A stretch of DNA of 64,000 nt. Source: Trileptium ribeirensis. Its lineage: Eukaryota; Nematoda; Enoplea; Enoplida; Thoracostomopsidae. The stretch lies in assembly GCA_030248225.1 (NCBI GenBank), contig JASANE010018708.1, forward strand, positions 50,982 through 114,981, given 5' to 3'. This document shows positions 1 to 64,000 of the stretch, piece after piece. The position numbers and the translations under genes were made by a program. Every line of letters starts with the position of its first letter. Position 1 is the first letter of the stretch. The notes under the pieces are model-generated. The model was not told the DNA's origin and did no database searches. It saw only the letters and a program-made list of their open reading frames with translations.

Positions 1-109
1 CTCTGTCGCCGGCGAGCCGTTTCTCCGTGGTACTTGGCGTTTCCTGTGAACGACGCTTAGTGGCAGCTACTTGAAACTGCTTGCGCCGTCTTCTATCCTT
101 CGATACCAT
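1..109 (-). CDS. 5' end of a basic ORF running off the window edge (possibly Helitron/replicase-type N-terminus)
   Basis: An ATG at 109..107 (minus) opens a frame that stays open for 36 codons to the window edge. The peptide starts MVSKDRRRRKQF and continues with a Q-E-T-P-S-T-T-E-K-R-L-A-G-D-R pattern. Short Arg/Lys-rich repeats of the form E-x-x-E-x-R-L-A-x-x-R are common at the N-termini of eukaryotic Helitron-type proteins and related helicase ORFs; that resemblance is my inference and rests on few residues. No catalytic domain is visible because the rest lies outside the window. It could equally be an unrelated basic protein or a chance ORF. Confidence 0.3.
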   Translation of the reverse strand, partial: MVSKDRRRRKQFQVAATKRRSQETPSTTEKRLAGDR

Positions 110-213
110 TATATCGACGATGTTTGAGCAAATACGTAGGCTAATTTAGTGCAATAACAAAATGACTACCTGACGCCACGTTATTTTATATAATTATCTA
201 AATGTAAGATAAC

Positions 214-260
214 GGAGGTTGAACGGTCATGGCTTGTCACGCCATGACCGCACAACCTCC
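214..260. repeat. Long near-perfect hairpin (inverted repeat)
   Basis: Arms GGAGGTTG..CGGTCATGGC and GCCATGACCG..CAACCTCC pair as an 8-bp stem, a 2x2 internal mismatch and a 10-bp stem, closing a 7-nt loop (ttgtcac). It lies about 100 bp upstream of the ORF at the left edge. It could be a transposon terminus or a structured 5'UTR element; function unknown. Confidence 0.7.
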
Positions 261-300
261 AGCAGGACGTGGGTTTATTCCCTCATATCAACACACCTCT

Positions 301-475
301 AAAAGACACATGGATATGTTTTCATTTAAAAAAATTCGTCAAAATCGGCCGCTGTTGAAATAGAAAAGTCGTGTTGACAGAGAAAAAAAACGGACGCGCA
401 TATTTTTCACCCTATGTTCTCCTAGTGAGAATTCTTGGATTCCGAAGCTAACGCTTCTCCATCTCCGAATTCAAT
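301..475 (+). repeat. Direct repeat, copy 1 (~175 bp)
   Basis: Closely matches 1146..1328. Shared features are a run of A after tcatttaaa, the block gaaatagaaaagtcgtgttg, the block aacggacgcgcatatttttc, and the end gaagctaacgcttc...ccgaattcaat, which itself holds a small hairpin (gaagc taac gcttc). The copies are about 845 bp apart. Confidence 0.8.
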
Positions 476-1145
476 TACAACAAAATTTGATAAAAATCGA
501 TTCATGCGTTACCGATTTATGGACAAAAAAGATGAAATTTGACAAATTTCGGCTCGCCAGGGGGGTTATTTCCCTCATTCTCGGCAACGGGGCGAAGCAT
601 TGGCATATAACTAATACTGTATCCAAGCGATCTCTATGGCAAGTTGCTGTGAAAATTTGAGCCAAATCGACCGAGCCGTTCTGGAGATATGGAAGTTTGA
701 AAAAATTTTGCTAAATTAACCAAATGGCCGTGGGACCCAACTTAGAGGACTTATATCTCAATACCTAGAAGAGATAGAGCAAATCTGATGGCTCGTATCT
801 GGTAGGGCATGAGTTGCTCTATCACCATACCAAATTTCATTCCATTCGGATAAGTGGTTACATAGCTACAGCACGCCAAACTTTTGCCAAAATTTTCAAA
901 ATTTCACCATTTTTCAAGGCCCGCCTGGTGCCAGGGTGGCGCTACCCAAGCGACTCATATACCCAAGAATAAAGCTCGTCTAGACAAATGCTCCGATACC
1001 TAAATCATTCAAATCGGCCCAAGGGTTACGGAGTTATGAGCGAAAATACCCCTAAAAATGGGTCATTTTGACCCCTTACCCCCTGGGTACCCCCCATTGG
1101 GGGTCCCTGTGGGACCATGGGTAGGTCCCACCGGGATAAAACCCC

Positions 1146-1328
1146 CAAAAGGCACATCTAGAGATCTGTAGCTTTCGTTTAAAAAAATTCGTCAAAATCG
1201 GCCGAAGTTGAAATAGAAAAGTCGTGTTGACAGAGAAAAAAAACGGACGCGCATATTTTTCAACCTATGCTCTCCTAGTGAGAATTCTTCGATTCCGAAG
1301 CTAACGCTTCTCCATCTCCGAATTCAAT
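1146..1328 (+). repeat. Direct repeat, copy 2 (~183 bp)
   Basis: Second copy of the repeat at 301..475, nearly identical over its last 155 bases, with a small insertion near its start. The pair could be the ends of a non-autonomous element or two units of a larger dispersed repeat. No TG...CA ends were seen. Confidence 0.8.
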
Positions 1329-2157
1329 GCGAGACGCAGTATACGCACAAAAATAACAGCTTTATACATATTCAATTGCAATTTTTGTTCAAAAATGCTA
1401 AAACAATCAAACACGCTTAACTAAATAGTTAATTGTACTAGGACCAGTTCTGGCCCTAAAGGGTCCCAGTTACACCACCATTCCCCGCTGTGGTTCCCAG
1501 ACAACCCCGGTTTCCACTACTCCCCGGTGAAGCGCTAGTTGACCTAACGGAATCGCTTAGCTTAGCAGGCTGCCGCGGGTTTACCAGTGTTCGGCCCGGT
1601 CACTATACTGGCCCACGTATCTAGTAGTATGAAAGGCCCCCTGAGGGAGGGTCAACCTCTAGGCCTGCTCAAAGGTGTTAAGGCTGACCCGCCTTTCCCT
1701 CATTCTGTCCAAAATTTCTTGACAGTTGTGGTTTCTACGTCTCGAATCTGGGTACGTGAACCGGGTCGAACGGTGCCTTTGATTAGCCTAGTTCGGACCT
1801 TTCCCTTAGAATGACGAAACTAGGCAACTCCTGGAGACTGATACCAGGGCCCTAATCTGTTCGAAGCAATTTGATTAAGACAGAGGACCGAGGCCTTCTT
1901 ACCGGACCCCGTGATAAGCCGGCTGCTAGTTTCTTAGACTGCTCATCGGATAATACCGAAGTGGTTCCTTGAAAGATTTGTTCGTGATTCCTAGTATTGT
2001 GCTATTGTTTTTATTCCTATGCTAACGCTTTGGATTTAGCTTGTACTATAGGAGCTTTAGTCGTCCGAGAATAGAAAAACGTATCGCCTAAGCATAAAAA
2101 TAACACTCTAGCAATTTATTAAAGCAATGCGAACAGGTGTATATTTAAACATGTAAG

Positions 2158-5100
2158 TGTAAGGGGGTACGCGGGCAGCCCAACGTCTACCTGCAGGAAC
2201 TCCGCACCCCGAAATTTCTATTGCCCCCAGGGGTGGGCTCAGTGCAGAAGAGAGTTGCCGCCCTCTGGTCCTGGTGTTCCTGGGCAGGACCCCCGTGCGA
2301 ATACGGCCAACGTTGTCTAGTGGATGATATAGGTCCCCCCCGGTGTGGCAACCCGTTTGTGCGATGAAGGGGAAATGGGCCGCTCTCGTACACCCACTGC
2401 CGCGCGCGGGGAGCTAAGGAACAGGTGAACGCCCTCCAGCAGGCCAACGACTAACTAATGTGCACTTGTTTCATATAGGAATCGCAGTAAATTCTGATGC
2501 GTTTTGGTGTGTGTGTTTCTTCCGACGATGTTGTTTGCCAGCACCGGAAATGTGTCTTACTATCTTGCCACTTAAACTACTACAGAAGCCTGAAGGGTTG
2601 ATAGTGGAGAAGTGCGTTGGTCGTACGAGCGGGACATATTGTTTCGGTTAAGTAGTGACGCTGGGTTAAGGTAGTTGGTGCGGGACCTAGCCCGACCATA
2701 AGCTTTGCTATTGCTTCGCTGAGAATCGCGGTTAACACTAGGAAAACACCAAACTACAAAACCCCATGAGCTTATTACGCTGATATACAATGGAACGACT
2801 ATGCAAGAGTTTATTGCAAGCATTGGGAACGGCATAAAAGTTACCAAAACAGTACAAGCTACACGAAAGAATGCTTATTATTATTATTTACATGCAGGAA
2901 CAAAAATATTCGTCGATCATACTATTTACAAGTACCAGAATCAGTGGATATGAATACAAGTTGATCGCTTTGACCCACACTATCGTTTACGTTGCTTGAC
3001 AGGGCTTAGCGAACAGAGCATAAGAAAATCATTTTGTTTCATTTTGGCCGGGGTTCATGAAGGAAAAGAGAAAAGTATTTTGGGTGTAAATTTTCAGGGT
3101 GGCGAGGCCGACTGTTGCACCGTACTCAAAAATTCCACGCGAGCATGCTCACAAGCCAAACTCAATGCACTGCTCCCAAAGAGCACCACCTATTGCACCA
3201 CCCGATTAGCCAAAGCCGAAACGCTAAAGTAATTGGCCGCATGTAAATTGCCTTGTTTTGACCTGTCCAAAACCACCGTAAAACATGAGCAAACCGGTGA
3301 AAGCTTTATAAATAAACCACGATCCCACCGCAACTGCGATAGGATCGGGAACTCAGTACGTTCGCTGCTGCAAACCCGAACTCGGGAAATACAAGTTGGG
3401 TAAATTTAAACTTTGTGCAAAAGTCGTCAATAAGATTCGCTCACTGAGGCCTGACGGATCCTGAACGTACAGCGGGCATGCTAAGAAACAAGACCGCCAC
3501 TGTGAAAGAAACACCCTGTCGGTTGAGAAAATAAAACCGAAAACCAAAAAGGAAGCCATCAGGCGCACGTGAGAATTCAATTAAACTAGAAAAGTGCAAA
3601 ACTAAAGAAAAAATCGTCTGAAAGTCGACCAGTTTCTAAACCAGCAGGCCCGTACTGAGCTCCCCGAGTTAAGTGTACACCGCATTTTATACTCCGATTT
3701 AAATTTCCCACAATTACTCAAAACTAACTGGGCCAATCACGAGCCCCGATGAACAGTTACAGAGAACGGCCGTCCGAATCAGCAGTATCATAAAACATCA
3801 AACGAAAATAAGTACGTTTATATAACCAACAGAGTTTCATAAGACTTTTATCGCATCCCGAAATTATCACTTTGTATTTTCTTATCACCGAATTATGGTA
3901 GTCCTTAAGATTAGATTTAGTATCCGAGATAACATTTGAAACCGGGCGCCGTAAAATGAATATTTTGAACTCTATTTGTAAACCTTATTTGACTCGCAAG
4001 ATAACGATGTTACAAACTTAGTAGAATAACGGCTGGCTGGCGTCGAAAGGCCAGTTGTAAATACTTTACTGGGCGAGATAATAAAATGTTAGATTTACAA
4101 CCGCCCACCATAAAAATTCCAGAGCTAGATGGTAGATTTTAAATGTTCCCTACCGCAACAGAGAGGGTTAATCAGTAACTGGACTGCAATGTTTGAAATT
4201 AAGAAACAGTCGAACAAAGGAAAAACGCCACAACTGTCAGCCAACGATTCCGCCTGCCATTGACGCACACAACTCCAGTATTTAAACGTGGCACAAAAGT
4301 ACAGCGAAATTTTAGGCACTGAATAAGCAATGATCGCCGCCGTGCGCTACCACAGAAGCGAAATGAGAAACAGTGCACAAGAGCAACCCGCCAGACGCCG
4401 CAGTCCCACGCCAAAAACTCGACGTCGGTCAGAACCCACTCTAAAACAAGATGCCCGCCTAGCCAAAAACAGAATCCCCACTCGCACGGATAACGCCACT
4501 GGGTGCCACGATACACAAGAAAACGCAGAGTGCCCCGAGGGGCGAGCCCTTCCGCCAGACATATCACTCTGCGACGCCTGGCCGAAACATCGAAGAAATA
4601 CGCAATATAAATACCATCGCAATAACACGCCGATAACATTTCTAAACGTACACACTGCCGAGAACAGATGTAAATGTCGAACTCCTCCCTACCGAGATAC
4701 ACTCTGTCAAAGTACTGCAATAGTGACCGCTAAATTTCACATTTCAAAAGATGCAGAAGTTGTAAATGTTCACGGATAAACGCTACGATCGAATTACAAT
4801 AAACTACGCGATACTGCATAAACTATAACCCGCGATCACATACGAAACAATTGATAACGATCCAGTCGCGGACGCAATTGACCATGTTAGAGATAACGCT
4901 CGCCCCATCCCGTAATTTAGCAATAGCAAGTAAATCACTTGCAAGCAGTAAAAATGCCTGTGAAGTTACCGGCCACAGTCTTAACGGACCGATAAAAAAA
5001 CCCAGTACGCGCGACTGCACACGTAGAGAGAGGCGCAGAGTGCAGTACTGTCGCAGCACAAAGGCGTCCGCCAACAAAAGAAAGACACCGAGCGTCCGCG

Positions 5101-5295
5101 ACATATACACCATTCACCGAGTATTAAAATACTCTAGTCTCACTGCTATAAAAACGCGCTATACAAAACGAGCACGAAGAAATGACACCCAAACACAGGG
5201 TCGAACACAGGTCGGAAACAGGCATTCGTCGTCGAAAAAAGATCGTAGAGGATTGTGAGTGGAAGGGTTACGCACCGGGAAACCCTTCCCTCACA
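2158..5295 (-). repeat. 3' LTR of the giant element
   Basis: On the minus strand it starts TGTGAGGGAAGGG at 5295 and ends CCCCCTTACA at 2158. It aligns end to end with 23885..27021. Sample stretches compared by eye differ at roughly 4-7% of positions plus small indels. It retains the same TATA-like motif (3685..3691) and the AATAAA complement (2810..2815). Small ORFs inside are not preserved between the two LTRs. Confidence 0.95.
2810..2815 (-). terminator. Candidate poly(A) signal AATAAA in the 3' LTR
   Basis: TTTATT on the plus strand reads AATAAA in element orientation. It is conserved at the equivalent place in the other LTR (24541..24546) and sits about 840 nt after the candidate transcription start, so it would define the end of R. 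Inference from motif and conservation only. Confidence 0.45.
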
Positions 5296-5312
5296 AATCC
5301 CCCATTTTCGTT
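5296..5312 (-). promoter_or_regulatory. Polypurine tract (plus-strand primer) candidate
   Basis: Immediately upstream of the 3' LTR in element orientation the sequence reads cgaaaatgggggattt, a purine-rich run ending 2-3 nt from the TGTGAG LTR start. This is the position and composition expected for the RNase-H-resistant primer of plus-strand DNA synthesis. Confidence 0.75.
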
Positions 5313-6185
5313 TTGTGAATTGAAAGATTTTACTTAAGAGTGAGCAATTGTAACATAGACCGCCGACCGGTGTCCGTTCCCGACGATTATATGCCATAAA
5401 CCAGACAAGCCATGTGCACACGTATGCACACCGCAATGGTCTACCAACAACAAGGTTATACAATTGCGATACAATTACATCAATCAATAACCGTCGATAT
5501 AAAACATGCTAATTGAATAGTAGCTGCCAAGCTGACAAAACGCGAGTTTACTGAAACGATTTAGTCGGGTTCCCAAAGAATGCCAGGGCACCACTAAGTA
5601 ACCTATATGCCTAACCCCAACAGTACTGGCTCGATAGGAGTACCAGTACCTAGATCCGTTTGCCGGCTGTTTAATTCCTGGTTAAAAAAATTTGTGGTTA
5701 AAAATTTGAGACCTGTTAAAGTAAAGTGGGAAAAAAGAAAAAAATTTGTTTGGAATGCCAGGGTGACGCCAGTGTCTGCTTTCGCATGCGTCCAAGTTTG
5801 GTAAATATGGCTCTGATATTGTAATAACTATGCTTAGCGGAATTACGGAATTTGCTCGACTCTGGCATATTTGTGGGTCCTGGTGGCTTTCCTGCTTGTG
5901 ATTAGATTTCTATTTCGAAAACCAGAAGAGAAAGGAAGGGCTACCCTACCTGTTGCTTTGCTGATCAGGATATGCCTTACTAAGGAAAATGTTGATTGGG
6001 GCAGATTCAACAGATATCGCTACATTAACTGCTTTGGTGCTTGTCAGCGAGTCGAGGACGCTTGGTTTACTAGCGTTCGAGTACTCCTCTTCCGTTTCAG
6101 AATTTTAAATGAAACTAAAAGAAGCCTAGGTTTGGGTTTTCTCATGTTTATTTTGGAGTACTCGTTACCCTCGCGGAGAAAGATG
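5313..6185 (-). other. Non-coding 3' region of the element between ORF3 and the PPT
   Basis: About 870 bp between the ORF3 stop codon and the polypurine tract. The largest open stretch on the opposite strand (5871..6200 plus) shows no known family and overlaps ORF3, so I treat it as chance. No structure stood out. Confidence 0.5.
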
Positions 6186-7385
6186 TTATTCGCACGCTAG
6201 CTGTTGCAATAGATAATCCATTTCCTCCAGTCCCGCCGGTGTGAGGGTAGGCTCATTCATGGGATACACTACGTACGCCGTATGTGGCAAAGTCGGTTCC
6301 CATTTCCATGATTCGATGTCTTGCAGACTTGGAGGTAAAGGTACAACGCGAATGGGCTGTAAATTTCTCATTTGGGCCAGTTTGTTTTCCAATTTTGTTG
6401 CGACGCCCTGAGCCCACTCGGTTTTCGGTGTCTGGTAGATGTTCCAGTATGGCGACGGCGGGATGACCGATATTACGATATTTGCCGCTATTATGTGCCT
6501 TAGATATGATAGCTTCCTGGCAATGGCTTTAGTGTATGTGGTCGCATTCAACAACGTGATTTCGCCAGCTTTATTTCGTGACAGGGCGGCTTGTTGTCCG
6601 CCAACGAAAATAATTTGACTAATCGGTGGTTTGGCTACCAATACAGCGAGTTGAACCAATTCCGTGAAAGATGCGTCTGGCCATGATAGTATTGTTTTAT
6701 CCTGGTCGTTTGTTTGAATGCCCAGCAGTGGGAATATGCAATGGTCGCCGATAACAATGGTACGCGGCCATGGACTCTGCCCAGTACGGCGAAGGCTCCG
6801 TACCTCCTCCAGAATCTTTCCCATGACGTTTTTAACCTTGTGATTTAATGGCTTGAAGTGAAGCTCGTGCGCCTGCATACCGACGCCCCAAAACATATCC
6901 TGTGGATTAGCCTCGAGTAGTTGCGTGTTGCCCAAGTTCTCGAGCAGGTTCCCGACGTACGGGTCTTCGCATTTTTGCAGAACCAAGGGTCGCATTATCG
7001 ATGGCAGCATATGCCAGAGTATTGCTTTGCCGATGGCAGACAAATACTGCTCCTTATGCGCTCGAGCAATAGCTTTCACCTTAGCGGGGTGTAAGTTGTC
7101 GCGTCCCACCTCATCCATGGCTTCGGCTTGGTCGTATAAGTATGATATGGCGAACTGATATGCCTGCTCCACTGTATGGAAACTGCGGCCGGCGACATGG
7201 ATGTTGCCGTGGATTTTGTAGAAGTTTGAGAGGGGCGTGAGGCCAGTACCCTTACTGAGGAACGGTTCCCATCGTTGCGACCAGTCAACCTCGTAGTCTG
7301 GGACACAATGGTACGTGTCGAAATACGTGTCACTGGGACCGCCCGGAGAGTATCGTTGTGATGTGGCGGCAACGCTTTGGTCCAT
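6186..7385 (-). CDS. ORF3: NADAR (YbiA-like) domain fused to a degenerate SGNH/GDSL-like domain
   Basis: 399 aa from ATG 7385 to TAA 6186. Residues ~50-195 match the NADAR/YbiA fold: LSNFY (52-56), the block FHTVEQAYQF (69-78) and FWGVG (165-169) line up with the hallmark positions of that family, known for N-glycosidase and ADP-ribose-removing activity on guanine bases and riboflavin intermediates. Residues ~207-399 look like an SGNH/GDSL hydrolase: a beta-strand ending IGDHC (212-216, His where the nucleophilic Ser belongs), the strand IIFVGG (258-263), and a final LTPAGLEEM helix with no DxxH. The hydrolase half is therefore probably non-catalytic. The frame is open upstream to 7523 but holds no good ATG before 7385; a strong splice acceptor ends at 7389, so I chose that start. 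It occupies the canonical env slot and uses the frame of ORF1 and ORF2. Counteraction of host ADP-ribosylation is inference. Confidence 0.85.
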   Translation of the reverse strand: MDQSVAATSQRYSPGGPSDTYFDTYHCVPDYEVDWSQRWEPFLSKGTGLTPLSNFYKIHGNIHVAGRSFHTVEQAYQFAISYLYDQAEAMDEVGRDNLHPAKVKAIARAHKEQYLSAIGKAILWHMLPSIMRPLVLQKCEDPYVGNLLENLGNTQLLEANPQDMFWGVGMQAHELHFKPLNHKVKNVMGKILEEVRSLRRTGQSPWPRTIVIGDHCIFPLLGIQTNDQDKTILSWPDASFTELVQLAVLVAKPPISQIIFVGGQQAALSRNKAGEITLLNATTYTKAIARKLSYLRHIIAANIVISVIPPSPYWNIYQTPKTEWAQGVATKLENKLAQMRNLQPIRVVPLPPSLQDIESWKWEPTLPHTAYVVYPMNEPTLTPAGLEEMDYLLQQLACE

Positions 7386-7410
7386 GACCTGAGAATGAAA
7401 TGAAAGCATG
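7386..7410 (-). promoter_or_regulatory. 3' splice acceptor for the ORF3 subgenomic mRNA (predicted)
   Basis: In element orientation ctttcatttcattctcAG|GTC precedes the ORF3 ATG (7385) by three bases: a pyrimidine-rich tract followed by CAG. The intron would end at 7389 and the exon begin at 7388. It pairs naturally with the donor at 23556|23555. Prediction from consensus only. Confidence 0.6.
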
Positions 7411-7523
7411 GTTATACAATACATAAATGAAGTTAAGATACTGTGACAATTGTTGACGGGGCAATATGGTACAGACGACGGTGGCAGGTATGTTGCCACG
7501 TCGGGACAGTTGATGTACTGCTG

Positions 7524-10500
7524 TCAATCGGACTCCGGCGGCAACGGCTTCAAAGTACGCAGCTCTAGCTGGCTCGGAGTCAAACTTCCGGCACCGGTTC
7601 CGTGCGGTGAGTCGTCGTCCGATGCGGGGCGATTACGCGCTGGTTTGCCCTTGCCTGTGATACTATGCTTCTTCGTTGTTCCTCGTTTGATTGCTGGCGT
7701 TGTTCGGTTCGTAGCTCTAGTCCTGGTCTTGTCGCGCGGTTTCGGAGACAGCGGTGGTGATTCACCACTGGAAGAATCGTCCGAATCCTCCGGCATGCGG
7801 CGAAACTTTACCGACTGTTTGGTAGTGTTAGCAGGTGCCTTTGCGTCGGGTTTCCTGCTAGTTATTCGCAACGCTTGTTGAAGAACGTTATCGATCGCTT
7901 TGTCGTACTGCTGATCGATGCGCTGCACCCTATCGGTCTTGATTTGGGCTGGTCCCCTGGGTTTCGACTGTTCGCTGGCTCGTGTAAGCTGCGAGACGGG
8001 AGCGGCTGTAGCCTGGACGCCGAGTTGGCTACCAACTGGCGTGTTATGACTACGGTCGTGAGTCAAGAGCGGTCGGTCGTCAATCAGAAGGTCTTGCTGT
8101 TGTATTTGGCTGGGCCGTATTGGTTGCCCAGGTTCAGCGTCTCCGAGACCATCCGATGAGTCCGACGGCAGACGAGACCGGGGTGACGCCGGCATGTGAG
8201 CAGGAGGTGAATCCAACGCGTCAATTGGTTCCGCTTCGGACGAATCTGGGTCATAATGTGGCGCGTCCGCAGTACGCTGCGCTTCCTCAAATTCCCAATT
8301 TGCGCGAAAAACCTCGTCTCCCTTCAGAGGTCGCAACAACTCAGTCCGATCTATGGCGGCAAGCGGATCTGGTCCGTCAACTGCAAACACTCGTGGGGGA
8401 AACGCTTTCTTAGTGCGGTTCATGTGCACTGTTAGAATCGGCCCATCAGGTATTCCTACGAGCTGGACCGTCATGCTTGGAGCTTTGACTTCGATGACGC
8501 GGTAGGGTCCGTGCCATCGGCGAACCAGTTTCCGGCTCAAATGCGGGGACCAGTTGTAGGCGTACACCCAAACTAAATCACCAGGTTGATAGCTTGCCTC
8601 CTTTGCGTTCTTGTTATACTGTGCAGCCTGCTTTGATTGTGCGTTCCGCAGAGCCTGGCGTACGTTTTGTCTAACGCGACGCAGCCAGCCCAGAACGATT
8701 GTCCGATACGCGCTGACCCCTGAGTAGTTTTCCAAACAGTGCTTTTCCGCCATGTCACCCGGCAGTCTTGGGTCAAATCCGTGCATTAGTACAAACGGGG
8801 ACTCGCCAGTGGTGCTATGGATGGCAGCGTTGTAGGCCATCGTGACGTAAGGGAGCATTTCGTCCCACCGCAAATGGTCGTTAGCCGAAAGGCTGGTTTT
8901 CAACATTTGTAGCAACGTCCGATTGAACCGTTCGATTTCCCCGTTGGCCTGGGGGTGGTGGGCAATCACCTCACGTTTGTAAGTACTAACAATGGCGCAT
9001 ATACTTTTAAACAAGGCGGAGACAAACTGTCTTCCTTGGTCAGAGAGCAGCTCCTTCGGAGCTCCGAACCGGTTCACCAGTCCGTCCACGAATAGCTCAG
9101 CCACGGTTCTGGCTTTCTGGTCGCTAGTAGGAAAAGTGATGGCAAATTTGGTGAACTGGTCAATGAACGCAACCACATAACGGTTTCCAGACAGTGTCGT
9201 GACTCGAACGTCAAGAATATCAACGAAGACCCGGAACATTGGTTGCGTCGGCACGGGCAGCAGACCCATAGGTGCCTTTGGTTTCTTGGGCGGGTTCTTT
9301 GACGTTTGGCATACTAAACATGTCTGAATCCATCGAGACACGTCTCGGTTAATGGTAGGCCAGTAATAAAACATGGCGACTTTTGCTACCATCCTGTTAC
9401 GACCAGGGTGTCCAGCGTACACACCCTCGTGTTCGCGTGCAAGAATAGTTTCTACCAAGCTAGCAGGAACGCAAATTTTGGGCCTAGTGTCCGCAACAAC
9501 ACAAGGCTGCTTGTATAAAATCTCGTCCTCGTTGAGCTCAAACTGTGAGGCAGTCAACAAAACTCGACGAGCCGCTTTATCGTCCTCGGGGAGTACGCCT
9601 GTACGCAGATGATGGACGATGGGGCCAAAATATTCGTCCTTTTCTTGTTCTTCCGCAAGATTGGCAGCGTCACAACCGAGCTCGGGAGCGTTCAACTCCT
9701 CGGCGAGATAAATGTCTGGCTCAAGAGTCAGCTTATCTCGCCGCCTCTCTAAAGGTTGCTGTTCGGCCATCAAGGCGTTCGGTTCATCCTCCACATCGAA
9801 TGGACGTCTACCAAACCGTCGTTTCCAATGTGGTACATGCCCTTTTCGTTGGGGCTGTGCATCCGATATAGAACTGTCAGAAGAGATCGAATGCCCGGAT
9901 CCCTGATCCGCCTCATCTCCTCCACCGGCTTCTTTTGACGTCGTTGGTTGCTGGACCGGTCTGTCAGTGAACAAATTAGGTGATGCTCTTTGTTTTGACG
10001 GTGTTTTTCGATTCTGCCCAACAATGGCATTCACCATCCGCATATCCTTTCGCCGTTCTTCCAACGGAACTTCCTCCGATGCTTCGTCACTATGCGGCTC
10101 GTGTCGTGGATCGCGTGACAGAGCATCTGCGTTGCCGTTCGCCTTTCCCGGCCGATATACGATTTCGAAACTCCCGAACTCAACGAGCAGTTCGTTGCTC
10201 CACTGCGCAATCCGCGAATTCTTGGGCGGTTTTGCGAAGAGTTGTTTCAGTGGTTTGTGGTCGGTCTCCACCACGAATTTATGCCCGTACAGGTAATGTT
10301 TGAAGTATAACACGGCCCAGCGTATAGCCAGCGCCTCTGCTTCGATCGGCGGGTAGCGTCTCTGGTACGACAGGAGTGCCTTGCTGGCATAAGCGATGGG
10401 CTTGATTCCGCCGTCGGTCTTCTGCGACAGTACTGCCCCCATGGCGAAACCTGACGCATCAGTTTGTACAATAAACGGCACACCGAAATCGGGATAGATT

Positions 10501-13500
10501 AGCAGAGGATCGCGACTTAGGATGTCCTTAAGCCGGTCAAATGCTTCCTGGCAAGCCACAGTCCATTCGAAAGATGCGTCTTTGCGTCGTAGCCGGTTAA
10601 GCGGTTCCGCGATGTCTGAGAAGTTCGGTATAAATTTGCTATAATACGTCACGATCCCGAGAAAACTCTGGAGATGCTTCAGTGCTTCCGGTCGTCGAAA
10701 CTGTTGAATAGCCAGTGTTTTCTCGGGGTCCGGCCGAATGCCTTCTGTACTAACGATGTGCCCAAGGTATTTCAGCGACCTCTGCCCGAATTGACATTTC
10801 TTCGGTTTGAGGCGGAGGTTAGCCTGCCGGAATCGGTCGAATACCTCGGCCAAATCAGCGAGATGTCGGTCGAACGACGGCGAAAATACCAAGATGTCGT
10901 CGATATATATTAAGCATTTCTCCCACTCTAGACCTGCTAACGCTAGTGCCATGCACCGTTGGAATGCGCCAGGTGAGGAATTCAGGCCGAACGGAAGCAC
11001 GTTATACTCGAATTGGCCATGGACGGTTACAAAGGCCGTCTTTTGTTTCGTAGCTGGGTCCAGTTCGACTTGCCAAAATCCTTTATTTAGGTCGAGACTG
11101 GACATAAATTTGGTATTCTTTAACGTGGCCAATATGTCGTCGATTCGGGGGAGAGGGTATGCGTCCTGTTCGACGACGGCATTTACCTTGCGGAAGTCAA
11201 CACAAAGTCGCAGTGACCCGTCACTTTTGTTCACATAAACTATTGGGGAGCCCCACGGCGAATCCGATGGCTGTATCACTCCGGCGGCTATCATATCGTC
11301 AATCTCTTTGCGAAGTGGCTCGCGAAGAGCATGTGGCAGCCGGTGAGGTATCTGTTTGATGGGTCGGGCGTCGCCCGTTTGTATCGTGTGTGGCGCTAAG
11401 GTACACCGACCCAAATCAAAATCATCGGTGCTGAAGACGTCTGCGTTACCCGCAATGACATTCCGGAGTTGTTTCTGTTGCGGAGCTGTCAGAGTTGAAT
11501 TAGCTAGCTGGATTTTCTCAAGAACAAGCCTAGCCCGTTCATGATTCATGTTTCGGCGGTCTGCGTTGACTCTCTGCAGAACCATAGTCGGCTCTTGACG
11601 CATGTTGTTCAACCGTCCAACCGGCTGACTTTGGACGTAACTCAACAGTTCCTGGCCTCGCGTAGTAATATACTTAACTTGCTCTAAGTTGATATGCTCT
11701 AAATATCCTATCAGTTGTCCCGCATGTAAGCAAACCGGCTGGTCAGTGAAGTTGACGGCGGCCACTGGAACCGTCGGTCGCCCCGTCATCACAAGGGCAT
11801 TGGATAGCACTGGGTTCATGAGCGTCGATAGTGGTGTGAACACAGCCGAACCGGCATGTGTGACGTCCGTTTCAGGCACTGCGTTGAAGAAGGTTTCCGT
11901 GTTCGGCGGTATGGTCATCCGCGTGCGACTCACCACCGCGACCAGGCTCGGGAAACCGCCAGGTGGCGCTGCGAACGGTATTCGGTAAACTTCTTCGGTG
12001 GAGAAGTCGGAAATATCCAGACAGCGATGTAAGAAGTCTATGCTGAACTTGGACATAGATGACATAAAGTCCGTGCCGAGGATGAGTTGGTATGGTGGAT
12101 CCGGTACGACGCGTAGAGTGCACTTCGAAGTAAGCGGCCCGAGGGCTACCCTCGCAGCTGCAACTCCAGAAGTGGCTAATTCCTGCATGGAGGCAGTGAT
12201 TATCCGCGGTCGTTGCTCCTGACGGATGTCTAAATTAGCTTTTCGCGCTGCAACGAGTGAAATCACCGAGACGTCGGCACCGGTGTCCAACAACGTTAGC
12301 ACGGGGACTGAGTTTACTTTAGCATTGACCACAAGTGGCGAGACCGTTGCTGCCAGAGTATTCATTTGCTTAGCTGCCTTTGCTTTTGAAGTACAAGGAT
12401 CGTCGCCAGGAAACCTCAGCTCTTTGATCGGCGTGCGGTCACGACGAGGTACGCCGCTGTAGTATCGTGGATCCCGGTCTAAAACAACGTGTGGGGATCG
12501 CTGTGTCAGTCCGGCCGCGGTCCTAGCCTGGTATCGCGTATTATAGGGTGGCGTAATATTAAATGGTTCAATCGGTTCGACTTTAGGCTCCTGATGTGGT
12601 TCAGACGGCATGCTGATCATGAGCGGGTGGCGAACATCAGGGAGGGCTGTCCGTTCCGCGGGACGCCGACGATCGGCAGGCGATGTATAATGTTCCCAGC
12701 TGGAGCGGAGTCGAGAACGACAGTCATAACTTTTGCAGTACCGGTATCCCGCGCAAGCCAATACAACTACAACCGCCATCAGTATGATTATTGCGTATGC
12801 GGGAACGCGCGAGCCAGCGGTGATTGGCAACGTGAAAGTCTTCGTAAGCTGCCCACTCACCAGTTGCTGTACGTGAAGATTAGCTGCTTTGGCCTCGTTC
12901 AATGAGGTCCAGGTGAGTGGCTTGAACGAGATGTCCGGGGGCGCGGTAATATTTAGTTTTGCAGCTAGGGTAACAGAGAAGTAGCTCGGTTCCAATGTAC
13001 TAGTGAGCATAATATCGCCAACAACCAAATGCGTGTAATTTCGGTGTGCAAACCACATTACTCCATTTCCTGGCACTGGTATCCGTTCTCCCTGACTAAC
13101 ATGGCTCAGGACCTTTCGATTGGAACGGATTATATGAGTTGCACGAGTGCGGAAGAGCACTCCCGCTATCGTGGACAGAACCCGAGTTTTGTCTGTCATT
13201 GGTCCAACGAGCATATGGTCTTTACAATAGTCGCGTATGTGTCCGGCCGCAGAGTCACCGAGGATCGCCCACTCCAGGCATTGGGTCCGGGCGTCTACAG
13301 ACAGTGCGTCATGCGAACAATAAGCTAGCCCGGGCTTAGCCACGCAAGCTTCCATGTTTAACACTTCGTACCGTGAATGATCCAGTTTAGCCACGTGGAG
13401 CGGTAAAGGTAGTTTAAATTGAGTGTCCGCCGTCGGGTGATTCCACCCCACGTTGTAGATCCGAAAAAACGGTCTCACGTCCGATTCCCGCGCGAGTGGA

Positions 13501-16040
13501 ATCTCGAGAATAAAAGCGAACTTGAGCCGTCGTAAATCAGCATGCACGGGGTAAACCTTTCCAAATTGATACGCCAACCCCGGTTCGCGATTCAAAAGCG
13601 AGGCCGTGATCAGTGGGTCCTGTTGAAAGAGCTTCCGCAGCATTACCACGTCGATAACGGCGGGATCGAGTCGACCATGCACCATGGAATCCATGACGGT
13701 GCGCACCGCAGTACGTAGGTTGGTACTAAAGATGTGGCCAATAAGACTCTGGTGCACATGGGCGGCATACTTACGGTCGTTGCACCGCACTTGTTCGATC
13801 ATTGACGTCACCTCCTGCATCCCGTGGTGCAGGAACGTATACAGTTCCTCGTTAGCGACGGTCAGCTTGTGAATCGCCTTTGCGTTCATAATCATGTCCT
13901 GGTGAGAATTCTCTACGGCATTAGCAAGAGCATCGACCTTGTCGTCTAGGCCATGAATGTGTGCAGAATTGTACAGAGACATTCCCGTCCCGAACAGTCC
14001 GGTTAATCCACCCAACGCCGCTGCTGCTGCGAGCAGGGCAAAACGCTTAGGCCGGGTCCCCTGGCCCTGATCGCAGAAGTGCTGGTTCTGTTGACAAAAC
14101 GTTTGCATCAGAGTAGCGTAATAGCCCGTGTCTAAAATGCCGTTGTACGCATCGAACATTTCTGTTTGTAGCGCGTCAACCAGGCTGCGCAGCTGCGGGT
14201 AGGCCTCGCAAGTGGCGTTAAAGCAGCAGTCGGCTCTGCACTGTCCATCTGGTGAGAATGGTGGGCAGAAAGAGTTGTTTTCTGCCATGACTAAATCGCG
14301 CCAATTGTTGAGCGACAGCTGCAGAATGACAGGCAGATGCGTCGTTCTCAGGGCTGATATCACGAGCCCTTGCGGCTCCACGAGTACTCCGAAATCCCTG
14401 CTAACGAACGAACCGAGACGCGCCGCTTGACTGCTAAAAGGCGATGCGATGGCGATAGGGAACGTTCCGAATGCGAACAGGGCTAGAAGCGCGACTAGCA
14501 ATAAGTTACCTGAGCCGTAGTGAGCGAAGACGGATCGTCGTGCGTTGGTTAGACCAACCGCTGCAACAGTATAGTTTGTTTCTCTTCCATTCGTTTTCGG
14601 ATAGCGGGCGCGCTGACCGTGATCTTCAGCCTGGTCTGGCGTTGACAGTTCTGGAGTAGGGCTACCCGCCTCCAGACCGTTTTCGCCATGTGCGGTCTCC
14701 TCACGGTTACGTTCCGATGCCTCAAGTGGCTCGGTGACCCTCAGGCGCTTTTCAGGCAAGTCCAATATCTCGTAGTCGTCGATTGAATCTTCATCCGACT
14801 CCGTGTCAATTTCAAGATCGTGGCATAATTCACGTTCGGTTTCTCGGCGGCTGCGCCGGGTCAGTATTCGAAATAAAGCACGCAGACGCGCGTTAAGAAG
14901 TGTCCTAGCCGAGCTTCTAACACAAACTCCAGACTTTGTAGCCATCCTGGCTAGCACTTCATCGGAAGGCTTACTTCTTTCGGCTCTGAGGCTAGCTATG
15001 GTGACAACAGTACGGTTCACAAACTCGGGCAACTGCAATGCAAGTAGATGAAATTGCAGTAATGCGGCGCTAAGACTTTCCTTTTGTCGGCTATCAGTGA
15101 CCAGCACGTCTTCGTTGGAGAGTTCAGCATCCGGCGTCAAAGCGAAGACTTCGGTTCGCAGGCCTTGCAGGGCGTTCCACATTCCTCTGGGCGTCTTGTA
15201 CCAACATCGCGACGTACACGCATCGTGGAGCCGAGTCCATACTTCAGTGCATGCCATGCCCGATTGGCGCTCTTCGGCCAACATATCGCTGTAGACATCC
15301 CGCAGTGTTTCATTGCTCGTAACGCGGGACGTGATGGCAAGCAGCACTTCGCAAGCCGACAGTTTGGGCATCGACGGATACGCATGGTCTTCCGTGAAGA
15401 TGAACGGTGTGACACTACGCAGCGCATGGCGTATGCTACTTGCTTCCTCTCTTTCGCGTTTCGTTTCGGCCGTGCATTCCCGGTCCTTGAAATAGTGCAA
15501 TTGCCGTTGCAGCTCGGCGAGCACACTGTGGGTACGGCGGACGGTCAACCAAAGAGGCTGATTAGCCAAAGCTTGTGCTTCCATTCCGTATCGATCAAAA
15601 GGTGTCTCCATGCATGATTTGTCCGACGCTTCTTCGCCCTCGTTGCTGACAGGGTAGGACAATTGATCACTGCTGACATGTGGTCCTAAACACACGGCCA
15701 AGTATTGTCCCTGGCGAGTTTCTCCTGGTAGAACGTTATTCGTGCTGAATAGTTCCGAGGGCCCTTCAAGGCGCAAGAGCTGGTCTGCATCCAGTCGCCG
15801 AATAAATATTTCAAGATAGCCGTTATAGTCAACTGTGCCCTCTGAACGGAGAATAGTCAAATCCTTCTCGCTTTGCTCAGACGCTGGATCCTGGTCGCGT
15901 GGAGTGACTTGGTCGACAGGTGTCGGGTCGAGCGAGCTCGAAACGGGGCTACCCCTTTCCGAACAGGCTGCGATCCCATTCAATTCGTGAGCTTCCGCTG
16001 GATCTATGACCGTAGTATTAATTTCCGGTATGTTTGCTCC
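7524..16040 (-). CDS. pol: ORF2: X'-Env-protease-RT-RNase H-integrase polyprotein
   Basis: 2838 codons are open after the ORF1 TAG. A TTG at 15983 is residue 1 for numbering; the first ATG codon is residue 125, inside a domain, so this frame has no sensible start and is probably reached by TAG readthrough. Order: X' domain 52-380; acidic linker; signal/TM segment 492-514; Env ectodomain to ~1060 with furin site RPKR (644-647), fusion peptide and heptad region; TM anchor 1061-1083; aspartic protease with DTG (1233-1235) and ILGTD (1301-1305); RT with YIDD (1693-1696); RNase H with D1842, E1881/E1883 and D1908; integrase zinc domain H2185-H2192-C2222-C2225; catalytic D2255, D2315, E2351 (D-35-E); GPY/F at 2492; then a 250-aa basic Ser/Pro-rich tail ending at TGA 7524..7526. 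All catalytic residues are present and no frameshift was seen. Two membrane segments around Env would leave X' and Pol on the cytosolic side. Confidence 0.95.
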   Translation of the reverse strand, partial: GANIPEINTTVIDPAEAHELNGIAACSERGSPVSSSLDPTPVDQVTPRDQDPASEQSEKDLTILRSEGTVDYNGYLEIFIRRLDADQLLRLEGPSELFSTNNVLPGETRQGQYLAVCLGPHVSSDQLSYPVSNEGEEASDKSCMETPFDRYGMEAQALANQPLWLTVRRTHSVLAELQRQLHYFKDRECTAETKREREEASSIRHALRSVTPFIFTEDHAYPSMPKLSACEVLLAITSRVTSNETLRDVYSDMLAEERQSGMACTEVWTRLHDACTSRCWYKTPRGMWNALQGLRTEVFALTPDAELSNEDVLVTDSRQKESLSAALLQFHLLALQLPEFVNRTVVTIASLRAERSKPSDEVLARMATKSGVCVRSSARTLLNARLRALFRILTRRSRRETERELCHDLEIDTESDEDSIDDYEILDLPEKRLRVTEPLEASERNREETAHGENGLEAGSPTPELSTPDQAEDHGQRARYPKTNGRETNYTVAAVGLTNARRSVFAHYGSGNLLLVALLALFAFGTFPIAIASPFSSQAARLGSFVSRDFGVLVEPQGLVISALRTTHLPVILQLSLNNWRDLVMAENNSFCPPFSPDGQCRADCCFNATCEAYPQLRSLVDALQTEMFDAYNGILDTGYYATLMQTFCQQNQHFCDQGQGTRPKRFALLAAAAALGGLTGLFGTGMSLYNSAHIHGLDDKVDALANAVENSHQDMIMNAKAIHKLTVANEELYTFLHHGMQEVTSMIEQVRCNDRKYAAHVHQSLIGHIFSTNLRTAVRTVMDSMVHGRLDPAVIDVVMLRKLFQQDPLITASLLNREPGLAYQFGKVYPVHADLRRLKFAFILEIPLARESDVRPFFRIYNVGWNHPTADTQFKLPLPLHVAKLDHSRYEVLNMEACVAKPGLAYCSHDALSVDARTQCLEWAILGDSAAGHIRDYCKDHMLVGPMTDKTRVLSTIAGVLFRTRATHIIRSNRKVLSHVSQGERIPVPGNGVMWFAHRNYTHLVVGDIMLTSTLEPSYFSVTLAAKLNITAPPDISFKPLTWTSLNEAKAANLHVQQLVSGQLTKTFTLPITAGSRVPAYAIIILMAVVVVLACAGYRYCKSYDCRSRLRSSWEHYTSPADRRRPAERTALPDVRHPLMISMPSEPHQEPKVEPIEPFNITPPYNTRYQARTAAGLTQRSPHVVLDRDPRYYSGVPRRDRTPIKELRFPGDDPCTSKAKAAKQMNTLAATVSPLVVNAKVNSVPVLTLLDTGADVSVISLVAARKANLDIRQEQRPRIITASMQELATSGVAAARVALGPLTSKCTLRVVPDPPYQLILGTDFMSSMSKFSIDFLHRCLDISDFSTEEVYRIPFAAPPGGFPSLVAVVSRTRMTIPPNTETFFNAVPETDVTHAGSAVFTPLSTLMNPVLSNALVMTGRPTVPVAAVNFTDQPVCLHAGQLIGYLEHINLEQVKYITTRGQELLSYVQSQPVGRLNNMRQEPTMVLQRVNADRRNMNHERARLVLEKIQLANSTLTAPQQKQLRNVIAGNADVFSTDDFDLGRCTLAPHTIQTGDARPIKQIPHRLPHALREPLRKEIDDMIAAGVIQPSDSPWGSPIVYVNKSDGSLRLCVDFRKVNAVVEQDAYPLPRIDDILATLKNTKFMSSLDLNKGFWQVELDPATKQKTAFVTVHGQFEYNVLPFGLNSSPGAFQRCMALALAGLEWEKCLIYIDDILVFSPSFDRHLADLAEVFDRFRQANLRLKPKKCQFGQRSLKYLGHIVSTEGIRPDPEKTLAIQQFRRPEALKHLQSFLGIVTYYSKFIPNFSDIAEPLNRLRRKDASFEWTVACQEAFDRLKDILSRDPLLIYPDFGVPFIVQTDASGFAMGAVLSQKTDGGIKPIAYASKALLSYQRRYPPIEAEALAIRWAVLYFKHYLYGHKFVVETDHKPLKQLFAKPPKNSRIAQWSNELLVEFGSFEIVYRPGKANGNADALSRDPRHEPHSDEASEEVPLEERRKDMRMVNAIVGQNRKTPSKQRASPNLFTDRPVQQPTTSKEAGGGDEADQGSGHSISSDSSISDAQPQRKGHVPHWKRRFGRRPFDVEDEPNALMAEQQPLERRRDKLTLEPDIYLAEELNAPELGCDAANLAEEQEKDEYFGPIVHHLRTGVLPEDDKAARRVLLTASQFELNEDEILYKQPCVVADTRPKICVPASLVETILAREHEGVYAGHPGRNRMVAKVAMFYYWPTINRDVSRWIQTCLVCQTSKNPPKKPKAPMGLLPVPTQPMFRVFVDILDVRVTTLSGNRYVVAFIDQFTKFAITFPTSDQKARTVAELFVDGLVNRFGAPKELLSDQGRQFVSALFKSICAIVSTYKREVIAHHPQANGEIERFNRTLLQMLKTSLSANDHLRWDEMLPYVTMAYNAAIHSTTGESPFVLMHGFDPRLPGDMAEKHCLENYSGVSAYRTIVLGWLRRVRQNVRQALRNAQSKQAAQYNKNAKEASYQPGDLVWVYAYNWSPHLSRKLVRRWHGPYRVIEVKAPSMTVQLVGIPDGPILTVHMNRTKKAFPPRVFAVDGPDPLAAIDRTELLRPLKGDEVFRANWEFEEAQRTADAPHYDPDSSEAEPIDALDSPPAHMPASPRSRLPSDSSDGLGDAEPGQPIRPSQIQQQDLLIDDRPLLTHDRSHNTPVGSQLGVQATAAPVSQLTRASEQSKPRGPAQIKTDRVQRIDQQYDKAIDNVLQQALRITSRKPDAKAPANTTKQSVKFRRMPEDSDDSSSGESPPLSPKPRDKTRTRATNRTTPAIKRGTTKKHSITGKGKPARNRPASDDDSPHGTGAGSLTPSQLELRTLKPLPPESD
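8469..9461 (-). other. Integrase domain of ORF2
   Basis: Residues ~2175-2505: a zinc-binding domain of the form H-x6-H-x29-C-x2-C, a D,D-35-E catalytic core containing LSDQGRQF and HHPQANGEIERFNR, and a C-terminal GPY/F module (HGPYRV). Family knowledge: it inserts the cDNA into chromosomes and assigns the element to Ty3/Gypsy. No chromodomain was recognised in the tail after it. Confidence 0.92.
10104..11366 (-). other. Reverse transcriptase and RNase H domains of ORF2
   Basis: Residues ~1540-1745 hold the RT blocks: LCVDFRKVNAV, SLDLNKGFWQVEL, FGLNSSPGAFQRCM and YIDDILVF. RNase H (~1835-1960) follows with TDASG, EAEALA and ETDHKPL, ending DALSR. The arrangement is textbook Ty3/Gypsy, with no missing metal-binding residues. 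Confidence 0.95.
12024..12371 (-). other. Retroviral-type aspartic protease domain of ORF2
   Basis: Residues ~1205-1320: active-site LLDTGADVSVIS, the flap-region glycine TSG, and the second-half motif LILGTDFM. It lies directly after the Env cytoplasmic tail and before RT, so it must cut Env away from Pol as well as process Gag, if the polyprotein model is right. Confidence 0.9.
12699..14546 (-). other. env: Env-like class I fusion glycoprotein embedded in the polyprotein
   Basis: Residues ~480-1095 of ORF2. A hydrophobic signal/TM segment (492-514, ending AIAS) is followed by a Cys-rich region (C573, C582, C586, C587, C592, C630, C637), a furin-like site RPKR at 644-647, an Ala/Gly-rich hydrophobic fusion-peptide-like stretch (648-672), a heptad-like helical region (~678-735), a long ectodomain with sequons N569, N589, N982 and N1011, and a TM anchor at 1061-1083 followed by Cys and basic residues. 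The layout is like errantivirus Env and baculovirus F proteins; which lineage it comes from I cannot decide. Its position before protease, in frame with pol, is what is odd. Confidence 0.85.
14844..15830 (-). other. X' domain, second copy of the unknown domain
   Basis: Residues ~52-380 of ORF2. Diverged paralogue of the end of ORF1: shared blocks include YNxYLE, LEGPxELF, PGExxxGQY, the KLSACEVLLA block, SRVT, HDxCxxxCW, GxWNA and FxLTP. The Cys pair in HDxCxxxCW and the Cys of SACEV are kept in both. I recognise no family. It sits between the TAG and the Env signal segment, so it would be cytosolic. Confidence 0.8.
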
Positions 16041-16060
16041 CTATGTTCCATACGCTCCGA
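16038..16060 (-). promoter_or_regulatory. In-frame TAG between gag and env-pol: readthrough candidate
   Basis: The junction reads GGA ACA TAG GGA GCA AAC ATA. The frame continues open for 2838 codons with no ATG in the first 143. TAG followed by GGA is the same stop and next codon used at the gammaretrovirus gag-pol readthrough site. A GC-rich small hairpin (GGGGTAGCCCC) lies ~85 nt downstream; no pseudoknot was modelled. A splice-fed ORF2 is possible, but no good acceptor was seen here. Confidence 0.6.
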
Positions 16061-19000
16061 GATTGCTAGTTGAGTCGTCCAGTGAGGAGTCAGTACCGGT
16101 GCAGGAGTTACTCAGTTCCGCACGTTCTGCAGCCGGCTGCGCACGAAGCGTCAAGGTTCTAGTCAAGTAGACTAGGCGGTGGGCAAGCGACGTCTTTGCT
16201 TCTTCACCGAGGTACAACCCCGTGTTGTCAAGCAGTGATGATAGCTGCTCGTCGAAAGGTTCGCATTCAGTGTGCACATTCGCTGGCGATGTGATCAGTT
16301 CCGTGATGAGTTTCGGCAGGTGTAGCGCAATCCTGTGAAATTGGAATAGGGCACACCGGACGTTGTCTGGCTGCCGGCTAGTAGTGATCAACACTTCGTC
16401 ATGGTCTAGGTCACCCTGCGGTGTCAATGAGAAGACCGCATTTCGGAAGCCCAGCCGGGCATTCCACGTACCGTGCGGCGATCGGAGCCAACATTCGTCC
16501 GAGCATTCATCGTGTGGCTGCGCCCATGCTTGCATGCACAGCGGACCCAGACTATATTCTTCTCGGCGCACGTCCTGATAGACTTCCCGTAATGGCTTAC
16601 GATCCGTGACGCGGGAAGTGAGAGCGAGCAGCACCTCACACGCTGACAGTTTGCGAATTGACGGCCGAGGTCGGGCCTGGGTGAAATCGAATGGTGTGAC
16701 ACACCGTAGGGTGTGATAAACGTTAGCTATTTCCATCCGCTCGTGGTCATCAAAAGCCGAGTCCAGTCTTTGTCTAAAATGCGCGATCTGCCGTGATAAT
16801 TCTAGTAGGACACTGCGTAGGCGCCTGAACGTTAGCCACGACGGTTCGTTAGCCAGCTGTACGGCGTCCGCCTCGCGTCGCTGCGTCACGGCTCCATTTG
16901 GCATATCACTCGTACCAATTTCGCGGTCATTACCGGTGGGGTCCACAGGATGCGGCAATGTATCATAGTCGACCTCAGGTAGTAGGCATATGGCAACATA
17001 TTGACCCAACGCTGGTTCGCCCGGGAAGATTTCATCCGTGGTAAAAAGTTCTCGTGGACCCTCGAGTTCCTGCATCTCGTTAGCCGTGGGTTGCCTAATA
17101 TAGGCTTCCAAATAGGAATTGTACACCATGACGCACGTCCGTGCTGCTTGGGTGAGTTTATCCTGGTTCGCGTTTGTCCCTGAAGAAGTAGGTTCACTTT
17201 CGTCCATATCGTCGTTTGGACTGGCTACGTTCAGCAGGTCGTCCACTGGTTCTCCGACCAGTGCTCCGTTTCGCGTCAAATTTTCGGTCTCACTTGCAAA
17301 AGCGGTAGGTCCATTAGTAACACTATGTTGTAACCATGTCGAAATACCAAGTTTTCCGCTGGGTAAAGTACACGTGACACACACTCCCTTACGATTACAT
17401 CCGTTTCCGCGACACACGTTCATTATTCGGTACATGTTAGGACGAGTTTGGCTAGCTGAAGGTCCCAGACTTGAGTCAGAAATGTCCGAAGACCGCGATC
17501 CCGTCGACTTCATGGTAGGCAAGACTCGCGTTGCTACCGCCGAGGGCAGTCGGTTGATTTTAACGACTTCTTCTGCAGGTGCGTGTTGGGTTGCCCGTGC
17601 GGGACCGAACGACCTAGCTGCGCTCCCCACGCAACCAGTGTCCGGTGCTCCGTCGGGACTTGGGGTGTGCTTTCCGAACGCAAATTTAGCGGCGACGCCT
17701 GCTTCCGGTCTTCCAAACCTTCCCGTTGTCGGGACAGCGGGATACCCGTTGGTAGAGCCGCGCCGGTCCGAAGCCGTTCCACAGGTGTGCGTATTAGGTT
17801 CCACTTCAGGTTCACTGGTCTCCGCTTCATCATCCGTTAAGTCATCACAAGATAAGGAAGACGAGGTCGTTGACAAGCAGCTTTGGCTACCGCGGCCACT
17901 GCCAACTTCCTCGGTCGGATCTTCCGGTGCGCACAGAACTTTGAGGACCGGCACTGTGTCCGGCGAGTCGTCCGTAACTTGATCCGTATTGAAAAGGGCC
18001 GATGTTCCGTGCAAAATCGGCAGACTTTGGGTTTGGAAAACGGGTGACCTCAAAACCGATGCCAGAGGCTGTGGCAGTCGGGTGGCTCTTACACAACTGC
18101 TGGTTTCCGCAATACCCGGCGCTTCACAACTACCGGGCGCAATGGGGCCGAACTTTTCTCGTTCATTTACATTGCCACCACGTTCTCCGCGCGTTGCATT
18201 ACTCCGAGGACCAGTTGATTCCACTTCGGTTAGGTTAGGTTCCGCATCGACACTGGCGGCCTCCGACAGGCCTGCAACCGCATTGGTATTCGTAAGAGCC
18301 AAAATTTTCCTAAATGGAGTGCCAAACTCACTTGGACAAGGGCTGGGATTGCAGCTCCGAACCCTGGCGATAAGACATTCTACCCCGGAGGCAGGGAACT
18401 TTAGCCAGGTGCAGCCGCGCGACCGTTGGACAATCCTCTTGGCGAGCAGTCGAACATGATGTTGAGCCTCGCTCGGCAGCTCGTTGCACGGAGTTATTAT
18501 TTCCATACGCGTCGTCGCACCAGAATCGGTCGCGGGCTGTTGGACGGGCACAGTTGACCAATTGCCGACGACTGGACAACTGCGGACGTGCTGCTGGGAA
18601 GCTGCGCTACAACTTCCAAGGACAAAAGGAGAAGCGGGTTCCACGGAACATGGGGCGAAGGAACCACCATTAAAGGGTCCCATGCCGCTGGCTTTCGTAC
18701 AGGTATCATCGATGGTAGGCCCGTGGGGAGACGATATCACGCGCTCCGAAAAATGTACCTGCCTATTCACCGCACGGGTTAATTCTTCCGCTAAGTTCCA
18801 TACATTTCCGTTGCTAGGCATAGGTTCACACAAGTTGCTAGGTATAAGTTCACACAAGTTGCTAGGTACGCTCGTTGGGCTCCGAGGACTTTTCCGAAGC
18901 AGCACTTGTGGTTCCTTCGTGGTTCCCCAATTTTCCGACCTGGGCCAAAAATCTGGTCCGAGGGCTCGAACAGCGGTGAGGGAGTGGTGATCAGGCACCC

Positions 19001-21146
19001 CCTCCGATACCTCACCCGGGACCAAATCCTGAACCCAGGGAGCTGCAATGAGGCACTCCATTGGGCGGGCTGGTGCTTTCGGTTCGGTTAGGTTCACTTC
19101 GGTTCTAGGGTTAGACACGCTGGCATCACTTAGGCTTTCTGTGTGTCGCGATTCCACTAGCTGATTAGGCTTCACTTCGGTTTCCGGTATTCCCTTAGGT
19201 TGCACGAAAATTCCGCTGGTTAAGCTGTTAACAGGTTCCTGGTTATGCTGCTCAGTTGGGTTCGAGTTTGGAAACACTTGGTTCGTCGAGTCATCGTTTG
19301 CCAAGCTCCCGATGGCTCTGTCACTGACGTGGGTTAGCGTATTTGAAAACACATCGCTGTCGCGCGAAACTACTTCATAGCCGTCATTGAATACATCGGC
19401 AGCATCGGTGTCGTATTCCGTCATGACGCTTGCGTTCTCAGTGTCACTACACTCATCAGTCGGATTCCGATGTCTACGCTCCGGTAGAAACGACTTCACG
19501 GTGGCGACATTCTTCGATCGGCCACCCGAATAAATCACTACTTCTCCAGGGTCGCTCCAAAAGTCATCGTTCATATCATTGTAGAATTGCTGATATTCTG
19601 CCTGGTAATCAAAGTTGATTGAATATTCGCAGTCATCGACGGCGCCGGTTGTAGCGGGCACATTCGCCGTCAGACAGTACAAGAATCGGTCGCTTGCGTT
19701 GGCATCGGTTGCCTTTTCGAGGCTCGAAATCTCTCTTTTCAGTACTTCCAGCCGATGCCGTGTTTCAGCATCGCCGGCGCCATCGCCTGTCCCAGCGAGC
19801 ATGGTGTTCTGCCGGAAGGGACGACTGAGCGGGGGCCGGGTGCCATTTGCAAATTCCGGTCGAGATCCGGTTGCGGTGCGGTTCACGGGGTAAACGGCCT
19901 CGCTTGGTCGGTACGGCCGGTAGATCCCACCAACAACATTCGGCAGGGGCCGACTGCGGTCGGAACATCGATTCATTCCGTTGGTTTGATTCCTCGCTCT
20001 TTCAGATGGTCCAGGAACGTTACGGTAACTAACGCCACGCGGGCGTCGCAGGCAGCTTCCGCCGGTACCGCTGACACGTCCCACCGGTCGCTGGTTCATA
20101 TAGTACGCGTCACTAGGTCCATGGTTGTTAGGCGGTCCGGATGTGTATGATGCTTCCACAGGCATCCGCCTCGGTGCCAGGTAGCTAGGACAGGCCAGGG
20201 CGGTATGCCCAGGACCTTGACACAGTTGGCAGATGGTACGCGAGGCCGTGGCTACCACGGGACCCGACATAGCCATCACTTGTGCTGTCTTTTCCTTATT
20301 CACCAATTCGTCTGTGAGGCGCTCAATCACGCCTTCCTTATGGGAGGTTGAACTAGCATGGCGGTCAAGCGTGTTGGCTAGTGATCGGATGGCTTCCAGC
20401 ACTGGAGCGGAGTCGTTGTTGGAAGCTGTGGCTCCTCCACAGGCGAGCGCGGCGTCCTCATACCGCTTAGCGGCGTCCAGCATCTCGTCAAACGTATCAC
20501 ATTGGAGGTTCATGAGGTGCCGGCGAATATCGTTATCGACGCCCATGAGAAAATATGCTTTAAGCCATTCGCTTTGGTCCGAGTCTCCCAATGGCGGAGC
20601 ATCGCGCAGTATCCGCTTGAGTTCGATGCCATACATGACTACAGACTCACCCGGCTTTTGTTTCCGCTGATTCAGATCCTGAACTGCTCTGCTTTGGCTT
20701 CGTGGATTTGCAAGTAGGTGCTTCAAATTAGCTGTGGCGACTCGTAAAGTCTCTTTCTTAACCGGTGGCAAGCTGTCAAATGCCGTCAGGGCCGGTCCGT
20801 CTAAGAGCAATGGCAAATATAGCAGGCGTTGTTCGTCTGTCCACGAGTTCGCATCCGCGAACCTAGTGAAAATCTGGAGCCATTCATCAAATTCGCGTTT
20901 CTGTCGTGGATCCGGAAACCGTGGTATACTTTCTAGTCGCGCGACTTGTGGTGGCCGTCGCGGTTCCCTCGCACCCATGCTTGCTGATTGCTGGAACATA
21001 TCCGCCAGTCCAAGCAAAGCATCCGCGACACTATTATCAACCATTCCAGTAGGACCATTGCTGGCATGTGCACGCGATGAGGCTGGTGGCGCAGTCGGAT
21101 GGGCTTTTCCCGCGCCCCCTACGGCATTAGCTGCGTTGGTATTCAT
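16041..21146 (-). CDS. gag: ORF1: giant Gag with CCHC knuckle and C-terminal X domain
   Basis: 1701 aa from ATG 21146 to TAG 16041. Residues ~70-235 resemble a Ty3/Gypsy capsid (FDEWLQIFTRFADAN, LPLLLDGPALTAFDSLP, then the RKQKPGESVVMYG segment). A CCHC zinc knuckle (C306-x2-C309-x4-H314-x4-C319) is followed by Arg-rich sequence for RNA binding. Residues ~330-1330 are a long Ser/Thr/Pro/Glu-rich, probably disordered region with a small Cys cluster near 1240-1262 (C-x4-C-x4-C-x2-C) and a 24-nt tandem duplication at 18810..18865. Residues ~1338-1675 are the X domain, repeated at the start of ORF2. Typical Ty3/Gypsy Gags are 300-600 aa, so this is about three times larger. A 2.7-kb leader precedes it. 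Confidence 0.9.
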   Translation of the reverse strand: MNTNAANAVGGAGKAHPTAPPASSRAHASNGPTGMVDNSVADALLGLADMFQQSASMGAREPRRPPQVARLESIPRFPDPRQKREFDEWLQIFTRFADANSWTDEQRLLYLPLLLDGPALTAFDSLPPVKKETLRVATANLKHLLANPRSQSRAVQDLNQRKQKPGESVVMYGIELKRILRDAPPLGDSDQSEWLKAYFLMGVDNDIRRHLMNLQCDTFDEMLDAAKRYEDAALACGGATASNNDSAPVLEAIRSLANTLDRHASSTSHKEGVIERLTDELVNKEKTAQVMAMSGPVVATASRTICQLCQGPGHTALACPSYLAPRRMPVEASYTSGPPNNHGPSDAYYMNQRPVGRVSGTGGSCLRRPRGVSYRNVPGPSERARNQTNGMNRCSDRSRPLPNVVGGIYRPYRPSEAVYPVNRTATGSRPEFANGTRPPLSRPFRQNTMLAGTGDGAGDAETRHRLEVLKREISSLEKATDANASDRFLYCLTANVPATTGAVDDCEYSINFDYQAEYQQFYNDMNDDFWSDPGEVVIYSGGRSKNVATVKSFLPERRHRNPTDECSDTENASVMTEYDTDAADVFNDGYEVVSRDSDVFSNTLTHVSDRAIGSLANDDSTNQVFPNSNPTEQHNQEPVNSLTSGIFVQPKGIPETEVKPNQLVESRHTESLSDASVSNPRTEVNLTEPKAPARPMECLIAAPWVQDLVPGEVSEGVPDHHSLTAVRALGPDFWPRSENWGTTKEPQVLLRKSPRSPTSVPSNLCELIPSNLCEPMPSNGNVWNLAEELTRAVNRQVHFSERVISSPHGPTIDDTCTKASGMGPFNGGSFAPCSVEPASPFVLGSCSAASQQHVRSCPVVGNWSTVPVQQPATDSGATTRMEIITPCNELPSEAQHHVRLLAKRIVQRSRGCTWLKFPASGVECLIARVRSCNPSPCPSEFGTPFRKILALTNTNAVAGLSEAASVDAEPNLTEVESTGPRSNATRGERGGNVNEREKFGPIAPGSCEAPGIAETSSCVRATRLPQPLASVLRSPVFQTQSLPILHGTSALFNTDQVTDDSPDTVPVLKVLCAPEDPTEEVGSGRGSQSCLSTTSSSLSCDDLTDDEAETSEPEVEPNTHTCGTASDRRGSTNGYPAVPTTGRFGRPEAGVAAKFAFGKHTPSPDGAPDTGCVGSAARSFGPARATQHAPAEEVVKINRLPSAVATRVLPTMKSTGSRSSDISDSSLGPSASQTRPNMYRIMNVCRGNGCNRKGVCVTCTLPSGKLGISTWLQHSVTNGPTAFASETENLTRNGALVGEPVDDLLNVASPNDDMDESEPTSSGTNANQDKLTQAARTCVMVYNSYLEAYIRQPTANEMQELEGPRELFTTDEIFPGEPALGQYVAICLLPEVDYDTLPHPVDPTGNDREIGTSDMPNGAVTQRREADAVQLANEPSWLTFRRLRSVLLELSRQIAHFRQRLDSAFDDHERMEIANVYHTLRCVTPFDFTQARPRPSIRKLSACEVLLALTSRVTDRKPLREVYQDVRREEYSLGPLCMQAWAQPHDECSDECWLRSPHGTWNARLGFRNAVFSLTPQGDLDHDEVLITTSRQPDNVRCALFQFHRIALHLPKLITELITSPANVHTECEPFDEQLSSLLDNTGLYLGEEAKTSLAHRLVYLTRTLTLRAQPAAERAELSNSCTGTDSSLDDSTSNLGAYGT
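16122..17135 (-). other. X domain, first copy (C-terminus of Gag)
   Basis: Residues ~1338-1675 of ORF1. About 340 aa, predicted mostly helical from its pattern, with conserved SACEV and HDxCxxxCW cysteines shared with X' of ORF2. Role unknown; a particle-structural or membrane/Env-interaction role is speculation. It ends 26 residues before the TAG. Confidence 0.8.
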
Positions 21147-22689
21147 TTCAAAACCGTTGCAACTATTCGTTTTGCAAGTTGCCTACGCTGGATGTACACT
21201 AGGCTCGGTGTTTGTTCCTAGCGGGTTGTAACAAGTTAGTTCACTGTTAAGTGTTGAAAGGATGAACACATCCGCCGAATCGTGTTGTGATACGCGTCGG
21301 GCAAGCGTGGTCAGTGAATGCTAGTTCTTAGAATGCACGCCTTCGACAGAGGGTCCTAGCCACTCGTCTCAGGTATTCGTGACTCACAAATAAGCTACAC
21401 GTCGTTTAAACTAGGACACGAGCCAAGAAACGGCCCTTCGCGCTACAGAAAACGAAAAGGAACGAAAGGAAGAATCGGCAAAAATTGTTTTCCCCCTTTT
21501 GTTTTTTTTGAAATACCCAAAAACGAGCACTCGCGAAAATCGGAACCGTTGTTAAACTAAAAAAATCGACACTCTAACCCTCTTTTTTGACCGACTAAAT
21601 TTCTTGATGAGAATAAACGAACAAAGTTTAAGCAAGTGTTTTGTCAGGCCGGCCTGGGTTCATAATCGCCATAGCAATTGACACTTCAGTATAAAATAAA
21701 CAGAGCAAAAAAATTATCACTCTTACAATGACGATGCTCAAATTCAAAAATGTCACAAATCGATGATAGTCTATTTTCCGCCGTTGACGTGCGATACGAA
21801 ACGTCCGTTACTACGATCACTATGTCGTACTTGGATAAGCGAGGCAATAATGTCCGCGGCTATGACAGCTGACGATCAATACGAATGACCAAATTCGGCG
21901 CGACGTGCAGCGATAAAGCGGATATTGCGTTTGAACGAGCCGCCGAACGATCCACACGCGTCCAGGAAAAGAAGGAAATATCGACCGTATACTGTAAACA
22001 TGATTGCAAACAAGAGATAAGTACAAGCTTGCTTCAACGTTCCGAAATATCATAAACAGTACGATCACAACCGGTCATTAACAACAAAAACGTGATAATA
22101 CACAACCGCTGTTTTAAGCCTCTCTAGGCTATCAAGTTACATAATACGATAATGATCAGTCTAGCCAGCCACACATCCAGCAGTCATCGCATCGCTACCG
22201 AACTAATTCTTTTGCGGTTCGATTTATAGTACATGGTTAAAACAGGCATACACGAAGTTATTTTGCAACATCAGGCCAGCGGGCAGTGGGCCCAGGGAAA
22301 CAGAACACCCGCGACGGGAGACGGTGGTCTACTACGTACCAGGAGCCCCAGTTAACTTCACCAGCGGGCTGAGGGTCACGGAGTCAGTAACGCGCAGCCA
22401 CCCAAACATTACGCCCACTGGCCGAAATAGGGCGGTTGGTCAGTGAATACAATATGAAAGCTCAATAGGAGTAATAGCATAACCATGGCATAAAATAGCG
22501 CTCCGAAAATACAGTGATGACAATAATTGCACGATTTACGACATAATAAAGAACTTCACCAGACCGCGAACATAATATGATTACTAAGCCAAATGAACAA
22601 TCGAAAGCCATTAAAGCATACATGCCGACGGTCGGTCATGCCAGGGGGGAGGTAGAGGCCCCCACGGGGAGGGGGGGGTCGCGGCCATC

Positions 22690-23318
22690 CCAGGGGGGTA
22701 ACCCCCCCCTGGCCGGCCAAATTTGTCTAGGGGGGTCGATCTCGTGAGGACCTTTTTTTTGGTCCTCGCAGCCGTTAATACTATTATTAACCCTATATGA
22801 GATGGAAATGGAGGATATAAAAAAGTCTGTTTTCATCGTTACGTGGTTTACTAAAAAGGAAATTGTCCAGCCTTCCACATTCCTTGGCCGTGGCTTTTGT
22901 CTGCTGAGCTATCGGGTGCGACTCCTACGGCGATGGAGTGTTCCAGTGCTATTTTAGTGCTGAGTTCGTGGTTAATCCACCGTGGACCATAGCAGACATT
23001 CAATGTCTAAATCTAGTTAGTATATAAATAAGTATTTCGGTTAACTTTTATTTCAGGGAATGACGTCGTCAACAAAAAGCTTTCCACAAATTTATGCTGC
23101 ATATGCACCACTAGCAACAAGCAGGCACAATTTGCGCAAGTTTTTGCACTAAGGTCAAGCTTTAAAACTCGGACAGCGGTCAAGTCACCCTCAGGGGAGG
23201 GGGTGCTGCGCACCCCCAAGGGGGGTAAAACCAGCCCGCACCCCCAGGGGGGGTAACCCCCCCTGGCCTTTCGGCCTCGGAGGGGGTGTCCGGACCTCAG
23301 GGGGGGTAACCCCCCCTA
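22690..23318. repeat. Three near-identical G/C palindromes in the leader
   Basis: The core GGGGGGTAACCCCCC, flanked by CA..TG or CTGG ends, occurs at 22690..22712, 23245..23267 and 23298..23318. A related GGGGTGCTGCGCACCCC-type hairpin lies near 23200..23216. Each can fold as a strong stem-loop, and the long G runs could also form quadruplexes. They lie only in the leader within this element. Confidence 0.8.
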
Positions 23319-23550
23319 CCCCTCCTGCCGGCATGTGTGCATTAAAGTATTCACATGTGTCGCTACCAACATTATGCAAGAGCACTACAACTAGACACCG
23401 ATTACAATGGCAGCTAAAATTTATCCGGTTAGTGCCCCCTTTGTCTTGACGGCATCTCGATAGGCTAGGAACACAATTACCCGGCATCGGGCCAGGGCAG
23501 CTTGTTGCACGCCCCGGTTACTATATTAGTCCACGGCCAGAAATTTAACT

Positions 23551-23560
23551 CTTACCTGAG
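23551..23560 (-). promoter_or_regulatory. Splice donor candidate in the leader
   Basis: In element orientation CTCAG|GTAAGAG, a near-perfect metazoan 5' splice site. The exon would end at 23556. It is ~330 nt downstream of the 5' LTR, the usual place for the major retroviral donor. Joined to 7388 it would remove about 16.2 kb (gag and env-pol). Confidence 0.6.
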
Positions 23561-23863
23561 AGTAAGCACGACACTAGATAAAGTAGAGCCCGAAAACTAA
23601 GTAAATAATAATTCAGTAGCACGACTGAGGCGCTTTTAGCATAAGTTAACACGGTTGGCTATATAACACGTTCCTGAAATTAAGTTGTGTTGTCGCTGTA
23701 ATAGGCTTAACTAGTACAATGCCATCAAATAGGATACTCCGGGGTAGACGGCCTTTGCGTAGGCTACGATACATGCGTGCGTGAGGAACTACCAAAACTC
23801 GTTGGCCGCTGGAGAGGGTTAGGCAACGCGAAAGAAAGGGAAAAGGACGCCATGAAATAAATG

Positions 23864-23881
23864 CTCACGGCGTGGCCCCCA
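23864..23881 (-). promoter_or_regulatory. Primer-binding-site candidate
   Basis: Four bases after the LTR end (CA|AATT) the minus strand reads TGGGGGCCACGCCGTGAG, starting with the TGG complementary to a tRNA CCA end. I could not assign the tRNA. The offset and TGG start fit; the rest is unverified. Confidence 0.55.
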
Positions 23882-24540
23882 ATTTGTAACGGGGTACGCG
23901 GGCTGCCCAACCTCCACCTGCAGGAACTCCGCACCCCCCCTAATTTCTATTGCCCCCAGGGGTGGGCTCAGTGCAGAGGAGAGTTGCCGCCCTCTGGTCC
24001 TGGTGTTCCTGGGCAGGACCCCCGTGCTAATACAGCCAACGTTGTCTAGTGGATGATATAGGTCCCCCTCGGGTGTAGCAACCCGTTCGTCCAATGAAGG
24101 GGAAATGGGTCGCCCTCGTACACCCACCGCCGTGCGCGGGGAGCTAAGGAACAGGTGAACGCTGTCCAGTAGGCCAACGGCTAACTAACGTGCACTTGTT
24201 TTATTTTGGAATCGCAGTAAATTCTGATGCGTTTTGGTGTGTGTGTTTTTTTCCGACGATGTTGTTTACTAGCACCGGAAATGTGTCTTATTATCTTGCC
24301 ACTTAAACTACTACAGAAGCCTGAAGGATTGCTACTGGAGAAGTGTGTTGGTCATACGAGCGGGACATATTGTTTCGGTCAAGTAGTGACTCTGGGTTAA
24401 GGTAGTTGGTGCGGGACCTAGCCCGACCATAAACTTTACTATTGTTTCGCTGAGAATCGCGGTTAACACTACGAAAACACCAAACTACAAAAACCAATGA
24501 GCTTATGACGCTGATATACAATGGAACGACTATGCAAGGG

Positions 24541-24546
24541 TTTATT
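24541..24546 (-). terminator. Candidate poly(A) signal in the 5' LTR
   Basis: AATAAA on the minus strand, conserved in the 3' LTR. In the 5' LTR it would normally be bypassed. Motif-based inference. Confidence 0.4.
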
Positions 24547-25387
24547 GCAAACATTGGGCACGGTATAAAAGTTACCAAAACAGTACAAGCTACACGAAAG
24601 AATGCTTATTATTATTATTTACATGCAGGAACAAAAATACTCGTCGATCATACTATTTACAAGTACCAGAATAAGTGGATGTGAACATACAAGTTGATCG
24701 CTTCGACCCACACTATCGTTTACATCGCTTGACAGGGCTTAGAGAACAGAGCATAAGAAAACCATTTTGTTTCATTTTGGCCGGGGTTCATGAAGGAAAA
24801 GAGAAAAGTATCTTGGTTGTAAATTTTCGGGGTGGCGGGTCCGATTGTTGCCCCGTACTCCAAAATTCCACGCGAGGATGATCACCTGCCAAACTCAATA
24901 CACTGCTCCCAAAGAGCACCACCTATTGCACCACCCGATTAGCCAAAGCCAAAACGCTAAAGTAATTGGCCGCATGTAAATTGCCTTGTTTTGACCTGTC
25001 CAAAACTACCGTAAAACATGAGCAAACCGGTGAAAGCTATATAAATAAACCACGATCCCACCGCAACTGCGATAGGATCGGGAACTCAGTACGTTCGGTG
25101 CTGCAAACCCGAACTCGGGAAATACAAGTTGGGTAAATTTATACTTTGTGCGAAAGTCGTCAATAAGATTCGCTCACTGAGGCCGGACGGATTCTGAACG
25201 TACAGCGGGCATGCTAAGAAACAAGACCGCCATTGTGAAAGAAACACCCTGTTGGTTGAGAAAAGATACCCGAAAACCCAAAAAGAAAACCGTCAGGCGC
25301 ACGTGAGAACTCAATTAAACTAGAAAAGTGCAAAACTAAAGAGAAAATCGTCTGAAACTCGACCAGTTTCTAAACCAGCAGGTCCTT

Positions 25388-25425
25388 ACTGAGCTCCCCG
25401 AGTTAAGTGTACACCGCATTTTATA
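25388..25425 (-). promoter_or_regulatory. Core promoter candidate: TATAAAA and TCAGT initiator
   Basis: In element orientation TATAAAATGCGG (25425..25419 for the box) is followed 35 nt later by TCAGT (A at 25390), resembling the TATA plus Inr arrangement of arthropod and other invertebrate retroelements. The same pair is kept in the 3' LTR (3691..3685 and 3658..3654). The spacing is slightly long. Confidence 0.45.
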
Positions 25426-27021
25426 CTATGATTTAACCGCCCACAATTACTCAAAACTGACTGGGCCAATCACGAGCCCCGATGAACAGTTACAGAGAAC
25501 GGCCGTCCGAATCAGCAGTATCATAAAACATCAAACGAAAATAAGTACGTTTATACAACCAACAGAGTTTTATAAGACTTTTATCGCATCCCGAAATTAT
25601 CACTTTGCATTTTCTTATCACCGAAGTGTGGTAGTCGTTAAGATTAGATTTAGTATCCGAGATAACATTTGAAACCGGGCGCCGTAAAATGAAGACTTTG
25701 AACTCTATTTGTAAAATTTATTTGGCCCGCAAGATAACGATGTTACAAACTTAGTAGAATAACGGCTAGCTGGCGTCGAAAGGCCAGTTGTAAATACTTT
25801 ACTGGGCGAGATAATAAAATGTTAGATTTACGACCGCCCACCATAAAAATTCCAGAGCTAGATGGTAGATTTTAAATGTTCCCTACCGCAACAGAGAGAG
25901 TTAATCAGTAACTAGACTGCAATGTTTGAAATTACGAAACAGTCGAACAAAGGAAAAACGCCACAACGGTCAGCCAACGATTCCGCCTGCCATTGACGCA
26001 TACAACTCCAGTATTTGAACGTGGCACAAATGTACGGCGAAATTTTAGGCACTGAATCAGCAACGATCGCCGCTGTGCGCTACCACAGAAGCGAAATGAG
26101 AAACGATGCACAAGATCAACTCGCCAGACGTCGCAATCCCACGTCGGAAACTCGACGTCAGTCAGAAGCCACTCCAAAACGAGACGCTCGCCTAGCCAAA
26201 ACAGAACCCCCACTCGCACGGATAACGCCACTGCGTGCCAAGATGCACAAGAAAGCGCAGAGTACCCCGAGGGGCGAGCCCTTCCGCCAGACATATCATT
26301 CTGCGACGCCTGGCCGAAACATCGAAGAAATACGAAATAAATATACCATCGCAATAACACGCCGATAACATTTCTAAACGTACACACTGCCGAGGACAGA
26401 TGTAAACGTCCAACTCCTCCCTACCGAGATACACGCTGTCAAAATACTGCAGTAGTGACCGCTAAATTTCACATTTCACAAGATGCAATAGTTGTAAATG
26501 TTCACGGGTAATCGCTACGATCGAATTACAATAAATTACGCGATACTGCATAAACGATAACCCGCGATAACATACGAAACAATTGATAACGATCCAGTCG
26601 CGGACGCAATTGACCATGTTAGAGATAACGCTCGCCCCATCCCGTAATTTAGCGATAGAAAGTAAATCACTTGCAAGCAGTAAAAATGCCTGTGAAGTTA
26701 CCGGCCACAGTCGTAACGGACCAATAAGAAAAAAACCCAGTACGAGCGACTGCACACGTAGAGAGAGGCGCAGAGTGCAGTACTGTCGCTGGCAGTACAA
26801 AGGCGACCGCCAACAAAAGAAAGAAACCGAGCGTCCGCGACATATACGCAACTCACCGAGTATTAAAATACTCTAGACCCACTGCTATAAAAAACGAGCA
26901 CGAAGAAATGACACCCAAACACAGGGTAGAACACAGGTCGGAAACAGGCATTCGTCGTCGAAAAAAGATCGTAGAGGATTGTGAGTGGAAGGGTTACGCA
27001 CCGGGAAACCCTTCCCTCACA

Positions 27022-30000
27022 ATATGTTGACGTAATGCGAGATATTGTAATATAACATATGTAATGCATAGATCTCTATTGGAGTGGTAGGAAGTTACGC
27101 CTCCTAGTGGTCGGACTCGAAAGCTATAGTTACGACTGAAGGCTCCGTACACCCCCGACCTCCCTCGTCCCCACGGCTGTAACTAAAACGAAATGTCTGT
27201 TCAGGGAAAATGATACAAGCTTCGTGGGGGAGAATTAAACTCGTCAAAGTTCTGTCTGCTACAAAGTATTGTGAAAATTACCCTAAATAGAGCCGTCTCG
27301 TATATTACGATAACAAACGTTGATATTCAAATTTCCGTAAAATTCTGATGTACAAAAGTGGAAACTAATGTATTAACAGATATCAGATTTCGAATCCGAT
27401 TAGCATCTTATCCCTTACGAACAGGCCAAAGCAGAGTTAAGCTCAAAGTCACATACGCATACGCGCGAAACCTCCGTCGTATTTACAAAATGTGACTTCG
27501 GAAAATCCAATAATTACCTTGTAAACTAATATCTCAGAATTTGTATATTATACTTCACATGAAAGAAAAAGAGCAAAGCCACAAAAAATGGAGTTGAGAA
27601 AATTACGCCAAATAGCATAAGAAATGCCACTTTGTCATCGCCATATGGACTATTATATATCTTAAAGATTAGCACAAACAACAGTTTACGTAATAATAGC
27701 TAATATCTGAGTTCCAAAATGTTCACGGACTTCAAACACAGAGGATTTGTTTTGAACATTGGTGTATATCCTACACTAAGAGGATCAAAAACAGTATACA
27801 CCCATTTAGATGAAAAGATATATTTTGAGTAATTGGGAAACCTCACAAATTTCTTTTTAATCACATAATAAGCATAGTATACAACCATTTAGATGAAAAG
27901 AGATATTTTGCATAATTGTGAAACCTCACAAATTTCTTTTTAATCACATAGTAAGCATAGTATACACCCACTTAGATGTAAGAGATATTTTGCATAATTG
28001 TGAAGCCTCACAAATTTCTTTTTAATCAAATAATAAGCATAGTATAAAGAAATTATCTTATGGTGAAAAAGACTGAATAGTTTAGACGTAGTATGTTCCA
28101 GCCGTGTGATGGTGTGGCTGTTTCTCAAGATAATCTCTACATATATGCTCAGTGCTTACCAAGAATTGCCTACATATATTTGTATAGGGATACGGGTTTT
28201 ACATTGTTTTAAATTTTAAACAGACTGAGAATTACACCTTGCGCAGGGATGAAGATGTAGCGGTAGTTCAGCTTTCATTTCGATAAAATGTTACTGAAAT
28301 CGTTTTAGTTTTTCCGTATGGTAGGTCTATAGCCATTTTCGAAAGGCGATTGTCGCCAACGACCGAAGACAGAAGTTCACTCTTTTAAGAGAAAAGTAGT
28401 TGAAGTTGCAAGCAATATTACAGCATTTGCCTAAGACGATGTAGAAAACGCGACACACAGATTTGTAAAAGTAACCAACTATGACGTTATTCATGACTGA
28501 GGTATATGTAGTAAGCATAAAATGTTAAAGCTTCTTAAACCATATAAAGATATCTGCATATAAACTGGTTAGAAAATTAATTTTCTACAGCTTAACTTTA
28601 TTTTTATAAGTCGAACTGTCTTCAGTAAATATTGACATTGTAGGAGCAGTGATACAATGATAGTTCATGACAAGTTTTTATTATACGTACCTAAGCTTTA
28701 CTGGAAATTCATAACTTGGAAGCAACAATTTTGTTGATTTTTCAGCGCTAAAATTCGCCGGCTAATCGAATTTTTATGTTAAAGATTAAAAATGTTGATA
28801 TTTCAGAAATGCCTCTAAAATAACACGAAACAAGCACTCACAAAGACGACTGATGAAAATGGTCGAAACCACGATTTCGGCCAGCTATTATATTCTTGCT
28901 GTCACAGCTGTCAAGGTGCGACCTATTTTGCATTTTGTCAGAACGTTCATTGCATGCTCACATTGCATTGTTTAGCTGCAATCACAAAAAGATTCTCTAC
29001 GGGTCCAAGCGCTGGAGCCCGCCTATCAGACAAAAAATGCTAGCATACAACTCGGATTTGGGAGACTACGACGATGAAATTGTCGACTTGCTTAGTCGAT
29101 TCTGTCAAAGTTGAGAATATCAAATATATATGGTTCCCTAATGTGAAATACAAGGCGTGGCTTTGTAGATTTGGTTTGCCGGTGGTGTCAGGTTTAAAAA
29201 TTTGCATACTTCTTGTCAAGTATCTGAATCCCATGTTAGGATGCACAAAGGAATAAAGATGAACATAGTAGGTGATGAGCATTTAAAAATCTGTAATCAA
29301 CATTAGAAAATGTGTTGTCTTACGAAACATATATTGCAAGTGCTTGAACGAGTTTCAGAAAGCATTTCAATGAGCATGTGCCGCAGTAAATTTTACAACT
29401 TGAGCGTCGTGTGTTCTGTGTAGTCCATCTATACACAGAAAGAGCACATTATCACAAGGTTACGGGAATAAACACCGCGCCATAGCCACGATAGTCATAT
29501 TGTATTGCTAATGAACTCAGACTTTGTATATCCATCCAAAAATGTCAACTAATAAAAGAGGCTCTCTCCTTCAAACAACTTTTCTAGTCGAACATTTCTG
29601 TGGCACTTTTGGCTTGGACAAATACATACTGCTGACTGGAATGCAGACCTCACACATGGATGCACTTTCCGGCATGGAAGCTTTGATTGACGCCCGGAAT
29701 TCGATTTATGTATTCCGACTAAAGATAACAACGTTGAATCTTGACTACGAAACAACATATTTAAGACTTTGATTTTCAGACATTTCCAATACATAAATAG
29801 CCCAAATAGTCAAGGCTTGCGATAGCTAACAACAAAAACTTTAGCTTTTATCAGATTTATATAGACACACGTAAAAAATACAATTAGGACATAATGACAA
29901 AGCACAATGAATATGACAATGACAAAGAGTAAATCTATAATAAATGTATTCTAATACTGCCAATGAGTTAAATAAAGATATATAACCTGCCATTTCACCC

Positions 30001-31939
30001 AAAGCAATTAGTTTTGAGATAATAATTAGAATTTCATAGTGCAGATTCACCTCAGCAATTGAACACACCTGGATCATTTGAATATTTACAGCTCGTAAAT
30101 GTAATGAAAGAGAGCTTTGCTATACTTCTTTCTGTTACTAGGACTCTAGTACAGAACTGAAACGTTGGCTTCTTTCAACGTCTTTATAAAAAGGTTTCAT
30201 ATGAGATACTTTGTAAAACACTCAGAAATGTTTCCTTAGAAATCTGAACATAACCGTTGTCTCACACGTGAGAACGCTAGCACAATAAGAAAGGCCAGAA
30301 ATTTTTAGGCTTGGTAGCATTATTTTCTCACGGCTCCTTAAAACAAAATATTCATCATAAATTAGCGATAAAGATCAGGCATGAACCGCAATCATGACGG
30401 TTCTCGAAGCATACACTCGAATTTCTGTTATGTTACAGATTACAGTTGTAAGCAGGAACGGACATGCATCACTTAGTACTGACCCACTGATGACCAGTAG
30501 GGATCTTGACCAGCAATATTTCACATACATATCTATGAATATGGTACACGGGTAAGCAGTGGCCCACCAGTGAGCAACCTATAATATCAATGCTAGTACT
30601 CGCAAAAAACTAATCAACCTATTTGCGTACCGCCAAAGATTTGTATATATTTGGTAATGTAGGAAAGTTGTGAGGAGCACTCAGTCGCGAAAATGCTTGT
30701 TAATTGCATGATCAATTAATGACTATATTTTTAAACAACTGCGTAACAACAAGCATTATAATTACTGCTGGGATTGCCCAAAGTGATAACAACCGGTAAG
30801 TCACACAATGGTTTCTTGCATGTTTTCCCGATTGTATAGACATAAATTATGGATTGATGGATTTTCGCGGTTCTTTCAGTACGCAATATAATATATACGC
30901 GCGTCGACAAAAGAATTAAGTTTTGCCTTTGCGCTGCTGCAGTGATTTGCTGACCAAATTCTCGCAGAATTGTCTCTAGTTGAACAGAGACTTCGGTTCC
31001 AAAAATGGAAACCACCTGTCAGAACCTTTTCACTGAGAGCAACATATTAGTTGTTACACATTTCCTTGTCAGAGCAACCATTTTGGATCTATGGGCTGAC
31101 GTTTAAAATTCCACAACGAAGAAAAATTTAAAAAAAATTACTAAATGGATTTTTTGTTTGTGGGAGATGAACGATGGGATTATTAGGTTATTTAAAACCT
31201 AGATTGTGTATGTTAGCCTAAAAAATAACACAGGAAACTGTAATTTCCAGCGAAAGATGTAAATATTAATTTAAAAAGTTCCCATTTTCTTGTTCAATGG
31301 AGGTACAAATTAAGGATTTTGAGATTTGCTGACAATGGACGCATTGTTATCTTTTTGTTTGAAAATTGTATATAGTATAATTGTCTTTTTGTGGGCGGTT
31401 CAATGAGTTATATTTGGAACCTGGTAACTGACACTAAACGAACCCCAGCCACGCTCAGACCTGTACGGGAACCGGCGCCCCAGACCGAGTACGCAATCAA
31501 AATTCGAGCCCGGGTGCTCAATGGTAATGGCTGCCCGCGGGCATCCGAAACCCGTATAACTTGACGTGTTGAACAGGTTTTTCGCACACTTTTATTATGA
31601 TATGTTTGAAAATTTATACCCGGCGTTAAACAAAGTTTGACAGCATATGTAGGTGTAGTAGACATTTTAATCGTACTGGCCCAGCTGCATAAAGTTTATT
31701 ATATCAGTTGACGCCTGGTTTGATCTAATTAGTTCTAATTCTTGGTCAATATGCTTAAAACAAATTAACACTGCAATGTAATTGAAATTTAAGTTAGCTC
31801 ACTAAAAGAACGTCGTAAACAATTTTGGCTGACAAAAAACCTGACTTACCTTTATGGGAACAAAACTTTTATCGTAAGCTAGAAACACATGCTGCAGTTT
31901 CATTAAAAGCAAAACATTTCAGCAAAATAGCTAGCAGGA
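27022..31939. other. Right flank, AT-rich DNA without recognisable genes
   Basis: Short ORFs (for example 28896..29114 and 29524..29772 plus) show no family features. A three-unit tandem repeat lies at 27791..28045, and GC-richer segments at 27065..27190 and 31430..31560 contain weak tRNA-like words but no complete A and B boxes. Confidence 0.45.
27791..28045 (+). repeat. 83-bp tandem repeat, three units
   Basis: Units start near 27791, 27874 and 27957. Each contains catttagatg or cacttagatg, agatattttg, a cctcacaaatttctttttaa block and a taagcatagtata end. Differences between units are few. Confidence 0.85.
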
Positions 31940-32565
31940 ACCTGCACATGGCAGCTAAAAGAAATAAGCCGTATTCGAAACCGTCTGGATATTGATACAA
32001 CACAATCTATTTCCAGAGCCTTCGTCATGTCTCGAATCGACTATTGCAACACGTTGTACTGTGGTCTACCTACAGTTAATCTCTTACCACTTCGGCGTCT
32101 TCTACACGCAGCAGCCAGGATGGTATCGGGGGCTCGTCGACAGGAACACATAACACCCATCTTGAAGCGTCTGCACTGGCTGCCGCTAGATAAACGCATC
32201 CAATACAATATTCTTCTAATTGTATACAACGCAATTACTACGAAAACGCCGCCATATATTGCTGACATTCTTACCACTTCCTCCGGACTACGACTTGCCA
32301 ACGAAAGGATACTGCGGATTGATGTGACAAGAAACAATAGCTTCCAATTTTTTGGGCCTTCGGAATGGATTAAACTGCCGCTTGCTTTGCGAAGTCCAGA
32401 CCTAGAACTGACTCATTTCAAATCCAGACTCTAGACTTATTGATTTCCAACGGAATCGTGACAGGTTTGATTGAAAGATATTAACGTGTAAAACTTACCT
32501 TGCGCTTTTGAGATGCTTTCGCGAAAAAAGCGCGTTATAAATCCATTATTATTATTATTATTAAA
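31940..32565 (+). pseudogene. 5'-truncated CR1/L2-type non-LTR retrotransposon 3' end
   Basis: The frame 31943..32434 encodes the region after the RT palm typical of metazoan CR1/L2-clade elements: MSRIDYCNTLYCGLP, LHWLPLDKRIQYNILL, a PPYIADIL block, and a FFGPSEWIKLPLALR end followed by TAG. A short 3'UTR with gcgcgttataaatcc and an (ATT)n tail follows, the usual 3' terminus of these elements. Everything upstream of the last ~160 codons is missing, as expected from 5' truncation on insertion. The preserved frame has no stop, so it is a fairly young dead copy. Confidence 0.88.
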
Positions 32566-35500
32566 TATTGAAAGATTTATGATTCATTAACATAAAAAAT
32601 TGCTGCATAAAAGTTAATTGATGCCGGTTTAGGAACATCAAGTGGAAATTTTAAGACACGAACTCACAGGAAACTTCTAAACTTGACTTCACAATTGCAT
32701 TAATTCCGGTGTATGTGACACTGCCCGGGCACCCTCCCCTTTAGGCGCCGTAGGCGAAGAACCCATAAGTTCTATCCACCCCCTCCTTCCCACCCTGTCG
32801 GTTGCCTAGGCTAGCCTCGCCGACTGCCGGATCCCCTACCGACCGCCAGGAATCCCCTCCGCACCGACCGCCCTGTTCCCTCCCTTGCCGGCTGCCCGGA
32901 TCCTCCCTTCCTTTTCGCCAACCGGCCGGATCACCCCTGGAGAAGCCGAAGGACTATCCTCTCGGACCTGACAACCCACTGGGACTTCGGACATATGCCC
33001 ATATAGGATAGCACAAAGTGCATTTCATTTTGTTAGAACAAAATCTATCAAAAATTGCATTCTCTGCAAGACTGTCCATTATTATATGATAAGAAATGCT
33101 AACCACGCATGAGGTTCCTGCGCGGCCCATAACGGTCGCAAACTCAAGGTCAGTTGCGACATGAGCAAGGAAAGATCTAAAAAGCGTCATAAGTAAAACG
33201 ATATTTTAGTGCACTTAAAACGGCATATAATTTTGACGAAAACAGCTTCAAATCAAAATATAAGCAGTTACAGTGCCACCAGCACTACACTTTCATTTTA
33301 ACGTCGACACAAACTGTCCAGCGAATTCCGTTGTAACCATGTCATTTTATGTTGTAGACCAAAAGTCTCGGTGTCGAAATTTGATCACAGCAGCAGGCAT
33401 TTCTTAAGGGATGGCTGATAGGGCCTCGTCTCATTCTTTCCTCTTATTCCGAACCTTGGACCAATTGAACACATTACTGTGAAATGATCTGAAATGACTA
33501 CTATTCCGTGATTTTAAAACAACTTACTTCTTTTTTGTACATATTACACTTATTTGTTACGCGAACGTGCGGTAAATGGCAAACTAATTTTTAATACATC
33601 TTATATATGGCATCTTATATACATGTCACAAACTCATATATTGTACCTTAGGAGCAAAAACAAGTATTAAAATTCCAAGAAAACAAAATCCAGAAACATT
33701 AACGTGCTGTTTCAAACCTATGCGAATTAATTTGGCAAAACGGACAACCTTTAACTTTTGAGACAAAATGACAGCTGAAATTGGGCTGAACTTTAATTTT
33801 AATAGAAAATTTGTCGTCGCTTTTAAATCTCGAATAAGCAATAATCTGTTTACAGTCTGGAAAAAAGCTGCGAGTTCTTAAACTATAAATTATTAGCAAA
33901 CTACCACCTCAAACCCGGCTTACCACGGGGGCTTGCGATAGTTCGCGGCCACTAGCCTTCACTTTTCATGCCGAGTAAATATATATTTATATGTATTATA
34001 TAAAGCTCCGAGAGGAAAATTATACACACCAGTCGACTTACCGGATCAAGTTTACATGTATTAGAGTAACCTCAGTTTTTCGACTTCTGGACCCCGAGAG
34101 TCATATAGAAGAGATGTCCTTCCGATGATACCGTGATCTACAGCTCCTTACCTGCGCCTCGAAGACGAAAACTAACCCCTCGAATAAACTCGAATTGCTT
34201 CACATGAGACTAAACTTTTAATTTCCCTGAGGCTCGCGCAGGAGTGGCGCTCTTCCGAGCGTTCTGTGCCTCTATACAACTCCTTAGCGGAATCTTGAAA
34301 AAATGAACCTCTCAAATCGAATCAGCGTGTCAAATTACCTTATATGAAACTAACTACCGCTTTTTGATTTCTGGACTTCTGAGGGTAATATAAGAGTGAT
34401 GCCATTCAAACAGTACCCTGATCCTCCACGCCTATTGCCGGACCGCACAAGACGAAAATTAACGATTCAAATCGACTCAGCGGGTGAAAGTATCCTACAT
34501 TAGACTAAAATTCATTTTTCCGTTTCTGGGTCATACAGGTGCGGTGCCCTTCCGAGGGTACTCTGACTTACCACATCTCCTTTTGGAATCTGGAAGACGA
34601 AAATTAGCCACTTGAATCGACTCATAGTGACAAATTTGGCTAACGTCGAATCGATCCAGCGTGAGGCTAACTTCATTTTTTCGATTTCTAGATCCCTCAG
34701 ACTCATATGAAATGGTGCCTTTCTCATGCTGCATTGACCCCCAATTTAAATATAATCGTATTGGGTGCCATTCGATTTGGCCTGCTGGCACAAAAGTCTA
34801 AAAGTGACTTATCATATTTGTTCAGTAAACCATTCAAAAGTTAAAGGGGAAACGGAATAAAGCCCCTAGGAATGGACCGCCCTCGATTTTTTACAGGCTA
34901 GGCCATGCAGAAATATGGCTATGAGCCGAGTCGTACCGCCATTGACTTCCAAAGGGCCGGGCCGAAAAATTTCGAGCCGTTCTTACGTTTAAAAAGTTTA
35001 TCATAGTTCATAAAATAGTGTTGGTTATAGTAATGTAAAATATTTAATTATCATATTATTAGGATAACTAAATGGTATAATCACCATTTGTGTTTACAGT
35101 AAATTAATTGCCGTAAAATGCTAATACGTGACAATCTATAGATAAAATTTTAAATGTTCTAGAACAAACTTAACTGTTCATGATTGAACGGTGCGATTAA
35201 ACGTGCTATCAATTAACTATGTCATTAAACGGTTATCTATGACACTTCTTATGAATAGTTTACATTCTAGATCTAATATTTGTCCTAACGCAATATCTGG
35301 GCATCCTAAAGCGAACATTTTACTTTCTAATATTGCAAGTTGACAGTCTTACATTATAAACAATTGTATTGATGAAATGTCAAAATTGTGCAAGTCTCTA
35401 ATTACTGTAGGAATAGCCTTCGTGCGTGACCAAGATCGGTAATGGCAAATTTGAGGGTTCAGTATATTTCTACTACTTAATAATTTTATTATCAAAACAT

Positions 35501-36398
35501 TTATATTTCATGGCTGCATTTAAAATTTACGGTGATAGCAAAAATATTTATTAGAACGAATCAAGTGCTGACACCCCAAACCGCTGTATTATATTGATGA
35601 AGGTCATATATCACTTTTTAAAAAACAAAACTTGAACTTTAAATTAAAGACAAATATTTCTAAACAAAGAAACTAAATTTATATATGCTGCTATTCATTA
35701 AGCATTCAGATAAAATTAAAAAGCATAATAAGCGTGGAGCAACAATAGAAAGCCCACAGATGCCGTTCATACATTACAGGCTGTGTTCACAGTGCGTCCA
35801 GCCCGATCATATACGATACGACAAAATTGTGCTTCTACGAAAATGCATGTGTTTTTGATCAAAAACGTGGTTTTTGACCTCGATTTTTAAAAATTACTAG
35901 CATTCCTATAAGTGACCATTAAAATAGCCAGTGTTCGATACCAACTTAGCAATGCAAAATAAATTTTAACAGCACTTTATAGTACCGATTCATATTGTGT
36001 ATATATCGTAAATTTATAAATTATGTGGGCAGGCTAAAAAATCCTAAATTTTGCAAAATTTTGTAAGCCTCGAACGTGCTGCGCGTGATCTTTACATTTT
36101 TATTTCTGCAAAACTAGTCAAATTTGGAAGCAGTGAGAAAGTTGTGCATGCGCTATCGGATAAGATCGAATCACAGATCGATCCTAATGTGAATAATCTA
36201 TGTAAAATACACGGACAAATTTGTTCAGATCAGAGCTGAATGAATAGGGTCGGACGCAATGCGAAGACACCATTACAAGTAATCGATCCTGTCATGGTCA
36301 AGTTCATACAACAAAACTTTTGGCATCGAAAATGGTATCTGGGTGGTCCTATTCTCTGAAGTATAGTTATATAGTAATTATATTTTCGTTATAAATAA
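32566..36398. other. Non-coding AT-rich DNA with a C-rich island and a degenerate tandem array
   Basis: No gene recognised. A C/G-rich island (32720..32990) rich in CCGGATC and CCGACCGCC words stands out from its neighbours and may be the remains of another element. The tandem array is listed separately. The rest is plain AT-rich sequence. Confidence 0.45.
34040..34790 (+). repeat. Degenerate ~145-bp tandem array (about five units)
   Basis: Recurring order of words: gagactaaa/gaggctaac, tttttcgatttctgg, a gatgcc or gtgcccttcc block, tactctga, then gacgaaaattaac and gaatcgactcagcg. Spacings between equivalent words (34162 to 34451, 34451 to 34592, 34370 to 34516) are near 141-145 bp or multiples of it. 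Units are heavily diverged, so this is an old array. Confidence 0.7.
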
Positions 36399-36892
36399 TG
36401 CGGCGTTTACGTTATAATGTCCCCGACGTTTGGAACCTATGTACATCACACAGTGTCAGGCACACTGCCGATAACGGGGTGTCCTAGACAGCCCTATGCT
36501 TTTTATAAAGTTTTTTTCGAAGGTAGTTAGCTAGGGGTATTGTCACTTTATCAACCACACCGTGTCTTCTTGCAGTTTTATTGACAGTATACGGCATTAT
36601 TGCATCAACGTTTATATGGCCTAGATACAAATATCGAGAATTTCAAAAAAGCTACACAGAACAGTTGACCAATGAACCGCATTAGCTACAGATGATATCC
36701 GTTACACTTAATTCGCGCCAAATTGGTAGCTAAGGGTATGTGACACTGTAAAAAATATAGTAGCTAGGGGTGTGTCGTACACTCTCGGAAATTATTTTAC
36801 AGTATGGGTTCCCTGACTGTCTATACGGTAGGGTCACGACAACGGGGGACAAAACTGCCAAACAAAGGGGACATTATAACGTGAACGCCGCA
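36399..36892 (+). mobile_element. TIR element (MITE-like), copy 1, ~494 bp
   Basis: The terminal inverted repeat starts TGCGGCGTTTACGTTATAAT and continues GTCCCC; the other end is its near-perfect complement. Flanked by TAA on both sides (36396..36398 and 36893..36895), a 3-bp target duplication of the kind made by PIF/Harbinger-type transposases. No ORF. Copy 2 is inverted at 42989..43468. Confidence 0.88.
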
Positions 36893-39099
36893 TAAGTCAC
36901 GTCAGCGTAGCTACACTTTGAAAAATTGAGCCAATTTTGTGAAGGCATTGCCAAAGTATATGTGTCAATGTCGTGTTTTGAGCTAATTTTGAATAGCAAT
37001 TTTTGACATCCTTGAATGTAGCAGATATGGTAGCAATAACTAAAGCAATCTAAGTCTAAGCATATACGTAATGATAAATTTGAGCGATATCAGTACAGTC
37101 GTTTACGAGACATGCGTGATAATATCCACAATTTGTACTAATTTTGGCCTTCAGAAAAGATTTTCAGACTCATTCCGGTGAGAAGAGAAATAGTTTTGTG
37201 ATATTAATTATATAAGTAAGGTATGTAAACATAGGTCTACTGCAAAAATCAGAGATAAATATTAGAATCTGTTGCCAGACCACGTGCTATAATGCTTAAG
37301 CAGTTTGCTATAAGCATTTGCCTGTAAAACAATCCTGAGCTGAGGTTCCTCAACGGAAGCAAATGTTTAATAATATGCGGATCCCAAATCGCACCATAAC
37401 GAAAAAACTGCCAAGATCACTCCACCCGTTATCGAGTTATATATGTTGCAAATAAATTTTGCAAAGTTACATATTATGTGCTATAAAATAGCTAAAAACA
37501 AGGGGGTTTTGGTCAAGTAGGCTAAACCCGGTCGAATTAAGTTGACTACATATACAGGTCCTAATTAACAATACCAAAAGATGCATTTTGACATGAATCT
37601 AACAACGCGTTAACGAGTTATGGAGCGCAGAAACAATGAAACGTTTACTTTTTGACCAGCCTGCCATGATCATCAATGTTCACAGCGACCAAAAGTCCAT
37701 ATGGACTTGTCTTACTTTGATTTCTTGCAAAAGTAGCAAACCAACACAGATGTATGGATCGAACGAATGTCATTTTCATATAAATTCAAAATTTAAGCCA
37801 AATCGGTTCAGCCACGGCAAAGCTAAATATGTGCAATACGCTTAAATCTGAGTTAATTTCAGACAGAAAAATAAATTTTGCCTTTCTAATTTTACTGGAA
37901 GGAAAGTAATCACGGAACGCACAATTTGAGCGATCGTCGATCGTAATCGGACAACACAAGAGTTATGGAGTGCAGGAACAAAATAACTATCACTTTTGAA
38001 TAGTAATTAACTAAGATCGTTAATATCCCCACGCCTAAAGCAGACTTCTGTCCATTGAATCGTTTGCTTTAAGCATACATCCGACACCCTCGTTTTGTTT
38101 TGTTCGTTATAACAGCGAAATATACAATAATATTGATCCAAAATTATACTTTTCAATGTCTAAGTATCTACTCCGCAGCTACGACGATATTGCGAATTTA
38201 TCCATGATACAGTATGCACATTATAGATACACCCATGCCAAAATTTAAATAAATATATTCAATAATCCGTATGCTGTGGCAACAAATCAATAATTACATG
38301 GGTTTGACACAACATTCGTTGTTTTTGCTCTCTGATTTGGTTGCCAAGAGGTTATCGGCTATATATTAGGCCTGCACTGTAAAAGTTTTTTATCACACAT
38401 TCAGCGGTCAAAATGCTGTAAGCGGAAACAACACAATTCGACTTGATTTTGGGTCAGCTGAATAGCCATCACTCATGAAAAATGAGATACACAGCGAAAT
38501 ATATTTAGTATTATGTGCCGATATTTATTTAATTTGTAAAAAATAATTATAAATGTTCATCCGTTAGTGAGCTCCAGTTCTTTGTGCAACTGAGGTCTTG
38601 ATTTATTACTACAGACGTGCGAACCGAACCTAAGAGCATGTCATTATGCGCCAATCTATACTATTAAATTTTGTTGGACGTAGGATTTTGAACTAAGTAA
38701 ACCAGGAAAACAACTCATTTTGATTTTAGTAACCACAAATAACGGAAATACATATTATGACAATGTATGTACATCACAAAAGAAATTAGGCCAATGTGTA
38801 GCACACATGGTGCAGTACTTGTGGTTTTTTCTGTTAAAGAAGTGTACCTTTTTCGAAGCCTATTATAAACGTTGGAAAGTAAAAAAATATTTCTAATATG
38901 TATAAAATCGTGGGCTCTAAGGACTGCTGTGACATATTTGTGTACAGGAAAAATGAGCCTAACTGGGTAAAATTTCAATATAACGTTCAACTTCCGACAG
39001 CTATGCTTGTTCATATTCGCATGAATGTAAAATGTCTATATATATAAACAAAATAAGGTAAATGTCAAATGCAACGAAGAGATTTAGCCTGATATGACA
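36893..39099. other. Non-coding AT-rich DNA
   Basis: No gene or element recognised. Phrases such as gttaacgagttatggagcgcag and tccacccgttatcgagttat near 37420, 37610 and 37960 recur and also resemble words near 1030, suggesting remnants of one dispersed repeat family. Confidence 0.4.
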
Positions 39100-40028
39100 T
39101 TAGTTAGAAAACAGTACCAATGGCTTTAGGGAGCTGATATCGTTGAGTTTGGGGTTCATATTCCTGATCATCACATTCTCCATTACTTGCAGTAATTTAT
39201 CCTGATTGTGCTTATTTTCACTAACTTGTGTAACAACAAAGAAAACAATCAGATGGCCGGACATTACATGCATGAGCCTATATACTGTAGAATTCTGCAT
39301 TGGTCAATGTTTAAGTTTTGCCACTGCGTGCGGACACGCTCGAATGCTCAGAGACCATCGTTGTTAAGTGTCGACAGGAACTGCCGATGTAATCTGCTTC
39401 ACAAGCAGTACATTTATATTGATAGACAACCGCATATCTGAGTGCGTCCGGAATTCTGTCTTTGAAACTAAAACAATATTTCAATCGTTTACCAGCCTGA
39501 AACACTATGCGGATATTACAGAGAGGAAATTAGCTGCTAAAGATCGTTGTGATTCGTTTGTTCAGTTGGCTTGAGCATCTACCAAGATACGGTAATTTTA
39601 GTGTCAAAAATTGCTATTCCTGCTCATTGCTTTTTTATTTGCAGCATTATTGTCAAGTACTGCGGTATTGTTGGAATTGTTCGTTTCACTGTTTTCAGCT
39701 ATCCATTTGTTGATAAAACTTGCAGTGGTCTTATCTAAAATTTTTGGTGGAAATCCATTGTTGCACAGTGTCCTTTACAGGAATTGTATTTCACGATGAC
39801 GCCAAATGACATCGACAAACGATAATGAGATTTCACGATATGACGCCAAAGTTGGATTCAATAATGAATGCTCGATGTAGTAAGCACTGTATGAGGCCTA
39901 TCTTATATTTAGGTAGACCGAAGGAGTCGAATTTGACTATTAGACCAGTGTAACCTGGTTTTCTATAGCTGATGTAATAAAGCCGCTATCAAATTTGCTA
40001 GCTTTGACATCGAGAAAGGGTATACTGT
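39100..40028 (-). pseudogene. Penelope-like element fragment, left arm
   Basis: On the minus strand the frame at 39311..39505 carries FSFKDRIPDALR, YKCTACEADYIG and HLTTMVSEH, the linker and GIY-YIG endonuclease start of Penelope-like elements. The piece at 39100..39300 matches the C-terminal NPKLND-type end. Upstream on the same strand (to about 40028) are RT-thumb sequences that mirror the right arm. Frames are broken, so it is dead. Confidence 0.78.
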
Positions 40029-40129
40029 TCTCCAACTTTGTTTCTACTGTAAATGTAATCGATGAATGTTGTGAGTTTAAAAACCGTAGAAACTGTTGCA
40101 ATTGTATTTCATTAATTTTCGCAGTCTAT

Positions 40130-40740
40130 GATAACGGTATACCCTTTCTTGATGTCAAAGTTAGCGAATCTAATGGCTTTATTACATCTAGCTATATGAA
40201 ACCAAGTTACACTTTCGTAACACTCAAATTCGACCCCTTCGTTCTACTTAAATATAAGATAGGCCTCATACAATGATTACTACATCTTCACGATTGGATC
40301 CAGCTTTGGCGTCATATCGTGAAATGTCATTATCGTTTGTCGATGTCATTTGGCGTCATCGTGAAATACAATTCCTGCAAAGGACACTGTGCAACAATGG
40401 ATTTCCACCAAAAATTGTAGATAAAACCACTGAAACTTTTATCAACAAATGTATGGCAGAAAACAGTGCAATGCACAATTCCAACAATACAGCGGTTCTA
40501 GAAAATAACGCTGCAAATGACCAAAGAAATCAGCAGCAATCGCAATTTTTGATTCTAAAATTACCGTGTCTTGGTAGGTACTCAAGCCAACTGAACAAAC
40601 AAATCACAACGATTTTAGTACCAAATTGCTGCTCTAATATCCGCAAATTGTCCCAAGCTGGTAAAAGATTTAAATATTGTTTTAGTTTCAAAGACAAAAT
40701 TCCGGACCTACCCGAACCCTCTGTTGTCTATCAATATATA
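40130..40740 (+). pseudogene. Penelope-like element fragment, right arm
   Basis: IPFLDVKVSESNGFITSSYM and LLKYKIGLI (RT of Penelope-like elements) lie in the frame ending 40276. A frameshift leads into 40273..40770, with FLQRTLCNNGFPP and FSFKDKIPD, truncated at the start of the GIY-YIG domain in a TA repeat (~40735). It is a reverse-complement partner of 39310..40028. Confidence 0.78.
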
Positions 40741-41589
40741 TATATAATAGTTTGTTCTGAAACATTATAGTTTGACAATTTTCAACTAAATATTTAGCAT
40801 GCTAAATTAACTTTGTTGGGCTATTTCAACAAAAACGCTACAACAGTGTCACATTTAAAACTTGTTTTTGCCAATAATCCCATAATAATAAAAAGGTTTT
40901 TACTTAAACTTAGTTCTGTTCAAGTTGAAGCTTAAGTGCAGAGTGTCGCTCATTATTATTTTTTCGTATATGTTCACAGAACGCATGAAGAAAAAAGAAA
41001 TTCATTTTTGTGAAACCGGATTATCTAAGATTTCGACTCAAAGTCCACGCTTAATTAAGCTTGTTACAAGAAACCTGAAAAGCGATAATCAATTAATTAA
41101 AGTATTAATCTATTCCATTTATTGGTTCATTTGGATTACGTACAGTTAACGTTGAACAAATAATAATATTTGTAAGGCTATAATAATGCCTGAAATTCTA
41201 TTGTTGTTGTGTTACTCATCTGTTGACGGTGATAATCCGTTGATCAGGCAAAAAGCAATTACTGATTTGGCAAGAAGGAATGCAGCAGTTCAAAACTGCA
41301 GTTTTTAAGAATCTGCCTAAATGATCTCATTGACATATTATATTGACTAAACGCTATGCGTGATACGGACAATCACAATTCTACAAAAATTAGTCCTTAC
41401 GGACAGTAAAACGTAATGAAGAAAAGGTTCAAACCTGGAAACAATAAAATGTGCATTTTTAATTCATACTAAAATCTTGTGACATTACACATAAATAATA
41501 AATACTATAGTTTTAATTACAGCTCAAAATTTAAGTTGCGTTGCTTTCAAGTTACGAATTTGAGGCTTTCGAATTTTGCTGTTCAATTT
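40741..41589. other. AT-rich spacer without recognised content
   Basis: No gene seen; a 74-aa frame at 40925..41149 resembles nothing I know. Confidence 0.4.
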
Positions 41590-42150
41590 CATTCACAATA
41601 TCTGAAGCCTATATTAAAAAGTTTGTCAAGAAGTATATGCATGTGCAATGCTTTTCGTCAAACTTGATTTCTTTCACAATATCTGAAGCCTATATTAAAA
41701 AAATTGTCAAATAGTATATGCATGTGCAATGCTTTTCTACAAACTAAACTACATTGACAATATCTAATGCCTATATTAAAAAATTTTGTTTTTTTGCTAA
41801 ACTACATTTCATTGACAATATCTGAAGCCTATCTTAAAAATTTTGTCAAACAGTATATACTTATACAATGGTTTTCGCCAAACTAGATTTCATTCCACGA
41901 TATCTGAAGCCTATATAAAAATTTTCTCAAACAGTATATGCATGTACAATGCTTTCCGCCGAAGTAGATTTCATTCACAATATCTGAAGCCTATTTTAAA
42001 AAATTTGTTAATCAGTATATGCGTGTACAATGTTTTTCGCCAAACTAAATTCCATTGAAAATATCTGAAGCGTATCTTAAAAATTTGTAAAACAATATAT
42101 ACATCTACAATGTTTTTCGCCAAACTAGATTCTTGAAGCCTATATTGAAA
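41590..42150 (+). repeat. 81-bp minisatellite (about seven units)
   Basis: Units begin near caatatctgaagcctatatt at 41596, 41677, 41758 and so on, and include cagtatatgcatgtacaatg and cttttcgccaaact. One unit near 41780 is shortened. Sequence drift between units is moderate. Confidence 0.88.
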
Positions 42151-42949
42151 ATTTTCTTAGCATATATTTCTGCACATGCTCACGTTCATTCGTAGTTTTG
42201 ATTATGTCATAAAATTGAACGGCTTCATTATTATGTATAGGTTCAGTTTCATAGTCAATTCCGTTGATATTGACTAAACCAAAATTCCAAAAATTGGGGT
42301 TAAATTTAACTTCCCTTTGGCCTAGAAACATTTCTATGTTTTTCTATAAACATATAGAGTTTTCTACCATTGGACGCCTTATTGGACCACCTCTCTGACC
42401 CAGAATTATAGACGCATAGTTAATCAATACGCGATTTTACAGTGGTTTTCATCTGTATCTGACTTTGCATAACACTATCCAATAACCCGTGTTTAGATCA
42501 CAGCTTTCTTTTACACTTGTATCGGAGTTACCACACTCATTGCCTTTATAAGTTAGGATTTCTTGATGACGTAGCCGTTTATCACGCAACTAACCATTCA
42601 TAGATTATGGGAAATTCGGAGCGTGCCTCAATCAGCCAGGCTTCGATTAAATTCTGAAAAGGATTTTCGTTGGTCTCTACATTTCAATTCATGCAAGAAA
42701 TATTATAACTAAAAGAAAAACTCTCTGTACTACTTGGGATATTTCCTGCAACAGCTCGTCTCATACTTTTCTATCGCGCAACGGTCTTGGATTTCTACAC
42801 GATATGCAGCCGCTTTATTACATTTAATTTTTTTTACTCAATTGCAAGGTGCTAAGTTTGTGAATGCGTTAGTGCGACTCACTGCCGGTTGGTTATAAAG
42901 TTTGTTTCAAACGTTCTACATCAATTGAACATATAGAGTTTTCAGCATT

Positions 42950-43966
42950 CTATTGTTTACGCTCATCAGCTATAGCCGCTTGAAATGATGCGGCGTTCAC
43001 GCTATAATGTCCCCGCTGTCTGGAACTTTTGTCCCCCTGTAGTCGCGACCCTACCGTATAGACAGTCAGGGTGACACCCATACTGTAAATCAATTTCCGA
43101 GGGTGTATCGTACACCCCTGGCTACTACATTTTTTCTTGACAGCGTCGTACACACCCTTAGCTACCAATTTGGCGCGAATATGCGGATTAGTAGTCAACT
43201 GTGCTGTGTAATTTTTTAAATTCTCAATATTTATATCTAAGCCATATGATCGTTGATGAAATGATGCCGAACACTGTCAACAAAACTGCTAGAAGACACG
43301 GTGTGCGTGACACTGTCGAGAAATGGTAATACGCGTAATTAGCTACCTTTGAAAAAATTTATTAATAATATGGGGGTGTCTAAGACACCCTGTTGTCAAC
43401 AGTGTGCCTGACAATGTGTGGTGTACATAGGTTCCAAACGTTGGGGACATTATAACGTAAACGCCGCATGATTCTGGCCTTGCAGTTAATGCAAATCGCA
43501 GAATCGCTTTGTTTAATCTGCACAAAAAATTTTCCAAGGTAATGGTATCCGTCTTCTCATTAGACAATGTATGAAAGGCTTTCCTTACCAGGTGTTCAAT
43601 TTCCTTTTCGTGTCTACAGATTCGTAAATAACGTGCGACCTCTCCCTGAATTTTGCACCATACTGTATGTGACATATTTACGCACCAAAATTTCAACGAA
43701 ACAATTTTTTCAACAAATCATGATGTTTCATTGTTTCACAAGACATACATCCCCATTTCCGCACAACTTCGCTCAGCAAAAAGGCCGGTAGTACGAGACA
43801 TATTCTCCTTAGCCCACTGGTTTGCAAAAGAAATGCGTTCGAAAATTCCTATCCATTCTTCAAAATCATCTCCATTATTTTTATAATAAAGAGGTATATC
43901 TTCAACTACAAAAATATTAGGTCGTCTTTTGCGTGACTCTATAATCTCATTTGGACCAAAATTCAT
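42950..43966 (-). pseudogene. Gag-like ORF relict split by the TIR element
   Basis: On the minus strand an ATG at 43966 starts a frame with FEEWIGIFERISFANQWAKE, the amphipathic capsid-start pattern seen in retrotransposon Gags. After two stops near 43700..43738 the same frame resumes with a helical, His/Arg-rich segment up to the TIR element boundary (43469). The frame continues on the far side (42988..42950) and ends at TAG. It encodes no knuckle or pol domain. It could be a domesticated or decayed Gag-type gene; the assignment rests on one motif. Confidence 0.45.
42989..43468 (-). mobile_element. TIR element (MITE-like), copy 2, ~480 bp
   Basis: Same termini as copy 1 (TGCGGCGTTCACGCTATAAT ... 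CGCCGCA) and inverted relative to it. Perfect 3-bp duplication TGA at 42986..42988 and 43469..43471. Internal words such as gtagctaagggt and cacactgt are shared with copy 1. Non-coding. Confidence 0.9.
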
Positions 43967-46900
43967 TGTTTTTTCAGTACATATCTAATCGCATGAAAAA
44001 ATATTAAAACACAATGGTCTATTCACAAGCTTTTTAAGAGTAATTCACCAATATTATTTCCATACGGAGACTATAACCAACATAAATTTACCCTAGTTTG
44101 TAATTTCCACCTAGTTCTAAAATCTAGGTTTGCGGCACCAAAATGTAGCCTACGTGGTGCTAGAGGTATTTAGTACCACCGTAGATTACACACTAAGTAC
44201 CACAATTTTTACACAAAATACCTCAATAAGATTTCCAATGCTGCTTTATTAGCTCATTCCTACTGCCTAAAAGTGTAACTGTTATAACGAATATCGGTTA
44301 TTTCTGTCAGTACAATACAACATAATGCAAATAATACACATATAAAACACATAAACGGCTGAACGGTACTCATCTTACTTCGTAACTTCTGAGGCCGACT
44401 CAGGCCGTGATCCAATTGCGCAACTGCTTAAATAAATTTTTAACTCAATTTAAAAGAGCCCAAAATAAACCCCGTTTTCAAACTTCTATAACTCGTTAAT
44501 TTTTAATATAATTGCTGCCAACCTTGTTACGCTTTCTTAGAAAAGTTAAATTCGCTACCTAAGTATATAACTTTAATTTGTATGTTAAAGAATAAGTTAA
44601 AATTCGAGGAATCCCTAACTTATAGCAGTTTTTAAAATTTTTGAGAAAATCCAGCAGAAATACACTTACATATCTGCCAATGTGAATGTAACAGTTAAGA
44701 CAGCTTAGAGCTGCACTCATATCCGATATGGTTACACACTGTAGCATTAACACACAAAGTTATATTAAAACTCCCCGTAAATCTAATTTTTAATAAAATT
44801 CGCAAACTTAAAGTGTTAATACTAAAGTTTGTTAGAGGGAAAATTCAATACATTAACGTTTTTTACGCTGCACAATAGAAATAATATTGTACACAAGATT
44901 ACTACAGCATAGAAGACAAAACCCACGTACCACAGAACATATACATAATAGTAAAATAACAACATACATAAACATACATAAACATAGCGGTTAAAACACA
45001 ATGCATATTCCTATTCAACGAACAAATGAAGCAAACTTAAATTTTCCCACCACATGCTCTCACAATACGAAGTAAACATAATATGATCGAGCCCGACAAA
45101 GTGCGATAAACATTAATGGGACGTTCAAGTTGAGTTGTGTGCAAAATGACTCTAAGTTGTCCAACAGTCTCATGACGCGCACACCGTTTTCGCGTGTAGT
45201 TTTGCTAGACATCCCGAAAAACTAGAGGTGTCTTACGAGACTGCGAGGTTTTTGCATTAATAGTCTGTGCTGACTATAAATTTTGTCCCATTGAGTTTCC
45301 CCTGGCTATAGCTAAAACACGCGCCAAAATTTGAATTTATTACCTTGATGTCTGTCAAGAATTGTACTTGTCTAAAATTTGAATCTTTCCACGAGGTAGT
45401 GCTGCCAAAATTTAAATTTCCCGCCTCAGTAAGTGTTAAAATTTGAATTTCTACCATTATAGTATAAATCAAAACATTAACCGAATAAATCAGGCCGCCA
45501 GGACACTATAATCTTCCTATATAATCATCCTAGACTAGACAGATTATCCATAGAGCTACATAATGCTGCAAGGAAAACCCGTTTAGCTAACTCGTGCTAT
45601 AGAAAGTCCATTGAGCCTACTTTGACAGCCGGACAAAACTAATCCAGGCTGTGCCCAACTTATAGTGAACGAGTCATAAAATTCCAGAAAAGTTTATAGA
45701 GGTTTGATGTGTCACATTATCTTTTCTACCCGGCGTCGTCCGAAATTATCAAATAAATAAGTGAAACAAATTCGCTCATGTGAAGTTAAGTTAAGGGGTT
45801 CGGCCCATCGTGTTTGAGGTTCACGACTTAATACGTCCCCGGCTTCACGTGAGGGAATTTCTTTCTAGGGCAATATATCGTTACAATGCCCCTGTCCCCC
45901 GGTGAAGAGGACCTAAGTGGTCGGACCTTACGAAGATCTTCTATACCATAGGCGTCGTTGGAGGGGGATACAGGAGGCTACCTCCTTAGGGCCAAACCCC
46001 TTCAAACCACGATATATTCCCCGCGCTTGCATTCCCTATCCCATCACGAGCAAGACGTAAATTTGTGGTAATAATAGGGCGCAATTTTGGAGAAAATTGG
46101 AAAAAATTTAGCTAAACGAAAAAAATTTTGGGTTGATGAAAATTTGAAAAATTAACCCCCGCTGGGTGCCTATTCCTCCACCCGAGGTGACCTCTCCCGA
46201 TCATCTAACCGTCCAGGCCGACGGACCTTCGATATCTATTATCCAAATCAATAATTTGCTTTAAACATGCTATTTCTAGTAACAAAATGCCGCGATAAAT
46301 AAATATCTTTTGCATCGAGCTTTGAGACTAAGTGAATGTAAGACTACAACTAAACTGCTTGTAATTACCTAAATTAATTACAACTTAACGTTTAATATAC
46401 TTATTGTTCGCTATTATTCAATGAAAACAACTCAATTTGTTCAAACACATTTTCCCTGTGGATTTTGTAAGCTTTACAAACGAGGCTCCCAGTAGTTGAT
46501 TGGCACGGTACAGTAACTAGAATTGAAATTTCGTGTGATTAAACATTCCTTTTAACATTTTTTAAACATAATTGGATAAATAACGATATTAGAAACTGAG
46601 AAAACATATCGATAAGCCTTAGAATAATCCGGCGTGAAGCTATAAAATAGACATCGTTTGCAGCGGTACTATTATATACACAATGGCAGATATTATATTG
46701 GTTTTGTAAAATTGGAAAAGACCTCAAGGTAGAATAATACCCATGAAAAATAAAGTTTTGGAATGACTGAGTCACACATATTTATCTGTGAGACAATTAC
46801 CAATCGTCTATTTTATATTGCTGTGCAACACGCACGACATTTAAAATGAGTTCACTCGGTCAAACTTTTATCTCAGAATTACACCATTAGAACATAAAAT

Positions 46901-47626
46901 ATGAGTTGAAATTTTGATTAAAACTTGATCAAAATTTGAAAGCAGTTTTTAGATTAGGTGAATTTCAACGTATGAGTTTAAAGAGCATTCGTTTTAACTA
47001 ATCAGCAGCAAAGATTTATTTCCTGAAAAATTTTGAGATCAAATTTGGACACAAATTTTGGAGCATTCCAATTCGCTATATTCCACTACAACCTATAATC
47101 AAATTTTAAGATCAAAATTGGAGCAAAATGTTTGAACCTGCGAACGCAGCTTTATTAGTACAACATAAAATAATGCAGTTCTGCTTTTTGTGCAGGTTCA
47201 GATTCAACAATATATCATATAGCTTTAGAAGACAAAAGCCAGAATGATTTTGTGCTGAAATCTTGGCAATTAAATTTAGATTTTGAAGGACTTACGACGC
47301 CACATACAACCTGATATTGCAGCCAAACTTTCCAAACGAATTGAAAATAATTCGTTATGACGCGCTCTGCTGCAGTAAGACGCAACTAACTAACTACCAC
47401 GAATTCAGAGTAGAAATAATAAAATATCGTATTATTCGAAAAAAGAAAACGATATGTGCATGTAACAACATTATGAGATTAGCAAAAACGCAAGCTAAGA
47501 AATGTTAGGATAATCTTCAAGAAACTTGTCAACACTATGTCTTACATCTACAACAGCATCAAACAAAATAACTGAGTAGTACATTTAGATTTTGCAACTG
47601 CAGTCATATTCAAATATTGAAAAAAA
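43967..47626. other. Non-coding AT-rich DNA with one GC-rich island
   Basis: No gene recognised. At 45795..46230 a GC-rich island interrupts the AT-rich background, containing the word ccccggtgaagaggacc. The motif aaaatttgaattt recurs at 45325, 45371, 45406 and 45437 with irregular spacing. Confidence 0.4.
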
Positions 47627-48140
47627 CACTATGCTTTAATATTCAATAAACCTACTTCATTCTGAGGCCAATCAATTTTCGCATTCCTTAACATTTCACC
47701 ACAGCTTCACGCGGTATCCAGAAATACAAATGAACAGAAATACAAAAGAACACTATGCTTTAATATTCAATAAACCTACTTCATTCTGAGGCCAATCAAT
47801 TTTTCCATCCTTATATTTGCCACTAGCGACAGAAAATAGAATGAACAGAAAAAAAAAAACTCTTTTTATCAAAACCTACTCTTCAGCCATTATTTTCGCA
47901 TTCCTTACATTCCCCTCCGGCCAAACAAACAAACACAAAAACCTACCTATACCATACCCCCCCTGCCCTAACCTACTTCCTTCACCCCTCTCACGCGGTA
48001 TCCAGAAATACAAATGAACAGAAATACAAAAGAACACTATGCTTTAATATTCAATAAACCTACTTCATTCTGAGGCCAATCAATTTTCGCATTCCTTAAC
48101 ATTTCACCACAGCTTCACGCGGTATACAGAAATACAAATG
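47627..48140 (+). repeat. Duplicated ~124-bp unit (three copies, one separated)
   Basis: The block cactatgctttaatattcaa...cttcattctgaggccaatcaa followed by a cttcacgcggtatccagaaa end starts at 47627, 47751 and 48035. Between the second and third copies is a ~200-bp C-rich stretch (47880..47995). Copies are nearly identical, so the duplication is recent. Confidence 0.85.
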
Positions 48141-49111
48141 TCATCGAATCCAGTAATTTGGGTTACATATTCACGTACGTATGATATTAATTTGTTTAGC
48201 CTTCACAATTAACGCTTCCTAAATGTTGCTGGTAACGAATATTTTACCTTATTCAATGGAAACATTGTTTGAAATAACGAAACGTGGACAATAATAATTT
48301 TTGCCCACAAACACTCATGTGTATACATTTCACACACGGTTCTTTTGTTCGCTAAAGGTTTTAACTAAAGATTATGTGTTGTTACAGCGGAAAATTTATC
48401 TTTTCGTACATCCATGCGTAACTAATTGATTTAGGTACATAGTTACTAATATAACAATCATTCATACAGACAAAACAATCTACGCTAAGCGTAAATAATT
48501 AATGGTGTTCATTTTTCTTAACCATCAACGTAGTATAAGGTTGAGAAAAATTGTTAACGTAACGGTTTTGTATTTGTTAATTTGACCACAAGAAAAGGTA
48601 TAAACTTTAGTTTTAGATAAGTTCTTCACTCATTCAGGATTATAATTGAAGCATCCAATGCTATCTGCATTTGGTAAATATTGTGGATATATTTATCTAC
48701 ATACTGCCAATATATTATTTTATTCGATTATATACCAGTATGCTTTGTGTATATGTATGCTCATTTCCATATCGAAGTGTATTGACAATGTGTCTAACTG
48801 ATAAGAAAATCATTTGAAGTCACACAGCAACTATAATTGAAGAATTCTGTGTGATAGAGTTTTAAATAGATAGGTTTTCTAAAATATTCCAATAGATTTA
48901 TATAACTTATTTATTGCAGTACAATATAATTTTCGTGCTGTCTCCTTATGAGATCATGAGCTGAACAAAGGGAAATCATGTAGGACAAAATGTTCTTCCC
49001 ACGAAATAATGGCGAAAGCATTTGCACCGCCATAAAACGCAGAGGGACAAAAAATTCCTGTGACCCCATAAAATGCAGGATGATAGCGCGAAACGCATCC
49101 CGTATAATTTT
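48141..49111. other. AT-rich DNA, nothing recognised
   Basis: No gene, repeat or structured element could be supported here. Confidence 0.4.
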
Positions 49112-49400
49112 AAGCTGGATGTCCTTAACCCGAAGAGTGTCATGCTGTTCAACAAAACGTTATCAACTTTTGTTGATGCCCGATGTTGTTTTCAAAGAAA
49201 TTTTACAACATTATACAAGCAAGGCTCGAAATATTTTTATTCATTTCTAGCAGTGTGATCAAAATAAGCTGAAGATTGTCATACTTCTCAGCAAAACGTT
49301 AATATTCACTCTTGCTTATACTCGATGTTGTCTTCATCTGCAAAGGAACTTGAGAACATGACACAAGCAAGGACCAAAATATTTTTAACAGTTTGAGTGC
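49112..49400 (+). repeat. Diverged tandem duplication, ~140-bp period
   Basis: Two units, from 49112 and 49266, share the start aagctg, the word aaaacgtta, then cgatgttgt and the end acaagcaagg...aaatattttta. Strongly diverged. The ORFs over it (48990..49250) are taken as chance. Confidence 0.6.
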
Positions 49401-49749
49401 TAAAATCGTTTTCCCATAGCCCTTCTTAATTGAAACAGCGTTATTTTAGCATTGTCAGATCACACTAACATATACATTAACGGAAAGGAGGTTAGGTATG
49501 ACACTATCACAAAAGAATAAATCACGATTGATCTAAAATTTATTAATTTAATCCGCCTGGTGCATGGCGTAATAGCTCGGTGAAGGCAAGCCCGGAGCCG
49601 CGTTTTAGGAATTTTCCAATCAAGGTAGAACTGTTGAAGTGAACTTTAGAATAAACCTTAATGGAAGGCAGGCTTCGCCCTAAAACTTTAATTTTCACAG
49701 CTCAGACCTGCGCTAGTTATCATGGAATATAAAACAAAATTGAACTTTG

Positions 49750-50205
49750 TTAACTGCTGTGAATTCAACAGCCGTCCGTGCACTCATAAGCCACAAAATT
49801 CAACTTGTTAACGCCCCCCAACACCCCGGTGTACTCATAAACCACAATATTCAACTTGTTAACTGCTGCGAATTCAACAACCGTCGGTGCACTCATAAAC
49901 AACAAAATTCAACTTGTTAACTGCTGTGAATTCAACAACCGTCGGTGCACTCATAAACAACAAAATTCAACTTGTTAACTGCTGCGAATTCAACAACCGT
50001 CGGTGCACTCATAAACAACAAAATTCAACTTGTTAACTGCCGCGAATTCAACAACCGGCGGTGCACTCATAAACAACAAAATTCAACTTGTCAACTGCTG
50101 TGAATTCAACAACCGTTGGTGCACTCATAAACAACAAAATTCAACTTGTTAACTGCTTCGAATCCAACAACCGTCGGTGCACTCATAAACAACAAAATTC
50201 GTTAC
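49750..50205 (+). repeat. 58-bp minisatellite (about eight units)
   Basis: The unit contains aactgctgcgaattcaacaa, ccgtcggtgcactcataaac and aacaaaattcaacttgtt. Units 3-8 are nearly identical; the first two are diverged. Unit length and lack of unique spacers rule out CRISPR-like structure. Confidence 0.92.
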
Positions 50206-51154
50206 CAAAAGAGTGCGTATAGAATTAAACCGCAATTGAAATGTATTATTGTCTATAACCATATCGCATTTGATTCTGACATCAGCACAATTATTGTCCA
50301 GGTCATACAAAAATGGAAGACAACAGACATAGTCGATTGAGTTTTGATTTAAACCCATCACCTTAGGAATTTTCATTTCACGTTATGCCTTTACTATTCC
50401 GCTACTGTTCCAGCACTATTGTGTTAGAAATTCAATATCCAAATAACAAACTAGCTGTATTGAAAATAAAGTAAGGCAGCAATAAAATAAACTTATTGAC
50501 CATGTTTTGCACAGTAAAACAAGTTTTAGTTACCATGTCATCAAACAAAGGCAAGTAATTTGATACGGAAGCAATACCTATCATTAATGCGGAAAAGTAA
50601 AGAACGACATGCAATTTCCGGCTGGATATCTCGCTTCATAGAGAAATCACAAATTATAGAAAGTTTTGACCTAACTGTATTGTCATGATAAAGCCGAAAA
50701 CAGTTCAATGCGTAAATGTTTTTAGGTAATGTTGATGAACAACTATCTGATTCTATTCTGACACAGTAGCTGTAAAGCAAGCGTCAAACAAATATTATTC
50801 AGCTGTGAAAGAATAAATAAAACTTTCATAAATGATTGGTTCGATCAAAAATATGCAACCCATTTATTGTTTAAATGTAATCCATTTGATAAGTTTAGTA
50901 TTCCTTTTTCGTTTGACCTTTCTTTACGCGCAAACATATTTGTAGACTTGATTTTGTGTGTCAAAATACATTGAAAGATTCCTGATTTTGTAGCAGACAA
51001 GCTGGGCTACATGAACTAACAGCTGCACTGACGCATTGCACTGCAGCATAAACACACGGCCAACGGCAGCTAAAACGGAAACATTTTTTCATTTGATAAT
51101 GATACATATTAGCATGATAGCAAATTGGATTTTAACATTTCGATTTTCTTTGGA

Positions 51155-51460
51155 CAAAACCACGCAGTCTCTGGATGCAATAAGACGTCTATACAGCAAG
51201 TACTGGTGGGTGCCTCAACAGGATGAAATGTACACCCATTAATGATGTTGTTGTATCTCGATCGCCATCGTCGCCGCTAAAGATGCTACAATCCTTGAAT
51301 AAGGGGAGAAAACCACCCAGTCTCTAGATGCAATAAGACGTCTATACAGCAAGTACTGGTGGGTGTCTCAACAGGATGAAATGTACACCCATTAATGATG
51401 TTGTTGTATCACAATCGCCATCGTCGCCGGTAAAGATGCTACAATCCTTGAATAAGGTGC
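51155..51460 (+). repeat. 153-bp tandem duplication
   Basis: Two units (about 51155..51307 and 51308..51460) share gcaataagacgtctatacag, aagtactggtgggtg, tacacccattaatgatgttg and gatgctacaatccttgaata with only a few changes. A recent local duplication. Confidence 0.9.
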
Positions 51461-52516
51461 AATATGACAAGATTGTAAGTATTATCTTTGTTTAACATGG
51501 GTAAACAATAGTTTCGCTATTGAGAAGACATAAGGTGGTTTATTCGTTTATTTCGCATTAATGTATCCTAACGTTTGTTGCAGGTTGCTTATACTTGGCT
51601 AATAAACTTTACGGGTGCAATTGTTAAGTCCCGTATTATAGTCGCCATCAACCTATGTATTATGCAACGAAAACTATGCTTATAAATGTCAAATGCATTC
51701 ATTGTCTAACAACACAGAATAATACCAAAATCTAATTAAAAATGTGTTTGACATCACAATTTCAAATCCAAACTATATTTAATAGTGAAACTATCCAGAA
51801 AGTTGAACAACCAAAATCAACAAATTTCTGGTATTATTTCGATATTTTTATCCAACGGCGGATCCTGGGACAGCCTTGGATCGCATACCCACCGGAGCAT
51901 ATATAGTTGCCGAAGGTCCGGCAGCTGAGGGAGATAGATGGTCTCAGCGGGGGTACACCAGAAAAGTAACCATAAAATTTCACAAAGTTGTTTCTTCATA
52001 ATGGTTGCTCGCCGCTCACTTCGCCTAAAATTTTTCTAATACTGCTAAAATTTTTGGCAAACGTCCTCGAAAGTGGCGAGCCTTTATTCCTGGGTTCACT
52101 GCTTTTATCTTGTTTTTAACCAAACTTTTAAATCCATTTTTGTGATCAAGAACAATTCAAGAAAATTCTTTGAGCGAGAACGTTACTCGTGTGATGATGT
52201 TGTTGGCGAAATTAGGCTAAATAAAACGAATGGATATTTTAGCATAATTAGAACGAATATATTAGTTCAATCCACGAAGGAAAACAACGTATTAATCCAA
52301 CGTCTGTATTTTAAACTCTTTATCGATATTTTCAGAACCACCTGCAAAACTGTGTTTTCCGAGAACTCGTCATTCACAGAAGCAATAGCAGTTTACACCG
52401 TAAAGCAATACAATATTTACTTGAATTGTTATTATCGGAGTAATAAATATAATTATTATAACAAATAATGATAGTGGTTTTCTCATCAGCACTATTAATG
52501 CTATACATGTTCATAG
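51461..52516. other. AT-rich DNA, nothing recognised
   Basis: A 131-codon open frame at 52073..52468 (plus) has no family features that I recognise and strongly AT-biased codons; I do not call it a gene. Confidence 0.4.
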
Positions 52517-53050
52517 ATGTGTATAGGGGGTATCTCCGGAGGAATCTGGCCTCGACCTCATAGGGTGTCCGACCTCCCCTCCTACCCTGGCGGCGCCAAG
52601 CTCAGCGCTGTCTCATCGCCGCTCCCAAGGTATTGTACCCCTTCCCGCCTCTCGCGATCGACTGACTCTTCCGAAACTCCTGGCAACCCCCCACCGCCGA
52701 CCTCGGACTTTGAGCATGTATGCCTAATGTGACGTTTAGGGCTTTGGTTACCTGCATGCTACGCTGTTCTCATTATGCTAAGCTCAAGTCCTAGCCTCAG
52801 CCTAAGGTTTTTGACTTACATAAGTCTGAACCAGGGCTGCGTCCACCCCCCCCCCCCGCCCCCGTACAATGGCATTAGGCTATTCTAGTTCTATCGACAA
52901 AATGTCCGACCCGTTAGGGTCACATAGGTCTAGTATACAGTTAGGCTAAGACTAAGTGAGGTTCTACCGCCCCGAGAACCACCCGGTCTAAGCTGTTCTG
53001 TTCCTTACGATATAACGTACCGCCCCTCAGTGTTACCTGGGCCGCTATAG
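52517..53050. other. GC-rich island with a poly-C tract
   Basis: About 530 bp of CG-rich sequence in an AT-rich setting, with a run of C at about 52848..52862 and repeated words such as tccgacc and cgctgt. Both edges are abrupt. Probably part of an old element (LTR or UTR); nothing coding. Confidence 0.5.
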
Positions 53051-54779
53051 CAAACCCAACGTCTAACGCTATGCTGTTTTAGTATTTATGGCAATATGAA
53101 TAAAATGGGAGTCATGTACAACTAAGGCATTTAGCACTGATGCAGCATTTTGCTGTAGGAAGCTCAAAAATAGTAATAAGTAAAATAGAGCAGCACAGTT
53201 CAAATTGTTTAAACTTGTAGTAATATATTTTTGTAAATAAAGTCAAAATTGACATGACCTATTAGGTGTAAATTGACTAAATTAACGATAGCAGTTTCCG
53301 CGCTTACGGCTTGTTGAGCTTGCAATAGTTTCGAAAGTTTTACTAGTCCCAATTAAATCTTTAAAAAATCATTTTATTGCTATAAATTGTACATCGTGAA
53401 ATGGTCATTAGAAAGTTTACATCGCCTGGGTGTTGGAATGATGAGGCTCTAAATGAGGGACAAGCTTCCGCCGCCACCAGATTTAGGTTGCTGATGCCCA
53501 CACATACAGCAGGCCTCCACAATTTCCTGGTTAAGTGTCTCAGGTTTATAAACGACTAATGCAACGCGTGTTTTTTTGTTATTTATATGTAGTTGCATTG
53601 GTGTAAAAAGCCTGTAACTCTACTTTAGTCAGATTTTAGATATTTATGATATTAATTTTGCATAAAATATCTGTTATTACGAAACAGTGTTTAGCACAAA
53701 CCAAATACAACCTTCAAAATTAATTGCTAAAAAACATCAACTATTGTGAAAACCTAATTTAAATGGGTTTGCTTCTGGCGTCTGATATTATATGCTTTAT
53801 TAGCATAAAAAATAATGCCAAGCTTGTAATCTATATAGTTGTTGAATTTTGACAATAATTGTCAAAGCTTTCGAAAATTCTTCGCACTTTTCCTGACTTT
53901 GTAATTCTACTCCAAAAAAATCTGAATTTTCAAAAATTGTCATTTTAGCTCATTTTTTCGCTGTTTCAAAGATTTAACTGTGTAATTATTCAGTCGTGAT
54001 ATATACAGTTTTGAAATTTGTTGCAAAACGGTATTTCTTATAAATAAACATTGTCGCAGATTCCATTTAAATTTTTGGGAATGCAATAAATTTGGACGGG
54101 GATGCGAAAAGTTTAACGGATACGAAACTGAAATTGAGTTTCCCTCCCGACAGGATTTTTATATCAGGTTATCGAATTTTTCAACACATAATTCCCTGGA
54201 TCCAAACCGGCTCAGCACCTACGTGGGTAGACATTTTAATTCCTGCCTCTTAACTGTTACAGTAGGCTCCTACGTTGAAGAAATGACAGCAAATGGCGAG
54301 CAATCCCTTACTGTATATAGACGCCGATATAGGCGATATCAAGCTGCCTTAAAAGAGTTGATAGCAAAGCTATCGGTCACAAGAAACTACACAAATCTGG
54401 TAAAATTTTCTTTACTGTAGGTTTTCAAATAATATATGATGATTTGTGGCCTAATCTCCTGTATCCGTCGAGGCAAGCGGTTTAGATTTCGATCTGGACA
54501 GTTTTTAGGTACGCGACCAAAATCCTTTCAGTCATGAAAATATAAAAAAACCGCGGTTAAACCTTGCTATTCTGAATGTAAGCTGAACGGCAACAGTTTA
54601 CCAAATGTAGTTCACTCATGTCAAACGCCAGCTCACTGCGCAAAAACATCATACCATCGAAACATAACTAGTATATCTAGCATGCGAGGGTGAAAAGGGG
54701 TGAACATGATTATATTCATAAGTTGTCATTTTGTGTAATCACCTGTAGCAGGCTGCGTTTGGACCTACAGAACCCTGAG
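53051..54779. other. AT-rich DNA, nothing recognised
   Basis: Short open frames (such as 54223..54420 plus) show no known family. Confidence 0.4.
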
Positions 54780-55260
54780 CACATTGAAAAAAGTAAAATC
54801 TTGTCGCCCCTAAACCCATCCAAAACAACTTAAAACAGTTGAAGTATTTCTGCTGGTATCTATATAAGAAAAACCATCGTACTCAGTGTACCAAAAAACT
54901 TCTATATAGACAATGCTTGACGCCTTTACCATTACCAAACAACTAAAGAAAGACTATATTCTGTTAATCGCGTTCATTGACCCTAAACCCATTGAAAACC
55001 TATGAAAACACATAGAATATGTGTGATGGAATCTAGATAACTATATAATTGTATTCAGCGTTCAGAAAACCATAATATAAACCAGTCTTGATGCCCTATA
55101 AGCAATATAGAACCATACAAATGAACACACGCTACATTTTGGTAATCGCGTTGGTCGGCCGTAAAACACTTGAAGCCCCTGCAAAAGGTATAATATAGTC
55201 TAGCTGGACTCCATATAACGCAATCAGCGTATGCAGCGTGCTTGATAACATACAGGTTCT
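54780..55260 (+). repeat. Degenerate ~175-bp tandem repeat (about three units)
   Basis: The word order t(t/g)gtaatcgcgtt, cctaaacccatt, aaaacctatgaaaa, tctatataa recurs from about 54798, 54966 and 55144. Units are diverged but keep the same order and spacing (168-178 bp). Confidence 0.6.
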
Positions 55261-56738
55261 TATTGTAATGTAAAAACAATCAATAATATGCCGAAATTTA
55301 AAAATCGAACGATATTTCTGTAAACAAACCATATTCGGCCCCACAGCGACCTCGGGATGGTCACATAAGAAAGTGATGTTCAGTATAGTTGTGGGCATGG
55401 ATGGGCTGATTTTATATGGTTGCCAACCGGTATCGCGATATTTGAGATACAACACTGGTACCTGTTGGCGAGCTTTTTCAAAGATCCCTTAAAAATCTGT
55501 TTTTGCAATTTTCGACCGGAGGAGTTATCGGTCAACTAAACGGAACATCACAATCCCTTTTGCGATCGAATAAAAAAATTACTGAAATCCATCCACCCGA
55601 AGATGAGTTATAAATGGCAGCGACAGACAAAAAGAAATGTTCACGATGTTGCCCCGCCCCCCAGCGCCTTCAGCGGAATCTCTGCTCGCTCCGTTTCAAT
55701 AACACAGAATTATGAAACAAGCAGTATTGAAAATTTATTGTGATATGTATTTCAGTGCATTGAATTGGAATTTATTTTATACCGTTAGAGATCGGCCTAT
55801 GGGAGCCGTCATAATACGATGAAGGGCTGCAGCGTTTGTGATATTTAATGGGAACTCTACTTCCAGCTTACACTCATGTGTCGTGTAAAAGTGAATAACA
55901 ATTATAAAGGGGAGAGTATATAAACATTACATTTCATTAAAGATATTATTGTAACAAGTTTTTAACAAATTTTAATATTGCCAAGAAGTAAAAACTTCGG
56001 AGTGACACAGAGGATCAAAAAAAGTCGAAATGATTTTTTCGGAATATAGTTGAAATAGGCATTTTCTTAATATCCTCATCGGACTGATAAATTATTATCA
56101 TAGTCAATACAGTATCTTAGCGAAATTCAGGCGTGTGGACCATCAAGAAAGCCCCCTAGGAAGTCATAAATGGTGTTTACTTTAAGCTAGTCCAGTCGAC
56201 CACGCTTATAGAGTTTAGCTTACAAAAGCCTAGACGATTTAATAACTGGTTACATGTATTTCGTATGCAAAAAACCATACAGCTCAAAAGCTACATTAAA
56301 AAACAAATGATGCACGTAAATATACAGAGTAGATATAAATATCGGTTATAATAGCTAGTTTTACCCTAGGTTATAGCAACCATTTTATTCTGCTGCTGCT
56401 GGGTAACTTTTGAGTAAACTAAACAGCTGCTGTAGCAATATTTATGATTTTTTCAGTGGATGACAAAACAAGAAAGACGCGTGGGCTAGACATAAAGTGT
56501 GATCCAAATCGTCTTTCCAAATGTGTACTGCTTTTGTAACTATTTTGCTGGCCATAACCGCGCAATTAGGGACGCTAGCTTTCTGTGTTTATTTTTGCCA
56601 TATTGTGCCGGTTTATTGTTGTTACTTTCTGGCCACTCTAATTTATTAAGCCTAGAGAAGCTGATCGTTGTAAAACCCGAACCTCTGTGACAGTTCAGAC
56701 GACCGGTGGTGTAATGTAGGCAACGTTTATTAAAACAT
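55261..56738. other. AT-rich DNA, nothing recognised
   Basis: No gene or element seen. The minus-strand frame at 55132..55455 has no known homologue that I can name. Confidence 0.4.
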
Positions 56739-56772
56739 GGCTGAGTGGCCGAGCGCGCTGGCCAGTCTTACC
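56737..56772 (+). ncRNA. tRNA-like 5' half (A box), possible SINE or tRNA relict
   Basis: catggctgagtggccgagcg followed by cgctggccagtc resembles the D-arm region of class II tRNAs (Leu/Ser) and holds a good A box (tggctgagtgg). No B box follows within 80 bp. It is probably a decayed tRNA or a tRNA-derived SINE head. Confidence 0.3.
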
Positions 56773-57263
56773 AATTTAGAATGTAGGTATACTACTCTCC
56801 TCGGCACTTGACTTTTCACATTTGGAGATTTTTTTGATCCAAGCAAATATATGATACTTCTAACATATAAACTCATTATGCGACTAACATAATAAGAAAA
56901 GATGATTGAAGACATTGCTAAGTCATTTATTCTATTGATGTGTATTGATAAACGATGAACTAAAATGCAAACTCCAGACTGTGTTGGTTCATAAATATTA
57001 ACGAGTAGAACTATAGGAGCAATAGTCGCAATACAACAGGCTGCATTTAGAACATATGACCGTAAAATTGTAGAAACCGTGCGAATGATCTAGTCAATAC
57101 AGGTACTGGCAAATCTGTTAATTACATAGTATCGCAGCAATATCGTTCAATTATGGCGCATCGCTGTATTCTAAAGATCTAGAGGAAAAGTTAATATTTG
57201 AAACGACAATCATGTGGACTTTAAAGACTGCTTGTATTAAAATGTTGCTTAATCCTTTCATTT

Positions 57264-57601
57264 ATAATGTTGCCCTCAGGCAACAAATATATCACATGTT
57301 TTATCTCACCTGCTGCGACTGTGACAGTGTTTTTCATAATGTGGCGAAAAGCAAATAAACACTCCCGCTCCTAGCAACATTTGTTGATATACTGTAGCTA
57401 TCCTTCTGTCATGTCAGTGATGTGGTCGTGTACATAATTTAGGCAGCCAAAAGTGTGCTAAAATTTTTGGTTTAGGTTAGTTAAAAAATGTACCTTTTAT
57501 AGTGGTAACTTAGATAAGTTTTTTGGTTACAGTTTTCAATTTATTCACGATAACCGTCGATTACGACAGTTTAAACATCTGTTGCCTCAGGCCAACGTTA
57601 T
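57264..57601 (+). mobile_element. Candidate small TIR element (~340 bp)
   Basis: The left end ataatgttgccctcaggcaa and the right end (complement of ataacgttggcctgaggcaa) match at about 20 of 24 positions, and each end is itself palindromic (gttgcc ctca ggcaac). No ORF lies between. The target duplication is unclear. Confidence 0.4.
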
Positions 57602-60600
57602 GATAAGGTGTGGAATCTGTTAGTTATGATGTATATTTAGGAGCACGGTTATTTCGTGTTGAAATGATAACCTTTCCGTGTAATGTGCTTTACTTTGCTG
57701 ACAATAAAAACCTGTAAAATAATGCTAACAGTTATGACATAGCGCAATTAGGAGGACGTCTCTTGTACGCAATCTTGACTAACCGAAGTTCCGTAAATAC
57801 AATTATCTTCTAAAGCATAGAAACAAAATGATTTTTAATACTGGCAATTGGGACTACTACCATCCATCTATACATAGCGTTTTCATTCGTGCGTCGTCGA
57901 TTAAATATATGCTGTGTGAGATGCGCACCTATCTTGGAGTATTCATCTGTATCTGCTCGACTAACACGCATCCAATGAAGCATACTGAGATTCTCTGATG
58001 TGTGTATACGTTTTTGGACGGTACGACACCTGTGGCGTGAAGCAATTTGAAGAAATTAAATTGTTAGATATGTACATGCGGAAAAGCAACTGTATTCTGG
58101 TTGGATCACGCGAACCAGGACAGATTCGGCATGTCTCGGTCCTTGCTCAAGTCTCTTCGTTAAGCCTGTGCTAACCCCGATGATAGGGAGGTAGCGTACG
58201 AATCACCGAAGAAAACATATTAACTGCGAATAATATTCAAGTGCTTCATCCAATTAGCATCAAATCCGTGGCTACTATATTAGCGACATTGCGACATGTA
58301 GAAACTTGTGGCTGAAAATGATTTGTCGCTATGTAGATCTAGCCTGAAAATTGCGCGCGAACTGGTAATGTAAAACGTGCATTGGTTGCAGTTCACAGAT
58401 AAGAATGCCGCTACGAAATTGCATTAGCGTGACATTCCAGTAGCGATTCAGATAAACCGCCAAATGTGCTGCACTCCGCTATATCCTGGATCTTGTAACA
58501 ATGCTATGCCGGGGCTATTGGCATTTGGCAATAATGTGCCCAAGAATGGGCGTTGTCATATTTGCCAGCTAACAGCTACAATTGTCTGCCAGAGATACAC
58601 CGTGCACGAATGAGAAGCATTTTATTATTTACGTCTGCATGCGATTTGGGGGAGGCATCTCTCCGACCTAGTTTTAGGCTGCGTATATGGCTCATTCATA
58701 TGATGATCTTATCTCATGCTTAGGCTTAGTATATCGAGGACAGTACAGCCTGCATAACATTACTTACGCGCTTCATATTGACTTTAACCGGCAAAAGTTG
58801 GGTTGCTCATATTAATGCTAGTACTATGGAAGTTTTATCAATTCGGTCCAAATAATTGGACCAAGTTTGCGGACGACTACAGCTATATTTGAGTAAATTT
58901 GGGCATTAAATCGGCACTTTTTGATTATTATTTCCCCTAACTAAAACATCTTGTATTGAAGTCTGAGGAACACGTGTGCAGAGTAAGTTATTCCGTCATC
59001 TGTTTTGTATTTGTATGCCTCTATAAAAATAAACCTGAACCAAGCCAGTCTTCCGCTGTTATACCTTGCCATAGGGAATTGGTAAATGATTATAGGCCTT
59101 TAAAAAGAGGCGATTGCACCAGTGTTCCACATAGAAAGAAAAACTGCAGTGGTACCGATGGTGTCAACCCTCCGTGTATGGAACCCATAGACTGCGTTAG
59201 TCTAATTTGGGTGAAATCTTCCAGACTTTTAACAAGATAGAGATGAAAAATCATAATTTTTCACCTCTTATAGCCACGAACAGATGACTTTTGCACATCC
59301 AGCGGCGACAGTACATGCACCTAATTGCTTTCCGATACACGAATACCTAATATGATGACACCAACAAATTTAGCTAAATACGTCGATATGGTCTAAGTTT
59401 TAAATATATCAGTAAAATTTGCAAAATGCAAGCTTTATATCATGAAATGTACAGAAACTAACAATGCTTCGGCCAAAATGGGTTAAGCAGTGGGTCACAC
59501 AGTTTAACAAAAGAGCATAAATAGGTTTTGAGCAATAGAAGACCTTAACTCCCTACCCATTATGAGCATGCATGCATTTGTATTTTTTAAATCTAAAAGC
59601 CTGAATATAACCGATTTAGTACAACGCAATAATTTGAATACTACTGTTAACTCTTCATGTACAGTTAGCCGCTTTGACATGGATTCCTGTCCAGCTTCTG
59701 TAATAGTGTGACATAATGTTATCACTAGTGAGTATTTAACGGGGTTTATTATGCTATTGATTAATATATATTAAGTGTCCGTCATACAAATGATAATTTC
59801 CAAATCCAGTATACATGACCAAGCGTGAATACTAAAAAAACTCAATAACACAGAACACTAAACTGGCTATATTTGCGGTTTTGTCTTCGTTCTACGAATT
59901 AGACTGAACAAGAAGTTTATGTCTACTTAAATATCAAAGAAATAGCTTCAGAGTCAATAACAGCTAAGGACCTGCGACTGTTTTATTTCGATCTTTGCAA
60001 TTATACAGTTCACTAACCATCATATTATATTAAGAAAAATAAATGAAACAGTTTAAGAACAAAAATGTATAAACATACAGCAAACTCAGGCTGTCATGCA
60101 ACCACCGGCTGTAACCGAATGGAAATGATTAAAAAACAATGACACTAGTTCAATTATAGTATTGATTTAACTATATTTTCAGGATTTCAACGCTAACTAA
60201 TTTAATATAAAAACGGGTCAGGTTTAAAAGTAGCTTCAAATTAATTAAACATATTTAATATCTCTAAGTTGTATAAATTCAATGAAAGGAACATTTAAAT
60301 TTAATGTGTAGTTTTGATTTTAGCAGTCAGCCATAAATTTTCATTTTTTTATGTTTTATTTTACATTTTATATATTTTATTTCATGAAATGTAGAAATAC
60401 AAATTTTACCCAAATTTTATTCTTTCATATAATTCTTTTATGCCTATTATATTGACAAATAATATCACACAATGTTGATTTGCTGGGTGCTGTCAAATGT
60501 TATTCCCTTAGAATTCGTGATTTTCAAACTATGCATCGATGGCTCAAAAGCGGTAAAGCAATTTCCATGTGTATAGTGTGAGCACATAAAAACACAAGTT

Positions 60601-63600
60601 GAAAAATATAATCAATTATTTTACAGTTGAAGTGTGAAGGCGAAAGCTGTTGTCAAAAAACCTTGGCGTGGTCGAGCTGGTAACTCTAACGCGTACTTCA
60701 ATTTAATAAAGTGATGCCTGCAATCGCAGGCTATTTAGCCAGAAATACAATGATTTTGGACGTCCTAAATATGTGTATTTATTTGGTGCTTGTGTGGCAG
60801 TGTGATTGCACCTTTAGAAAATGCAATTTTACTTATCAAAGGTTTCTTGAACCCACCAATTCTAGGTCGTTTGGGTTTGGTTTCACTTAAGCGATATGTC
60901 GCATGGATAATAGTTGATATTGTTTCGCTTCTTCGGTGTGATTTGCTTTGTAGCATGATCAAACTAGAGATATGTACCCATCGCAGATGCGGATCGTGAA
61001 GTATTAATAACTTTACTATGATGCAACTATATTGAATCATTCCTACATTCAAGAATTCAAATATGCCAATTTATTGATTGTCAAAATGGAAACACATAGC
61101 GACAACTTAGTTACATAATAACCATGTTTATTCTTGTCTGATATTGCGCCTCCAAATACTATAAGAAGCATAGTGCAAATATTTTGCGTTTTATAGATTA
61201 CACCGGTAATTAGATTTGTGTCTGCTTTTGATAACAAACTATATAGGGTCGGACTGTTCGCCAATATTTTTGTGCTATCAGCGAACGAGCTAAAAGCACA
61301 CGCTTGTTTAAAAACTCATAACAGTTATCATATTATGCGTAGTAGTTTGGCTAATCAATTATTAAACCAAATTAAACTATATTAAACAATTTATTTCCTT
61401 ACATCATATTCGATTCATAAATTGCTCTTATTTCAGATTTCTATCACAAGTCTCATAGCAACCGCAGGTGAATACTTTATTGATTAGAGATTATTATAAA
61501 TTAAGTATGACTGGCAGTTGCTGACCAGATGACGTCGTATTGTTGATATGACTTTGCGTCAATACTTTCGGCTAATTAGGGAAGGGAACACAAATATACT
61601 CCAGATTTTGCTTTCAGGTGATATTTTCAAACCGCATTTCACATATTCCAAGCGGACCTTTAAGTGCTATAAAACCAAACACAGTAGAGCAGGCAAAATT
61701 CTTCATATTTACAAACGAAAAAAGGAATATTAAATATACAAAAATATGTAATAAATATGTAAAAAACTCCGATATCCAATTTGTAATTCTATGAATTTTA
61801 TTAATATTATTATAACTATTGGTCAGAGCTGTAAGACCGTGACGTTGTTCTCACCTTTTATCAGAGTGTACATTATACCTATGCGGCATTACACTGTCCC
61901 AATGTGGTCATAATAGACCTTACCAATCCGACGGCTGCAGTTTGATCACCAGTCCAAACTGGTATGCAGAGAACGTTTCAGTTTGGACAATATGTATTAA
62001 AGTCATAGGGCGATGTCATCACAACTGATGTCATAAAAACGGAAATTATCAAATTTACCAGTGTTTAAACACAAGCAATCGTTCGATATACAGTTTCAAA
62101 TAAAGCCAAAGTGATGAAATATGTTTTCGAAATTTCGTCAACGAACTGTTTTGATCCGAAGTCTTCAGGGGCACCCGTACACAATGTCCAAGAGATTTGT
62201 ATAGACCATAATCGACGATAAAGGCGAGCCTGGCATACAATGGTGCGCTTTATATTGCAGTAATACAATTCTCTTAAGAACATAAAATGTTTCAATAACG
62301 CATAAAAACTTACGCAGCGGTATTTTCAGGCAGAACTACTTGCTAAATCCTGCAAATAGCACATTGAAGCAATTGCAAATTTTAAGCTCAATGAAATTTT
62401 TCATGAAAGTAATTTATAGTCAACTTTGTACAAAATTTCAAAACAGTCTCATACATAACATCACAACAACGACGTGTATTTAATTCAACATATTTCAGAA
62501 ATATACCTTCACAATTTCAAGCTGGGGTTTAAGTTCTAGGAATCGAACAATAGCACTATTAATGAACATGCCATGTTATGGTATTATGTGCACAGATCAA
62601 CAGCTACCAGGGGAGCAGGAATTGTTAGAATCATTTTTCTGTTCATCTGTAACCGAATTTGAGCCACAATTAATTCAGCAACCTACTTAGTTGTTAGGGC
62701 TAAGGACCAGCAAGTGCATGGGGTGTTAAAACGATATTTACTTCTCTACTTAAAACCATTTACAGCCTCTGAATGAATAATATATATGTCTTATGAAACC
62801 AAAAAGATAAACGAAATATTTTGTTAAACTTTATGTGATCTTCCGCCTCTTGAAAACTTTCATACAAGTACACGGAAACTTCAGTTATACCACGGTTGGT
62901 ATGTTTGGAACATCAATGCTGCTATTCACGCTTAGATCATATTTTAAAGACGAAGTTTATTGTCAACATTCCTGTTCATATGTCAACTTTCAGACTCAGC
63001 GTAGCTTTTATATGATCATTTCGTGCCGGAAATCTACCCACAATGTTCAATTTGACGTACGATGGAGTTGGTGTTTTGATGTACAGTAGACTGAGAAATA
63101 ATGAATTGTAAACAAACTACCGATTTAGTTAAGGCAATGTAAGCTTTCCGTGATATCTGCTAGCCTGGGGCATTGTTTTTTGCGTTATTCTAACTGTGCA
63201 AATGTCAAATCGTTTCGAAACTTTTACGCCTGTAATTTTCTATATGTTATGAACTGCTGCGACTAATTTACTTTAAGACAAAATATATACTCAGTCTAGG
63301 TAAGTACACGTACAGGTCCCGCTGTGTGTGTATTGACGTTTTGCAAGTGAAGCTTATTTGAATAAAATTGACGCATCCCATTGTATTATTGAGTTGAAAA
63401 AGTGTGTCGTAGTACACCATTTGTTGCAAACGAAATATGAATAAACCACCTAATCAAGTATCTTCTTTCCAGCTTATGTGCAAATTTAAAGCTGTATATT
63501 TCGGAGGATGCATAAAAAATAAATTTAACATTTAAACATGATCGACCCGAAGGACAAGGAAATTTTATTCATGCACTTAAATTTCATTAAGAAAAATTTA

Positions 63601-64000
63601 TTGGAAGCAATATATTGTACTGGATGCAACCGTCTTAAAATTCTACTGACGTCGTGTTCAATTTACATCCTGATCGACATCCTTTCCGATAACACATCCA
63701 CAATTTTGCCTAATCCGAATCCAGATTACATGGCTTGAAAAACACAGCCAACATGCAAGCGCGACTTTGTACGCACGTAATCAGATTCCGTCGATTCTCA
63801 TCGAGCTCAATGTGTGCACCACTAGAAATATTCTATTTCATTAATTAGTTACTAGCGCTAAATCTAGACAGCGGCTGGGTTGTACCGTCGGCCAACTTCG
63901 CATTAGTTGATGTCCCCTCACCTTAGGGTAACGCGTGGCACCGTAACATCAAAACTAAGTAGTCCTTAGGGGTGTCGCCCAGAGCTGACCAATTGGCCCG
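57602..64000. other. AT-rich DNA, nothing supportable
   Basis: No open frame has recognisable domains and none exceeds 100 codons. One weak tRNA-like stretch (60664..60736) includes gcgtggtcgagctgg and a variable-arm-like hairpin gcctgc aatc gcaggc but lacks a T-arm. Composition becomes less AT-rich at the very end (after 63890). Confidence 0.4.

What the first reader, a model, noticed from the sequence alone, without database searches (positions are those of the whole stretch)
6186..7385. NADAR-SGNH accessory protein in the env slot of a retroelement
The third ORF carries a YbiA/NADAR domain, a family linked to ADP-ribose removal from nucleobases and NAD-related metabolism, fused to an SGNH-like domain. 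Placement downstream of pol with its own splice acceptor mirrors retroviral env/accessory genes. A retroelement-borne counter to host PARP or nucleic-acid ADP-ribosylation defence is an attractive inference.
Basis: partly seen in the sequence, partly recalled or inferred. Interest (0 to 1): 0.93.

Follow-up and report, generated by a model that had tools for sequence, protein, structure and literature searches.

The report
NADAR accessory gene of giant retroelement
A giant virus-like retrotransposon in an unnamed, probably animal, genome carries after its polymerase gene a strongly conserved extra protein built on an ADP-ribose-handling (NADAR) domain whose active site is altered in the same way in every relative aligned, which suggests a useful but changed activity.

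Summary
The ORF is real, on the minus strand: the last gene of a 24.9-kb Ty3/gypsy-type LTR element (2158-27021). Its first half is a NADAR domain (Pfam E=2e-14; 22 of 22 aligned family rows match). The second half is conserved, with SGNH-like motifs, but profiles do not support SGNH, its catalytic residues are mostly gone, and no fold prediction could be run. "env slot" misleads: an env-like region (leader, RPKR, fusion peptide, TM) lies in frame between gag and protease, as described for planarian Burro elements. In the same genome ORF3 was found at the expected place downstream of env in 18 of 19 env-selected copies. Its NADAR half is under strong purifying selection (dN/dS 0.01-0.17). The family keeps the ribose-binding acids, but the lysine needed for efficient guanine-ADP-ribose hydrolysis is Ile or Val in 22 of 22 rows (Lys in 16 of 16 other NADARs). 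So an accessory gene is supported; removal of ADP-ribose against host defence is untested and weakened. NADAR in retroelements is in print (Ectocarpus Gypsy, oyster LINEs). New, as far as searched: a separate NADAR gene in env-bearing giant LTR elements, with a lineage-wide altered active site.

The parts
2158..5295 (-). 3' LTR (about 3.14 kb)
   Evidence: blastn of the two LTRs: 93.6% identity, 174 mismatches and 11 gap openings over 3153 columns; TG...CA ends read
5296..5308 (-). polypurine-tract-like AAAATGGGGGATT directly before the 3' LTR
   Evidence: sequence
6186..7385 (-). ORF3 (the finding): 399 aa from the ATG at 7385 to the TAA at 6186
6795..7238 (-). NADAR domain (Pfam PF08719, residues 88-235 of the 437-aa frame)
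   Evidence: E=2e-14
6189..6779 (-). C-terminal conserved domain, SGNH-like motifs (GDH, WPDAS, GGQ), degenerate
   Evidence: no profile support; weak hhalign
7386..7410 (-). 3' splice-site-like sequence CATGCTTTCATTTCATTCTCAG|GTC; AG at 7389-7390
   Evidence: 0 of 81 background windows as good
7524..7526 (-). TGA ending the pol frame; the ORF3 frame continues in register after it
8994..9470 (-). integrase: H2C2 zinc-binding and rve core
10188..10565 (-). RNase H domain
10752..11234 (-). reverse transcriptase RVT_1 (YIDD at 10907)
12060..12329 (-). aspartic protease (gag-asp_proteas; LDTGAD at 12290)
12750..14504 (-). env-like, class-I-fusion-like region: hydrophobic leader (14504), RPKR (14054), fusion-peptide-like stretch (14042), C-terminal TM (12806-12750)
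   Evidence: motif and hydropathy scan, (no Pfam hit); relatives share the region
16041..16043 (-). TAG between gag frame and env-pol frame; the env-pol frame has no methionine until residue 144; copy C6238 is open across this point
16041..21146 (-). gag ORF, 1701 aa: weak Retrotrans_gag (20580-20813, E=0.006, below cut-off), one CCHC knuckle (20190-20231), then about 1380 aa without a known domain
23866..23881 (-). primer-binding-site-like TGGGGGCCACGCCGTG, 3 nt after the 5' LTR
   Evidence: sequence; the matching tRNA was not sought
23885..27021 (-). 5' LTR

Best explanation
ORF3 encodes a dedicated accessory protein of a giant, env-bearing Ty3/gypsy-type element, separate from its gag-env-pol polyprotein. 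It is probably made from a spliced subgenomic RNA in this lineage (acceptor just before the ATG) and from its own ATG in relatives. The protein joins a NADAR domain to a family-specific C-terminal domain that may descend from an SGNH hydrolase but has lost that catalytic set. I think most likely that the NADAR pocket still holds an ADP-ribose- or ribose-phosphate-type ligand (ribose-coordinating Glu pair, Asp and Trp kept), but that replacing the catalytic lysine by a hydrophobic residue has changed its chemistry, so that it works as a reader or shield, or as a hydrolase of altered specificity, on modified nucleic acid or protein during replication, with the C-terminal domain as a binding or targeting part. 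Shown: gene, position, conservation, selection, residue changes. Inferred: expression route, ligand, role.
For: NADAR by Pfam in 22 of 22 aligned rows, by similarity to phage NADARs and to solved structures. Position: in 17 of the 18 contigs that appear in both search lists env lies upstream of ORF3 on the same strand; ORF3 was found at the predicted place in 18 of 19 env-selected copies on contigs absent from the ORF3 list. A pol domain (RT/RH, IN or IN tail) was matched in the fetched stretch of 19 of 26 ORF3 loci. Selection: dN/dS 0.01-0.17 for NADAR and 0.09-0.19 for the C-terminal half, each in the 11 of 17 pairs that were not saturated; NADAR is close to RT/IN of the same copies (0.013-0.091, one IN pair 0.36). 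ORF3 rows form one clade (support 0.999) on a long stem, with Ile/Val at the lysine column in 9 of 9 against Lys in 16 of 16 other NADARs. Acid pair kept.
Against: No structure, expression or biochemical evidence; ligand binding is inferred from residues alone. Two more ADP-ribose contacts of P. nicotianae NADAR look changed (R93 position Pro in 22 of 22; W89 position Trp in only 6 of 22; alignment is uncertain there), which could also mean that the pocket no longer binds ADP-ribose. The acceptor stands out in only 6 of 25 loci examined, in three of them against 11 windows and in one against 2, and in one (L018) the best site is not the one next to the ORF. The 22 rows come from one genome.
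Confidence: 0.5

Rival explanations
1. Active nucleic-acid de-ADP-ribosylase: the protein removes ADP-ribose from guanine or other bases placed on the element's RNA or cDNA by host PARPs or other ADP-ribosyltransferases.
For: NADAR enzymes act on guanine-ADPr (PMC11543638, PMC11125620, passages); the E125 acid is kept in 21 of 22 and E43 in 22 of 22 (mechanism from PMC11543638 section 12).
Against: The lysine described there as essential for efficient hydrolysis (Arg could substitute in vitro) is Ile or Val in 22 of 22. [quoted passage not shown]
Confidence: 0.2
2. N-glycosidase or RNA-processing enzyme with another substrate (a YbiA-like N-glycosidic activity, or processing of the element's RNA intermediate, as suggested in print for the Ectocarpus and oyster elements).
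For: YbiA cleaves N-glycosidic bonds of riboflavin intermediates (PMC11543638 passages); RNA processing was proposed for retroelement NADARs (PMC12477816 passages); the only three protein-database hits of the family profile look like LINE ORF1 proteins with NADAR.
Against: YbiA and the three LINE-like proteins have the lysine; nothing here points to a specific substrate.
Confidence: 0.15
3. The C-terminal half is the working part: an SGNH-derived lipid- or glycan-binding domain acts in membrane targeting or particle assembly, as proposed for GDSL ORFs of rotifer LTR elements and LINE ORF1 esterases, and NADAR is scaffold.
For: GD, WP-A-S/T and GG blocks in SGNH order, Ser after GD in 6 of 22; hhalign with TesA relatives collinear over 160 columns, P=0.024, better than 20 of 20 column shuffles; GDSL ORF3s are known in rotifer LTR elements, and Athena-L derivatives without catalytic residues (PMC5408684 passages).
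Against: No profile support, hhalign probability 1% and 8 of 150 block shuffles as good; block-III Asn is Gln/Tyr in 22 of 22 and no block-V His; the NADAR half is at least as conserved.
Confidence: 0.1
4. Neutral passenger: a captured host gene carried along without function.
For: Giant elements often carry cargo (PMC6431247 passages).
Against: dN/dS far below 1 between copies, 82 of 98 matched stretches without a stop, some of them fragments, present at the expected place in 18 of 19 copies.
Confidence: 0.02

Closest known systems
Burro giant gypsy-like LTR retroelements of planarians (described in PMC6431247, section 7 read)
   Same: Giant size (here 24.9 kb with 3.1-kb LTRs), gag at the N-terminus, env-like region in frame between gag and protease, a polyprotein frame of about 4.6-4.75 kaa in 15 of 77 env matches (4,873 aa in Burro), accessory ORFs.
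   Different: No BIR, BCL2, MATH/TRAF, ankyrin or dUTPase domain among Pfam hits at E<=1 of the pieces. NADAR is not among the Burro domains named in the section read. Host unnamed; no sequence comparison with Burro was possible.
NADAR-bearing Gypsy elements of Ectocarpus and Tx1 LINE ORF1s of oyster (PMC12477816, passages read)
   Same: YbiA-family NADAR captured by retroelements.
   Different: There NADAR lies at the N-terminus of Pol or in LINE ORF1; here it is a separate gene downstream of pol, fused to a second domain, in env-bearing giant elements, without the catalytic lysine. Whether the published ones keep the lysine was not seen.
GDSL/SGNH ORF3s of bdelloid rotifer LTR retrotransposons (PMC5408684, passages read)
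   Same: Non-env third ORF downstream of pol; gene exchange between retroelement classes.
   Different: Those ORF3s have intact SGNH residues; the paper does not mention NADAR (0 occurrences).
YbiA, P. nicotianae NADAR (8bau) and DarT1-linked NADAR antitoxins (PMC11543638 section 12)
   Same: Domain, acid pair (YbiA-branch Glu), conserved Asp and Trp.
   Different: Catalytic Lys replaced by Ile/Val, R93 position Pro.

Membership tests
NADAR superfamily (PF08719) | Significant match to the family profile | tested here: met
   E=2e-14, 54.6 bits against cut-off 35.1; 22 of 22 aligned rows at E<=1, best 3e-18
NADAR superfamily (PF08719) | YbiA-branch catalytic Glu (E125) and ribose-coordinating Glu (E43), Asp130, Trp133 | tested here: met
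   E43 22/22, E125 21/22 (one Asp), D130 22/22, W133 22/22
NADAR superfamily (PF08719) | Phosphate-coordinating lysine (K50 / C7 K95), defining for the known guanine-ADPr hydrolase activity, not for the fold | tested here: not met
   Ile or Val in 22 of 22; Lys in 16 of 16 non-ORF3 rows
NADAR superfamily (PF08719) | YbiA fold | not tested
   Structure prediction was busy at each of 13 tries (first, last)
NADAR superfamily (PF08719) | De-ADP-ribosylation of nucleic acid | not testable with these tools
   needs protein
SGNH/GDSL hydrolases | Profile match | tested here: not met
   no Pfam hit at E<=10 for the C-terminal half; no SGNH family among the 22 rows at E<=1
SGNH/GDSL hydrolases | Catalytic Ser after GD (block I) | tested here: not met
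   His in the window; Ser in 6 of 22 rows
SGNH/GDSL hydrolases | Block-III Asn and block-V His | tested here: not met
   Gln/Tyr in 22 of 22; no aligned His in the last block
SGNH/GDSL hydrolases | Profile-profile similarity / fold | tested here: inconclusive
   hhalign against six TesA-type sequences: collinear over 160 columns, P=0.024, probability 1%, better than 20 of 20 column shuffles; 8 of 150 block shuffles as good. Fold not predicted
Ty3/gypsy LTR element | PR-RT-RNaseH-IN order, LTRs | tested here: met
Burro-type elements | env in frame between gag and protease | tested here: met
   in the window a TAG separates gag from env-pol, not in copy C6238
Burro-type elements | Apoptosis/ubiquitin domains (BIR, BCL2, MATH), dUTPase | tested here: not met
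   none among Pfam hits at E<=1 for the pieces of the window
Burro-type elements | Sequence relationship to published Burro | not testable with these tools
   no Burro sequence available

The most novel reading that the evidence does not exclude
Env-bearing giant retroelements of an animal lineage have recruited a NADAR as a standing accessory gene and remodelled its active site into a catalytically altered reader or shield of ADP-ribosylated nucleic acid or protein: a hint of a retroelement-host contest fought through ADP-ribose on nucleic acids in animals.
Probability: 0.18. Interest if true: 0.88.

Novelty: new variant of a known kind. Interest (0 to 1): 0.62.

Why it matters
The role of NADARs outside DarT operons and across eukaryotes, animals included, is an open question (stated in PMC11125620, passages). 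Here is a NADAR gene kept by selection in many copies of a mobile, env-bearing element in one genome, with one active-site change shared by every row aligned. That makes a clear biochemical question testable (does a lysine-less NADAR bind, read or cleave ADP-ribose?) and a clear genetic one (what does the element gain?). It may also extend an architecture described for planarian Burro elements (env inside the polyprotein), and it joins two lines of retroelement gene capture, NADAR and perhaps SGNH, in one protein.

Tried and rejected
Readthrough expression of ORF3 from pol: in the window, L012 and L016/L036 ORF3 lies in the pol frame after one TGA, and single in-frame stops also occur in L026, L030 and L033; but in L019-L024 the frame differs and the stop codons vary between lineages, so conserved readthrough is not supported. 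Readthrough of the gag TAG: I first read it as a retrovirus-like signal (note); copy C6238 (98% identical over the env piece, 94% over the stretch compared) has an open frame there, so a private nonsense change is likelier. C6238 as a copy lacking ORF3: the place is filled with A-rich low-complexity sequence and only the last 39 residues match, probably an assembly fault.

SGNH by profile: (no protein at E<=10 among 4486 candidates) gave nothing; two searches gave weak hhalign signals. The first C-terminal alignment A4 had one wrong row (L012) and was replaced by A5. Host naming through a COX1 search: only a decayed nuclear mitochondrial copy. Rfam at gathering cut-offs: nothing in the window. 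Protein search with ORF3 alone: nothing at E<=0.01 among 3380 candidates. Viral contigs with the ORF3 family: 44 stretches matched a pattern, none confirmed. dN/dS of the C-terminal half is higher (0.11-0.38 in the 7 of 9 pairs with a value) than; it rests on pairwise alignments to a distant query, so I trust more. One IN pair (L020/L027) had dN/dS 0.36, unexplained.

Full report
What is there. The finding's coordinates hold an ORF on the minus strand: ATG at 7385, TAA at 6186, 399 aa; the frame stays open upstream to the TGA at 7524-7526 that ends the pol frame. It is the last gene of an LTR element at 2158-27021: two 3.1-kb LTRs of 93.6% identity, a primer-binding-like site after the 5' LTR and a polypurine-like tract before the 3' LTR. 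No target-site duplication was seen at the ends. The internal region codes, in one orientation: a 1701-aa gag frame with a weak gag match and one CCHC knuckle; then a frame with an env-like part (hydrophobic leader, RPKR, fusion-peptide-like stretch, TM; motif scan, no Pfam hit), aspartic protease, RT, RNase H and integrase; then ORF3.

The domain. Pfam NADAR matches at E=2e-14. tblastn of the NADAR piece finds 40 phage records at E<=0.01, best 1e-6; of the 20 listed, two (one phage, two records) are annotated NADAR, most are hypothetical. A profile of 22 rows hits only two PDB sequences at E<=10, both NADARs: 8bau E=3e-8 and E. coli YbiA 2b3w E=5e-4. In 5.8 billion proteins that profile found three at E<=0.001 among 4805 candidates. 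All three carry NADAR by precomputed Pfam. By eye two look like LINE ORF1 proteins with coiled coils and one has a CCHC-like knuckle; that class assignment is my reading of the sequences, not a tool result.

The family. The window lies in G000, an unnamed 687-Mb genome. ORF3 finds 98 matches there at E<=0.001 (96 of 2292 first-look candidates scored, so lower bounds); 82 of the 98 have no stop inside the matched stretch, some being fragments; identities run from 100 to 29%. I fetched 20 further stretches beside the eight loci. From these 28 loci and the window I aligned 22 rows (A2; L028 gives two). Dropped: L011 (the window itself), L013 (stops), L016 and L036 (one place, frame break), L021 and L023 (same sub-lineage as kept rows), L037 (same place as L017), L038 (frame break). 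A pol domain was matched in 19 of 26 loci, on the strand of ORF3. RT/RNase H is 70-82% identical to the window where found (12 of 26), while ORF3 in those loci is 29-39%: ORF3 evolves much faster than RT, but both halves stay recognisable.

Independent test of position. Searching the genome with the env piece gave 77 matches (77 of 2384 candidates scored), 15 of them in open frames of 4597-4749 aa. Eighteen contigs are in both lists; in 17 env lies upstream of ORF3 on the same strand, start to start 5-9 kb; in C16100 the two matches belong to different copies. From the env matches on contigs absent from the ORF3 list I chose 20 by hand, for room on the contig, and asked for the stretch where ORF3 should be: one contig proved too short, and 18 of the other 19 contain ORF3, some broken; 12 of 19 have an open frame of at least 394 aa (that it is the ORF3 frame was not checked one by one); L117 has none. 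So ORF3 is a regular part of this element family.

Selection. Nei-Gojobori dN/dS on the protein-guided alignment: NADAR 0.01-0.17 and C-terminal 0.09-0.19, each in the 11 of 17 pairs that were not saturated. NADAR constraint in other pairings (0.009-0.099) is close to RT and IN of the same copies (0.013-0.091, one IN pair at 0.36). The protein is therefore useful to the element over long times (inference).

Active site. Residues named for P. nicotianae NADAR (PMC11543638, section 12 read) were mapped through. Kept: E43 22/22, E125 21/22, D130 22/22, W133 22/22, R79 21/22. Changed: the K50 position is Ile or Val in 22/22; the R93 position Pro in 22/22 and the W89 position Trp in only 6/22 (alignment less certain there). 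In a tree of 25 NADARs the nine ORF3 rows form one clade (0.999, long stem; next to the CCHC-bearing LINE-like protein P0001 with support 0.70), with Ile/Val in 9/9 against Lys in 16/16 others. That paper reports the lysine as essential for efficient guanine-ADPr hydrolysis, with Arg able to substitute in vitro. A shared hydrophobic replacement under purifying selection speaks for altered function rather than decay.

C-terminal half. Ser follows GD in 6 of 22 rows, but the block-III Asn and block-V His are absent in all. No Pfam, PDB or protein-database support. hhalign against six TesA-type sequences is collinear over 160 columns with P=0.024 and beats 20 of 20 column shuffles and the reversed profile, but has probability 1% and is matched by 8 of 150 block shuffles. 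I call it SGNH-like in motif, unproven in fold, and if SGNH, probably not an active hydrolase.

Expression. In this lineage a strong acceptor-like site precedes the ATG. The best site beats all background windows in 6 of 25 loci (window, L012, L014, L015, L018, L038; only 2-11 windows in four of these; in L018 the best site is a more distant one), not in the other 19, where own ATGs are mostly seen. ORF3 is in the pol frame in some lineages and not in others, so readthrough is not a conserved route.

env. The env-like part sits in frame between gag and protease, the arrangement described for Burro as the first case (PMC6431247, section 7). In the window a TAG lies between gag and env-pol; in sister copy C6238 the frame is open there, as in the long frames. 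The window's polyprotein frame therefore looks broken in this copy. LTR divergence of 6.4% with long open frames and no duplication may mean that the copy arose by exchange between elements (inference).

Host. Unnamed.

Known versus new. In the held library the only paper I found with NADAR domains in retrotransposons is the Ectocarpus one, which also reports oyster Tx1 LINEs (passages read). One search listed 15 of 104 papers, most with 'nadar' in other senses as far as titles show; one search listed 8 of 1,464 and was uninformative. GDSL third ORFs are known in rotifers (PMC5408684, passages). So the kind is known; position, fusion, host group and altered active site are new as far as those searches show.

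Noticed in passing
window 16041-20190: About 1380 aa of the gag frame after the CCHC knuckle match no Pfam family at its cut-off; an unusually long unknown stretch for a gag.
   Followed up: no
window 16041-16043: In-frame TAG that separates gag from env-pol in this copy; copy C6238 is open there, so this copy's polyprotein appears broken.
   Followed up: partly
window 2158 and 27021: LTRs differ by 6.4% although the frames are long and open, and no target-site duplication is visible; possible recombination between elements.
   Followed up: partly
L120 (G000:C6238:71500-74500): A-rich low-complexity sequence replaces most of ORF3 in a copy with 98% identical env; looks like an assembly fault.
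   Followed up: partly
L039, L040 (G000:C17193): Decayed nuclear copy of mitochondrial COX1. Met positions (conservation recalled) read Met under table 5 and Ile under table 9, which speaks weakly against a flatworm host.
   Followed up: partly
window 39415-40744: 1.35-kb region that matches itself in inverted orientation at 83% identity, possibly a palindromic or foldback element.
   Followed up: no
window 49727-50200 and 41586-42134: Short-period self-matches that look like tandem repeat arrays.
   Followed up: no
P0001, P0002, P0003: LINE ORF1-like proteins (by eye) that carry a NADAR domain with the catalytic lysine, from public assemblies.
   Followed up: partly
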